Positions 1 to 64,000 of a stretch of DNA of 64,000 nucleotides are shown piece after piece. The translations under genes were made by a program, and so were the position numbers. Origin of the DNA: Perognathus longimembris pacificus (lineage: Eukaryota; Chordata; Mammalia; Rodentia; Heteromyidae); the NCBI RefSeq assembly GCF_023159225.1, contig NW_025958713.1, positions 1 through 64,000 on the forward strand, read 5' to 3'. Under the pieces are notes generated by a model, which saw only the letters and a list, made by a program, of their open reading frames with translations, made no database searches and was not told where the DNA came from. Position 1 is the stretch's first letter; every line of letters begins with the position of its first letter.

Positions 1-445
1 CAACTTTCCTCCTTCTTTCCCTCCTACCTTCCTTCGTCCTGCCCTCCTTGCTTCCTTCCCTCCTTCTTTACTTCCCTCCCTTCTTTTTGCCCTCCTTCCT
101 GCCATCATTCATCCTTGTTTTCTTCTTCATTCCCTCCATTCTTCCACTTTCCCGCCCTCCCTCCCTCTTCCTTTCCTTCCTTTAAACCTCCTTCCTTCTC
201 TCGTTTCTTCCATCCTTTCTTCCTTCCCTCCCTCCCTGCTTTCCTGCTTCTTTCACTCCTTCCTTCCCTCTTTCCCTACTTGCTTCCTTCCTTCATCCCA
301 TCTCTCCTACCTTCCCTCGATATATCCTTCCTTCCTTCTGTCCCTCCTTACATTCTTCCCTCCTTACTTGCTTTCCTCCATCCCTCATTCATTCCTTCCT
401 TCCCTCCTTCCTTCTTTCCCTTCTTCTTCCTTTCTTCCTTCCTTC
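1..445. repeat. (TTCC)n/(CCTT)n polypyrimidine microsatellite
   Basis: Almost pure C/T on the plus strand, built from TTCC, CCTT and TCCC units with scattered interruptions. It ends exactly where the 5' LTR begins. The open frame across it (proline, serine, phenylalanine and leucine only) is a by-product of the composition. Such a strand-asymmetric tract could form triplex DNA, but nothing more can be said from the sequence. Confidence 0.95.
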
Positions 446-490
446 TGAAGTGCCAGACACGTGAAACCCATTTTAGAATCAAACCCTGAG

Positions 491-567
491 CCAATCGGAT
501 TTTTACCTGTGTCCTAATCTTGCTTGCACACCTGATTGTTGTAACCTTGTTCTTTGCCTTTATAAGC
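491..567 (+). promoter_or_regulatory. 5' LTR core promoter (CCAAT box and TATA box)
   Basis: CCAAT lies at 491-495 and TATAAG at 561-566, about 70 bp apart, a normal Pol II core layout for a retroviral U3. The same two boxes are in the 3' LTR at 4405-4409 and 4475-4480. Whether the promoter is active cannot be read from sequence. Confidence 0.8.
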
Positions 568-649
568 CCTGTGTAATCACAGCTCGGGGCTCCCTCCTAA
601 CCTTCGCTGTGTCGGTGGGTAGGACGAGGCCCGAGTTGGCAGCTCGTTA

Positions 650-655
650 AATAAA
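650..655 (+). promoter_or_regulatory. LTR polyadenylation signal AATAAA
   Basis: AATAAA about 90 bp downstream of the TATA box, the normal R-region placement in a gammaretroviral LTR. The equivalent in the 3' LTR is at 4564-4569. Confidence 0.85.
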
Positions 656-736
656 GCCTTGCCTTGCTTTTGCATTTCGGAGTGTCTGAATCTCGGTGGT
701 CTTCTTGGGGGTGGTCTTGCGACTTGGCACAACATT

Positions 737-754
737 TGGGGTTTCGTCCGGGAT
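737..754 (+). other. Primer binding site, tRNA-Pro-like
   Basis: TGGGGTTTCGTCCGGGAT starts two bases after the LTR end. It matches the 3' end of tRNA-Pro, the usual gammaretrovirus primer, except for a few positions in the middle (GTTT where the classic site has GGCT). The match may be a degraded Pro site or a variant tRNA; comparison with the host tRNA set would settle it. Confidence 0.8.
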
Positions 755-786
755 GGCCCCAGAGACCCCCGAGACCCCAGACTCCG

Positions 787-795
787 AAGGTAAGA
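787..795 (+). promoter_or_regulatory. Leader splice donor AAG|GTAAGA
   Basis: AAGGTAAGA is a near-perfect 5' splice site 33 bp beyond the primer binding site, where gammaretroviruses place the donor for spliced env RNA. No matching acceptor and env frame survive here. Confidence 0.65.
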
Positions 796-1105
796 AAATA
801 GGGCAGTTCATTCTGTGTGTCTGTGCCTGTGTGATTTGTAGTTTTGTTTTCTGTTTAGGCCAGCCGCTTGAATCTGAACCTGTAGGTAGTGAAGGACCAG
901 CCGGAGTGGACATGCTCGGATGGGCAGTCCTGAGGGACTTGGGGGACACCTCAAGCCCTCCACAGGGGGCTCAGGCTTCCCACTACCACCCTGAACCTGA
1001 AGGACTGGACCAAGAGGCCCTTCTAATGGTGTCCGTCTAGTCCTCTCTATATTTGGGGTTGTCTGGTCCGCTCCTACACAGGAATGGGAGAGAGAGAGCC
1101 TCAAG

Positions 1106-1240
1106 ACTGTGTGGTCTGCCCCCTCACAGGGGCAGGAGAGACACAGTGAGACTGTGTGGTCTGCCCCCTCACAGGGGCAGGAGAGACACAGTGAGATTGT
1201 GTGGTCTGCCTCCTCACAGGGGCAGGAGGGACACAGTCAA
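1106..1240 (+). repeat. Three tandem 45-bp leader repeats, each with a hairpin
   Basis: Units lie at 1106-1150, 1151-1195 and 1196-1240. Each contains TGCCCC, a CTCACA loop and GGGGCA, which pair as a six-base stem (first unit 1117-1122 with 1129-1134); the third unit has one G-T wobble. As 45 is a multiple of three, the repeats stay in frame with the downstream gag fragment. They lie in the part of the leader that holds the RNA packaging signal in gammaretroviruses, so a packaging or dimerisation role is possible but unproven. Confidence 0.85.
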
Positions 1241-1348
1241 ACCTGTAAGCCGCGGCTCCCTAAGTCTGTCTGTAAGTGTTGTCTGGTCTTTGTGCCTGTG
1301 CTTATTTTTGTGTGTTTCTTTCTTGCACTGTGCCTGACTGATAAACGG

Positions 1349-1450
1349 ATGATGGAGAACGTTCCTTCCACTCCCCTGGACTTGACTTTAGCTCACTGGA
1401 AAGATGTACAGGTGACAGCCCACAATCAGTCAATCAGTGAGAATGTCCGC
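1349..1450 (+). pseudogene. gag: gag matrix N-terminal fragment
   Basis: From the ATG at 1349 (or 1352) the frame reads MMENVPSTPLDLTLAHWKDV, which keeps the STPLxLTLxHWxDV pattern of the gammaretrovirus matrix N-terminus. About 34 codons remain. The residue after Met is Met or Glu, not Gly, so the usual N-myristoylation site is absent. The frame runs into a 19-base A tract at 1451-1469 and then into sequence with no Gag resemblance that I can see. The same frame is open upstream from 1001 through the 45-bp repeats and encodes a hydrophobic run (1283-1336), as in a glycosylated Gag leader. It is a broken remnant with no capsid or nucleocapsid. Confidence 0.8.
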
Positions 1451-2305
1451 AAAAAAAAAAAAAAAAAAAGAACTCTAGGGGGACCCCCACCCAGCCTTCT
1501 TAAGCAGAAAATTGTTTGGTGCGCTAAAATGTTTTACTAAAACTATCAAGCCCTGGAAAATGAGGCTGGAGAATGCTAAAATCATTTGTTATATGTGTGT
1601 GTGCATGTGTGAGTGTGAACATGTTCAAGACTGCAGTATGATGCAAAACTAAGTTTAAGTTTAAAGTCAAAGGGTCATCAAGTTTGGGCATTACCAAATG
1701 CTTTAAAGGATTTCTCAGGGTTCTTTAATTAAAAAAAAATCAGAGCTAAGTGGCAAATTGGGCCAATGTTTCTCACTAATATTATAGAAAGCTGAATGGA
1801 TAAGTATTTCTAATTGTAATTCTTGCATTAAGGAAAAATTCAAAGGTCTTCATGCCATGTAGTAACTGGGATTGAAGAAAAAAGAAAAAGAGGCTCTTGA
1901 AACAAGCAGCCCATAAGCAAAGGGCGGTACCTGGTTTCAGATTGCCTGTGAGCTTCAGTTTTTCCGATGCAGATAAAAGCTAAAATGTTGTGTTACTGTT
2001 AAAAAGGCTTTGGAAATCAAGAATACATTTTTAGATAAGAAATTTGGAAGTAAAATTGTCCTAAATAATTATTGCAAAGTGAGAAAGGGAGAATTATGGC
2101 TATCAAAATGTTTAATTGCCATTCCAGCTTCTTTGTAGGTTTTTTGTAACAGTTTTCAGCAGGCCCACAGAGAAGCTCAGGTGATTCCTACAAGTTTGTC
2201 GAAATCTAATACTGACCCTTAATAAGTTCCAGGTAAGAGAGCATGCTTAAAAACTACTTCTGTATGGACCACCTTGGTGCTTATAATTGGAGTAAAGTGG
2301 CCCCT
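1451..2305 (+). other. Degenerate proviral interior with A19 tract
   Basis: Starts with an uninterrupted run of 19 A at 1451-1469. The following 830 bp are AT-rich and hold no convincing Gag, protease or RT reading frame. A short TG-rich patch lies at about 1588-1622. It may be decayed internal virus sequence or filler between deletion junctions. Confidence 0.5.
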
Positions 2306-2505
2306 TATAAGACTCATTGATCTGAATCTGCGGTTCGAAGCCAGCCCGGGCAAAGAAAGGTCCCTGTGAGAGACTTGTCTCTAATCAGCCAGCAGAGTGC
2401 TGGGAATGGAGTTGTGTGGAGCTCAAAGTGGTAGGGTGCTAGTCTTGAGCTGGAGAGCTGAGGGACAGCACTCAGGCCCTGAGTCCAAGTCCAGTGGAAA
2501 GTCAC
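2306..2505 (+). mobile_element. B1-ID composite SINE, 5' truncated, inside the provirus
   Basis: The stretch GGTTCGAAGCCAGCCCGGGC (from about 2332) is the B-box part of a 7SL-derived B1-type SINE. It is followed by GAGCTCAAAGTGGTAGGGTG (from about 2417) and CTCAGGCCCTGAGTCCAAGT, the tRNA-Ala-like ID-type half. I recognise this fusion from geomyoid rodents. It is in the same orientation as the provirus and is a later insertion or part of a recombinant. Confidence 0.7.
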
Positions 2506-2879
2506 TCCTCCTGGGACAAAAGTGATGGAGCATCCAGAGGCAGAAAGCCACTGCTTGGATGGCAGAGATGGTGTCAGATCCTAGAGTCACTACTGTTTGG
2601 CCTTTCAAAAGTTAATCAAAGCCGGGAAGTCCTAGAAGAATAGTTCATAAGCATGCCTTTCCAATGCCCATGTATAGTGGTTAGTAAGGGTAAGTTTGTC
2701 AAATGAGAGGATAGATTAAAATCTCACCACCCACCCCCTCATTTACTCAAAGCTCTGACTGGCAGTACTGGGCAGGAATTTGCCAGTCATCTGTGAAGAA
2801 TTTTAAGCTGATATACCTGTTTAGGAAAGAAAGCTTGTAGACCTGAGATTATGTCCTTATTGAGATCTGTTAAAGGCCT
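2506..2879 (+). other. Unassigned proviral interior
   Basis: No clear reading frame. It sits between the SINE and the integrase remnant, so it should correspond to late RT/RNase H or the start of integrase, but I cannot recognise either. Confidence 0.4.
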
Positions 2880-3737
2880 GTCAGCTTGCCAATGCCCCCA
2901 ATCAACAGATTACTAAAGGAGCTCGCCTCTGTGGGAATAGGCCAGGCGTGTATTGGGAAGTAAATTTCACAGAAATTACAAATATTTGCTAGTTTTTGTA
3001 GACACCTTTTCAGGATTGGTTGAAGCCTGTCCAACAAAGCATGAGACTGCGAATGTAGTGGCTAAGAAGATCCTGGAAGAAATCCTACCCAGGTATGGCT
3101 TCCCATCCACCATTGGGTCAGACAATGGGCAGGCTTTCATCTCAAAAGTAAGTCAGGGAATAGCCGCTGCACTGGGGACGGATTGGAAATTGCATTGTGC
3201 TTATTGACCCCCGAGTTCAGGACAGGTAGAGAGAATGAATCGGACTCTAAAAGAGACCTTAACTAAATTGGCCTTAGAGACTGACGCAGACTGGGTGTCA
3301 CTCCTTCCTTTTGCTCTGCTTAGAGTAAGAAATTCTCCCTATCAGCTTGGCTTTACTCCTTTGGAAATAATGTATGGGTATGCCCCACCCATTATCCCTA
3401 GCCTTCAGACTGAATTGCTTGCTGATTTGGATGATGCTGAATTTTTGTGTAAACTCAATTATTTGCAGCTCGTGTACAAGAATGTGACCCCAACTTAAGG
3501 CATTATATGATTCTGCTTCTGTCCCTACCCCCCATTTGTTCAGACCAGGGGACTGAAATCCTTAGAACCACGGTGGAAGGGACCCTAGACGGCATCGCCA
3601 CTTGGGTTCATTGCTTCCACGCCAGGCCAGCTGACCCCTTTGCCCTGGATGACAACTACCGTGATGGAACATGGGAGGTCTCCAAGCAGCCAACTCAGCC
3701 GCTTCGCCTTCGCCTCAAGAAAAGAAAGTTAGACTGA
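2880..3737 (+). pseudogene. pol: pol integrase remnant
   Basis: Retroviral integrase joins viral DNA to host DNA. The fragment at 2939-2983 reads [13 protein letters not shown], the start of the catalytic core, then shifts frame into [13 protein letters not shown]. The catalytic residues are visible: Asp at 3001-3003, Asp at 3121-3123 in GSDNGQAF, and Glu at 3229-3231 in [12 protein letters not shown], with exactly 35 residues between the last two, the D,D(35)E spacing. A TGA stop at 3205-3207 separates the two halves in the same frame. The second half is open to 3498; the C-terminal part (LDGIATWVH, then WEVSKQ to a stop at 3737) is in another frame from 3507. The zinc-binding N-terminal domain is mostly unrecognisable. 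Several disabling changes make this a clear pseudogene; the gammaretroviral affiliation rests on this region. Confidence 0.9.
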
Positions 3738-4340
3738 ATATTGTTATAATTTTCTTTTTGCCTTCTTTCCTTACTACCCTGGCTAGTGTTGATGTTATTT
3801 TGGCAGCTCACTCCAAAGTGAGGTGACCCCCTTATCTTAGGTAGTTTTGGGCTTGCTCAGGAATACGGGTATAGCCACCCAACCCTTAGAGCATAGCTGA
3901 GAAGTTTATGTATTTTGTTGCTCACATTTGTATACTAAACACTATACAGCAAATGGTAAGTCTGTATAACTGAAAGTTAATTTTCAGTTTGCAGTAATCC
4001 TGCAGTCCATTGGTAAAGTAGACTAAGGTTATAGCTTCCTGGCTAGGTAAGGTCTACGCCCCTGAGTCAGCCTGAAGAAGTTACAGAAGATGGATGATCT
4101 TCACCCATCAGCCCCCCCTTTAAAACCAAGGGACCAGAGTTGTTTTTGGGAAGCTGAGGGCAGGATAAAGTAGAGGGATGCAAAACAGAGGTACAGAGAC
4201 TATACTTGTAAGAAATTGTGACAAGCCCTTTGGTTACTACATTGGGCCCTACTGGCCCATGCCTTACCTCTATGCCATCCCCTAGACATGCAAGCCATTG
4301 AAATGGACAGAATGGAGCCATGATTGGCTCCCAAGGTACC
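3738..4340 (+). other. Region where env should be; no envelope frame
   Basis: About 600 bp between the integrase end and the polypurine tract, where a gammaretrovirus carries about 1.9 kb of env. The first bases after the integrase stop are T-rich and could be a decayed signal-peptide segment, but I see no surface or transmembrane subunit motifs on the plus strand. Open frames on the minus strand (4067-4408) run against the element and have no recognisable features. Confidence 0.6.
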
Positions 4341-4359
4341 AAAAAGAAAAAGGGGGAAA
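4341..4359 (+). other. Polypurine tract
   Basis: AAAAAGAAAAAGGGGGAAA directly abuts the 3' LTR. It is all purine over 19 bases and would prime plus-strand synthesis. Confidence 0.9.
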
Positions 4360-4648
4360 TGAAGTGCCAGACAAGTGAAACCCATTTTAGAATCAAACCC
4401 TGAGCCAATCAGATTTGTACCTGTGTCCTAATCTTGCTTGCACACCTGATTGTTGTAACCTTGTTCTTTGCCTTTATAAGCCCTGTGTAATCACAGCTCA
4501 AGGCTCCCTGCTAACCTCCGCTGTGTCAGTGGGTAGGACGAGGCCCGAGTTGGCAGCTCGTTAAATAAAGCCTTACCTTGCTTTTGCATTTCGGAGTGTC
4601 TGAATCTCGGTGGTCTTCTTGGAGGTGGTCTTGCGACTTGGCACAACA
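4360..4648 (+). repeat. 3' LTR
   Basis: Same 289-bp length as the 5' LTR. Differences include ACACG/ACAAG near the start, CGG/CAG and TTTTT/TTTGT near the CCAAT box, CGGGG/CAAGG before the cap region and single changes downstream, about ten in all. TATAA is at 4475-4479 and AATAAA at 4564-4569. The next base begins the 20-bp satellite. Confidence 0.95.
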
Positions 4649-7600
4649 GAACTAGGGTCTGGGCATTGAACTTGGGGCCTTGGCCTTGAACTCGGGCCAG
4701 GGCCTGGAATTCCGGGCCTGGTACTTGAACTCAGGGCTTGGGCTTTGAACTCAAATCCTGGGCCTTGAACTCAGGCCTTGAACTCACAGCCTTTACCTTG
4801 AACACATGTCTGGGCCTAGAAATCAGGACTGGGCCTTGAACTCAGAGCCTGGCCCTGGAATTCCAGGCCTGGTCCTTGAACTCAGGGGCTGGTCTTTGTA
4901 ACTTGGGTCTGGGCCTTGAACTTGTGTCCTGGGCCTTGAACTCAGGGCCTGGGTCTTGATCTCAGGGCCTAGGCCTTGAACTCAGAGCCTGGGCCTTGAA
5001 CTCAGGCCCTGGACCTTGAACTCAGGGTCTGGGTCTTGAACTCAAGTTTGGGCCTTGAACTCAGGGCCTGGACCTTGAACTCGGGGCCTGGGCCTTGAAC
5101 TCAGGGTCTGGGCCTTAAACTCAGGGCCTGGGCCTTGAACTGGGGGTCTGGGCCTGCAACTTGTATCCTGGGCCTTGAATAAGGGGCCTGGGTCTTGAAT
5201 TTGGGGCCTGGGCCTTGAACTCCGTGTCTTTGGGCCTTGAATCCATGGCCCGGGCCTTGAACTAAGGTCTTGGCCTTGAACTGGGGGCCTAGGTCTTAAA
5301 CTCAGGCCTTGAATGTACGGCCTTGGCCTTCAACTCAGGTATGGGCATTGAACACAGAGCTGGGCCCTGAACCCAGGGCCTGGGCCTTCTACTCCAGGCC
5401 TGGGCCTTGAATTCAGATGTGGGCCTTGAACTCAGGTCTCAGTCATGAACTAGAAGCCTGGGCCTTGAACTTGGGGCCTGGGCCTTGAAATCAGCCTTGA
5501 ACTTCTAACCTTGTCCTTGAACTCAGGTGTGGGCCTTGAGCTCAGGTTAGAGCCTTGAAGTCAGGTGTTATCCTTGAACTTGGCTCCTGGGCCTTGATCT
5601 CAAGACCTTGGCCTTGAACTCAGGGCCTGGGCTTGGAACTCCAGGCCTGGTCCTTGAACTCAGGGCCTGGGACTTGATCTCGGGCCGGGGCCTTGAACTT
5701 TGCCCAGGGCTTTGAACTCCACATCCGGGCCTTGAACTCAGGGTCTGGGCCGTGAACAGGTCATGCCTTTGAACTCAGGGCCTGGGCCTTGAACTGGGGG
5801 TGTGGGTCTTGAACTTGTACCCTGGGCCTTGAACAAGGGGCCTGGGCCTTGAACTCAGATGTGGGCCTTGAACTCGGGGCCTGGGCCTGGAACACAGTGT
5901 CCTTGGACCTTGACCTCATGGCCTGGGACTTGAACTAAGGCCTTGGCCTTGAACTCAGGCCTTGAACCTACTGCCTTGGCCTTGAACTCAGGTCTGGCCT
6001 TGAAATTTGGCTTGAGCCTTCTACTTAAAACCTGGGCCTTGATCTCAGGTTTGGGCCTTGAAGTGATTGTCTCAGCCTTGAATGAAGTCTGGAACTAGAA
6101 CTAAGGGACTGGGCCTTGAACTCAGGCCTTGAACTTGTAGCCGTGGCCTTGAACTCAGGGCTGGGCCTTGAACTCAGGTCTGACCCTTGAACTTGGGTCC
6201 TGGGCCTTGAACTTGGGGACTTCAGCATGAACTTGGGACCTGGGCATGGAACTCCAGACCGGTTACTTGAACTCGGGGCATGGCCTTGAACTCGGGTCTG
6301 GGCCTTGAACTCAGGGCCTTGGCCTTGAACACCAGATCTGTGCCTTTAACTCAGGTCTGGGCCTTGAACTCAGGGGCTGGGCCTAGAAGTCAGGTCTGAC
6401 GCTTGAACTTGGGTCCTGGGCGTTGAACTGTAGGCCTTGGCCTTGAACTCAGGTCTGGGCCCAGAACTCAGGGCCTGGGCCTTGAGCTCAGTGTCCTTGA
6501 GCCTTGCACTCATGGCCTGGGCCTTGAAATAAGGTCTTAGCCTTGAAATGGTGGCCTATGCCTGGAACCTAGGCCTCTAAACAACAGCCTTGTCCTTGAT
6601 GTCAGGTCAGGCCTTGGAAACAGGGCTGGGCCTTGAACACAGGGCCTGGGCCTTGAAATTGGGCCTGAGCCTTCTACTCCAGGCCTGGGCCTTGAACTCA
6701 GTTGTGGGCCTTGAACTCATTGTCTGGGCCTTGAACTTGAAGCCTGGGCCTAGACCTTGGGGCCTAGGCCTTGAACCCAGGCCTTGAACTTGGGGCCTTG
6801 GCCTTGAACCCAGGTCTGGGCCTTGAACTCAGGGTAGGGACTTGAAGTCAGGTCTGACCCTTGAACAAGAGTCCTGGGCCTTGAACTCGGGGCCTTGGCA
6901 TTGAATTCAGAGCCTGGGCCTGGAAATCCAGGCCTGGAACTTGTACTCAGGGCTTGGGCCTTGAACTCGTGTCTGGGCCTCGAACTCCAGATCTGGGACT
7001 TCATCTGGGGTCTGGGCCTTAAACTGAGGGCATGGACCTTCAACTTGTGGCCTGGGACTTGAACTCCAGGCCTGGGCCTTAAACTAAGGTACTGGGCCTT
7101 GAACTCCAGATGTGGACCTTGAACTCGGATTTGGGCCTTGACCTCAGGGCCTGGGTCTTGAACTCAGAGAGTCTGGGCCTTGGACGTTTATCCTGGGCCT
7201 TGAACTCGGGGTCTGGTCCTTGAACTCAGTTCCCTTGGGCCTTGAACTCATGGCCTGGGCCTTCAACTAGGTCTTTGCATTGAACTGGGGGCCAAGGCCT
7301 TGAACTCAGGCCTCGAACCCACAGCCTTGGCCTTGCACTCAGGTCTGGGCCTTGAACATGAGGCTTGGGTATTGAACTCCAGATATTGGCCTTGAACTCA
7401 GGTCTGGGCCTTGAAATCAGGGCCTGGTTCTTGAACTCCAGACCTGGGCCTTGAATCAGGTTGGGGCTTAAACTGGGGGCCTTGTCCTTGAACTCAGGTC
7501 TGGCCTTGAACACAGGGCTGGGCCTTGAAATCAGGTCTGGGCCTTGAAATTGGGCCTGAGCCTTCAACTCCAGGTCTGGGCCTGGAAATCTGGTGTGGGC

Positions 7601-8405
7601 CTTGAACTCATTGTCCTGGCTTTGACCTTGAAGCCTGGGCCTAGAACTCGTGGCCTGGGCCTTGTACTCTGGCCTGGACCTCAGGGCCTTGGTCTTGAAC
7701 TCAGGTCTGGGACTTGAACTAGGGTCCTGGGCATTGAACGTGGGGCCTTGGCCTTGAACTCGGGCCAGAGCCTGGAATTCCAGGCATGGTACTTGAACTC
7801 AGGGCTGGGCTTTGAACTCGGATCCTGGGCCTTGAACTCAGGCCTTGAACTCACAGTCTTTACCTTGAACACATGTCTGGGCCTAGAAATCAGCACTGGG
7901 CCTTGAACTCAGAGCCTAGCCTGGTCCTTGAACTCAGGGCCTGGTCTTTGGAACTTGGGTCTGGACCTTGAACTTGTGGACTGGGCCTTGAACTCGGGGG
8001 CCTAAGCTTTGAACTCAGTTCTGGCCTTGAACTTGGATCTTGTGTCTTGAACTTGAAGGCTTGGCCTAGAACTTGGGGCCTGGGACTTGAAATCAGGCCT
8101 TGAACTTGTGGCCTTGGCCTTGAACTCTGGACCTAGGCCTTGAACTCGGGCCCTGAGTCTTGAAATAAGGTTTGGGCCTTGAACTCAGGGCCTGGGACTT
8201 GAACTCAGGTTTGGGTCTGGAACTCAGGGCCTGGGCCTTGAACCCTAGATCTAGGCCTTGAACTAAGCTGTGTACCTTGAACTCAGGAGCTAAGCATGAA
8301 ATTCCTGTCTGGGCCTTACTCAGGCCTGGGCCTTGAACTCTGGTCTGGGCCTTGAACTCAAGTCTGGGCCTTGAACTCAGGGTCTGGGCCTTGAACTCGG
8401 AGGCT
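4649..8405 (+). repeat. 20-bp satellite, GGCCTTGAACTCAGG orientation
   Basis: Degenerate tandem repeat with consensus GGCCTTGAACTCAGGGCCTG and 18-22 bp spacing. Monomers vary mainly at ACTCAGG/ACTCGGG/ACTTGGG and by small indels; some arms are replaced by GGAATTCCAGG. Read on the minus strand each monomer is GAGTTCAAGGCCCAG, a B-box-like motif. A longer-range block (the GGAATTCC-containing group at about 4682 and again at 7750) shows higher-order repetition with a spacing near 3.07 kb. The minus-strand frames rich in SSRPRPEFKAQ are satellite translations. Confidence 0.95.
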
Positions 8406-9219
8406 GGGAAACAAGATCTTTAGCGCCACCCTGTGGAAGAGAGGAATTGACTGCTCTCTGTAGCTCTCTGCTGCCACCCAGTGGCGATTTGTGTGCATGA
8501 CATCCTGGCAGCACTGTTGGAATTCTGATAACAGAGATCTCTGCTGCCACCCAGTGGACAGAGGAGGAATTGAACTGTTTTTCAATGGTTCTCTGGCGCC
8601 ATCCAGTGGAATTCTGTGTGTATGACATCCAGCCAGTGTAATGATAATTGTGAGAACTGTGACAGCTTTCGATCTCCATGTTGGCAAGTCAAAGTGTTGC
8701 TCAGAAAGTGTTCATGATGAAGGTGGGTGACCCGCCCCTACCACTGAAGATGGAGGGAGTACTTTGTCTCCTGTCCACAAGGTGGTAGAAGAAAGTACAT
8801 TTCCCAGAGTGCCAGCTTGTCCTAGGATGGTATGTCCTTATTCTCCATTGGGTGGCAGCAGAGATCTACTGACAGCAGCAAATTACCCTCTTGCACACAA
8901 GGTGGCAGCAGAGATCTCATTTCCCAGAATTCCAAGCATGTTGTACGCCTTAAATATCCACTGCGTTGGGCTAGAGATCTATGCAAAAGTATACAATTCC
9001 TCCCTTGTCCACAGGGTGGCAGTAGAGATCTCTGTTCCCAGAATTCCAATCTCCAGACAGGATGCCATGTGGGCCAAATTCCACTGGGTGGCGCCAGAGA
9101 GTTACTTTCAAAGTTATGCAATTCCTCCCTCGCCCACAGGGTGGCAGTAGAGATCTCTGTTCCCAGAATTCCAAGCTCCAGCCAGGAAGATAAGCACAGC
9201 AATTCCCACTGGGAAAGGC
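8406..9219 (+). repeat. 122-bp tandem array with CTCF-like cores
   Basis: Repeated GCCACC-N-GTGG cores alternate at about 50 and 72 bp, giving a 122-bp dimeric unit joined by TTGGAATTCTGGGAACAGAGA. It begins with GATCTTTAGCGCCACCCTGTGG just after the satellite; orientation reverses near 8690-8770, where a CCATGTTGGCAAGTC and AAGGTGGGTGACCC hinge lies. A plus-strand CCACTGGGTGGCGC lies at 9081-9094. Confidence 0.85.
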
Positions 9220-9415
9220 GGGGAATGTAGCCTAGTGGTACAGTTCTGGCCTCCCATGCATGACGCCCTGGGTTCAATTCCCCAGGCTGACATACACAGA
9301 AAATGAAGGGAGTGGGACTGTGGCTCTAGTGGTAGAGTGCTAGCCTTGAGCCAAAAGAAGCCAGGGAGAGCTCTCAGGCCTCGAGTTCAAGCCCCAGGAC
9401 TGGCAAACAGGAAAA
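9220..9415 (+). mobile_element. Dimeric tRNA-Ala-like (ID-like) SINE
   Basis: Left monomer has an A-box-like TAGCCTAGTGGTA and a B box GGTTCAATTCC at 9271-9281, then ACATACACAGAAAATG linker. The right monomer has GTGGTAGAGTGCTAGCCTTG and B box GAGTTCAAGCCCC at about 9383-9395, ending in an A-rich tail. Matches the geomyoid ID-like dimer. It is the inverted-arm counterpart of the SINE at 17805-17957. Confidence 0.85.
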
Positions 9416-9534
9416 AACATTAAGGAAATGCCAGCATTCCCCACTTCTTGTGCTCCTAGTGGTTTGAGACTCTATGGCAGCATGCCAGGGCTACCAAGTT
9501 AGTTCTCCACGAGACAGAGAATTAAGAACCATGA

Positions 9535-9612
9535 TTCACCTGACCCGGGAATTGAACCCAGTGCTGCGTGCATGAAAGGCGAGCGCTCTACCGCTAGGCC
9601 ACATCTGCAGTG
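9535..9612 (-). mobile_element. tRNA-like SINE head
   Basis: Reverse complement reads GATGTGGCCTAGCGGTAGAG then CGCTCGCC and GGGTTCAATTCCCGGGT, that is, A box and B box of a tRNA-Ala/Gly-like gene. The SINE body (TCTCAAACCACTAGGAGCAC) continues to about 9430. No intact acceptor stem or anticodon fold is preserved well enough to call a functional tRNA. Confidence 0.75.
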
Positions 9613-10349
9613 CTTTTCAGCACAGTTTCCTGGGCTTAATTTCCTTCATGGAAGTTGGGATTCTGCGAGCAGAGATCTCTACTGCCACCCTGTGGCAAAG
9701 AGGGGATTGGACTGCTTTCTGTTGCTCTCTGCTGCCACCCAGTAGAGTTTGGTGCACATGACATCCTGCCAGCAGGTTGGGACAATGGGAACAGAGATCT
9801 CTACTGCCACCCAGTGGACAAAGGAGGAATTGCACTGCTTTTGCTGACTCTCTGGCGCCACCAGGTGGAATTCTGTTTCCATGACAGCCAGCCACTGGCA
9901 TTATAATCTGAGAACTGTGGCAGGTTTTTATCTCCATTTTTGCAAGTCTTAATGTTGCTCAGAAAGCGTTCATGATGAAGATGGGTGGCTTACACCCCCA
10001 AGAGGTGAGGAGTACTTTCTCTCCTGTGCAAAAGGTGGCAGCAGAGAGCTCATTTTCCAGAATGACTTGCTTGTCTTTGGACGCTCTGTCCTTATTCTCC
10101 ACTTGGTGGCAGCAGAGATCTACTGAAAGTAGCACATTTCCCTCTTGCCTTCAAGGTGGCAGTAGAGACCTCATTTCCCAGAATTTCAAATATGATGGAG
10201 GATGTTATACGTTAAATATCCACTGGGTGGGGCTAGAGGTCTATGCAAAGCAGCACAATTCCTCCCTTGACCACAGGGTGGCAGTAGAGATCTCTGTTCC
10301 CAGAATTCCAAGCAAAAGGCAGGAAGTTAAGCACAGAAGTTCCCAATGG
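9613..10349 (+). repeat. 122-bp tandem array, second block of left arm
   Basis: Cores at 9684, 9734, 9806 and 9857 show the 50/72/51 spacing. At 9855-9868 the sequence GCGCCACCAGGTGG gives the best CTCF-like match in the window on the minus strand (CCACCTGGTGGCGC), and the overlapping plus-strand CCACCAGGTGG fits the first eleven positions of the CTCF core. Orientation reverses near 9950. Confidence 0.85.
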
Positions 10350-10455
10350 TAGAGGCTGGGAATGTGGCCTAGTGGTACATTGCCGGCCTTGCATGCATGA
10401 AGCCCTGGATTCTATTCCCCAGCCCGACATACACAGAAAATGAAGGGAGTGGCAG
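10350..10455 (+). mobile_element. Left monomer of the ID-like SINE, truncated
   Basis: GGCTGGGAATGTGGCCTAGT to GAAAATGAAGGGAGTGGC is only the left monomer. The B box is damaged (GGATTCTATTCC). The right monomer is replaced after GAGTGGC by cassette DNA (TATCTACTGCCACCGTGTGG), so this is a recombination junction and marks the end of the inverted arm. Confidence 0.75.
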
Positions 10456-10978
10456 TGTGAATATCTACTGCCACCGTGTGGCCGAAGGAGGAATTGCATG
10501 TTTGAAAGTGCCTTTCTGGTGCCACCCAGTGGAATTTGTTGCTCATGACATCTTGCTAGCCAATTAAATTGTGGCAACACAGATCTCTACTGCCACCCTG
10601 TGGACAACTAAGAGATTTTGGGAATTTGCGTAGATCTCTAGCTCCACCCAGTGGATATTTGTGTCCATGACTTCCTCCTCCTAGCTTGGCATCCTGGGAA
10701 ATGTGATCTCCAGCGCCACCCAGTGGACTGGATGGGAATTTTCTGCTGACTGTAGGCCTCTGCCGCCCCCCAGTGGTATGTCGTGTGCATAACGTCCCGT
10801 CGGCCCGTTGGAATTCTGGGCCCTGTGATCTCTGGGGTCCCCCTGTGGGCGAGAGTGGGATTTCCCTGCTTTCTGTGGATCTCTGTCATTATCGAGGGGA
10901 GTCGTGTGGGCCTCACGTCCTGCCCGCTGATGATCACTCTCAGAGAGCCATGGCCACCAACTCTATTCTTCAGGTATT
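10456..10978 (+). repeat. GC-richer cassette segment (block P, copy 1)
   Basis: A variant of the 122-bp array with private features: TAGCTCCACCCAGTGGATAT, GTAGGCCTCTGCCGCCCCCC, CTGTGATCTCTGGGGTCCCC and GTTATCGAGGGGAGTCG-like sequence, ending at TATTCTTCAGGTATTCTTCC. Copies at 14950-15524, 42945-43515 and, partly, 45915-46296. Confidence 0.85.
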
Positions 10979-11620
10979 CTTCCTGTCTATCTGTCTATTT
11001 ATCTAAATAACCATCTATGTAATTACCAATCTACTTATTAATCTATCTATGTACCTATCTAATTATCTATTTATCTATCTATCTATGTGTTTGTCAATCT
11101 ATTTAAATATGTATTTATCTAACTAACCAACTGTCAAACTATTATCTCTATATCTAACTATCCAAATAACTATGTACCTATCTATCTAAATATCTATGTG
11201 TCTATTAATACAACTATCTATTTAACTCTCTATCTACCTACCTATCTATGCATCTTCTTTCTAACTGCATATCTAAGTAGCAATCAAAGTATCTATGTAT
11301 CTATCTGTCTATCTACCTATCGATTAAACTATCTATCCAAATATCTATTTATCTATTTACCTATCTGACTATCTATATAATTATCTATCTATCAAAATAT
11401 CTATGTATCTCTGTATATAACTATGTATCTATGTATCTATCTATCTAACTAATTATTTATATAAGTATCTACATATCTTACTATTTCTTCATCTAACTAA
11501 TTATTTATCTATTTATCCAGTAACTATGTACCTGTCTAAATAAGATCTACCTACCTATCTACCTATCTATTTAGCTATCTAACAATCTATGTAACTATCT
11601 TACTATGATCACTGTTTCTA
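10979..11620. repeat. (TATC)n microsatellite, cassette copy 1
   Basis: Imperfect CTAT/TATC tetranucleotide tract with frequent TAAC and TATG variants. The order of variants (for example the AAATATGTATTTATCTAACT segment) is shared with 15525-16180 and 43516-44168, so the tract was copied along with the cassette. Confidence 0.95.
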
Positions 11621-11796
11621 TTATGACAAACTTCTGGCAGGATGTCATGCACACAAAATTCCACTGGGTGGCAGCAGAGAGCTACAGAATGCAGTCAATT
11701 CCCCTCTAGGCCACACGGTGGCAGTAGAGATCTCTGCTTCCAGAATTCCAGCCTCCAAGCAGGAAGTTAAGTCCAGGAAACCCTGCTGAAAAGCAC
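11621..11796 (-). repeat. 122-bp array segment following the microsatellite
   Basis: Reads CCACTGGGTGGCAGCAGAGA and CCACACGGTGGCAGTAGAG on the plus strand and ends CAGGAAGTTAAGTCCAGGAA before the tRNA-like SINE. The same segment follows each (TATC)n tract. Confidence 0.8.
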
Positions 11797-11983
11797 TGGG
11801 GAGGTGGCTTAGTGGTAGAGCGCTCGCCCTGCATGCACGCAGCCTGGGTTCAATTCCGGGTCAGGAAAGTCACAGTTTTTCATTTTCTGTGTGGTGGAAA
11901 ACAAACATGACAGCCTTGGCATGACGCCCTAGAGGCTCAAGCTACCAGAAGAGGGAAATATTGGCATTTCCTTTCTTTTATTT
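11797..11983 (+). mobile_element. tRNA-like SINE
   Basis: GGTGGCTTAGTGGTAGAGCG with GGGTTCAATTCCGGG supplies A and B boxes; GCGCTCGCC between them resembles tRNA-Ala/Gly. The body (GTGTGGTGGAAAACAAACAT to GCATTTCCTTTC) follows. Confidence 0.8.
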
Positions 11984-12178
11984 CCTGTTTGCCAGTTGTA
12001 AGGTTTGAACTCAGGGCCTAAGCACTGTCCCATTCTTCTTTTGGCTCAAGGCTAGCACTCTACCACTTGAGCCACAGCGCCGCTCCCCTCATTTTCTGTG
12101 TATGTCGGGCTGGGGAATCGAACCCAGGGCTTCATGCATGCGAGGCTAGCACTGTACCACTAGGCCACATTCCCAGCC
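11984..12178 (-). mobile_element. Dimeric ID-like SINE
   Basis: On the minus strand the left monomer is GCTGGGAATGTGGCCTAGTG with B box GGGTTCGATTCCCC, and the right monomer carries GTGGTAGAGTGCTAGCCTTG. It lies head-to-head against the preceding plus-strand SINE, as in every cassette. Confidence 0.85.
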
Positions 12179-13032
12179 TCTCCCAGTGGGATTTTCTGTG
12201 CTTACCTTCCTGGCTGTAGCTTGGAATTCTGGGGACAGAGATCTTTACTGCCATCCAGTGGCTGGGGGAGGAATTGCATAAGTTTGAAAGTAACTCTCAA
12301 GCGCCACCCAGTGGAATTTGGTGTGCATGACATCCTGCCAGCTGATTGGAATTCTGGGAACATAGATCTCTACTGCCACTGTGTGGTCAAGGAGGAATTG
12401 TGCTGCTTTGCATAGATCTCAAGCCCCACGTAGTGGATTTTTAAGGCATAACATCCTGCAACACGTTTGGAATTCTGGGAAATGTCAACTCTACTGCCAC
12501 CTTGTCGGCAAGAGGGATATTGGCTGGTTTCAGTAGATCTCTGCTGCCACCCAGTGGCGAATAAGGACATAATATCCTAAGACAAGCTAGGCATTCTGGG
12601 AAATGAAGTCTCTGTTGTAACCTGTGGACAGGAAAGGAAGTACTTCCTGGGGACTGAAGTGGGGGCCCTGCCACCCACCTTCATCATGAATGCATTCTGA
12701 GCATTCTAAGACTTGCCAACATGGAGATCCAAACCTGTCACAGTTCTCAGAATTATCATCCCACTGGCTAGATGTCATGCACACAGAATTCCACTGGGTG
12801 GTGCCAGAGAGCAACTGAAGGCAGCAAAATTCCTCCCTTGTCAACTGGGTGGCAGCAGAGATCTCTGTTTCCATTATCCCTACCTGCTGGCAGGATGTCA
12901 TGCGCACCAAACTCCACTGGATGGCAGCAGAGAGCTACAGAAAGAAGTCAATTCGCCTCTTGGCCACAGGGTGGCAGTAGAGAAATCTGCTACCAGGCAG
13001 GAAATTAAGCCCAGGAAACCCTGCTGAATAGC
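12179..13032 (+). repeat. 122-bp tandem array with central orientation switch
   Basis: Cores at 12250, 12303, 12375, 12425, 12496 and 12546 (spacing 53/72/50/71/50) define the 122-bp unit. Near 12620-12730 a hinge (GGACAGGAAAGGAAGTACTT, then CTTCATCATGAATGC) reverses the orientation, and the following units read CCACTGGGTGGTGCCAG. The private core CCCCACGTAGTGG is shared with 13893. Confidence 0.85.
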
Positions 13033-13229
13033 ACTGGGGAGTTAGTCTAGTGGTAGAGGTCTTGCCTCACATGCATTAAGCCCCGGGTTCAATTCCCGGG
13101 TCAGGGGAATCATGTTCCTTCATTTTCTGTGTGGTGGAGAACCAACATGGCAACTTTGGCATGCAGCCCTAGAGGCTCAAACCACCAGGAGCACAGGAAC
13201 CAGGGAATGCTGGCATTTTCTTTCTTTTT
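13033..13229 (+). mobile_element. tRNA-like SINE
   Basis: Starts CACTGGGGAGTTAGTCTAGT and contains GGGTTCAATTCCCGGGTCA. The A-box region is changed (TTAGTCTAGTGG). The body runs to GGCATTTTCTTTC. Confidence 0.75.
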
Positions 13230-13365
13230 TTTCCTGTATTCCAGTCCTGGGGCTTGAACTCAGGGCCTGAGCACTGTCCCTGGCCTCCTTAGCTCAAGGC
13301 AAGCACTCGACAACTTGTGCCACACCCTTCATTTTCTGTGTATGTCTGGCTGTGGACTTGAACCA
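13230..13365 (-). mobile_element. ID-like SINE, truncated at a recombination joint
   Basis: The right monomer is present, but the left monomer stops at GACTTGAACC and continues as AACATGGTTGCCTTGG, which belongs to the body of the other SINE type. After the joint the SINE body and a second minus-strand SINE are repeated. Confidence 0.7.
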
Positions 13366-13648
13366 ACATGGTTGCCTTGGAATGCTGCCATAGAGGCTCA
13401 AACCACCAGGAGCACAGGAAGGATAGATGTTGGCATTTACTTTCTTTTTTTTCTGTTTTCTAGTCCTGGGGCTTGAACTCATAGCCTGCGCACTGTCCCT
13501 GGCTTCTTTTGGCTCAAGGATAGCACTCTGCCACTTGAGCCACAGCGCCACTCCCTTCAATTTCTGTGTTTGTCGGGCTGGGGAAATGAACCCAGGGCTT
13601 CATGCATGCGAATCCAGCACTGTACCACTAGGCCACATTCCCAGCCTC
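13366..13648 (-). mobile_element. Second copy: SINE body plus dimeric ID-like SINE
   Basis: 13366-13440 is the plus-strand SINE body (CTCAAACCACCAGGAGCACA); 13441-13648 is a full minus-strand dimer with right monomer GTGGCAGAGTGCTATCCTTG and left monomer ending at CCTAGTGGTACAGTGC. Confidence 0.75.
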
Positions 13649-14510
13649 TCCCAGTGGGGATTTTTGTGCTTAATTTCTTTGCTGGAGCTTGGATTTCTGG
13701 GAACAGAGATCTGTACTGCCATCCTGTGGCCAAGGGAGGAATTTCATAAGTTTGAAAGTAACTCTCTGGCGCACCCAGTGGAATTTGCTGCACATGACAT
13801 CCTGCCAGATGATTGGAATTCTGGGACCATAGATCTCTACTGCCCCCCTGTGGTCAAGGGAGGAATTGTGCTGCTTTGCATAGATCTCAAGCCCCACGTA
13901 GTGGATTTTTAAGGCATAACATCCTGCAACACGTTTGGAATTCTGGGAAATGTCATCTCTACTGCCACCCTCGTCGGCAAGAGGGATATTGGCTGTTTTC
14001 AGTAGATCTCTGCTGCTTCCCAGTGGCAAATAAGGACATAGCATCCTAGGACAAGCTAGGCATTCTGGGAAATGCGGTTTCTGCTGTACCCTGTGGACAG
14101 GAGAGGAAGTACTCTCTGGGGACTAAGGGGGGAGCCTTCCACCCACCTTCGTCCTGAATGCTCTCTGAGCAACACTAAGATGTGCCAACATTGAGATCCA
14201 AACCTGCCAGTTTCCAGAATTATCATTCCACAAACAGGATGTAATGCACACAGAATTCCACTGGATGGCACCAGAGACCAATGAAAGCTGTGAATTCCTC
14301 CCTTGTCCACAGAGGGGCAGCAGAGATCTCTGTATCCATTATTCCAACCAGCTGGCTGGATGTCATGTGCACCAAACTCCACTGGGTGGTAGTAGAGAGC
14401 TACAGAAAACAGTCAATTCCCATCTTGGCCACAGGGTGGCGGTACAGATATCTGGTCTGAGATTCCCATCCTCCAGGCAGGAAGTTAAGACCAGGAAACC
14501 CTGCTGAAAG
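13649..14510 (+). repeat. 122-bp tandem array, copy 1.47 kb downstream
   Basis: Repeats the 12179-13032 block; AAGCCCCACGTAGTGGAT occurs at 12421 and again at 13889, 1468 bp apart. Contains the hinge CAGGAGAGGAAGTACTCTCT at about 14097 and the reversed half to CCAGGAAACCCTGCTGAAAG. Confidence 0.85.
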
Positions 14511-14699
14511 GCACTGAGGATGTGGCCTTGTGGTAAAGCACTCGCCTCACATGCACGCAGCCCTGGGTTCGATTCCCGGGTCTGGGGGAATCATGCTTCT
14601 TCTTTCCATTTGTAGTGGAGAACAAACATGGTAGCCTTGGCATGCTGCCATAGAGGCTCAAACCACCAGGAGCACAGGAAGAAGGTACACTGGCATTTC
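14511..14699 (+). mobile_element. tRNA-like SINE
   Basis: GATGTGGCCTTGTGGTAAAG and GGGTTCGATTCCCGGGTC keep both Pol III boxes, including an unmutated GGTTCGA. Body to GGCATTTCCTTTC. Confidence 0.8.
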
Positions 14700-14906
14700 C
14701 TTTCTTTTGGTTCTGATTGCCAAACCTGGGGCTTGAACTCAGGGTCTGAGCACTGTCTCTGACTTCTTTATGCTCAAGGCTAGCACTCTGCCACTTGAGC
14801 CACAGCGCCACTCCCTTCATTTTCTGTATATGTCGGGCTTGGGAATCGAACTCAGGGCTTCATACATGTGAGGCCAGCGCTGTACCACTAGGCCACATTG
14901 CCAGCC
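14700..14906 (-). mobile_element. Dimeric ID-like SINE
   Basis: The plus strand reads CTTGAACTCAGGGTCTGAGC (right monomer B-box region), GCCACTTGAGCCACAGCGCC and then GAATCGAACTCAGGGC (left monomer B box). Full-length dimer. Confidence 0.8.
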
Positions 14907-15524
14907 ACTCCCAGTGGTATTTTCTCTGCTTAACTTCCTGGCTGGAACATGGAATTCTGGGAATAGAGATCTCTACTGCCACCATTTGCCGAGGGAGGAA
15001 TTGCATGTTTGAAAGTACCTTTCTGGCGCCACCAGTGGAATTTGTTGCGCATGACAACCTGCCAGCCAAGTAAATTGTGGCAACAGAGATCTCTACTGCC
15101 ACCCTGTGGACAAGTAAGGGATTTTGGGAATTTGCGTAGATCTGTAGCTCCACCCAGTGGATATTTGTGTCCATGATTTCCTCCTCCTAGCTTGGCATTC
15201 TGGGAAATGTGATCTCCAGCACCACCCTGTGGACTGGATGGGAATTTTCTGCTGACTGTAGGCCTCTGCCGCCCACCCAGTGGAATGTCGTGTGCATAAC
15301 GCCCCACCGGCCCATGGGAATTCTGGGCCCTGTGATCTCTGGGGTCCCCCTGTGGGCGACAGTGGGATTTCCCTGCTTTCTGTGGATCTCTGTCGTTATC
15401 GAGGGGAGTCGTGTGGGCTTCACGTCCTGCCCGCTGATGATCACTCACAGGACCCGAGGCGGCCATGGCCACAATGTGGGTGAGAGAGCCATGGCCCCCC
15501 AACTCTATTCTTCAGGTATTCTTC
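14907..15524 (+). repeat. Cassette block P, copy 2
   Basis: Matches 10456-10978 in order and orientation, with an insertion near the end (GACCCGAGGCGGCCATGGCC) that copy 1 lacks. Contains GCGCCACCAGTGGAATTTG and the GTTATCGAGGGGAGTCG segment. Confidence 0.85.
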
Positions 15525-16180
15525 CTGTCTATCTGTCTATCTAACTACTCATCTATGTAATTACCAATCTACTTATTAATCTGTCTATGTACCTATCTAA
15601 TTATCTATCTATCTATCTATCTATCTAACTATATATGTATTTGTCAATCTATTTAAATATGTATTTATCTCACTAACCATCTGTCAAACTATTATCTATA
15701 TATCTAACTATACAAATAACTATGTACCTATCTATCTAAATATCTATGTGTCTATTTATACAACTATCTATCTAACTCTCTATCTACATACCTATTTATG
15801 CATCTCCTTTCTGTCTAACTACAAATCTAAGTAGCAACCAAAGTATCTATGTATCTATGTATGTATCTATCGATGTATCTATGTATCTATCTATCTATCT
15901 ACCTATCTATTAAACTATCTATCTATTTATCTAACTATTTACCTATCTGACTATCTAATTATCTATCGAAATATCTATGTATCTATGTATATAACTACGT
16001 ATCTATGTATCTATCTGTCTATCTAATTATTATATAACTACATATCTTACTATGTATTGATCTAACTAATTATTTATCTATTTATCCATGTAACTATGCA
16101 CTTGTCTAAATAACATCTATCTACCTATCTACCTATCTATCTAGCTGTCTAACAATCAATGTAACTATCTTACTATGATC
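15525..16180. repeat. (TATC)n microsatellite, cassette copy 2
   Basis: Same variant order as 10979-11620, with expansion of pure TATC near 15605-15628 and an added GTATCTATCGATGTATC patch near 15860. About 4.5 kb downstream of copy 1. Confidence 0.95.
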
Positions 16181-16358
16181 ACTGTTTCCATTATTACAAA
16201 CTATTGGCAGGATGTCATGTTCACAAAATTCCACTGGGTGGCAGCAGAGAGCTACAGAAAGCAGTCAATTCCTCTCTTGGCCACACGGTGGCAGTAGAGA
16301 TTGCTCCCAGAATACCAGCCTCCAAGCAGGAAGTTAAATCCAGGAAACCCTGCTGAAA
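16181..16358 (-). repeat. 122-bp array segment after the second microsatellite
   Basis: Parallels 11621-11796 almost base for base; the second core is CCACACGGTGGCAGTAG and a short deletion removes ATCTC before the GCTCCCAG. Confidence 0.8.
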
Positions 16359-16549
16359 AGCACTGGGGAGGTGGCTTAGTGGTAGAGCGCTCGCCCTGCA
16401 TGCATGCAGCCTGGGTTCAATTCCTGGGTCAGGAAAATCACGATTTCTCATTTTCTGTGTGGTGGAGAACCAACATGACAGCCTTGGAATGCCGCCCTAG
16501 AGTCTCAAACCACCAGAAGCACAGGAAGCAGGGAATACTGGCATTTCCT
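16359..16549 (+). mobile_element. tRNA-like SINE
   Basis: GGTGGCTTAGTGGTAGAGCG with GGGTTCAATTCCTGGGT; closest to the copies at 11797 and 44353 (both with CTCGCCCTGCATGC). Confidence 0.8.
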
Positions 16550-16757
16550 TTCTTTTTTTTTTTTCCGTTTGCAAGTCCTAAGGTTTGAACTCAGGTTCTG
16601 AGCACTGTCCCTGGCTTCTTTTGGCTCAAGGCTAGCACTCGACCACTTGCGGCACAGCGTCACATCCTTCATTTTCTGTGTATGTGGGGCTGGGGAATTG
16701 AACCCAGGGCTTCATGCATGGGAGGCCCGCACTGTACCACTAGGCCACATTCCCAGC
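16550..16757 (-). mobile_element. Dimeric ID-like SINE
   Basis: Complete dimer. The plus strand shows AAGGTTTGAACTCAGGTTCT (right B box) and GGGGAATTGAACCCAGGGC (left B box). This SINE marks the inner end of the right inverted arm. Confidence 0.8.
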
Positions 16758-17625
16758 TTCTCCCAGTGGGATTTTTTGTGCTTAACTTCCTGTCTGGAAT
16801 TTGGAATTCTGGGAACAGAGATCTCTACTGCCACTCTGTGGACAAGGGAGGAATTGCGTACATTTGAAAGTAACTCTCAAGCGCCACCCAGTGGAATTTG
16901 GTGAGCATGGCATCCAGCCTGGAGATTGGAATTCTGGTAACAGGGATCTCTACTGCCACCCTGTGGTCAAGGGAGGAATTGTGCTTCTTTGCATAGACCT
17001 CTAGCCCCACCCAGTGGATACTTAAGGCATAACATCCTGCAACACATTTGGAATTCAGAGAAATTTGATCTCTACTGCCACCTTGTGGGCAAAATGGGAA
17101 TTTTCTGCTTTCAGTAGATCTCTGCTGCCACCAAGTGGAGAATAAGGACATAGCATCCTAGGAGAATCTAGGCACTCGGAAATGATCCCTGTGCTGCCAC
17201 CTTGTGGATAGGAGTGGAAGTACTTCGTGGGGCCTGAAGAGGGGCATGCCATCCACATTCATTATTAAAGCTTTCTGAGCAAAGCTAAGGGTTGCCAACA
17301 TGGAAATCCAAATCTGTTACAGTTCTCAGAATTCTCATACCACTGGCCAGATGTAATGCACACAGAATTCCACTGGGTGGCGCTAGAGAGCCACCGAAAC
17401 TAGTGCAATTCCTATCTGTTCCACGGGGTGGCAGAAGAGATCTCTGTATCCATTATTCTAACCATCTGGTGGGATGTCATGCACACCAAACTCCACTGGG
17501 TGGCAGCAGAGAGCTACAGAAAACAGGTAATTCCACTCTTGGCCACAGGGTGGTAGTAGAGATCTCTGCTCCCAGAATCCCAACCTCTAAGCAGGAAGTT
17601 AAGCCAACGAAACCCTGCTGAAAAG
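16758..17625 (+). repeat. 122-bp tandem array
   Basis: Units at 16800-17200 read CTACTGCCACTCTGTGGACA and TCAAGCGCCACCCAGTGG; after the hinge at about 17200-17300 the orientation reverses. CCACTGGGTGGCGC lies at 17370-17383. Confidence 0.85.
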
Positions 17626-17804
17626 CACTACGGAGGTGGCCTAGGGGTAGAGCACTCGCCTCACATGCATTAAGCCCCAGGTTCAATTCCCGGGTCAGGA
17701 GAATCATGGTTCTTCATTCTCTGTGTGGTAGAGAACAAACACGGTAGCCTTGGCATGCCGCCCTAGAGGCTCAAACCACCAGGAGCACAGGAAGGGGACA
17801 CTGT
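17626..17804 (+). mobile_element. tRNA-like SINE, body shortened
   Basis: GGTGGCCTAGGGGTAGAGCA and AGGTTCAATTCCCGGGTCA. The body ends at AGGAAGGGGACACTGTC, with the CTGGCATTTCC segment deleted. Confidence 0.75.
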
Positions 17805-17957
17805 CACTGCCTTCTTTTGGCTCAAGGCTAGCACTCTACCACTGGAGCCACAGTGCCACTCCCTTCATTTTCTCTGTATTTCAGGCTGGGGAATTGAACC
17901 CAGGGCTTTATGCATGGGAGACCAACACTGTACCACTAGGCCACATTCCCAGCCTCT
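17805..17957 (-). mobile_element. ID-like SINE, right monomer truncated
   Basis: Begins CTGCCTTCTTTTGGCTCAAG, so the B-box part of the right monomer is lost. The left monomer is complete with GGGGAATTGAACCCAGGGC. Same truncation context as the inverted counterpart around 9290-9420 is not seen there, so the deletion is specific to this copy. Confidence 0.7.
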
Positions 17958-18768
17958 CCCAGTGGGATTTTCTGGGCTTAACTTCCTGGCTGGAGCTTGG
18001 GATTCTGGGAACAGAGTTCTTTACTGCCATCCTGTGGCCGAGGGAGGAATTGCATAACTTTGAAAGTAACTCTCTGGCACCACCCAGTGGAATTTGGCCC
18101 ACATGGCATCCTGTCTGGAGATTGGAATTCTGGGAACAGAGATCTCTACTGCCACCTGTGGGACAAGGGAGGAATTGTATTATTTTGCATAGATCTCTAG
18201 CCCAACGCAGTGGATATTTAAGGCGTACAACATGCTTGGAATTCTGGGGAAATGAGATCTCTGCTGCCATCTTGTGTGCAAGAGGGTAATTTGCTGCTTT
18301 CAGTAGATCTCTGCTGCCACCCAGTGGAGAATAAGGACATACCATCCTAAGACAAGATAGGCATTCTGGGAAAGTACTTGCTTCTACCACCTTGATTACA
18401 GGAGAAGTACACCCTACATCTTCAGGCATAGGGGCGGGTCACCCACCTTCATCATGAACGCTTTCTGAGCAACACTTAGACTTTCCAACATGGGAGATCA
18501 AAAGCTGTCACAGTTCCAGAAATATGATCCCACTGGCTGGATGTCATACACACAGAATTCCACTGGATGGCGCCAGAGAGCCATTGAAAACAGTTCAAGT
18601 CCTCCCCTGTCCACTGGGTGGCAGTAGAGTTCTCTGTTATTAGAATTCCAAGTGCTGGCAGGATGTCATGCACACAAATCGCCACTGGGTGGCAGCAGAG
18701 AGCTACAGAGAGCAGTCAATTCCTCTTTTCCACAGGGTGGCGCTAAAGATCTTGTTTCCCAGACTCCG
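17958..18768 (+). repeat. 122-bp tandem array at the cassette/satellite junction
   Basis: Mirror of 8406-9219. The minus-facing half ends CCACAGGGTGGCGCTAAAGA at about 18736, followed by CTTGTTTCCCAGACTCCGAG and the 20-bp satellite. Also has CCACTGGATGGCGC at 18560-18573. Confidence 0.85.
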
Positions 18769-21700
18769 AGTTCAAGGCCAGACCCTGAGTTCAAGGCCCA
18801 GACCTGAGTTCAAGTCACAGACCCTGAGTTCAAGGCCCAGACCTGAGTTCAAGGCACAGACCGAAATTCCATGCTTAGCTCCTGAGTTCAAGGTACACAG
18901 CTGAGTTCAAGGCCTAGATCTGGGGTTCAAGGCCCAGGCCCTGAGTTCCAGACCCAAACCCGAGTTCAAGTCCCAGGCCCTAAGTTCAAGGCCCAAACCT
19001 GATTTCAAGAATCAGGGCCCGAGTTCAAGGCCTAGGTCCAGAGTTCAAGGCCCAGGCCCCAAGTTCAAGGCCCAGACATGAGTTCAAGGCCCAAGCCCAG
19101 AGTTTAAGTACCAGGCCTGGAATTCCAGGCTCAGGCCCTGAGTTCAAGGCCAAGGCCGTGAGTTCAAGGCCTGATTTCAAGTCCCAGGCCCCAAGTTCTA
19201 GGCCAAGGCTTCAAGTTCAAGACACAAGATCCAAGTTCAAGGCTGAGTTCAAGGCCCAGGTAACAAGTTCAAGGCCCAGACCCTGAGTTCAAGGCCCAGG
19301 CCCCGAGTTCAAGTCCCAGTCCCCGAGTTCAAGGACCAGACCCAAGTTCCAAAGACCAGGCCCTGAGTTCAAGGACAAGGCCCGGAGTTCCAGGCCCAGT
19401 CTCTGAGTTCAAGGCCCAGTCCTGATTTCTAGGCCCAGACATGTGTTCAAGGTAAAGGCTGCAAGTTCAAGGCCTGAGTTCAAGGTCCAGGATCCGAGTT
19501 CAAAGGCCAACCCTGAGTTCAAGTACCAGGCCCGGAATTCCAGGCCCTGGCCTGAGTTCAAGGCCAAGGCCCCAAGTTCAAAGCCCAGGACACTAGTTCA
19601 AATCCCGGACCTGAGTTCAAGGCCAAGGCCTTGAGTTCAAGGCCTGAGTTCAAGGCCCAGGCCACGAGTTCTAGGCCCAGGCTACAAGGTCAAAGCTAAG
19701 ACAATGAGTTCAAGGCCCACACCAGAGTTCCATGCCAGACCTGGAGTTGAAGGCGCAGGCCCAATTTTAAGGCCCAGACCTGAGTGCAAGGCCCAGCCCT
19801 GTGTTCAAGGCCAGACCTGAGTTCAAGGCCAAGGCCCCCAGTTTAAGCCCCAACCTGAGTTCAAGGCCCAACCCCGAGTTCAAGGTCTAGATCTGAAGTT
19901 CAAGGCCCAGGACCTTAGTTTAAGGCCCAGGCCTGGAGTTCAAGTCACAGGCCCCCAACTTGAAGGTCCAGACTCTCAGTTTAAGGCCCAGATCCCAGAT
20001 GAAGTCCCAGATCTGGAGTTCAAGGCCCAGACACGAGTTCAAGGCCCAAGCCCCGAGTACAAGTACCAGGCCCGGATTTTCCAGGCCCAGGCTCTGAATT
20101 CAAGGCCAAGGTCCCTTGTTCAAGGCCCAGGACCCTTGTTCAAGGGTCAGACCTGACTTCAAGGCCCTACCCTGAGTTCAAGGCCCAGACCTGGGTTCAA
20201 GGTCAAGTCCCCAAGTTCAAGGCCCTGTGTTCAAGGCATAGGCCTCGAGTTCTAGGCCCAGGCTTCAAGTCCAAGGCCAAGACAATGAGTTCAAGGCCCA
20301 CAACTGAGTTCAAGGCCCAGGCCTGGAATAGAAGGCTCAGGCCAAATTTCAAGGCCCAGGCCCTGTGTTCAAGGCCCAGCTCTGTTTCCAAGGCCTGACC
20401 TGACTTCAAGGCCAAGGCTGTTGTTTAGAGGCCTGGGCTCCAGGACTAGGCCACCATTTCAAGGCCAAGACTTAGTTCAAGGCCCAGGCTATGAGTGCAA
20501 GGCTCAAGGACACTGAGCTCAAGCCCCAGGCCCTGAGTTCTGGGCCCAGACCCGAGTTCAAGGACCAGGCCGATAGTTCCATGCCCAGGCAGGCCCAGGC
20601 TATGAGTGCAAGGCTCAAGGACACTGAGCTCAAGCCCCAGCCCTGAGTTCTGGGCCAAGGCCCCCAGTTCTAAGGCCCAGGACCCAAGTTCAAGGGTCAG
20701 ACCTGACTTCTTGGCCCAGCACCTGAGTTCAAGGCCCAGGTCCTGAGTTCAAGGCCCATGCCCCGAGTTCAAGTACCCAGTCTGGATTTCCGTGCCCAGG
20801 TCGCTAGTTCATGCTGCATTCCCCGAGTTCAAAGCCCAGGACCCAAGTTCAAGGGTCAGCCCTGAGTTCAAGGCCCAGACCTGTGTTCAAGGCCATGGCT
20901 ACAAGTTCAAGGCCTGAGTTCAAGGCCCAGTCCTGAGTTCCAGTCCCAGACTTCATTCAAGGCTGAGACAATCACTTCAAGGCCCAAACCTGAGTACAAG
21001 GCCCAGGTTTTGAGTAGAAGACTCAAGCCAAATTTCAAGGCCAGACCTGAGTTCAAGGCCAAGGCAGTAGGTTCAAGGCCTGAGTTCAAGGGCCTAGGCC
21101 ACCAATTCAAGGCCAAGACCTTAGTTCAAGTCCCAGGCCATGAGGTCAAGGTCCAAGGACACTGGTTCAATGCCCAGGCCCCGAGTTCAAGGCCCCACAT
21201 CTGAGTTCAAGGCCCAGACCTGAGTTCAAGGCCCAGATCTGGAGCTCAAGACCCTGGCCTCGAGTTCAAGGCCCAAACCTGAGTTCAAGGCCTTGGCCAC
21301 CACTTCAATGCAAAGACCTCATTTGAAGGCCAAGGTCATGAGTTCAAGGATCAAGGGAACTTAGTTCAATGACCAGACCCCGACGTCAAGGCCCAGGATA
21401 AACGTCCAGGCCCAGACCTGAATTCAAGACCCAGGCCATGAATTCAAGGCCCAAACCCGAGTTCAAGGTCCAGATCTGGGGTTCAAGGCCCAGGACCTTA
21501 GTTTAAGACCCAGGCCTAGAGTTCAAGTCCCAGGCCCCAAGTTGAAGGTCCAGGCCATAAGTTTAAGGCCCAAATCCCAGATCAAGTCCCAGATCTGGAG
21601 TTCAAGGACCAGACCCAAGTTCAAGACCCAAACCCTGAGTACAAGTACCAGGCCCAGATTTCCAGGCCCAGGCTCTGAATTCAAGGCCAAGGCCTCGAGT

Positions 21701-24700
21701 TCAAGGCCCAGGATCCTTGTTCCAGGGTCAGACCTGACTTCAGGGCCCTACCCTGAGTTCAAGGCCTAGACCTGGGTTCAAGGCCATGTCCCCAAGTTCA
21801 AGGCCTGTGTTCAAGCCTAGGTCCCGAGTTCTAGGCCCAGACTTCAAGTTCAAGGCCAAGACAATGAGTTCAAGGCCCACAACTGAGTTCAAGTCCCAGG
21901 CCTTTAGTAGAAGGCTCAGGCCCAATTTCAAGGCCCAGGCCCTGTGTTCAACGCTGAGCCCTGTTTCCAAGGCCTCACCTGACTTCAAGGCCAAGGCTGT
22001 TGTTTAGAGGCCTGGGTTCCATGCCTGGGTCACCATATCAATGCTAAGAACTTAGTTCAATGCCCAGGCCATGAGACAAGGCTCAAGGACACTGAGCTCA
22101 AGGTCCAGCCGTGAGTTCCAGGCCCATACACGAGTTCAAGGACAAGGCCGGGAGTTCAAGGCCTGAGTTCAAGGTCCAGGCCCTGAGTTTAAGGCCCAGG
22201 CTCCAAGTTCAAGTCCCAGGATCCTAGTTCAAGGCTCAGGATCCTAGTTCAAGGCCCAGACCATAGTTCAAGGCCTAAGCCCCGAGTTCAAGTACCAGGT
22301 CTGGAATTCCAGGCCCAGGCCCCAAGTTCAAGCCGAAGGCCCCGATTTGAAGGCCCAGGACACAAATTCAAGGGTCAAATCTGATTTCTAGGCCCAGCCA
22401 CTGAGTTCAAGGCACAGCCATGAGTACAAGACTGTGACTTGAGTTCAAGGCAAAGGACGTGAGTTCACAGCCTGAGTTCAAGACCCAGGCCCTGAGTTCA
22501 GGCCAAGGCCCCCAGTTCAAGGCCCAGGACACTAATGTAAGGGTCAGACCTGACATCAAGGCCCAAGTTCAAAGGTCAGACCTGACTTCAAGGCTCTAAC
22601 CTGAGTTCAAGGCCCACACCTGAGTTCAAGGACAAGGTTAGAAGTTCAAGGTTGATTGCAAGGCACAGGCCCCAAGATCAAGGCCCAGGCTTCTACTTCA
22701 AGACTGAGACCCTGAGTTCAAGGCCCACATCTGTGTTCAAGGCCCAGGCCTGGAGTAGAAGGCTCAATCCCAATTTCAAGGCCGAGGGCCTGAGTTCAGG
22801 GCCCAGCTCTGTGTTCAATGCCCAGACCTGAGTTGAAGGCCAAGGCCGTGGGTTCAAGGCCTGAGTTTATGACCTAGGCCCCCAGTTCAAGGCCAAGACC
22901 TTAGTTCAAGGCCTGGGCCATGGATTCAAGGCCGAAAGACATGGAGTTCAAGGCCCAGCCCCAAATTCAAGACCCAGACCCCTTATTCAAGGCCCAGATT
23001 ACAAGTTCCAGGCCCAGACCCCCAGTTCAAGGCCCAGGCCCTGAGTTTAAGACCCAGACCCTGAGATTCAAGGTCCAGGTCCTGAGTTCAAGGCCCAGGC
23101 TCCAAGTACAAGGCCTAGGCCCTGAGTTCAAGGCCCAGGCCCTGAGTTCAAGGCCCAGGACACAACTTCAAGGCCCAGACCCAAGTTCCAAAGACCAACC
23201 CATGAGTTCAAGGACCAAGCCTGGAATTCCAGGCCCAGGCTCTGAGTTCAAGGCCAGTCCTGATTTCTAGGCCCAGACATGTGTTCAAGGTAAAGGCTGT
23301 GAGTTCAAGGCCTGAGTTCAAGGCCCAAGATTCGAGTTCAAAGCAAAAGCCCTGAGTTCAAGTACCAGGCGCGGAATTCCAGGCCCTGGCCCGAGTTCAA
23401 GGCCAAGGCCCCAAGTTCAATGCCCAGGACCGTAGTTCAAGTCCCAGACTTGAGTTCAAGGCCAAGGCCCTGAGTTCAAGGCCCAGGCCACGAGTTCTAG
23501 GCCCAGGCTTCAAGTTCAAAGCCAAGACAATGAGTTCAAGGCCCACACCAGAGGTCCAGGCCCAGGCCTGGAGTAGAAGGCTCAGGCCAATTTCAAGGCC
23601 AGGCTGGGCTTTCGAGACCAGCCCTGTGTTCAGAACAGACCTGAGTTTAAGGCCAAGGCCCCCAGTTTAAGGCCCAACCTGAGTTCAAGGCCCAGATCTG
23701 GAGTTCAAGACCTGGGCCCTGAGTTCAAGGCCCACACCTGAGTTCAAGGCCAAGACTGTGGGTTCAAGGACTGAGTTCAAGTCCTTGGCCACCAGTTCAA
23801 TGCAAAGACATTAGTTGAAGGCCCAGGCCATGAGTCCAAGGCCCAAGGGAACTGAATTCAAGGACCAGACCCCAAGTTCAAGGCCCAGGATAAATGTACA
23901 AGGCCCAGACCTGAGTTTCAAGACCCAGGCCTGAGTTCAAGGCCCAGCCCTGAGTACATGGCTGAGACCTGAGTTCAAGGCAAAGGCTATGACTTCACAG
24001 CCTCCGTTCAAGACCCAGGTCCTGAGTTCAGGCAAGGCCCCAGTTCAAGGCCCAGGACACTAATTCAAGGGTCAGACCTGACATCAAGGCCCAGCCCTGA
24101 GTTCTAGGCCCAGACCTGAGTTCAAGGCAAAGGCCGCGATTTCAAGGCCCAGGCCCCGAGTTCAAGGCCCAGGCTCCAAGTTCACGGCCCAGGATCCTAG
24201 TTCAAAGGTCAGACCTGACTTCAAGGCCCAGCCCTGAGTTCAAGGCACAGATATGGTGTTCAAGGCCCAGGCCCTGAGTTCAAGGCCCAGACCTGAGTTC
24301 AAGGCCCAGACCAGAGGTCAAGGCCAAGGCTGCAAGTTCAAGGCCCAGTCCTTGAGTTCTAGTTTCAGACTTCATTCAAGGCCAAGACAATCATTTCAAA
24401 GCCCACACCTGATTTCAAGGCCCAGGCCTTGAGTAGAAGGCTCAAGCCAAATTTCAAGGCCAGACCTGAGATCAGGCCAAGGCAGTAGGTTCAAAGCCTG
24501 ATTTCAAGGCCTAGGCCACCAGTTCAAGGCCAAGACCTTAGTTCAAGTCCCAGGCCATGAGGTCAAGGTCCAAGGGACACTGTGTTCAAGGCCCAGGCCC
24601 TGAGTTCAAGGGCCACATCTGAGTTCAAGGCCCAGGCCCCTAGTTCAAGGCACAGGATACAAGTTCAAGACCCACACCTCCAGTTCAAGGCCCACATCTG

Positions 24701-27700
24701 AGTTCAAGGCCCAGGCCCCTAGTTCAAGGCCCAGGATACAAGTTCAAGACCCACACCTCCAGTTCAAGGCCCAGGACCTGAGTTCAAGGCCCAGGCCCCG
24801 AGTTCAAAGCCCAGATGTGGAGTACAATGCCCTGGCCCAAGTTCAAGGCCCCGGGCTGAGATCAAGTTCCAGGCCCTGAGTTCAAGGACCAGGCCTGGAG
24901 TTCCAGGCCCAGGCCCTGAGTTCAAGACCAAGGCCTCGAGTTCAAGGCCCAGGAGCCAGTTCAAGGGTCAGACCTGACTTCAAGGCTCTAACCTGAGTTC
25001 AAGGCCCACACCTGAGTTCAAGGCTGATTTCAAGGCCCAGGCCCCGAGTTCAAGGCCAGGCTTCAAGTTCACGACTGAGACCCTGTGTTCAAAGCCCACA
25101 TCTGAGTTCAAGGCACAGGCCACAAGTTCAAGGCCCAGACCTGAGTTCAAGGCCCAAGCCCCGATTTTAAATACCAGGCCAGGAATTCCAGGCCCAGGCC
25201 CTGAGTTCAAGGCCAAGGCTGTGAGTTCAAGGCCTGATTTCAAGTCCCAGGCCCCAAGTTCTAGGCCAAGCCTTCATGTTCAAGACACAAGATCCAAGTT
25301 CAAGGCCCAGACCTGAATTCAAGGCCCAGGTAACAAGTTCAAGATCCAGATGCTAAGTTCAAGGCCCAGAACTGATTTCAAGGCCCAGGCCCCGAGTTCA
25401 AGGTGCAGACCCAAGTTCCAAAGACCAGGCCCTGAGTTCAAGGACCAGGCCTGGAATCCCAGGCCCAGGCTCCGAGTTAAAGGCCCAGGCTTCAAGTTCT
25501 AGGCAGAGACAATGAGTTCAAGGCCCAAAACTGAGTTCAAGTCCCAGGCCTGGAGTAGAAAAGCTCAGGCCCAATTTCAGTCCCAGGCCCTGTGTTCAAG
25601 TCCCAGCCCTGTTTCCAAGGCCTGACCTGACTTTAAGTTCAAGGCTGTTGTTTAGAGGCCTGGGTTCCATGCCTGGGCCACCATTTCAAGGCTAAGACCT
25701 TAGTTCAAGGCCCAGGCCATGAGTGCAAGGGTCAAGGACAGTGAGCTCAAGGCTCCGGCCCTGAGTTCCAGGCCCAGACCTGATTTCAAGGACCAGGCCC
25801 GGATTTCCATGCCCTGGCTCTGAGTTCAAGGCCAAGGCTCCCAGTTCAAGGCCCAGGACCAAAGTTCAAGGGTCAGACCTGACTTCTAGGCCCAGCCGCT
25901 GAGTTCAAGGCCCAGACCTGAGTACAAGGCTGAGACCTGAGTTCAAGGCAAAGGCCGTGAGTTCACAGCCTGAGTTCAAGACCCACGCCCTGAGTTCAAG
26001 GGCAAGGCCCCCAGTTCAAGGCCCAGGACACTAATTCAAGGGTCAGACCTGACATCAAGGACCAGCTCTGAGTTCTAGGCCCAGACCTGAGTTCAAGGCA
26101 AAGGCCGCGAGTTCAAGGCCAGGCCCTGAGTTCAATGCCCAGGCTCCAAGTTCACGACCCAGGATCCTAGTTCGAGGCCCAGACCATAGTTCAAAGCCCA
26201 AGCCCTGAGTTCAAGTACCAGGTCTGGAATTCCAGGCCCCAGGCCCCATGTTCAAGCTGAAGGCCCCGAGTTCATGGCCCAGGACCCAAGTTCTAAGTCC
26301 GACCTGACTTCAAGGCCCAGCCCTGAGTTCAAGGCACAGACCTGAGTTCAAGGCACAGATATGGTGTTCAAGGCCAGGCCCTGAGTTCAAGGCCCAGACC
26401 TGAGTTCAAGGCCCAGTACTTGAGTTCTAGTTTCAGACTTCATTCAAGGCCAAGACAATCATTTCAAAGCCCACACCTGATTTCAAGGCCCAGGCCTTCA
26501 GTAGAAGGCTCAGGCCAAATTTCAAGGCCAGACCTGAGGTCAAGACCAAGGCAGTAGGTTCAAGGCCTGAGTTCAAGTCCTAGGCCACCAGTTCAAGGCC
26601 AAGACCTTAGTTCAAGTCCCAGGCCATGAGGTCAATGTCTAAGAACACTGTGTTCAAGGCCCAGGCCCTGAGTTCAAGGCCCACATCTGAGTTCAAGGCC
26701 CAGGTCCCTAGTTCAAGGCCCAGGATACAAGTTCAAGACCCACACCCCCAGTTCAAGGCCCAGGCCCTGAGTTCAAGGCCCAGGCCCGAGTTCAAAGCAT
26801 GACCTGTTCAAGTCCCAGACCCTGAGTTCAAAGCCAAGATATGGAGTACAATGCCCTGGCCCAAGTTCAAGGCCCCAGCCTGAGATCAAGTTCCAGGCCC
26901 TGAGTTCAAGGACCAGGCCTGGAGTTCCAGGCCCAGGCCCTGAGTTCAAGACCAAGGCCTCGAGTTCAAGGCCCAGGAGCCAAGTTCAATGGTAAGACCT
27001 GACTTCAAGGCTCTAACCTGAGTTCAAGGCCCACACCTGCGTTCAAGGCCAAGGTTAGGAGTTCAAGGCTGATTTCAAGGCCCAGGCCCCGAGTTCAATG
27101 CCCAGGCTTCAAGTTCAAGACTGAGACCCTGAGTTCCAAGCCCACATCTGAGTTCAAGGCCCAGGCCACAAGTTCAAGGCCCAGACCTGAGTTCAAGTCC
27201 CAAGCCCCGATTTTAAATACCAGGCCCGGAATTCCAGGCCAGGCCCTGAGTTCAAGGCTCAGACCTGGGTTCAAGGCCAAGGCCCCAATTTCAAGGCCAA
27301 GGCCCCAAGTTCAAGGCCTGGGTTCAAGGCCTAGGCCACAAGTTCTAGGCCCAGGCTTCAAGTTCAAGGCCCAGACAATGAGTTCAAGGCCCACAACTGA
27401 GTTCAAGGCCCAGGCCTGGAGTAGAAGGCTCAGGCCCAATTTCAAGGCCTAGGCCCTGTGTTCATGGCCCAGACCTGTTTCCAAGGCCTGAGCAGACTTC
27501 AAGGCCAAGGCTGTTGTTTAGAGGCCTGGGTTCCTGGCCTTGGCCACCTTTTCAAGGTAAAGACCTTAGTTCAATGCCCAGGCCATGAGAGCAAGGCTCA
27601 AGGACACTGAGCTCAAGGCCCCAGCCCTGAGTTCCAGGCCCAGACATGAGTTCAAGGACCAGGCCAGGAGTTCCAGCCCCAGGCCCTGAGTCAAGGCCAA

Positions 27701-29197
27701 GGCCCCCAGTTCAAGTCCCAACACTAATTCAAGGGTCATAACTGACATCAAGGCCCAGCCCTGAGTTCTAGGACCAGACCTGAGTTCAAGGTAAAGGCCG
27801 CGAGTTCAAGGCCTGAGTTCAAGGTCCAAGCCCTGAGTTTAAGGCCCAGGCTCCATGTTCAAAGACCAGGACCCTAGTTCAAGGCCCAGGATCCTAGTTC
27901 AAGGCCCAAACCCCGAGTTCAAGTACCAGGACAGGAATTCCAGGCCCAGTCCCCAAGTTCAAGCTGAAGGCCCTGAGTTCAAGACCCAGGATCCAAGTTC
28001 AATGGTCCTGACCTGACTTCATGGCCCAGCCCTGAGTTTCAAGGCACAGATCTGGTATTCAAGGCCCAGGCCCTGAGTTCAAGGCACAGACCTGAGTTCA
28101 AAGGCCAAGCCCCTAGTTCAAGTACCAGGTCTGGAGTCCCATGCCGAGTTCCCACGTTCAAGCTGAAGGCCCCGATTTCAAGGCCCAGGACCCAAGTTCA
28201 AGGGTCAGACCTGAGTTTAAGGCCCAGACCTGAGTTCAGGGCCACAGCTACAAGTTCAAAGCCTGAGTTCAAGGCCCAGTCCCTGAGTTCTAGTCCCAGA
28301 CTTCATTCAAGCCTGAGACAATCACTTGAAGGCCCAAACCTGAGTTCAAGGCCCAAGTTTTAAGTAGAAGACTCAAGCCAAATTTCAAGGCCAGACCTGA
28401 GTTCAAGGCCAGGCAGTAGGTTCAAGGCCTGAGTTCAAGGCCTAGGCCACCAATTCAATGCCAAGACCTTAGTTCAAGTCCCAGGCCATGAGGTCAAGGT
28501 CCAAGGACACTGTGTTCAAAGCTCAGGCCCCGAGTTTAAGGCCCACATCTGAGTTCAAGGCCCAGACCTGAGTTCAAGGCCCAGATCTGGAGTTCAAGAC
28601 TCTGGCCTCGAGTTCAAGGCCAGACCTGAGTTCAAGGCCTTGGCCACCACTTCAATGCAAAGACCTTAGTTGTAGGCCCAGGCCATGAGTTCAAGCACCA
28701 CGGGAACTTAGTTCAATCACCAGACCCCGAGCTCAAGGCCCAGTATAAACATACTAGGCCCAGACCTGAATTCAAGACCCAGGCCCTGAGTTCAAGGCCC
28801 AACCCGAGTTCAAGGTCCACATCTGGAGTTCAAGGTCCAGTACCTTAGTTTAAGGCCCAGGCCTGGAGTTCAAGTCCCAGGCCCCAAGTTGAAGGTCCAT
28901 GCCCTCAGTTTAAGGCCCGGACCCATTTGAAGTCCCAGATCAGTAGTTCAAGGCCCAGACCCGAGTTCAAGGCCCAAGCCCCTAGTACAAATACCAGGCC
29001 CGGATTTCCAGGCTCAGGCTCTGAATTCAAGGCCAAGTCCCCATGTTCAAGGCCCAGGAACCTTGTTCAACGGTCAGACCTGACTTCAAGGCCCTACACT
29101 GATTTCAAGGCCCAGACCTGGGTTCAAGGCCAATGCCCCAAGTTCAAGGCCTGGGTTCAAGGACTAAGCCCCAAGTTCTAGGCCCAGGATCCAAGTT
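18769..29197 (-). repeat. 20-bp satellite, GAGTTCAAGGCCCAG orientation
   Basis: About 10.4 kb of degenerate 20-bp monomers (CTGAGTTCAAGGCCCAGACC), in the opposite orientation to 4649-8405. Blocks recur as higher-order units: CAAGTACCAGGC-x-CGGAATTCCAGGCCCTGGC occurs near 19530 and 23370, and the GTTGAAGGTCCAGGCC block near 21540 resembles one near 28890. Junction groups CCGAG, CTGAG and CCAAG before TTCAAGG alternate freely. It ends abruptly at CCAAGTTCAATGGAATGGAG, joining the pentamer satellite. Confidence 0.95.
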
Positions 29198-30529
29198 CAA
29201 TGGAATGGAGTAGAATATTCTAGAATAGAATAGAATGAATTAGAATATTCTAGAATAGAATAGAATGGAGTAGAATATAGCAGAATATTCTAGAATAGAA
29301 TAGAATAGAATAGAATAGAATAGAATGGAGTAGAATATTCTAGAATGGAATGGAATAGAATGGAGTAGGATATTCTAGAATAGAATGGAATAGAATAGAA
29401 TGGTGTAGAATATTCTAGAATAGAATGGAATAGAATGGAGTAGAATATTCCAGAATGTTCTGGAATACAATGATATAGAATATTGTAGAATGGAGTAGAA
29501 TATAGTAGAATAGTATAGAATGGAATAGAATATTCCAGAACAGAATAGAATGGAATGGAGTAGAATATTCCAGAATAGAATAGAAGAGAATAGGAGTAGA
29601 ATATGCTAAAATAGAATGCAATGGAATGGAATGGAGTAGAATATTCTAGAATAGAATAGAATTGAATGGAGTAGAATATTCTAGAATAGAATAGAATAGG
29701 GAGTAGAATATTCTAGAATAGAATGGAATGGAACGGAAAGGAATCGAGTAGAATATTCTAGAATAGAATAGAATCGAGTAGAATATTCCAGAATAGAAAA
29801 GAAAGGAATGGAGTAGAATATTCTAGAATAGAATAGAATGGAGTAGAATATTCTATACTAGAATAGAATAGGAGTAGAATATTCTAGAATAGAATGGAAT
29901 AGAATGGAATGGAATGGAGTAGAATATTCTGGGATAGAATAGAATGGAGTAGAATTTTCTACAATAGAATAGATTGGAGTAGAATACTCTAGAATAGAAT
30001 AGAATGGAGTAGAATGGAATGGAGTAGAATATTCTGGAATCGAATCGAATAGAGTAGAATGAAGTAGAATATTATAGAAATAAATGGAATCACATCGAAT
30101 CGAATCAAATCGAATAAAATAGAATAGAATACAATATGGTAGAATATTCAAGAATAGAGTGGAATAGAATGGGGTAGAATATTCCAGAATACTCTAGAAT
30201 AGAATGGAATAGAATAGAATAGAATGGAGTAGAATATTCTAGAATAGAATAGAATGGGGTAGAATATTCTAAAATAGAATACAATACAATGGAGTAGAAT
30301 ATTCTAGAATAGAATTGAATAAAATGGAGTAGAGTATTCTAGAATAGAATAGAATGGGATGGAATGGAGTAGAATATTCTAGAATAGAATGGATTGGATT
30401 AGAATATACTAGAATAGAATACAATAGAATGGAGTAGAATATTCTACAATATAATGGAATGGAATGGAATGGAATGGAATTGAGTAGAATATTCTAGAAT
30501 AGAATAGAATGGAATGGAATGGAGTAGAA

Positions 30530-33500
30530 TATTCTAGAAAAGAATAGAATGGAATAGAATATTCTCGAAGAGAATAGAATGGAGTAGAATATTATGGAAT
30601 AGAATAGAATAGAATAGAATAGAATAGAGAAGAATATTCTAGAATAGAATGGTATAGAATGGAGTAGGATATTCCAGAATAGAATAGAATAGAATAGAAT
30701 AGAATGAAGTAGGATATTCCAGAATAGAATGGAATAGAAAGGAGAAAATATACCAAAATATTCTAGAAGAGAATAGAATAGAATAGAGTAGAATGGGGTA
30801 GAATATTGAACAATATAATAGAAAGGAGCAGAATATTCCAGAATAGAATAGAATGGAATGGATTAGAATATTACAGAAGAGAATAGAATAGAATGGAGTA
30901 GAATATTATACAATACAATAGAATTGAATTGAATAGGTGTAGAATGTTCTAGAGTAGAATGGAATGGAATGGAGTGGAATGGAGTAGAATATTCTAGAAT
31001 GGAATGGAATGGAATGGAGTAGAATATTCCAGAATAGAATATAATGGAGTAGAATATTCCAGAACAGAATAGAATGGAATGGAGTAGAATATTCCACAAT
31101 AGAATAGAATGTAGTAGAATATTATAGAATAGAATAGAATAGGAGTAGAATATGCGAGAAGAGAATGGAATGGAATGGAATGGAGTAGAATATTCTAAAA
31201 TAGAATAGAATTGAATGGAGTAGAATATTCTAGAATACAGTAGGAGTAAAACATTCTAGAAGAGAATGGAATGGAATGGAATGGAATCGAGTAAAATATT
31301 CTAGAATACAATAGAATGGAGTAGAATATTCTAGAATAGAATAGAATGGAGTAGAATATTCTAGAATACAATAGAATGGAGTAGAATATTGTAGAATAGA
31401 ATAATATAGAAGTAGAATATTCTAGAAAAGAATGGAATGGAATGGAGTAGAATATTCTAGAATAGAATACAATGGAATGGAATGGAATGGAGTAGAATAT
31501 TCTAGAATAGAATAGAATCGAGTAGAATATTCTAGAATAGAATAGAATGGAGTAGAATATTCTAGAATAGAATAGAATAGATTAGAATGGAGTAGAATAT
31601 TCTAGAATAGAATGGAATAGAATAGGATAGGAGTCCAATATTCTAGAATAGAATAGAATGGAGTAGAATATTCTAGAATAGATTAGAATAGAATAGAAAG
31701 GGGTAGAATATTCTAGAATAGAATAGAATATAATGGAATGGAATGGCGTAGAATATTCTGAATAGAAAGGATTGGAGTAGAATATTCTGGAATAGATTAG
31801 AATATAACATAAAGGAGTAGAATATTCTAGAATAGAATAGAATGGAATGGAATGGTATGCAATGGAATGCAGTAGAATATTCTAGAATAGAATAGAATGG
31901 ATTAGAATATTCTAGAATAGAATAGAATGGAGTAGAATAGAGTGGAATATTCTAGAATAGAATAGAATAGAATGGAGCAGAATATTCTAGAATGGAATGG
32001 AATGGAATGGAGTAGGATATTCTAGAATAGAATGGAATAGAATAAAATGGAGTAGAATATTCTAGAATAGAATGGAATAGAATGGAGTAGAATATTCCAG
32101 AATGTTCTAGAATAGAATGGTATAGAATGGAGTAGAATGGAATAGAATATGGTATAATAGAATAGAATGGAGTAGAATATTCCAGAACAGAATAGAATGG
32201 AATGGAGTAGAATATTCCAGATTAGAATAGAATGTAATAGAATATTATAGAATAGAATAGAATTGAATAGAATAGAATAGGAATAGAATATTCTAGAATA
32301 GACTGGAATAGAAGAGCATAGGAGTACAATATTCTAGAATAGAATACAATGGAGTTGAATATTCTAGAATAGATTAGAATAGAATAGAATGGAGTAGAAT
32401 ATTCTAGAATAGAATAGAATAGAATGGAATGGAATGGAATAGAATATTCTGGAATAGAAATGATTGGAGTAGAATATCTACAATAGATTAGAATATAACA
32501 GAAAGGAGTAGAATATTCTAGAATAGCATAGAATGGAATGAAATGCAATGCAATGGAGTGGAGTAGAATATTCTAGAATAGAATAGAATGATTAGAATAT
32601 TCTAGAATAGAATAGAATGGAGTAGTGGATTAGAATATTCTAAAATAGAATAGAATGTAGTAGAATAGAGTAGAATATTCTAGAATAGAATAGAATAGAA
32701 TAGAATGGAGTAGAATTTTCTAGAATGGAATGGAATAGAATGGAGTAGGATATTCTAGAATAGAATGGAATAAAATAGAATGGTGTAGATTATTCTAGAA
32801 TAGAATGGAAAGAATCCAGTAGAATATTCCAGAATGTTCTGGAATAGAATGTTATAGAATAGAGTAGAATGGAGTACAATATTGTAGAATAGAATAGAAT
32901 GGAGTAGAATATTCCAGAACAGAATAGAATGGAATGGAGTAGAATATTCCAGAATAGAATAGAATACAATGTAGTAGAATATAATATAATAGAATAGAAT
33001 AGAAGTAGAATATTCTAGAATAGAATGGAATGGAATGGAGTAGAATATTCTAGAAGAGAATAGAATTGAATGGAGTAAAATATTCTAGAATAGAATAGAA
33101 AAGACTAGGAGGAGAATATTCTAGAATAGAATGGAATGGAATGGAATGGAATGGAGTAGAATATTCTAGAAAATAATAGAATGGAATGGAATGGAATGGA
33201 GTAGAATATTCTAGAATAGAATAGTATTGAATGGAGTAGAATATTATAGAATACAATAGAATAAAATAGGAGTAGAATATTCTAGAATAGAATGGAATGG
33301 AACGGAAAGTAATCGAGTAGAATATTCTAGAATAGAATAGAATGGGAGTAGAATATTCCAGACTGGAAAAGAATGGAATGGAGTAGAATATTCTAGAATA
33401 GAATAGAATGGAGTAGAATATTCTAGAATAGAATAGAATAGAATAGGAGTAGAATATTCTAGAATAGAATGGAATGGAATGGAATGGAGTAGAATATTCT

Positions 33501-34040
33501 GGAATAGAATAGAATGCAGTAGAATATTCTAGAATAGAATAGAATGGAGTAGAATACTCTACAATAGAATACAATAGAATGGAATGGAATGGAATGGAGT
33601 AGGGATATTGTAAAATAGAAGAGAAGCAAATAGAATATAATAGAATAGCTTGGAATGGAGTAGAATATTCTGGAATCGAATCGAATAGAGTAGAATGGAG
33701 TAGAATATTCTAGAGTAGAATAGAATGGAGTAGAATATTCTAGAATAGAATAAAATAGAATATAATGGAGTATAATATTCTAGATTAGAATACTATAAAA
33801 TGGAATCGAATACAGTAGAATATTCTAGAATAGAATAGATTGGAGTAGAATATTCTAGAATAGAATAAAATAGAATATAATGGAGTATAATATTCTAGAT
33901 TAGAATACTATAAAATGGAATCGAATACAGTAGAATATTCTAGAATAGAATGTATTTTAGTAGAATATTCTAGAATAGAATGGAATGTAATGTAATGGAA
34001 TGGAGTAGAATATTCTAGAATAGAATAGAATGGAATGGAA
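30530..34040 (+). repeat. Higher-order repeat, copy 1 (3.51 kb)
   Basis: Private variants recur 3511-3521 bp downstream: GAATATTGAACAATATAATA at 30801 and 34312, AATGGTATGCAATGGAATGC at 31851 and 35371, AGTAGTGGATTAG at 32621 and 36142. Confidence 0.85.
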
Positions 34041-37000
34041 TGGAGTAGATTATTCTAGAAAAGAATAGAATGGAATAGAATATTCTCGAAGAGAATAGAA
34101 TGGAGTAGAATATTATGGAATAGTATAGAATAGAATAGAATAGAGAAGAATATTCTAGAATAGAATGGTATAGAATGGAGTAGGATATTCCAGAATAGAA
34201 TAGAATAGAATAGAATGAAGTAGGATATTCCAGAATAGAATGAATAGAAAGGAGTAAAATATTCCAAAATATTCTAGAAGAGAATAGAATAGAATAGAGT
34301 AGAATGGGGTAGAATATTGAACAATATAATAGAAAGGAGCAGAATATTCCAGAATAGAATAGAATGGAATGGATTAGAATACTACAGAAGAGGATAGAAT
34401 AGAATGGAGTAGAATATTATACAATACAATAGAATTGAATTGAATAGGGGTAGAATGTTCTAGAGTAGAATGGAATGGAATGGAGTGGAATGGAGTAGAA
34501 TATTCTAGAATGGAATGGAATGGAATGGAGTAGAATATTCCAGAATAGAATATAATGGAGTAGAATATTCCAGAACAGAATAGAATGGAATGGAGTAGAA
34601 TATTCCACAATAGAATAGAATGTAGTAGAATATTATAGAATAGAATAGAATAGAATAGAATAGGAGTAGAATATGCGAGAAGAGAATGGAATGGAATGGA
34701 ATGGAATAGAATATTCTAAAATAGAATAGAATTGAATGGAGTAGAATATTCTAGAATAGAGTAGGAGTAAAACATTCTAGAAGAGAATGGAATGGAATGG
34801 AATGGAATCGAGTAAAATATTCTAGAATACAATAGAATGGAGTAGAATATTCTAGAATAGAATAGAATGGAGTAGAATATTCTAGAATACAATAGAATGG
34901 AGTGGAATATTGTAGAATAGAATAATATAGAAGTAGAATATTCTAGAAAAGAATGGAATGGAATGGAGTAGAATATTCTAGAATAGAATACAATGGAATG
35001 GAATGGAATGGAGTAGAATATTCTAGTAGAATAGAAATCGAGTAGAATATTCTAGAATAGAATAGAATGGAGTAGAATATTCTAGAATAGAATAGAATAG
35101 ATTAGAATGGAGTAGAATATTCTAGAATAGAATGAATAGAATAGGATAGGAGTCCAATATTCTAGAATAGAATAGAATGGAGTAGAATATACTAGAATAG
35201 ATAAGAATAGAATAGAATGGGGTAGAATATTCTAGAATAGAATAGAATATAATGGAATGGAATGGCGTAGAATATTCTGGAATAGAAAGGATTGGAGTAG
35301 AATATTCTGGAATAGATTAGAATATAACATAAAGGAGTAGAATATTCTAGAATAGAATAGAATGGAATGGAATGGTATGCAATGGAATGCAGTAGAATAT
35401 TCTAGAATAGAATAGAATGGATTAGAATATTCTAGAATAGAATAGAATGGAGTAGAATAGAGTGGAATATCCTAGAATAGAATAGAATAGAATGGAGCAG
35501 AATATTCTAGAATGGAATGGAATGGAATGGAGTAGGATATTCTAGAATAGAATGGAATAGAATAAAATGGAGTAGAATATTCTAGAATAAAATGGAATAG
35601 AATGGAGTAGAATATTCCAGAATGTTCTAGAATAGAATGGTAAAGAATGGAGTAGAATGGAATAGAATATGGTATAATAGAATAGAATGAAGTAGAATAT
35701 TCCAGAACAGAATAGAATGGAATGGAGTAGAATATTCCAGATTAGGATAGAATGTAATAGAATATTATAGAATAGAATAGAATTGAATAGAATAGAATAG
35801 GAATAGAATATTCTAGAATAGACTGGAATAGAAGAGCATAGGAGTACAATATTCTAGAATAGAATACAATGGAGTTGAATATTCTAGAATAGATTAGAAT
35901 AGAATAGAATGGAGTAGAATATTCTAGAATAGAATAGAATAGAATGGAATGGAATGGAATAGAATATTCTGGAATAGAAAGGATTGGAGTAGAATATTCT
36001 ACAATAGATTAGAATATAACAGAAAGGAGTAGAATATTCTAGAATAGCATAGAATGGAATGAAATGCAATGCAATGGAGTGGAGTAGAATATTCTAGAAT
36101 AGAATAGAATGATTAGAATATTCTAGAATAGAATAGAATGGAGTAGTGGATTAGAATATTCTAAAATAGAATAGAATGTAGTAGAATAGAGTAGAATATT
36201 CTAGACTAGAATAGAATAGAATAGAATAGAATGGAGTAGAATTTTCTAGAATGGAATGGAATAGAATGGAGTAGGATATTCTAGAATAGAATGGAATAAA
36301 ATAGAATGGTGTAGATTATTCTAGAATAGAATGGAAAGAATCCAGTAGAATATTCCAGAATGTTCTGGAATAGAATGTTATAGAATAGAGTAGAATGGAG
36401 TACAATATTGTAGAATAGAATAGAATGGAGTAGAATATTCCAGAACAGAATAGAATGGAATGGAGTAGAATATTCCAGAATAGAATAGAATACAATGTAG
36501 TAGAATATAATATAATAGAATAGAATAGAAGTAGAATATTCTAGAATAGAATGGAATGGAATGGAGTAGAATATTCTAGAAGAGAATAGAATTGAATGGA
36601 GTAGAATATTCTAGAATAGAATAGAAAAGACTAGGAGGAGAATATTCTAGAATAAAATGGAATGGAATGGAATGGAATGGAGGTAGAATATTCTAGAATA
36701 GAATAGTATTGAATGGAGTAGAATATTATAGAATACAATAGAATAAAATAGGAGTAGAATATTCTAGAATAGAATGGAATGGAACGGAAATTAATCGAGT
36801 AGAATATTCTAGAATAGAATAGAATGGAGTAGAATATTCCAGACTGGAAAAGAATGGAATGGAGTAGAATATTCTAGAATAGAATAGAATGGAGTAGAAT
36901 ATTCTAGAATAGAATAGAATAGAATAGGAGTAGAATATTCTAGAATAGAATGGAATGGAATGGAATGGAGTAGAATATTCTGGAATAGAATAGAATGCAG

Positions 37001-37520
37001 TAGAATATTCTAGAATAGAATAGAATGGAGTAGAATACTCTACAATAGAATACAATAGAATGGAATGGAATGGAATGGAGTAGGATATTGTAAAATAGAA
37101 GAGAAGCAAATAGAATATAATAGAATAGCTTGGAATGGAGTAGAATATTCTGGAATCGAATCGAATAGAGTAGAATGGAGTAGAATATTCTAGAGTAGAA
37201 TAGAATGGAGTAGAATATTCTAGAATAGAATAAAATAGAATATAATAGAGTATAATATTCTAGATTAGAATACTATAAAATGGAATCGAATACAGTAGAA
37301 TATTCTAGAATAGAATAGATTGGAGTAGAATATTCTAGAATAGAATAAAATAGAATATAATGGAGTATAATATTCTAGATTAGAATACTATAAAATGGAA
37401 TCGAATACAGTAGAATATTCTAGAATAGAATGTATTTTAGTAGAATATTCTAGAATAGAATGGAATGTAATGTAATGGAATGGAGTAGAATATTCTAGAA
37501 TAGAATAGAATGGAATGGAA
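34041..37520 (+). repeat. Higher-order repeat, copy 2 (3.5 kb)
   Basis: Near-identical to 30530-34040, with a few indels (for example one block around 33160-33210 in copy 1 is absent near 36680). Immediately adjacent and in the same orientation, so a tandem duplication. Confidence 0.85.
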
Positions 37521-38159
37521 TGGAATGGAGTAGAATATTCTAGTATAGAATACAATGGAGTAGAATATTCTAGAAGCAAATAGAATGGAGTAGAATGTTC
37601 TGGAATATAATAGAATATAATAGAATAGAATGGAGTAGAATATTCTAGAATGGAATGTTATAGAATGGAGTAGAATATTCTAGAATAGATTAGAATACAA
37701 TAAAATGGAGTACAATATTCTAGAATAGTATAGACTATAATGGAATGGAATTGAGTAGAATATTTTGGAATAGAATGGATTGGCGAGGAATATTCTAGAA
37801 TAGAATAAAATGGAGCAGAATATTGTAGTATAGAATAGAATAAAATGGAAAGGAATGGGGTAGATTATTCTAGAATAGAATAGAATGGAGTAGAATATTC
37901 TAGAATAGAATAGAATGGAGTAGAATTGAGTAGAATAGAATAGAATGGTGTAGAATACTCTAGAATGGAATGGAATAGAATGGAGTAGGACATTCTAGAA
38001 TATAATGGAAAGAATAGAATGGAGTAGAATATTCTAGAATGGATTGGAATGGAGTAGAATATTTCAGAATATAATATAATAGAATGGAATAGAATAGAAA
38101 TTAGTAGAATATTCTAGAATAGATTGGAACAGAATAGAATGTAGTAGAATATTCTAGAA

Positions 38160-39600
38160 TATAAAGGTTTGGAGTAAATATTCTAGAATAGATTAGAATA
38201 GAACAGAAAGGAGTAGAATATTCTAGAATAGAATAGAATGGAATGGAATGGTATGCAATGGAATGCAGTACAATATTCTAGAATACAATAGAATGGATTA
38301 GAATATTCTAGAATAGAGTAGAATGGAGTAGAATAGAGTGGAATATTCTAGAATAGAATAGAATGGAGCAGAATATTCTAGAATGGAATGGAATGGAATG
38401 GAGTAGGATATTCTAGAATAGAATGGAATAGAATAAAATGGAGTAGAATATTCTAGAATAGAATGGAATAGAATGGAGTAGAATATTCCAGAATGTTCTA
38501 GAATAGAATGGTATAGAATGGAGTAGAATGGAATAGAATACGGTATAATAGAATAGAATGGAGTAGAATATTCCAGAACAGAATAGAATGGAATGGAGTA
38601 GAATATGCCAGAATAGAATAGAATGTAATAGAATATTATAGAATAGAATAGAATTGAATAGAATAAAATAGGAATAGAATATTCTAAAATAGACAGGAAT
38701 AGAAGAGCATAGGAGTACAATATTCTAGAATACAATACAATGGATTTGAATATTCCAGAATAGATTAGAATAGAATAGAATGGAGTAGAATATTCTAGAA
38801 TAGAATAGAATGGAATGGAATGGAATGGAATGGAATAGAATATTCTGGAATAGAAAGGATTGGAGTAGAATATTCTACAATACATTAGAATATAACAGAA
38901 AGGATAGAATATTCTAGAATAGCATAGAATGGAATGAAATGCAATGCAATGGAGTGGAGTAGAATATTCTAGAATAGCATAGAATGATTAGAATATTCTA
39001 GAATAGAATAGAATGGAGTAGTGGATTAGAATATTCTAGAATAGAATAGAATGTAGTAGAATAGAGTAGAATATTCTAGAATAGAATAGAATAGAATAGA
39101 ATGGAGTAGAATTTTCTAGAATGGAATGGAATAGAATTGAGTAGGATATTCTAGAATAGAATGGAATAAAATAGAATGGTGTAGAATATTCTAGAATAGA
39201 ATGGAATAGAATCCAGTAGAATATTCCAGAATGTTCTGGAATAGAATGTTATAGAATAGAGTAGAATGGAGTAGAATATTGTAGAATAGAGTAGAATGGA
39301 GTAGAATATTCCAGAACAGAATAGAATGGAATGGAGTAGAATATTCCAGAATAGAATAGAATACAATGTAGTAGAATATAATATAATAGAATAGAATAGA
39401 AGTAGAATATTCTAGAATAGAATGGAATGGAATGGAGTAGAATATTCTAGAAGAGAATAGAATTGAATGGAGTAGAATATTCTAGAATAGAATAGAAAAG
39501 ACTAGGAGGAGAATATTCTAGAATAGAATGGAATGGAATGGAGTGGAATATTCTAGAAAATAATAGAATGGAATGGAATGGAATGGAGTAGAATATTCTA
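38160..39600 (+). repeat. Higher-order repeat, partial copy 3
   Basis: AATGGTATGCAATGGAATGC at 38247 and AGTAGTGGATTAG at 39017 are both about 2875 bp after their copy-2 equivalents. Only the middle of the unit is present and divergence is higher. Confidence 0.7.
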
Positions 39601-42376
39601 GAATAGAATAGAATGGAGTAGAATATTCTAGACAAGAATAGATTGGAGTAGAATACACTGGAATATAATAGAATAGAATAGAATAGAATGGAGTAGAATA
39701 TTCTAGAATGGAATGGTATAGAATGGAGTAGAATATTCGAGAATAGATTAGAATACAATAAAATGGAGTAGAATATTCTAGAATACAAGAGACTAGAATG
39801 GAATGGAAAGAGTAGAATCTTTTGGAATAGAATGGATTGGCCTAGAATATTCTAGAATAGAATAAAATGGAGCAGAACTTTGTAGAATAGAATAGAATAA
39901 AATGGAATGGAATGGAGTAGATTATTCTAGAATAGAATAGAATGGAGTAGAATATTCTAGAATAGAATAGAATGGCATAGAATTGAGTAGAATAGAATAG
40001 AATAGAATGGAATGGAGTAGAATATTCTAGAATGGAATGAAATAGAATGCAGTAGGACATTCTAGAATAGAATGGAAAGAAGAGAATGGAATAGAATATT
40101 CTAGAATGGAATAGAATGGAGTAGAATATTTCAGAATATAATAGAATAGAATGGAAAAGAATAGAATTTAGTAGAATATTATACAATAGAATGGAACAGA
40201 ATAGAATGGAGTAGAATATTCTAGAATAGAAAGTATTGTAGTAGAATATTCTAGAATAGATTAGAATAGAACAGAAAGGAGTAGAATTATCTAGAATAGA
40301 ATGGAATGAAATGAATGGAGTAGAATATTCTAGAATAGAATAGTATTGAATGGAGTAGAATATTCTAGAATAGAATAGAATAGGAGTAGAATATTCTAGA
40401 ATAGAATTGAATGGAACAGAAAGGAATTGAGTAGAATATTCTAGAATAGAAGAGAATGGAGTACAATATTCCAGAATAGAAAAGAATGAAATGGAGTAGA
40501 ATATTCTAGAATAGAATAGAATGCAGTAGAATATTCTAGAATAGAATAGAATAGGAGTAGAATATTCTAGAATAGAATGGAATGGAATGGAATATAATGG
40601 AATGGAGTAGAATATTCTGGAATAGAATAGAATGGAGTAGAATTTTCTAGAATAGAATAGAATGGAGTAGAATACTCTAGAATAGAATAGAATAGAATGT
40701 TATGGAATGGAATAGGATATTGTAAAATAGAAGACAAGCAAATAGAATAAAATAGAATGGAATGGAGTAGAATATTCTGGAATCGAATCGAATAGAGTAG
40801 AATGGAGTAGAATATTCTAGAATATAATAGAATGGAGTAGAATATTCCAGAATAAAATAGAATAGAATGGAGTAGAATATTCTAGAATAGAATGGAATAG
40901 AATGGAGTAGAATATTCAGAATTTTCTAGAATAGAATGGTAAAGAATGGAGTAGAATGGAGTAGAATATTGTAGAATAGAATGGAATGGAGTAGAATATT
41001 CCAGAATAGAATAGAATGTAGTAGAATATTACAGAATAGAGTAGGGTTGAATAGAATAGAATAGGAGTAGAATATTCTAGAAGAGAATGGAATGCAATGG
41101 ATTAGAATATTCTAGAATAGAATAGAATAGAATGGAGTAGATTAGAATAGAATAGAATAGAATAGGAATAGAATATTCCAGAAGAGAATGGAATGGAATG
41201 GAATAGAGTAGAATATTCTAGAATAGAATAAAATGGAGTAGAATATTCCAGAATAGAAAAGAACAGAATGGAGTAGAATATTCTATAATAGAATAGAATG
41301 TAGTAGAATATTGTAGAATAGAATAATATAGGAGTAGAATATTCTAGAATAGAATGGAATGGAATGGAATGGAATGGAATGGAATGGAGTAGAATATTCT
41401 AGAATAGAATAGAATGGAGTAGAATATTCTTGAAGAAAATAGAATGGAATAGAATATTCACGAATGGAACAGAATTGAGTAGAATATTTCATAATATAAT
41501 AGAATAGAATGGAAAAGAATAGAATATTATAGAATAGAATGGAACAGAATAGAATGGTGTAGAATATTCTAGAATAGAAAGGATTGGAGTAGAATATTCT
41601 AGAATAGATTAGAATAGAACAGAAAGGAGTAGAATATTGTAGAAAAGAATAGAATGGATTAGAATTTCTAGAATAGAATAGAATGGAGCAGAATAGAGTG
41701 GAATATTCTAGAATAGAATAGAATAGAATGGAGTAGAATATTCTAGAATGGAATGGAATAGAATGGAGTAGGATATTCTAGAATAGAATGGAATAGAATA
41801 GAATGGTGTAGAATATTCTAGAATAGAATGGAATAAAATGGAGTAGAATATTCCAGAATGTTCTGGAATAGAATGATATAGAATAGAGTAGAGTGGAGTA
41901 GAATATTGTAGAATAGAATAGAATAGAGTAGAATATTCCAGAACAGAATAGAATGGAATGGAGTAGAATATTCCTGAATAGAATAGAATAGAATGTAGTA
42001 GAATATTATAGAATAGAATAGAATAGGAGTAGAATATTTTAGGATAGAATGGAATGGAATGGAATGGAGTAGAATATTCTAGAAGAGAATAGAATTGAAT
42101 GGAGTAGAATATTCTAGAATAGAATAGAAAAGAATAGGAGTAGAATATTCTAGAATAGAATAGAATGGAGTAGAATATTCTAGAATAGAATAGAATAGAA
42201 TAGATTGGAGTAGAATATTCTAGAATAGAATAGAATGGAGTAGAATATTTTAGAATATTCTAGAATAGAATGGAATGGAATGCAGTAGGATATTATAGAA
42301 TAGAAGAGAATCAAATAGAATAGAATAGAATAGAATAGAATAGAATAGAATAGAATAGAATAGAATGGAATAGAAT

Positions 42377-42564
42377 ATGTGGCCCTAGCAGTAGAGCAGT
42401 CGCCTTTCATGCCCACAGCCCTAAGTTCGATACCCATGTCTGGGAAGTAATGGTACTTCATTCTCTGTGTTGTGGAGAACCAACATGGTTGCCTTGGAAT
42501 GATGCCATAGAGGCTCAAACCACCAGGAGCACAGGAAGGGAGGAATGCTGGCATTTCCTTTCTT
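42377..42564 (+). mobile_element. tRNA-like SINE at the satellite boundary
   Basis: GTGGCCCTAGCAGTAGAGCA and AAGTTCGATACCCATGTC: both Pol III boxes are diverged. The body contains CTCAAACCACCAGGAGCACA. The pentamer satellite stops within a few bases of its 5' end (ATAGAATATGTGGCC). Confidence 0.75.
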
Positions 42565-42763
42565 TTTTCTCTGTTTACCAGTCCTGGGGCTTGAACTCGG
42601 GGCCTGAGCAGAGTCCGTGGCTTCTTTTAGGTCAAGGCTAGCACTCTACCACTGAGCCACAGCTCCACTCCCTTCATTTTCTGTGCATGTCGGGCTGGGG
42701 TTGCGAACCCAGGGCTTCATGCATGCGAGGCCAGCACTGTACCACTGGGCCACATTCCCGGCC
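42565..42763 (-). mobile_element. Dimeric ID-like SINE
   Basis: Plus strand shows CTTGAACTCGGGGCCTGAGC and GGTTGCGAACCCAGGGC; the left B box is altered. Opposes the preceding SINE as in the other cassettes. Confidence 0.8.
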
Positions 42764-43515
42764 TCTACCATTGGGACTTTTTTTGCTTAACTTCCTGCTT
42801 GTTGCTTGGAATTCTGGGGACAGATATCTCTACTGCCATCCTGTGGGCGAGGGAGGAATTGCATAAGTTTGAAGGTAACTCCCTGGCGCCAACCAGTGGA
42901 ATTTGGTCCACATGGCATCCGGCCTGGAGAAGGGAATTGTGGGAACAGAGATCTCTACTGCCACCGTGTGGCTGAGGGAGGAATTACATGTTTGAAAGTA
43001 CCTTTGTGGCGCCACCAGTCGAATTTGTTGCGCATGACATCCTGCAGCCAATTAAATTGTGGCAACAGAGATCTCTACTGCCACCCTGTGGACAAGTAAG
43101 GGATTTTGGGAATTTGCGTAGATCTCTAGCTCCACCCAGTGGATATTTGTGTCCATGATTTCCTCCCTAGGAGGAGGAAATCAGGCATCTTGGCATTCTG
43201 GGAAATGTGAACTCTAGCGCCACCCTGTGGACTGGATGGGGATTTGCTGCTGACTGTAGGCCTCTGCCGCCCACCCAGTGGAATGTCCTGTGTATAACAC
43301 CCTGCCGGCATGTGAGAATTCTTGACCCTGTGATCTCTGGGTTCCCCCTGTGGTCGAGCGTGGGATTTCCCTGCTGTCTGTGGATCTCTGTCGTTATCGA
43401 GGGGAGTCGTGTGGGCCTCACGTCCTGCCCGCTGATGATCACTCTCAGGACCCGAAGCGTCCAAGTCCACCCTTTGGGTGAGAGAGCCATGGCCCCCAAG
43501 TCTATTCTTCAGGTA
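42764..43515 (+). repeat. 122-bp array and cassette block P, copy 3
   Basis: 42764-42944 is the 122-bp array (CCCTGGCGCCAACCAGTGG). From about 42945 it matches 10456-10978 and 14950-15524, with an extra GGAGGAGGAAATCAGGCATC near 43168. Ends at TATTCTTCAGGTATTCTTCC. Confidence 0.85.
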
Positions 43516-44168
43516 TTCTTCCTGTCTTTCTGTCTATCTATCTACCCATCTATGTAATTACCAATCTACTTTTTAATCTATCTATGTACCTATCTAATTA
43601 TCTATCTATCTATCTAACTATCTATCTAACTATGTATGTATTTGTCAATCTATTTAAATATGTATTTATCTAACTAACCATCTGTCAAACTATTATCTAT
43701 ATATCTAACTATCCAAATAACTATGTACCTATCTATCTAAATATCTATGTGTCTATTTATACAACTATATATCTAACTCTCTATCTACCTGCCTATCTAT
43801 GCATCTTCTTTCTAACTGCATATCTAAGTAGCAATCAAAGGATCTATGTATCTATCTATGTATCTATCTGTCTATCTACCTATCTATTAAACTATCTATC
43901 CAAGTATCTATTTATCTATTTACCTATCTGACTATCTATCTAATTATCTATCAAAATATCTATGTATCTCTGTATATAACTATGTATCTATGTATCTATC
44001 TGTCCATCTAACTAATTATTTATATAAGTATCTACATATCTTACTATTTCTTCATCTAACTATTTATCTATTTATCCATGTAACTATGTGCCTGTCTAAA
44101 TAACATCTATCTACCTATGTACCTATCTATCTAGCTATCTAACAATCTATGTAACTATCTTACTATGA
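43516..44168. repeat. (TATC)n microsatellite, cassette copy 3
   Basis: Same variant order as the tracts at 10979 and 15525, 28 kb away, and bordered by the same cassette sequence on both sides. Confidence 0.95.
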
Positions 44169-44352
44169 TATCTGTTTCCATTATTCCAAACGTCTGGCAG
44201 GATTTCATGCACACAAAATTCCACTGGGGGGCAGCAGAGAGCTATAGAAAGCAGTCAATTCCCCTCATGGCCACACGGTGGCAGTAGAGATCTCTGCTCC
44301 CAGAATACCAGCCTCCAAGCAGGAAGTTAAGCCCAGGAAACCCTGCTGAAAA
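44169..44352 (-). repeat. 122-bp array segment after the third microsatellite
   Basis: Parallels 11621-11796 and 16181-16358. First core is CCACTGGGGGGCAGCAGAG, the CTCF-like core with GGGG in place of GGGT. Confidence 0.8.
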
Positions 44353-44559
44353 GCACTGGGGTGGTGGCTTAGTGGTAGAGCGCTCGCCCTGCATGCATGC
44401 AGCCTGGGTTCAATTCCCGGGTCAGGAAAGTCACAGTTTTTCATCTTCTGTGTGGTGGAGAACAAACATGACAGCCTTGGCATGCCGCCCTAGAGGTTCA
44501 AACCACCAGAAGCACAGGAAGCAGGAAATAGTGGCATTTCCTTTCTTTTCTTTCCTGTT
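44353..44559 (+). mobile_element. tRNA-like SINE
   Basis: GGTGGCTTAGTGGTAGAGCG and GGGTTCAATTCCCGGGTCA; the body includes GGTTCAAACCACCAGAAGCA. Confidence 0.8.
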
Positions 44560-44755
44560 TGCCTGTCCTAAGGTTTGAACTCAGGGCCTGAGCACTGTCC
44601 CACGCTTCTTTTGGCTCAAGGCGAGTACTCCACCACTTGTGCCACAGCGCCACTCCCTTCATCTTCTGTGTATGTTGGGCTGGGGACTTGAACCCAGGGC
44701 TTCATGCATTTGAGGCCAGCACTGTGCCACTAGGCCACATTCCCAGCCTCTCCCA
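44560..44755 (-). mobile_element. Dimeric ID-like SINE
   Basis: Plus strand: AGGTTTGAACTCAGGGCCTG, then GGGGACTTGAACCCAGGGC and CACTAGGCCACATTCCCAGC. Full dimer. Confidence 0.8.
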
Positions 44756-45472
44756 GTGGGATTTTCTGGACTTAACTTCCTGGCTAGAGCTTGGAATTCT
44801 GGAAACAGAGATCTCTACTGCCATCCTGTGGCTGAGGGAGGAATTGTGCTGCTTTGCATAGATCTCTAGCCCCACCCAGTGGATATTTAAGGCATAACAT
44901 CCTGCAACGTGTTTGGAATTCTAGAAAATGTGATCTCTGCTGCCACCTTATGGGCAAGAAGGAAATTTACTGCTTTCAGTAGATCTCTGCTGCCACCCAG
45001 TGGATCAAAAGGACATAGCATCCAAAGACTAGCAAGGAATTCTGGGAAATGCGCTCTCTGCTGACACGTCGTGAACAGGAGATGAAGTACTCCCTTTATC
45101 TTCGGGGACGGCACACACCTTCACTATGAATGCTTTCTGAGCATTCTAACACTTGCCAACATGGAGATCCAAACCTGTCACCCTTCTCAGAATTATCACC
45201 CCACTGGCCAGATTGTAATGCACATAGAATTCCATGGGGTGGAGCCAGAGAGCCATCGAAGGCAGTGTAATTCCTCCCTTGTCCCATTGGGTGACAGCAG
45301 AGATCTCTGTTTCCATTATCCCTACCTGCTGGCAGGATGTCATGCGCACCAAACTCCACTTGGTGGCAGCAGAGAGGTACAGAAAGAAGTCAATTCGCCT
45401 CTTGGCCACAGGGTGGGCAGTAGAGATCGCTGCCACCAGGCAGGAAATTAGGCCCAGGAAACCCTGCTGAAA
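44756..45472 (+). repeat. 122-bp tandem array, one unit shorter
   Basis: The array is reduced relative to 12179-13032 (the CTCTGGCGCC unit is missing after GCTGAGGGAGGAATTG). Hinge CACCTTCACTATGAATGC at about 45117; then reversed units with TGGGGTGGAGCCAGAG and CTTGGTGGCAGCAGAG. Confidence 0.8.
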
Positions 45473-45679
45473 AGCACTGGGGAGGTGGTCTAGTGGTAGA
45501 GTGCTTGCCTCACATGCATTAAGCCCCGGGTTCAATTCCCGAGTCAGGGAAATCATGGTTCTTCATTTTCTGTGTGGGGAAAGCCAACATGGCAGCTTTG
45601 GCTTGGCGCCCTAGAGGCTCAAACCACTAGGAGCACAGGAAGGGGGAATTCTGGCATTTCCTTTCTTTTTTTTTTCTTT
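45473..45679 (+). mobile_element. tRNA-like SINE
   Basis: GGTGGTCTAGTGGTAGAGTG and GGGTTCAATTCCCGAGTCA; CTTGCCTCACATGCATTAAG is shared with the copy at 13033. Confidence 0.8.
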
Positions 45680-45872
45680 ATGCCATTCCTGGGGCTTGAA
45701 CTCAGGGCCTGAGCGCTGTCCCTGGCTTCTTTTGCTCAAGGCTAGCATTCTGCCACTTGAGCCACAGCGCCACTCCCTTCATTTTCTATGTATGTCGGGG
45801 TGGGGAAATGAACCTAGAGCTTCATGCATGGGAGGCCAGGACGGTACCCCTAGGCCACATTCCCAGGCACTC
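45680..45872 (-). mobile_element. Dimeric ID-like SINE
   Basis: Plus strand: GGGGCTTGAACTCAGGGCCT and GGGGAAATGAACCTAGAGC; the left monomer is more diverged than in other copies. Confidence 0.75.
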
Positions 45873-46848
45873 CAAGTGGGATTTTCTGTGCTTAACTTCC
45901 TGGCTGGAGCATGGAATTCTGGGAAGAGAGATCTCTACTGCCACCGTGTGGCCGAGGGAGGAATTGCATGTTTGAAAGTAACTCTCTGGCGCCACCCAGT
46001 GGAATTGGTTGTGCATGACATCCTGCCAGCCAATTAAATTGTGGCAACAGAGATCTCTACTGCCACCCTGTGGACATTTAAGAGATTTTGGGTATTTGAG
46101 TAGATCTCTAGCTCCACCAAGTGGATATTTGTGTCCATGATTTCCTCCTCCTAGCTTGGCATTCTGGGAAATGTGATCTCTAGCGCCACCCTGTGGACTG
46201 GAAGGGGATTAGCTCCTGAGTGTAGGCCTCTGCCGCCCCCAGTGGAATGTCGTGTGCATAACGCCCCTCCAGCCGGTGGGAATTCTGGGCCCTGTGATCA
46301 CTTTAAGGCATAACATCTTGCAATGTGTTTGGAATTCTGGGAAATGAGGTCTCTATTGCCACCTTGAAGGCAAGACGGAAATATACTGCTTTCAGTAGAT
46401 CTCTGCTGCCACCCATTGGAGAATAACGACATAGCGTCTAAAGATAAGCAAGGCATTCTGGGAAATGCGGTCTCTGCTGCCAACTTGTGGACAGGAGAGG
46501 AAGTACTCCCTACATCTAGGGGAGATAGCGTGCCACCCACCTTCCTCATGAACACTTTCATAGCAGCACTAAGACTTGCCAACATGGAGATCCCATCCTG
46601 TCACCATTTCCAGAATTACCATCCTACTGGAATGATGTCATACACACAGAATTCCACTGGGTGGCGCCAGAGAGCCACCGAAAGCAGCGCAATTCCTCCC
46701 TTGTCCACTTGGCGGCAGCAGAGATGTCTGTTTCCACTATGCCAACCTGCTGGCAGGATGTCATGCACACCAAAGTCCACTGGGTGGCACCACAGAGCTA
46801 CGGAAAGTACTCAATTCCCCTCTTGGCCACAGGATGGCAGTAGAGATC
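45873..46848 (+). repeat. 122-bp array and chimeric block P (copy 4, truncated)
   Basis: Block P runs from about 45915 to GGCCCTGTGATCAC at 46300, where it switches to TTTAAGGCATAACATCTTGC from the ordinary 122-bp array. The array then continues with the hinge at 46540 and CCACTGGGTGGCGC at 46654-46667, ending in ATCTATATAACTAAGTATTT. Confidence 0.8.
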
Positions 46849-47890
46849 TATATAACTAAGTATTTATCTATCTATGTAACTATCTAGCTAGCTATCATTC
46901 CACCTATCCAGCTAAGTATGTATCTATCTAAACCTCTATGTATCCAAATAACTATCTTTCTACTTATGTAACTATCTACCTATCTATGTATACTTCTAAA
47001 CTTCTATCTATGTATCTAACTAAATTTTAATGTAACTATGTATGTATGTATGTATGTATGTATGTATGTATATTTCTTTCTGAATAACTATCTAACTATC
47101 TAACTACCTATCTTTCTAGGTATCTATCTTTCTGTTTATCTCTGTCACTATCTATTTAACTTATTATCTATCTAACAGTCTATCTCTCTAACAGTCTATC
47201 TATGTAACTATTTATGTATGTATCTATTGAATAACTAATTATCTATTTAGGTATCTATCTATCCATCTGTCTATCTATGCAAATAAGTGTCAATCTAGCT
47301 ATCATTCCAACTATCAATCGAACTATGTATCTAACTATCTAACACTCTATGTTTAAATTATCTATTTATCTATTTACCTAGTTAACTATCTGTATATTAG
47401 TGTAACTATTTCCCTACCTACCCACCTATGTATCCTTCTAAACATTTATCTATGTATCTAAGTAAATATCAATGTATGTATGTACGAATGTACATATGTA
47501 CATACATATGTATGTATGTATGTACATATCTATGTATCTATGTAAATGTCAATCTCAATAATTATCTATCAGACAATCTATCTATGTAACTATCTAAAGA
47601 ACTATCTATCTAACAATATATGTATGTATGTGTGTATGTATGTATGTATATACATATGTGTGTATACGTATATATCTATACTCATACCTGAATACATACA
47701 AACATACATACATTGAGATTTATTTAGATACATAGAAAGTTAGTAGGTAGGTAGATAAACAGGTAGATAGTTATATACAAAGATAGTTACATAGATAGGT
47801 AGATACTTACATAAATACCTGGAGAGATATTTACATACATAGATAGATAATTGGATAGAGAATTAGACAGTTAGATAGTTCGATAGAAAG
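46849..47890. repeat. (TATC)n / (ATGT)n compound microsatellite
   Basis: Tetranucleotide tract starting as CTAT repeats with a TATG-rich stretch near 47038-47070, ATGTATGTATG patches near 47480-47530 and 47610-47680, and a switch to the complementary GATA/ATAC type after about 47690. The strand switch suggests a small inverted element at its right end. Confidence 0.9.
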
Positions 47891-48804
47891 ATAGTCCATG
47901 CATACATCCATCGACACATCCACCCATTCACCCAACCACCCATCCATCCACCGATCCACCCACCCACGCATCCATACACCCAGCCATCCATACACCCACC
48001 TATCTACACATCCACCCATCCACCCATCATCCATCCATTCACGCCCCACCTAACCAACAACCCTTTAATCCACCCATCCATCCACTCACCCACCCATTCA
48101 CCCAACCATCCATCCTCCCATCCATGAATCCACCCATCCACCCATCCCTGCATTCACCCATCCACCACTTCATCCATCTGCCCACCCATGCTTCCGTGCA
48201 TGCAACCATCTATCCATTCATCCTTCTATCCATCTACCCACACATCCATCCGCTCATCCATCCACACATCCATCCATCCACCTACCAGCCCACCCATCCA
48301 CCTACCAATTCATTCACCACCCACCCATGAATCCATCCATGTACCCACCCACCCAACTTCCCATCCAATCACCCCTCCACCCATCCATCCATCCACCTAC
48401 CAATTCGTCCACCCCCCACCCATCCACCCACACATCCAGCCATCCACCAACACACCGATCCACCCATTGACCCAGCCATCCACCCATCCATCTCTCCAAC
48501 AATCCATTGGTCAGTCCTCCATCCCTCTGATTATTTGACTGTATTTCTGTCTATATATCCATCTATCCCATTATCTCCTATACATCAATTTGTCCACCCA
48601 TCCATTCTTCCTCCCACCCATCAATTTGCCAATCTATCCATCCATCTGTCTGTCTTTCTATTTATCTCTGTCTATCTATCCATCTATCAATCTATATGTC
48701 CATCAAACTATCCACCCATTCACTCATTCATCTATCTATGTATCTATGTATCTATCTTTTTATCTATGTATCTATGTATCTATGTATCTATGTATCTATC
48801 TATG

Positions 48805-48853
<49 letters not shown>

Positions 48854-49400
48854 GTCTATCTATCTGTCTATCTACCTATCTATCTGTAGTTCTGTCTGTC
48901 TGTCTATCAATTTATCTCCATATCTGTGCTTGTGTAGGTCTGTGTGTCTGTTTGTCTCTCTCTCTTTCTTTCTCTATCCATGTAGCCCTCTATCTATCCA
49001 TCAATCCATCCATACATCCAAACAGCCAACCGTCCATCTACCCACCCAGCCATCCATCAATCCATCCTTCCATCAAGCCTTCCATCTGTCCATGCATCCA
49101 TCCATCCACCCACCCATTCATCCATTCATCCGTACATCCCTCCCTCCACCCATCTACCCACTCAACCATCTACACATCCACCCACTAACCCACCCATCCA
49201 CCCATTCACCCACCCATCCATCAACTCATCCCCCCATCTACCCACCGATCTATCCGCCCACCCATTCAACCATTCATCTCTTGTTCCCTCCCACATCCAT
49301 CCACCCATCTACCCATCCATCCACCCATCCATCCATCCATCCAATCTCCATACCTCCCCTACTCACCGACCTACCTAGCTACCTACCTCCCTAATTACCT
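47891..49400. repeat. (CCAT)n microsatellite with an internal (TATC)n tract
   Basis: CCATCCA/CCACCCA repeats flank a purer TATC tract at about 48736-48890. Frames reading PSIHPSIHP are repeat translations. Ends with CTACCTAGCTACC-type decay into unique DNA. Confidence 0.95.
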
Positions 49401-50055
49401 ACCTGCTCCCTGAGCTCACAACAGAAGTCAATGCCATATTTATACCATTTTATTTAGTTAAAAAATAATAAAAATATAAACACCTGTGGGGTTTCCCCAG
49501 AAAAATAGTAGAAAAATATAAGAAACCCCTCATTTTCCTGGATGGCCAGGATGGGCCAGAAGACGATAGCATCTTAATGAGACAGAAGAGAGGATTCCAG
49601 GTCAGATGATCTGCCTTAAACCCGATTACCATTTATTTTATTCCGTTTATTTAATTTTCTTGTATTATTCCACTTGATCTATTTCATTTACTTTTCCACT
49701 CGGTTGCCCAATTTGGTAACAGCGTAAAGGGCACAGCAGCAAGTTCTTCCAGAATTTCCAGCTGAAGTGACAGGCCAGGAGCCTCCGGCGCCTTAGCCTG
49801 AAGAACTCATTCCTTCATTTCCCTATGTCATGGCATTATTTTTCTCTTAAAAAATCCCCTTTTTGTGCGTCAGGCGGGCAGAGAACCTCGTTCGGTAGCC
49901 GAGTTGTGCAGTGCAGAGATGGAAAATCATGATGGTCACTTCCTGGGGGTGTTTAGAGGTGGCATGCATTCCAGTAAGTTCTTCTGTGATGTAGGATATA
50001 AATGGATTTAATATATCTCAACACAGAGGGAAATATATCAATATGGGTGCATCTC
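49401..50055. other. Unique AT-rich island between microsatellites
   Basis: About 650 bp of non-repetitive sequence. It includes an AT-rich stretch (AAAAAATAATAAAAATATAA near 49460) and a GC-richer part near 49770. Neither strand shows a convincing coding frame, LTR or SINE; the 60-codon minus-strand frame at 49450-49632 has no recognisable features. It may be an old diverged transposon or original unique DNA. Confidence 0.6.
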
Positions 50056-53000
50056 CCTGCCTATCCACCTATCTAACTATCGCCTATTGATCTCTCCCTC
50101 TCTCCATCAGTCCGTCCATTTGTCCTTCCACCCATCTATTTTTTATCCATCTATCTATTCCTATATGTATCTACGTATCCACCCATCCATCCATCCATCC
50201 ATCCATCCATCCATCCAACTATACCCATATCCGTCTAACCATCCATCCGTGCATCTATCCATGAATCCATTTATCTATCTATCTATGTATTTATCCACCC
50301 GCCCACCTAACCAACCACCCTTCTATCCATCCATCTATGCACCCACCCACTCTTCCACCCACTCATCTATTCATTCACCCACCCATCCACCCATCCATCC
50401 TCCCATCCATCCAACCACCTATCCATTCACCTACACTTCCACCTGCTCATTCACCTATTCACCTAGTCAAGTATCCATCAACCCATCCATCCGTCTGTCA
50501 GTCTATCCTACTGTATGTGCATCCATCCATCCTGCTGTCCATGCAGACCTCCCACCATGCATCCACCCAACTAACCACCTATCCATTGGGCCATCTAACC
50601 ATCACCCATCCATCCATTTGTCCACCCATCAGTACTTCTGTCCGACCATCCATGTATCCTTTCACCAATCCCACCATCCATCCACACATCCACCCAACAT
50701 CCCACCTATCCATCCATCCATCACCCAAACACCCAATCACCCATGCATCTATCCATCCTCCTAACCATCAACACATCCACCCAACAACCCACATATCCAT
50801 CCATCCACTCTCCCGACCGTGTATCCACGCATCCATCCACCCATTCATCCATCCTGCCTTCTTTCCTCCCTTCCATCCAACCATTCTTTCTTCCTTCCAT
50901 ACATCCATCCACCCATCCACCCATCTGTCTGTCCGTCAGTACTTTCCACCATCAATCCATCCATCCCTACACCCATCGAACCATCTGTCCATTCTCCTAT
51001 CCATCCACACATCCACCCAACAACCCACCTTCCCTCCATCGATCCATAAAACCATCAATCCATCCATCTATCCATCAACTTTCCTTCCATGTGCCCACCC
51101 ATCCACGCATCTCCCTGTCAGTCCATCTGTCTGTCCATCTGTCCATCCATCCAGCCACCCAACCATCCACTAAACCACCTCAACATCCAACTGTCCACTC
51201 ACTCATCCTCCCACCCATCTATCCACCATCCATTCATATACACTCCCACCCACCCCTCCCTCCCTCCATCCAGCCATGTATCTATCCACCCATCCATCAG
51301 TCTGTCAGTCTATCCATCTGTACGTACATCCATCCATCTTCGTATCCATCCAGACCTCGAACCATCCATCCACCCAACCACTCACCTATCCATTTGTCCA
51401 CCTTTCCATCCAGCCATCAATAAATCCACCCATCCTTCCATCTGTTTGTCCATCAGTAATTTAGTCCATCCACTCATACATCTGTCCACACATTGAACCA
51501 TCCTCCCATTCTCCCATCCGTCATCCATCCTTCCTTCCTTCCTGCCTTCCTCCCATCCATCCTACCATCCATTCACTGATCCATACATCCTTCCTTACTT
51601 CGTGCCTTCCTTACATCCATCCATCCATCCATCCTCCCAACCAACTATCCATCCATGTACCCAACCATCAATGCATCCTTCTGTCATTCAATCCAACTGT
51701 CCATCCTTCCATCTATCAATCCACCAACACATCCATCTGTCTGCCGTTCCATCCATAGCATGTTCGTGCATCCATCCATCCATCCATCCATCCATCCATC
51801 CATTCACCCATCCATCCACCTATCCATCCACTCTTCCTTCTTTCCATCCATCCACCCATCCATCCATCTACCCAGCCAAGTATCCATCCACCCATCCATA
51901 CATCTGTCCATCCATCAGTACTTCTGTCCTTCCATCCATCCATCAATCCGTCAGTCTGTCCAACTGTACATCCATCTATCAATCCTCTTATCCAGTAGAC
52001 CTCCAACCATCCATCAACACAAGCACCCACCTATCCATTTGTCAACCTATCCACCCAGGTATACATCCACCCACCCACCCATCCATCTGTTTGTCCATCA
52101 GTACTTCCATCCTTCCATCCGTAAACCCATCCAACCATCCATCCATCCTCCCATCCATCCATCCATCCATCCATCCACCCATCCACCCATCTACCCATCC
52201 ACCCAGCCATTCATTCACCTACACTGCCAACCCCCATCCATCCATCCACCTAGTCAAGTATCAATCCACTCATTCAACCATGTCTGTCAGTCTGTCCACC
52301 TGTATGTCCATCCATCCATCCTCCTATCCATCCAGAAATCCAACCATCCATCCACCCAAACACCCACCTATCCATTTGACCCCCTGCCCACCCAACCATC
52401 CATCCACCTGTCCATCAGATCAGTACTTCTGTCCATCCATACATCTATCTGTCCGCCAATCCAACCATCCATCCATCCTCCTATCCATTCACACATCCAC
52501 CCAACCACCCACATATCCATCCAAACATCCATCCATCAATTCTCGCATATCCATCCTCCCATTCATCCACCCTTCCTTCCTTCTTTCCTTCTGTCCTTCC
52601 TACCTTCAGTCCATCCATCCATCCTTCCATCCTACCTTTCTACCTAACTTCCTTCCCTCCATCCATTCCAGGTACACACCCATCCATGCATCGATCTGTC
52701 AGTTCATCCATCTGTCCATCCGTCCATCCATCCATAAACCCACCAATCCACTCAACCACCCAAACATCAAGCTGTCCACACATCCATCCAAGGATCCACC
52801 CATCCATGTATCTATGTGTTGGTCCATCCATAAGTACATTCGACCATCCAACCATCCATCCACCCTTCCATTTCCCTTCCACCCACCCACTCATCCAATC
52901 ATCCACCCACCTATGCATCCACTAATCCACCCATCCACCAACCCATCCACCAACCCATCCATCAACCTACCCACCCACCCATCCATCCATCCACCAACCC

Positions 53001-53620
53001 ACGCATCCAACCACCCACCCACCTATCCAACCACCCATTCATCCACCCATCCATCCACCCACCCATTCATCCATCCATCCAACCGTTCATCCATCTACCC
53101 ATCCATCCACCCATCCACCCATTCATCCATCCATCCAACTGTTTACCCATCTACCCATCCATCCACCCATCCACCACTTCACCCATGCGCCATCCACCCA
53201 TCCACCCATCCATTCATCCACCCTCCCATCCACCCCCCTTCCACCCATCCATCTAGCAATTAACACACCCATCCAACCACCCACCCATCCGTAAACCCAT
53301 CCAGCCATCCACACATCCATTCATCCATCCATCTATCCATCCACATATCCATCCACCCACCTACCCACCCACCCACACAAACATCCATACACCAATGCAC
53401 CCACCCACCAACCCTGCCCCACATCCATCCACTTATCCATCCAACAATCCATCCATCCATCCACCCACCCAACTATCCTTACATGTACCCACCAATTCAT
53501 GCTTCTCCCTGACACTCTATTCATCCGTCCATCCATCCATCCAGCCATCCACCAAACTATCCACTCAACCACCTAAACATACATCTGTGAACCCAATCTT
53601 CAACCCATTCACCCATCCGT
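50056..53620. repeat. (CCAT)n microsatellite
   Basis: 3.5 kb of CCATCCAT/CCACCCAT with interspersed TCTGTC, TTCC and AACC variants. Phrases such as CATCAGTACTTCTGTCC recur at intervals (near 50630, 51914, 52097, 52424), so longer units exist within the tract. The 553-codon frame at 51602-53263 is a repeat artefact. Confidence 0.95.
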
Positions 53621-56600
53621 TCAGCCTCCCTATCACATTAGGAGGTCCTGATATATGTGAGGTCACAGTGCATATGAGTTCACAATGCATTGAGGTCCTA
53701 AACATTGTCATATGACAATGTATACGTGTCTAATGGGTGTGAGTGGACAGTGAATGTGAGGACATAGTGAGGTTGAGTTCACAGTAGGCCAATGTCCTAA
53801 CTGATATGAGATCACAATTGATGTGAAGCCAAATGCGCATGAAATTATAATGAGTGTGAGGTCAAAATGGGTGTGAGTACATAAAAGAGCTATGAAATCA
53901 TAGGAATTGTTAGGTTATAATGAACATGTCACAATGAGAAACTGTTCCCAGTCGTGATGAGGTAACATTAGGTATAGTAATTGTGAAGTTCTAATGAGAG
54001 TGTGTAGTCTCAATGGCTGTGAGGGACACATTTTGAGATCTCAAAGGTTGTGAGCCACAGTGTGTGCAGTGCTCAAGTTTCTGAGGTCCTAATGGCTGTG
54101 AGGTAGCATTGTGTGTGAGTTCACAATGGGCATGAGCTTCTAATAGGTTGTATAAAGCGATGGTTTTTAGGGGTATGAGATCACTATGCTTCTAAAGTCC
54201 TAATGGATATGAAGTCATAATGCATATGAGGGTCTAGTAAATGTTAAGACAAAGATTACAGTAGGTGTTAGATCAACATGAGCATGAGTACAAAATAAGT
54301 ATGAACTTCTAATAGGAGTATAAGCCTAGAGGGGTGTATGACAATAAATGAGAGGTAACAATGGGAACTAAGGCTTAATGTTGTATGGTGCAATGACTAT
54401 GGGGTCTAAGGTCTGTGAATTCTAAAGGGGTGTGTGAAGTCACAATGGGCAAGGTTACATTTGTCATGAGTCACAGAGGTATGAACCAATAATGGTCATA
54501 AAGTCACTGTGAGTGAGGTTCAATGAGTGTGAGAGTCCAATGAATTTTGAGGCCTTAATGGGAGTGGCGAATGTCATGGTGGGCAAGGTCCTAGTGGTGT
54601 CAGAACATGTTTGGCAAGAGGTTATAATGGCCATGAAAATAGTTGTGAGCTTTGACTAGGAAGAGGTCCTGACATTTGTGAAGTCACAAAAGGTAGCAGA
54701 AGACAATAAGTGTGAATTTCAAATTGGTGTGGGGTCCAAAGAGTATGAAGACCTAATGAGTGTTGTCATAATTGATGTGGGTTTGCAAAGAGCATAAACT
54801 CCTAATTTGTATGAGAGGTACAATAACAAGAGGTCCTAATAAGTTTTAAAAGGTGTAATGTTATAGTGGGCATGAGGTCCTAATGGACATGAAGTGTCAG
54901 TGAGTGTAGGGTCATAATGGGGGCATGAGTTCTTAATAGAGTGTTTGTGGTGACTGTATTTTTGGAGGTCATAATGGGTTTGAAATGTTAATGGTCATGA
55001 GTTCACAAATGAATGTGACATCATAATCAGAGTGCAGTACTAATTAGTGTGAGATTACAGTGTGTAGTCTGAATTGATGTGATAGTGCAGTGGGGTTGAG
55101 AATATAATAGGCTTAAGGTTGTAGTGGATGTGAGTTCACAAGGCGTATGAGGTTTGAGGTCTTAAAAAGTGTGATTTCACAATGGATAGAGGTTCACACC
55201 AACCAAGAGATCCTAATGAGTGGGTGCTCACAATGGACATGTGGTCATGATTAGCATGTGGTGCTGATGAGTTATGAGGTGTTAATGGGTATGAGGTGCC
55301 AATGAATATGAGTTTCTACTAGGGAGTGTGAGACCACAATGAATATAACTCAAGAAGTTCATAAGATCCCAAATGGGTATTGTGTCATTGGGTCTCAGGT
55401 CCTAAATTGTTACAGGGTATGAGACCATGGTTGGAGGTGAGGTCACAAAGTACTGTGCATGCTCCCAATATGCAAAAGGTCATTCTATATATGAGGTCCA
55501 AATGGGTAATATGCATGAAGTCACTGTGGATATGAGATCACAACCAGTGTGAGTTCCTAATTTGTTTTAGTCCAAAATGGCCCTGTGTTATTAATTGAGG
55601 GTGTGTATGAGGTGTGACATCACATTGCCATTAAGGCACATTGTTTTCGAGGTCCTATACATAGTAAGGAAAATAATGCTAATGGGGGTGTGATATCACA
55701 ATGGGTGTGAGATTACAAGTGGTATGATGTCCTAAACAGTGTGAGGCAACATGGGCCTGAGGTATAATAGCGTGTGTTAGGTACTAATGTGTGTTAGGCT
55801 ACAATGAGTGTTAGGTCATAATATGTGTGAGGTCACAATATTTATGAGGTCCATATTGTCAAAGGTACTACCAAGTGTTAGTTCTCAAGGGGCATGAGGT
55901 CATAACAGATATGAAATCACAATTGATGTGTGGTCACAAAGGGTGTGAGGTTTGAATTTGTGTGAAGTCATAATGACAGTGAGTTCACAAATTGTATAAG
56001 GTTACAATGTGCTTGAACTTAATGGACTCACAATAGATGTGGGATCACAATGGGCATGAAATCCTAATAGATGTAAACCATAATTGGTGTGACGACACGA
56101 TGTAAATCAGATCCTAGTGTTTGTGAGGTCACAATGGTATGAGTCTTAATGAGCATAAAGTTATAGTAGATGTCAGGTCTCAAAGCACTGAGGTAACAGT
56201 GAGTATGAAATTCTAATGAGCATTATGTTACAGTAGATATGAGGTCCTAATAGAGGTGAGAGATCACTATAAAAATATGGAATATGAGTTCACAGTGAGA
56301 TTGAAGGCACAATGGGTGTGAGGTCACAATTGGTGTGTGGTCATAATGATCAGGAGTGAAAATGGGTGTAGGGTTCAAATGGGGTATGAGGGTACAATGA
56401 ATATGAATATTGAATGTGAGGGCACAGTGAGATTAAAGGCACAATGTGTGTTAGGTCACAACTGGTGTGAGAGCCTAATGTATGTGAGGTCAAAATGTAT
56501 ATGATGTCATAAATATCATAATATTTTCATGGATGTGAGGTTGTAATGCGGAATGTGAGTTTACAGTGGGTAGGAGGTCACTGGACATGAGAACCAAATG

Positions 56601-59154
56601 GAAGTTTCACGATCACAATGGGCATGAGGTCACGAGGTGTGACCTTCTAATGAAGGTACTAGATCAAAATGAATATCAGGTCCAAAGAAATGTTTATGGT
56701 CAAACTATTAATGGGCATGAGTTATTAATAATGATGAGGTCCCAATAAATGAGAGATCACAACTGATCACAATCCTTATTGAGGAGAGATCACAGTGGGC
56801 ATGAGATCAGAATGATCATAGATTGTAATGGAGTTGGGCTCACACTGGGAATTTAATAATAATGGGTGTGAGTTAAAAATGAGGGTTAAGTTTTAGTAGG
56901 GTAAGTTCACCACTGGTGTGAAGTACTAGATGTCTTGAGGTCAAATGGTGTGTAGCCCTAATGGATGAGAGATTATAATGTTATGAAATCACAATGTATA
57001 TGAGGTATAATGTTTGTGAGGTTATAATGGGTGTGAGGTCACAATGAGAATGTGGTCATATTGGCTGTAATATCTTAGCAAATGTGGAGTCACAAAGATG
57101 TGAGGCCACAGCTGAATGAGGTCATAATAGATGTGAATACATAATGCAGGTGAGTTCCTAATAGAACCTGAGGATTCAGAGGGCTTAAATCTTAGATTAC
57201 ATGATGTTAAGTCACCTAGGGTTTATAGTGGGTGTGAGGATGTAGTGTGTGTGAGGTCACAATGGGTATGAGGTCCAAATCTTCATGATGACACAGTGGA
57301 TATGAAGTTATGATGGGCACAAGATCTCAATGGGTGTGTAAGATCCTCATATTTGTAACGTCTAATGAGTATAAGATCACACTGAATATGAGGTCAAAAG
57401 TTGTATAAAGTTCTTCTTGGTGTGATTCTTCCCACACAGGGGTGTAAGGATCTAATAAGTTTACACTGAATATGCTGTCACAATAGTTGTGAGGTCACAA
57501 TGGCTGTCAGGTCCCAATGGTGTTTGTAAATCCACAATGAGAATAAGATCTTAATAGGCCTGAGGTCAATGGGGTTATAGTCCTAATGGATAGGCGATCA
57601 CTGTGAGTGAGATCAAATAGCCTTTGCTGCTACTGGTTGTGAAGTCACCTGGGTATGAAGTCACAATGCGTGTTAGATCCTTATGAGCACATGATCCTAA
57701 TGGGTATGAAGTAAAAAATGTTTATATTTCTAATGAGAAGTTTGAAATAACAATGGATGTCACGTCTTAATATTTTTGAGTTCACAGTGACCATTATTCC
57801 TAATGAGTGTGAGGTGGTACAGGGTTTGAGGTCACAATAAGTAGGTACCTTAAGTCATAATTGGCATAAGGTTGCATGGGTGTGTGATCCCAAGAGGCTT
57901 GTGGTCATAACTGATTTGGAATGACAATGTGTGTGACAGTGTACAAGTTGGTGTAAGGTCACACATGCTGTCATAATGGCCATGAGGCCCTGGTGGGTGT
58001 TGGTCAATAGGCATGAGGTCCTATCAAGTGTTTGAGGTCCCACTGGACATGAGGTCAAAATGGGTGTTGAATTTCAAATGGGCAAGGGTCCCAATGGGTG
58101 TAAGATTTTAATGTGCATGTGGTCCCAATGGGTTTGTAGTCCCAATGGGTATTAGGTCCTAATAGGTATTTTGTATACTATCACAATTGGCATGAATCTT
58201 AATAGGTAATATTACTGTGGGTGTCAGGTCCAATTGAGGGTATGGGTATGATATCCTAATGAGTGACTCTCTTATGTGTGTGAAGTCACAATGAGTGTGA
58301 GGTCACAATGGGTGTTAGGTATTAGTTGATGTGAAGCCACAATGGGAACTAGGACACGATGTGTATGATATCCTAAGGGGTGTGAGGTGCTAATATCCAT
58401 GTAGTCACAGTGAATGCAGGGTCACCATGGGAGTGAAGCATGAGTGTGAAATGTGGCCAAAATGGGCATGATACCACATGGGCATGAAGACATAATAGAT
58501 GTGAGATCCTCAGATTTTATAAGTAATCATGGATGTGAGGTCATAATGGATAAAACATAGAAACAATTGTGAGCTCACAATGTGTGTGATGTCAAAAATT
58601 GTGTTTCATAATAGATGTACACCTAATGGATATGTAGTTCAAACTGGGAAAGTTGACAAAATCAGTGTGAGATTCGGAGAGTGTAAGACCAAACTATACT
58701 AAGGTCCTATTGTTTGTAGTGTCAAAATGTGTTTGTGGTCACAATGAGCATGAGGACCATATGGATGTGAGACCCTAGTGGGATATGAGGTCAAAATATG
58801 GGTGAGGTCACAATGATCACAACAAGGTCCCAATTGGAGCTATGTGGTTACAAGGTTCATGAGGTCACAATGGATCTGAGGTCTTATTGGTATGAAGTGA
58901 GATTGGGTCTAATAGGCAGGAGGTCAAAATGTGAAGTGCACAGAATGTATTAGGTATTTGTAGGTGTGAGGTCAGAGGGTACGTGAGGTCTTAATAATGG
59001 CATGAAGTTCTAATGGCTGTTAAATGCAAATGAGCTGAGGTCACAATGAGCAGGAGCCCCCCCCCACACACACACCATGTGTGTAACGTTAAATGGATTT
59101 GAGGTCTTAATCAGAAGAGTGAAGGGACAATGGGCATGATGTCAAATGCACCTG

Positions 59155-59283
59155 CATTCAATGAAATGCCTCTTTCACCTCTAGGCTTTTCATCATGGAG
59201 TGGAGAATTCCCTCCACCTAGCAAGAGGCACTAGGAGGGCTGAAAGAAGTAACTTAAACTCAGCATCCCTACTTCCTGACAGA
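59155..59283. other. Unique island inside the 17-bp satellite
   Basis: About 130 bp with no monomer resemblance (CACCTGCATTCAATGAAATG to CCCTACTTCCTGAC). The satellite resumes with a block that repeats its own beginning. No frame or known repeat recognised. Confidence 0.6.
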
Positions 59284-59515
59284 TGTGAGGTCATAGTGTG
59301 TGTGAGTTCACAATGCATTGAAATCATTGTGATGTGACAGTGAATATATGTCTAATGTGTGTGAGGGAAGAGTGAATGTGAGGACATAGTGAGTTTTTGT
59401 TCACAGTAGGCCAAGGTCCTAACTGATATGAGGACGGAATTTATGTGAAGCCAAATGGGCACGAAGTTGTAATGAATGTGAGGTCACAATGGATTTGAGT
59501 ACATAATAGAGCTTG
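59284..59515 (+). repeat. Second copy of the satellite's first 240 bp
   Basis: Follows 53654-53896 in order: GAGTTCACAATGCATTGA, GTGTCTAATGGGTGTGAG-type sequence, GTTCACAGTAGGCCAA, GTCCTAACTGATATGAG and GAGTACATAATAGAGCT. The spacing is about 5.63 kb. The copy stops at GAGCTTGAATAG, where the pentamer satellite starts. Confidence 0.85.
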
Positions 59516-62500
59516 AATAGAATAGAATGGAGTAGAATATTCTAGAATGGAAAGGAATATAATGCAATAGAATAGAATGAAGTAGAATATTCTAGAATAC
59601 AATAGAATGCAGTAGAATATTCTAGAATAGAATAGAATGGAGTAGAGTGGAGTAGAATAGTCTGGAATAGAATAGAATAGAATAGAATAGAATAGAATAG
59701 AATGGAGTAGAATATTCTAGAATGGAATGGAATGGAATGGAATAGAATCGAATGGAGTAGAATATTCTAGAATTGAATGGAATAGAATGGAGTAGAATAT
59801 TCCAGAATATTCAAGAATGGAATGGAATAGAATAGAATTGAATGGAGTAGAAAATTCTAGAATAGAATAGAATAGAATGGCGTAGAATATTCTAGGATAG
59901 AATAGAATGGAGTAGAATGGAGTAGAATAATCTAGAAAAGAATAGAAGAGAATGGAGTAGAATATTCTAGAGTGGAATGGAATAGAATGGAGTAGAATAT
60001 TCCAAAATATTCTAGAATAGAATGGAATAGAATAGAATGGAGTAGAATATTCCAGAGTAGTATACAATGGAATGGAGTAGAATATTCGAGAATAGAATAG
60101 AATAGATTGGAGTAGAATATTATAGAATAGAATAGAATTGAATAGAATAGGAGAAGAATATTCTACATTAGAACAGAATGGAGTAGAATAATCTAGAATG
60201 GTATAGAATGGAGTAGAATGGAGTAGAATATTCCAGAATAGAATAGAATGGAGTAGAATATTCTAGAATAGAATGGAGTAGAATATAATAGAATAGAATG
60301 GAATCGATTGGAGTAGAATATTCTACAATAGAATGGATTGGAGTAGAATATTCTAGAATAGAATAGATTATAATAGAATGTAATTGAATATGCTAGAATT
60401 GAATGCAATGGAATGGAATGGAATGGAGTAGAAAATTCTAGAACAGAATAGAATAGAATTGAATGAATGGAATGGAGTAGAATATTCTAGAATAGAATAG
60501 AATGAGTAGAATACTTCAGAATAGAACAAAATGGAGTAGAAATGAGTAGAATATTCCAGAATAGAATAGAATAGAATAGTATAGAATAGAATGGAGTAGA
60601 ACATTCTAGATTGGAATGGAATTGAATGGAGTAGGGTATTCAGGAAAAGAATGGAATAGAATAGAATGGAGTGGAATATTCTAGAATAGAAGAGAATAGA
60701 ATAGAATAGAATGGAGTAGAATATTCCAGAATAGAATAGAATAGGAGTAAAATATTCTAGAATAGAATGGAATGGAATGCGTTGGAGTAGAATATTCTGG
60801 AATAGAAAATAATGGAGTAGAATATTCTAGAATAGAATAGAATGGAGTAGAATAGAATAGAATACAATACAATAGGAGTAGAATATTCTAGAATACAATA
60901 GAATAGAATGGTGTAGAATATTCCAGAATAGAATGGAATAGAATAGAGTAGGAAGAGAATATTCTAGAATACAACAGAAAAGAAAGGAATGGATTAGAGT
61001 AGAATATTATAGAATGGAATAGAAGGGAGTAGAATATTCTTGAATAGAATAGAATAGAACAGAATGGAGTAGAATATTCTAGAATATTCTAGAATAGAAT
61101 AGATTGGAATAGAATATTCTAAAATAGAATAAAATAGAATAGAATAGAATAGAATGGTGTAGAATATTCTAGAATAGAATAGAATAGAAAAGAATAGAAT
61201 AGAATGGAATCGAATGGAGTAGACTATTCTAGAATAGAATGGAATGGAATGGAATGGAGTAGAATATTCTACAATAGAATAGAATGGAGTATAATATTCT
61301 AGAATAGAATAGAATGGAGTAGAATGGAGTATAATATTCTAGAATAGAATAGAATGGAATGGAGTAGAATATTCTAAAATGGAAGGGAATAGAATGGAGT
61401 AGGATATTCCAGAATATTCTAGAATAGAATGGAATAGAATAGAATGGAGTAGAATATTCTAGAATAGAATAGAATAGAGTAGAATATTCCAGAATAGAAT
61501 AGAATGGAATGGAGTAGAATAATCTAGAATAGAATCGAATAGAATGGAGTAGAATATTCTATAATAGAATAGAATGGAGTATAATATTCTAGAATGGAAT
61601 TGATGGAGTAGAATGGAGTAGAATATTCTAGAATGGAATAGAATGGAGTAGAATATTCTAGAATAGAATGAAATAGAATGGAGTAGAATAGTCTAGAATA
61701 GAATGGAATCGAATGGAGTAGAATATTCTAGAATAGAATGGAATGGAATGGATTGTAGTAGAATATTCTACAATAGAATAAAAGGAGAAGAATATTCTAG
61801 AATAGAATAGAATGGAGTAGAATTGAGTAGAATATTCTAGAATAGAATAGAATAGAATAGAATAGAATGGAGTAGAACATTCTAGAATGGAATGGAATAG
61901 ACTGGAGTAGGGTATTCTAGAATAGAATGGAATGGAATAGAATGGAGTAGAATAATCTAGAATAGAATAGAATAGAAGAGAATGGAGTAGAATATTCTAG
62001 AATATAATAGAATAGAAGAAAATATTTTAGAATAGAATGGATTGGAAGGGAATGGAATGGAATGGAATAGAATATTTTGGAATAGAATTGAATGGAGTAG
62101 AATATTCTAGAATAGAATAGAATGGAGTAGAATAGAACACAATAGAATAGAATAGAATAGGAGAAGAATATTCTAGAATAGAATGGAATGGAATGGAGTA
62201 GGATACTCTAGAATAGAAGGGAATAAAATAGAATAGAAGAAAATAGAATGGAATGGAGTAGAATATTCTGGAATCTGATCAAATAGAGTAGAAAGAAGTA
62301 GAATATTCTAGAATAAAATGGAATCAAATCGAATCGAATAGAATTGAATCGAATCCAATCGAATAAAATAGAAAATACGAGAATGGAGGAGAATATTCTA
62401 GAATAGAGTAGAATAGAATGGAGTAGAATATTCCAGAATATTCTAGAATAAAATGGAGTAGAATATTCTAGAATAGAATAGATTGGAGAAAAATATTCTA

Positions 62501-63735
62501 GAATAGAATGGAGTAGAATATTCTTGAATAGAATGGAATAAAATAGAGTAGGAGTAGAATATTCTAGAATACAATAGAAAGGAATGGAATGGATTGGAGT
62601 AGAATATTCTAGAATAGAATGCAATGGAGTAGAATATTCTTGAATATAATAGAATAGAATGGAATGGAATGGAGTAGAATAGTCTAGAATAGAATAGAAT
62701 GAAGTAGAATATTCTACATTAGAATAGAATAGAATAGAATAGAGTAGAATGGAGTAGAATATTCTAGAATAGAATAGAATAGAATGGAGTCGAATATTCT
62801 AGAATGGAATGGAAGAGAATGGAATAGAATAGAATGGAGTAGAATATTCTATAATTGAATTGAATAGAATGGAGTAGAATAGAATAGAATGGAGTTGAAT
62901 ATTCTAGAATAGAATAGAGTAGAATATTCTAGAATAAAATAGAATGGAGTAGAGTATTCTGGAATAGGATGGAATAGAATAGAATCGAAAAGGAGTAGAA
63001 TTTTCTAGAATAGAATAGAATGCAGTAGAATATTCTAGAATAGAATAAAATAGAATGGAATCGAATGGAGTAGAATATTCTAGAATAGAGTGGATGAGAG
63101 TAGAATATTCTAGAACAGAATAGAATAGAATGGAGTAGAATATTCTAGAATGGATTGGAATGGAACGGAATGGAGTAGAATAATCTAGAAGAGAATAGAA
63201 TGGAATGTAATGGAATGTAGTAGAATATTCTAGAATAGAATAGAATGGAGTAGAGTATTCTAGAATATAATAGAATGGAGTAGAATATTCTAGAATAGAA
63301 TAGAATAGAATAGAATGGAGTAGAATAATCTAGAATAGAATGGAGTAGAATATTCTAGAATAGAGTAGAATGGAGCAGAATATTCTAGAATAGAATAGAA
63401 TAGAATGAAGTAGAATATTCTAGAATAGGATAGAATACGAGTAGAATATTCTAGAATAGAATGGATGGAACGGAGAAGAATATTCTACAATAGAATTGAT
63501 TGGAGTACTATATTCTAGAATCGAATAATCTAGAATAGAATAGAAGGCAGTAGAATATTCCAGAATACAATAAAATAGAATAGAAGAGGAATAGAATATT
63601 CTAGAATAGAATGGAATGGAAAGGAGTAGGATATTCTAGAATAGAAGAGAATCAAATAGAATAGAATAGAATAGAATAGAATGGAATGGAGTAGAATATT
63701 CTGGAATCGAATCGATTAGAGTAGAATCGATTAGA
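59516..63735 (+). repeat. Pentamer satellite, second block
   Basis: Same family and orientation as 29198-42376: AGAAT pentamers with GAATATTCTAGAA elements every 40-60 bp. Variants GAATATTCCAGAA and GAATAATCTAGAA are frequent. Ends ATCGATTAGAGTACCGTGG, joining unique DNA. Confidence 0.95.
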
Positions 63736-63838
63736 GTACCGTGGCCAGTGAAATGCACTGGTTCCTTCCCGATATCTTTGCCCTGAAGAACATTCTGGAA
63801 ATTCTCCACGTCGGCCTCACTCAGCGTGCGCCTTCGGC
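63736..63838 (-). pseudogene. Exon-like coding stretch of unknown gene, cut by satellite
   Basis: On the minus strand, a pyrimidine-rich run ending TTTGCAG (63845-63839) is a good splice acceptor. After GC, the frame reads RRRTLSEADVENFQNVLQ and continues GKDIGKEPVHFTGHG without a stop. It has a balanced, protein-like composition unlike any other frame here. The satellite begins at the next codons, so either the donor is at the boundary (CACG|GTACTC is a weak donor) or the exon is truncated. I do not recognise the gene. It could be a real exon at the edge of a gene lying to the left before rearrangement, or a fragment carried in by segmental duplication. Confidence 0.4.
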
Positions 63839-64000
63839 CTGCAAATGCACGACCACAAAGGGAAATGGACGCCCATTAGACTCCATGGAATTTCACCTGA
63901 TGCCACCGGGGGCCTCCCCAGGGGAGTAGGGGGGAGGGAGACGTCACCAACCCAGTGCGAGGACAGAGTAGGTGTTGTGGCTGGAACTTTGGTAGGTGTA
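63839..64000 (-). other. Unique flanking DNA, possible intron
   Basis: GC-rich unique sequence. Read on the minus strand it would be the intron 5' of the exon-like stretch, with TTTCCCTTTGTGG leading to the acceptor. A plus-strand frame (63741-63929) is open but has no recognisable features. Confidence 0.4.

Follow-up and report, generated by a model that had tools for sequence, protein, structure and literature searches.

The question raised by this locus is whether a satellite built from five-base units can act as a platform for the heat-shock factor HSF1, and whether it would do so in the manner of human satellite III. The window, i.e. the whole 64-kb stretch of DNA that was analysed, contains two arrays of one family, placed at 29198..42376 (A1, + strand) and at 59514..63737 (A2, + strand). 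The open-licence literature gave no published description of this repeat among the matches listed. An exact 25-mer of the repeat is absent from the viral and genome contig collections, both of which are poor in mammalian satellites, and Rfam (at gathering thresholds) and ARAGORN returned no matches in the 64-kb window.

A1 is a single tandem array of 13,179 bp in a five-base register (A 46%, T 26%, G 24%, C 4%), in which AGAAT, GGAAT and GGAGT pentamers are interspersed with inverted ATTCT and ATTCC units. TRF places it at 29199-42377, in agreement with the ends used here. The array was parsed into 2677 units, including 1154 AGAAT, 273 GGAAT, 231 GGAGT, 227 ATTCT and 46 ATTCC; only 66 have a length other than five. 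The exact nGAAn pattern is found in 1564 units and the exact nTTCn pattern in 293. The parse agrees with the initial annotation, which had described a five-base nGAAn lattice with inverted units. On the other hand, the spacing of 40-60 bp that it assigned to the inverted units is too high, as these recur at a median of 39.5 bp (mean 44.7, longest 141) and 183 of the 292 gaps measure exactly 30, 35, 40 or 45 bp. The usual order at the inverted unit is GGAGT-AGAAT-ATTCT-AGAAT-AGAAT, followed by further AGAAT or GGAAT. AGAAT adjoins the inverted unit on the left in 244 and on the right in 209 of the 293 cases. The XbaI site TCTAGA is present 212 times in A1, compared with these 293 inverted units.

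Sites with at least three alternately inverted nGAAn units in a 5-bp register, i.e. three-unit heat-shock elements (HSE), occur in both arrays. Counted on both strands, A1 contains 232 and A2 contains 70, whereas their dinucleotide shuffles (30 for each array) average 0.13 and 0.03; this bears out the claim that a perfect three-unit HSE appears in A1 over and over. The main orientation, GAAnnTTCnnGAA, accounts for 290 of the 302 HSE, with 224 copies in A1 and 66 in A2. In 100 shuffles of each kind, A1 yielded a mean of 0.07 copies when single nucleotides were shuffled (maximum 1) and of 0.12 when dinucleotides were preserved (maximum 3); the mean in 100 dinucleotide shuffles of A2 was 0.08. 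The excess persists even when whole pentamers are permuted (1000 permutations), a treatment that leaves a mean of 100.2 copies in A1 (sd 8.3, maximum 125) and of 35 in A2 (maximum 48). The core word AGAATATTCTAGAAT, whose first copy lies at 29212..29226 on the + strand, has 140 exact + strand copies in A1, compared with 42.0 after pentamer permutation (sd 6.0, maximum 60).

Ideal (GGAAT)n and (AGAAT)n arrays contain no HSE, and therefore it is the inverted unit that makes the difference. Part of the HSE richness would arise wherever a unit of an nGAAn lattice is inverted. The remainder is due to the intact AGAAT that flanks the inverted unit on both sides. Fewer copies of the opposite orientation, TTCnnGAAnnTTC, are present than after pentamer permutation (8 against 18.6 in A1, 4 against 6.3 in A2) because inverted units are rarely close to each other. 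Alternating runs longer than three units are rare: those of four units number 8 in A1 and 3 in A2, and those of five units give identical numbers. The term "continuous", applied to the grid by the initial annotation, is slightly strong. Intact main-orientation HSE do recur in A1 at a median of 45 bp (mean 58), but the largest gap between them reaches 199 bp.

The predicted quality of these sites can be compared with the base contacts described for the factors. According to PMC8379338, HSF1 and HSF2 trimers prefer alternating nGAAn units in which TTC and GAA are separated by a pyrimidine-purine step; the favoured base before GAA is a purine, thymine being apparently not tolerated, and contacts are made to the adenine before TTC. 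The pyrimidine-purine step at TTCnnGAA is present in 290 of the 302 HSE, 216 of them with TA, and in 250 each of the three units has an adenine in front of TTC. The base before GAA is A or G in 296, 297 and 294 of the HSE for units 1, 2 and 3, respectively, and thymine in only 5, 3 and 5. Exactly AGAATATTCTAGAAT is found in 183 of the 302. The HSE of both arrays thus fit, as sequences, the base contacts described for the trimers in PMC8379338. HSF1 would very probably bind the naked array DNA well, whereas binding in stressed cells would depend on the chromatin and has about an even chance.

The manner in which the HSE word spread in A1 is shown by the amplification of a block of about 3.5 kb. 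Two copies of this block lie on the + strand at 30210..33541 (3332 bp, 57 + 2 HSE) and 33711..37052 (3342 bp, 55 + 2 HSE). They are offset by about 3501 bp and 93.5% identical (BLAST, gaps counted), with 55 mismatches in 3263 aligned bases. A partial third copy at 37873..39898 (+ strand) is 90.7% identical to 34996-37026, and its part at 37873-39632 is 93.6% identical to 31475-33250. The longest exact stretch found when A1 is compared with itself measures 398 bp. Because of these block copies, the HSE of A1 are mutually non-independent. A2, with 853 units (373 AGAAT and 75 GGAAT), matches A1 over 800 bp or more at 78-80% identity and has no internal exact repeats of 60 bp or more. A variant stretch, AGAAGAGAATCAAATAGAATAGAATAG, is located near the right end of both A1 (42302-42328) and A2 (63643-63669), as if the two ends came from a common ancestral array end.

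The block copies also allow the conservation of the HSE to be assessed in a comparison that avoids choosing units by their likeness to the core, although the four pairs overlap and are non-independent. Substitutions affect 12 of 541 positions in HSE triplets and 16 of 863 in other GAA triplets in the first pair (Fisher p 0.70), 13 of 344 and 16 of 441 in the second (p 1.0), 24 of 407 and 37 of 520 in the third (p 0.51), and 3 of 265 and 13 of 401 in the fourth (p 0.12). The HSE spacers, with 0 of 243 positions changed, are better kept than the HSE triplets in the first pair (p 0.022); in the other three the same comparison gives p 0.60, 1.0 and 0.38. The HSE triplets are therefore no better kept between blocks than other GAA triplets, and selection on the HSE is unsupported.

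An alignment of individual units gives a weak hint of constraint on the HSE. It was anchored on GGAGT, with 315 anchors in A1 and A2, of which 279 were kept as inverted; 26 forward and 10 ambiguous ones were dropped, the ambiguous class including units too far from the core. Changed cells amount to 126 of 2511 in the HSE triplets and 124 of 1674 in the spacers (Fisher p 0.0017). The HSE triplets also show fewer changes, namely 63 of 837 at G/C and 43 of 1116 at AA, than the next non-HSE pentamer, where the numbers are 41 of 279 (p 0.0008) and 53 of 558 (p 6e-6). This excess is discounted because choosing units by core likeness favours kept triplets, because variation is higher anyway in the test pentamers that lie further from the anchor, and because 42 of the 124 changes in spacers come from a single homogenised T-to-C variant, ATTCC; with positions as units, triplets and spacers differ at a one-sided p of 0.20. 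Selection on the HSE was consequently rejected, the unit-level hint being outweighed by the position-level test and the block comparison. A further unit test was set aside, since its non-inverted lattice positions are confounded with decayed HSE. Its stricter setting gave, in A1, changes in 222 of 2899 HSE triplet positions and 144 of 1914 spacer positions, and in its looser setting the triplets changed more than the spacers.

The neutral-looking substitutions between blocks, together with the amplification by blocks, are what would be expected if the HSE were a silent by-product, formed from one inverted pentamer, amplified and then permanently buried in heterochromatin, unseen by HSF1. The same reading gains from the presence in the window of two other satellites with factor-like words, which indicates that such matches arise readily. 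The first, diverged and with a repeat of about 20/39 bp (CCCAGACCTGAGTTCAAGG), occupies 18758-29151 on the + strand and, as an opposite-facing array on the opposite strand, 4649-8400 (both from TRF). It contains YCAAGGYCR, which we take to be an NR5A-like word, 53 times in the former and 19 times in the latter, with shuffle means of 2.4 and 0.8 (30 shuffles). A diverged 17-bp satellite resembling TGTGAGGTCACAATGGG (53600-59500, TRF) holds AGGTCA, presumably a nuclear-receptor half-site, 35 times against a shuffle mean of 4.4 (30 shuffles). The pentamer arrays themselves contain GGAATG, a word that we assume to be of the TEAD type, 180 times in A1 (shuffle mean 9.5) and 40 times in A2 (mean 2.7), and a TEAD-type role for these words is conceivable. 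Factor-word-rich satellites are thus not rare in the window, which serves as a look-elsewhere warning for the HSE reading. Nevertheless, the three-unit HSE is longer, more specific and more exactly matched than the words of the neighbouring satellites. A second point against permanent silence is that human satellite III, although pericentric and heterochromatic, is still activated via HSF1 on stress (PMC7889540). A permanently silent by-product is, in our assessment, unlikely.

The remainder of the window holds other repeated elements. An endogenous retrovirus remnant, recognised by eye, spans 446-4648 and is flanked by direct repeats (446-734 and 4360-4648) that agree at 279 of their 289 aligned positions. 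Degenerate TCTA/ATCT arrays at 42377-46900 and at about 8900-18300, the latter as given by TRF rows alone, are accompanied by blocks of some 115-125 bp that contain words such as GTGGCGCCAGAGAG; the recurrence of these blocks suggests segmental duplication around the satellites. SINE-like copies were noticed by eye in 42377-46900; these SINE-like blocks are, we presume, reminiscent of kangaroo-rat-type elements. A long degenerate ATCC array extends over 48992-53551 (TRF), and the strands are strongly asymmetric there, with a GC skew of -0.58 to -0.79 in 2-kb windows from 48001 to 54000.

The inverted unit might also matter for pairing and not for HSF1. The palindromes AGAATATTCT and ATTCTAGAAT would then provide stems and pairing in trans to single strands and transcripts alike, and repeated stems are predicted in the transcripts because AGAATATTCT is a palindrome. 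Folding models lean in this direction: nine 200-nt RNA windows were more stable than their shuffles, with z values from -2.5 to -10.0 (mean -5.1, 60 dinucleotide shuffles each), and one 300-nt piece gave z -6.2 as RNA and -5.9 as DNA. The 25-nt core is predicted to form a self-duplex at -13.4 kcal/mol, against +1.8 for (GGAAT)5, and perfect (GGAAT)n has a predicted fold energy of 0, unlike putative transcripts of A1. However, a repeated palindrome alone yields such folding, so that it is not independent of the HSE, and the word bears no sign of selection between blocks. Pairing as the reason for the inverted unit is thus very improbable.

A working analogue of human satellite III would require more of the array. 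Heat-activated HSF1 would bind it and recruit acetylation and RNA polymerase II, and the resulting UAGAAU-rich RNA would form foci resembling nuclear stress bodies that hold splicing factors. The number and quality of the HSE in A1 and A2 are in line with this sequence of events, and HSF1 is recruited on heat shock even to a 3564-bp human Yq12 satellite III sequence for which no more than four perfect HSE are reported (PMC7889540). Human satellite III is transcribed mainly as the GGAAU strand (PMC9032817), and the G-rich strand of A1 is the + strand, with 44.6 GGA and 94.4 AGAA per kb. On the other hand, according to a review (PMC8535310), no nuclear stress body has ever been seen in a rodent, and a positive result in a rodent host would therefore be a surprise; moreover, the HSE show no sign of selection between blocks. 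We regard these events, taken jointly, as having a low probability, and a stress-body-like role of the array is doubtful to the same degree. Still less probable is the fullest form of the idea, in which a non-primate mammal would have evolved, independently of satellite III, a satellite with a strong HSF1 site in nearly every 40-bp unit. This satellite would be used as an HSF1 focus activated by stress, and its self-complementary RNA, rich in AGAAU, would build a nuclear stress body.

The explanation that we favour, if only modestly, is that a pentamer satellite with a fixed inverted unit constitutes an unusually strong potential HSF1 sink. One inverted pentamer is part of the commonest unit, in which GGAGT-AGAAT-ATTCT-AGAAT-AGAAT is followed by further pentamers in variable number. 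This unit was amplified, lately in the blocks of about 3.5 kb seen in the block copies, presumably by unequal exchange. In an nGAAn lattice, an inverted unit placed between two direct ones automatically forms a three-site HSE, and most inverted units of the array lie in a near-ideal HSF site because their flanks are mostly intact AGAAT. When HSF1 is active and the chromatin permissive, each kb could accommodate trimers at as many as about 17 sites. The array would then be first a passive sink and possibly an HSF1 focus, any transcription being secondary. The sink property is probably an accident of homogenisation, and no selected function is needed to account for the sequence of the array. Satellites are usually packed in repressive chromatin, which could exclude HSF1 and counts against the sink reading. 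A satellite with about 15 times the HSE density published for the Yq12 satellite III stretch would be a natural titration experiment. It would ask whether the number of HSE alone is enough to make heterochromatin heat-responsive, and whether a large HSF1 sink blunts the normal heat-shock response. If HSF1 ignored the array, this would mean that it is the chromatin and not the density of the motif that decides.

Human satellite III is made of GGAAT pentamers with an interspersed CAACCCGAGT-type 10-mer. This 10-mer has no exact copy in A1 or A2 on either strand, and its one match in the 64-kb window lies inside the 20-bp satellite. Homology with satellite III was rejected on account of this absence. 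The proposal of an independent analogue is, for the same reason, reasonable as far as the sequence is concerned; adaptation is disfavoured, as the HSE triplets are not specially conserved between the block copies. Among other known systems, the mouse major (gamma) satellite is a rodent satellite for which upregulation by heat shock was reported in leukaemia cells (PMC10813801), but it has a 234-bp AT-rich unit (PMC9032817) and no pentamer lattice. Compared with a canonical HSE, AGAATATTCTAGAAT agrees with the definition given in PMC8379338, including the TA step between TTC and GAA; typical HSE are described there in promoter regions, whereas those of A1 and A2 are the repeating unit of a satellite. 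DYZ1 shares with A1 a multi-kilobase higher-order unit, 3.6 kb (PMC4022460) against about 3.5 kb, a likeness of size only, read as coincidence and not as kinship of sequence. The resemblance to satellite III resides in the pentamer lattice of the nGAAn type and in the HSE that it contains. The main unit differs, being AGAAT and not GGAAT: among the 2677 units of A1, 1154 are AGAAT and 273 GGAAT, and for the 853 units of A2 the corresponding numbers are 373 and 75. A GAA unit beside TTC is found in none of the 14 subfamily-specific HSat3 24-mers of PMC4022460, which were compared by eye and are not whole repeat units. The HSE of satellite III, called poor by the initial annotation, are better described as sparse, given that the four Y-linked ones are called perfect (PMC7889540). 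Segments of 3564 bp taken every 50 bp along A1 contain 58-70 HSE (median 61), a density about 15 times the published Yq12 count, the ratio being approximate because the counting rule of PMC7889540 may differ from the one used here. The locus is thus, as first proposed, an HSE-rich pentamer satellite, with a higher HSE density than the stretch of human satellite III for which a count has been published.
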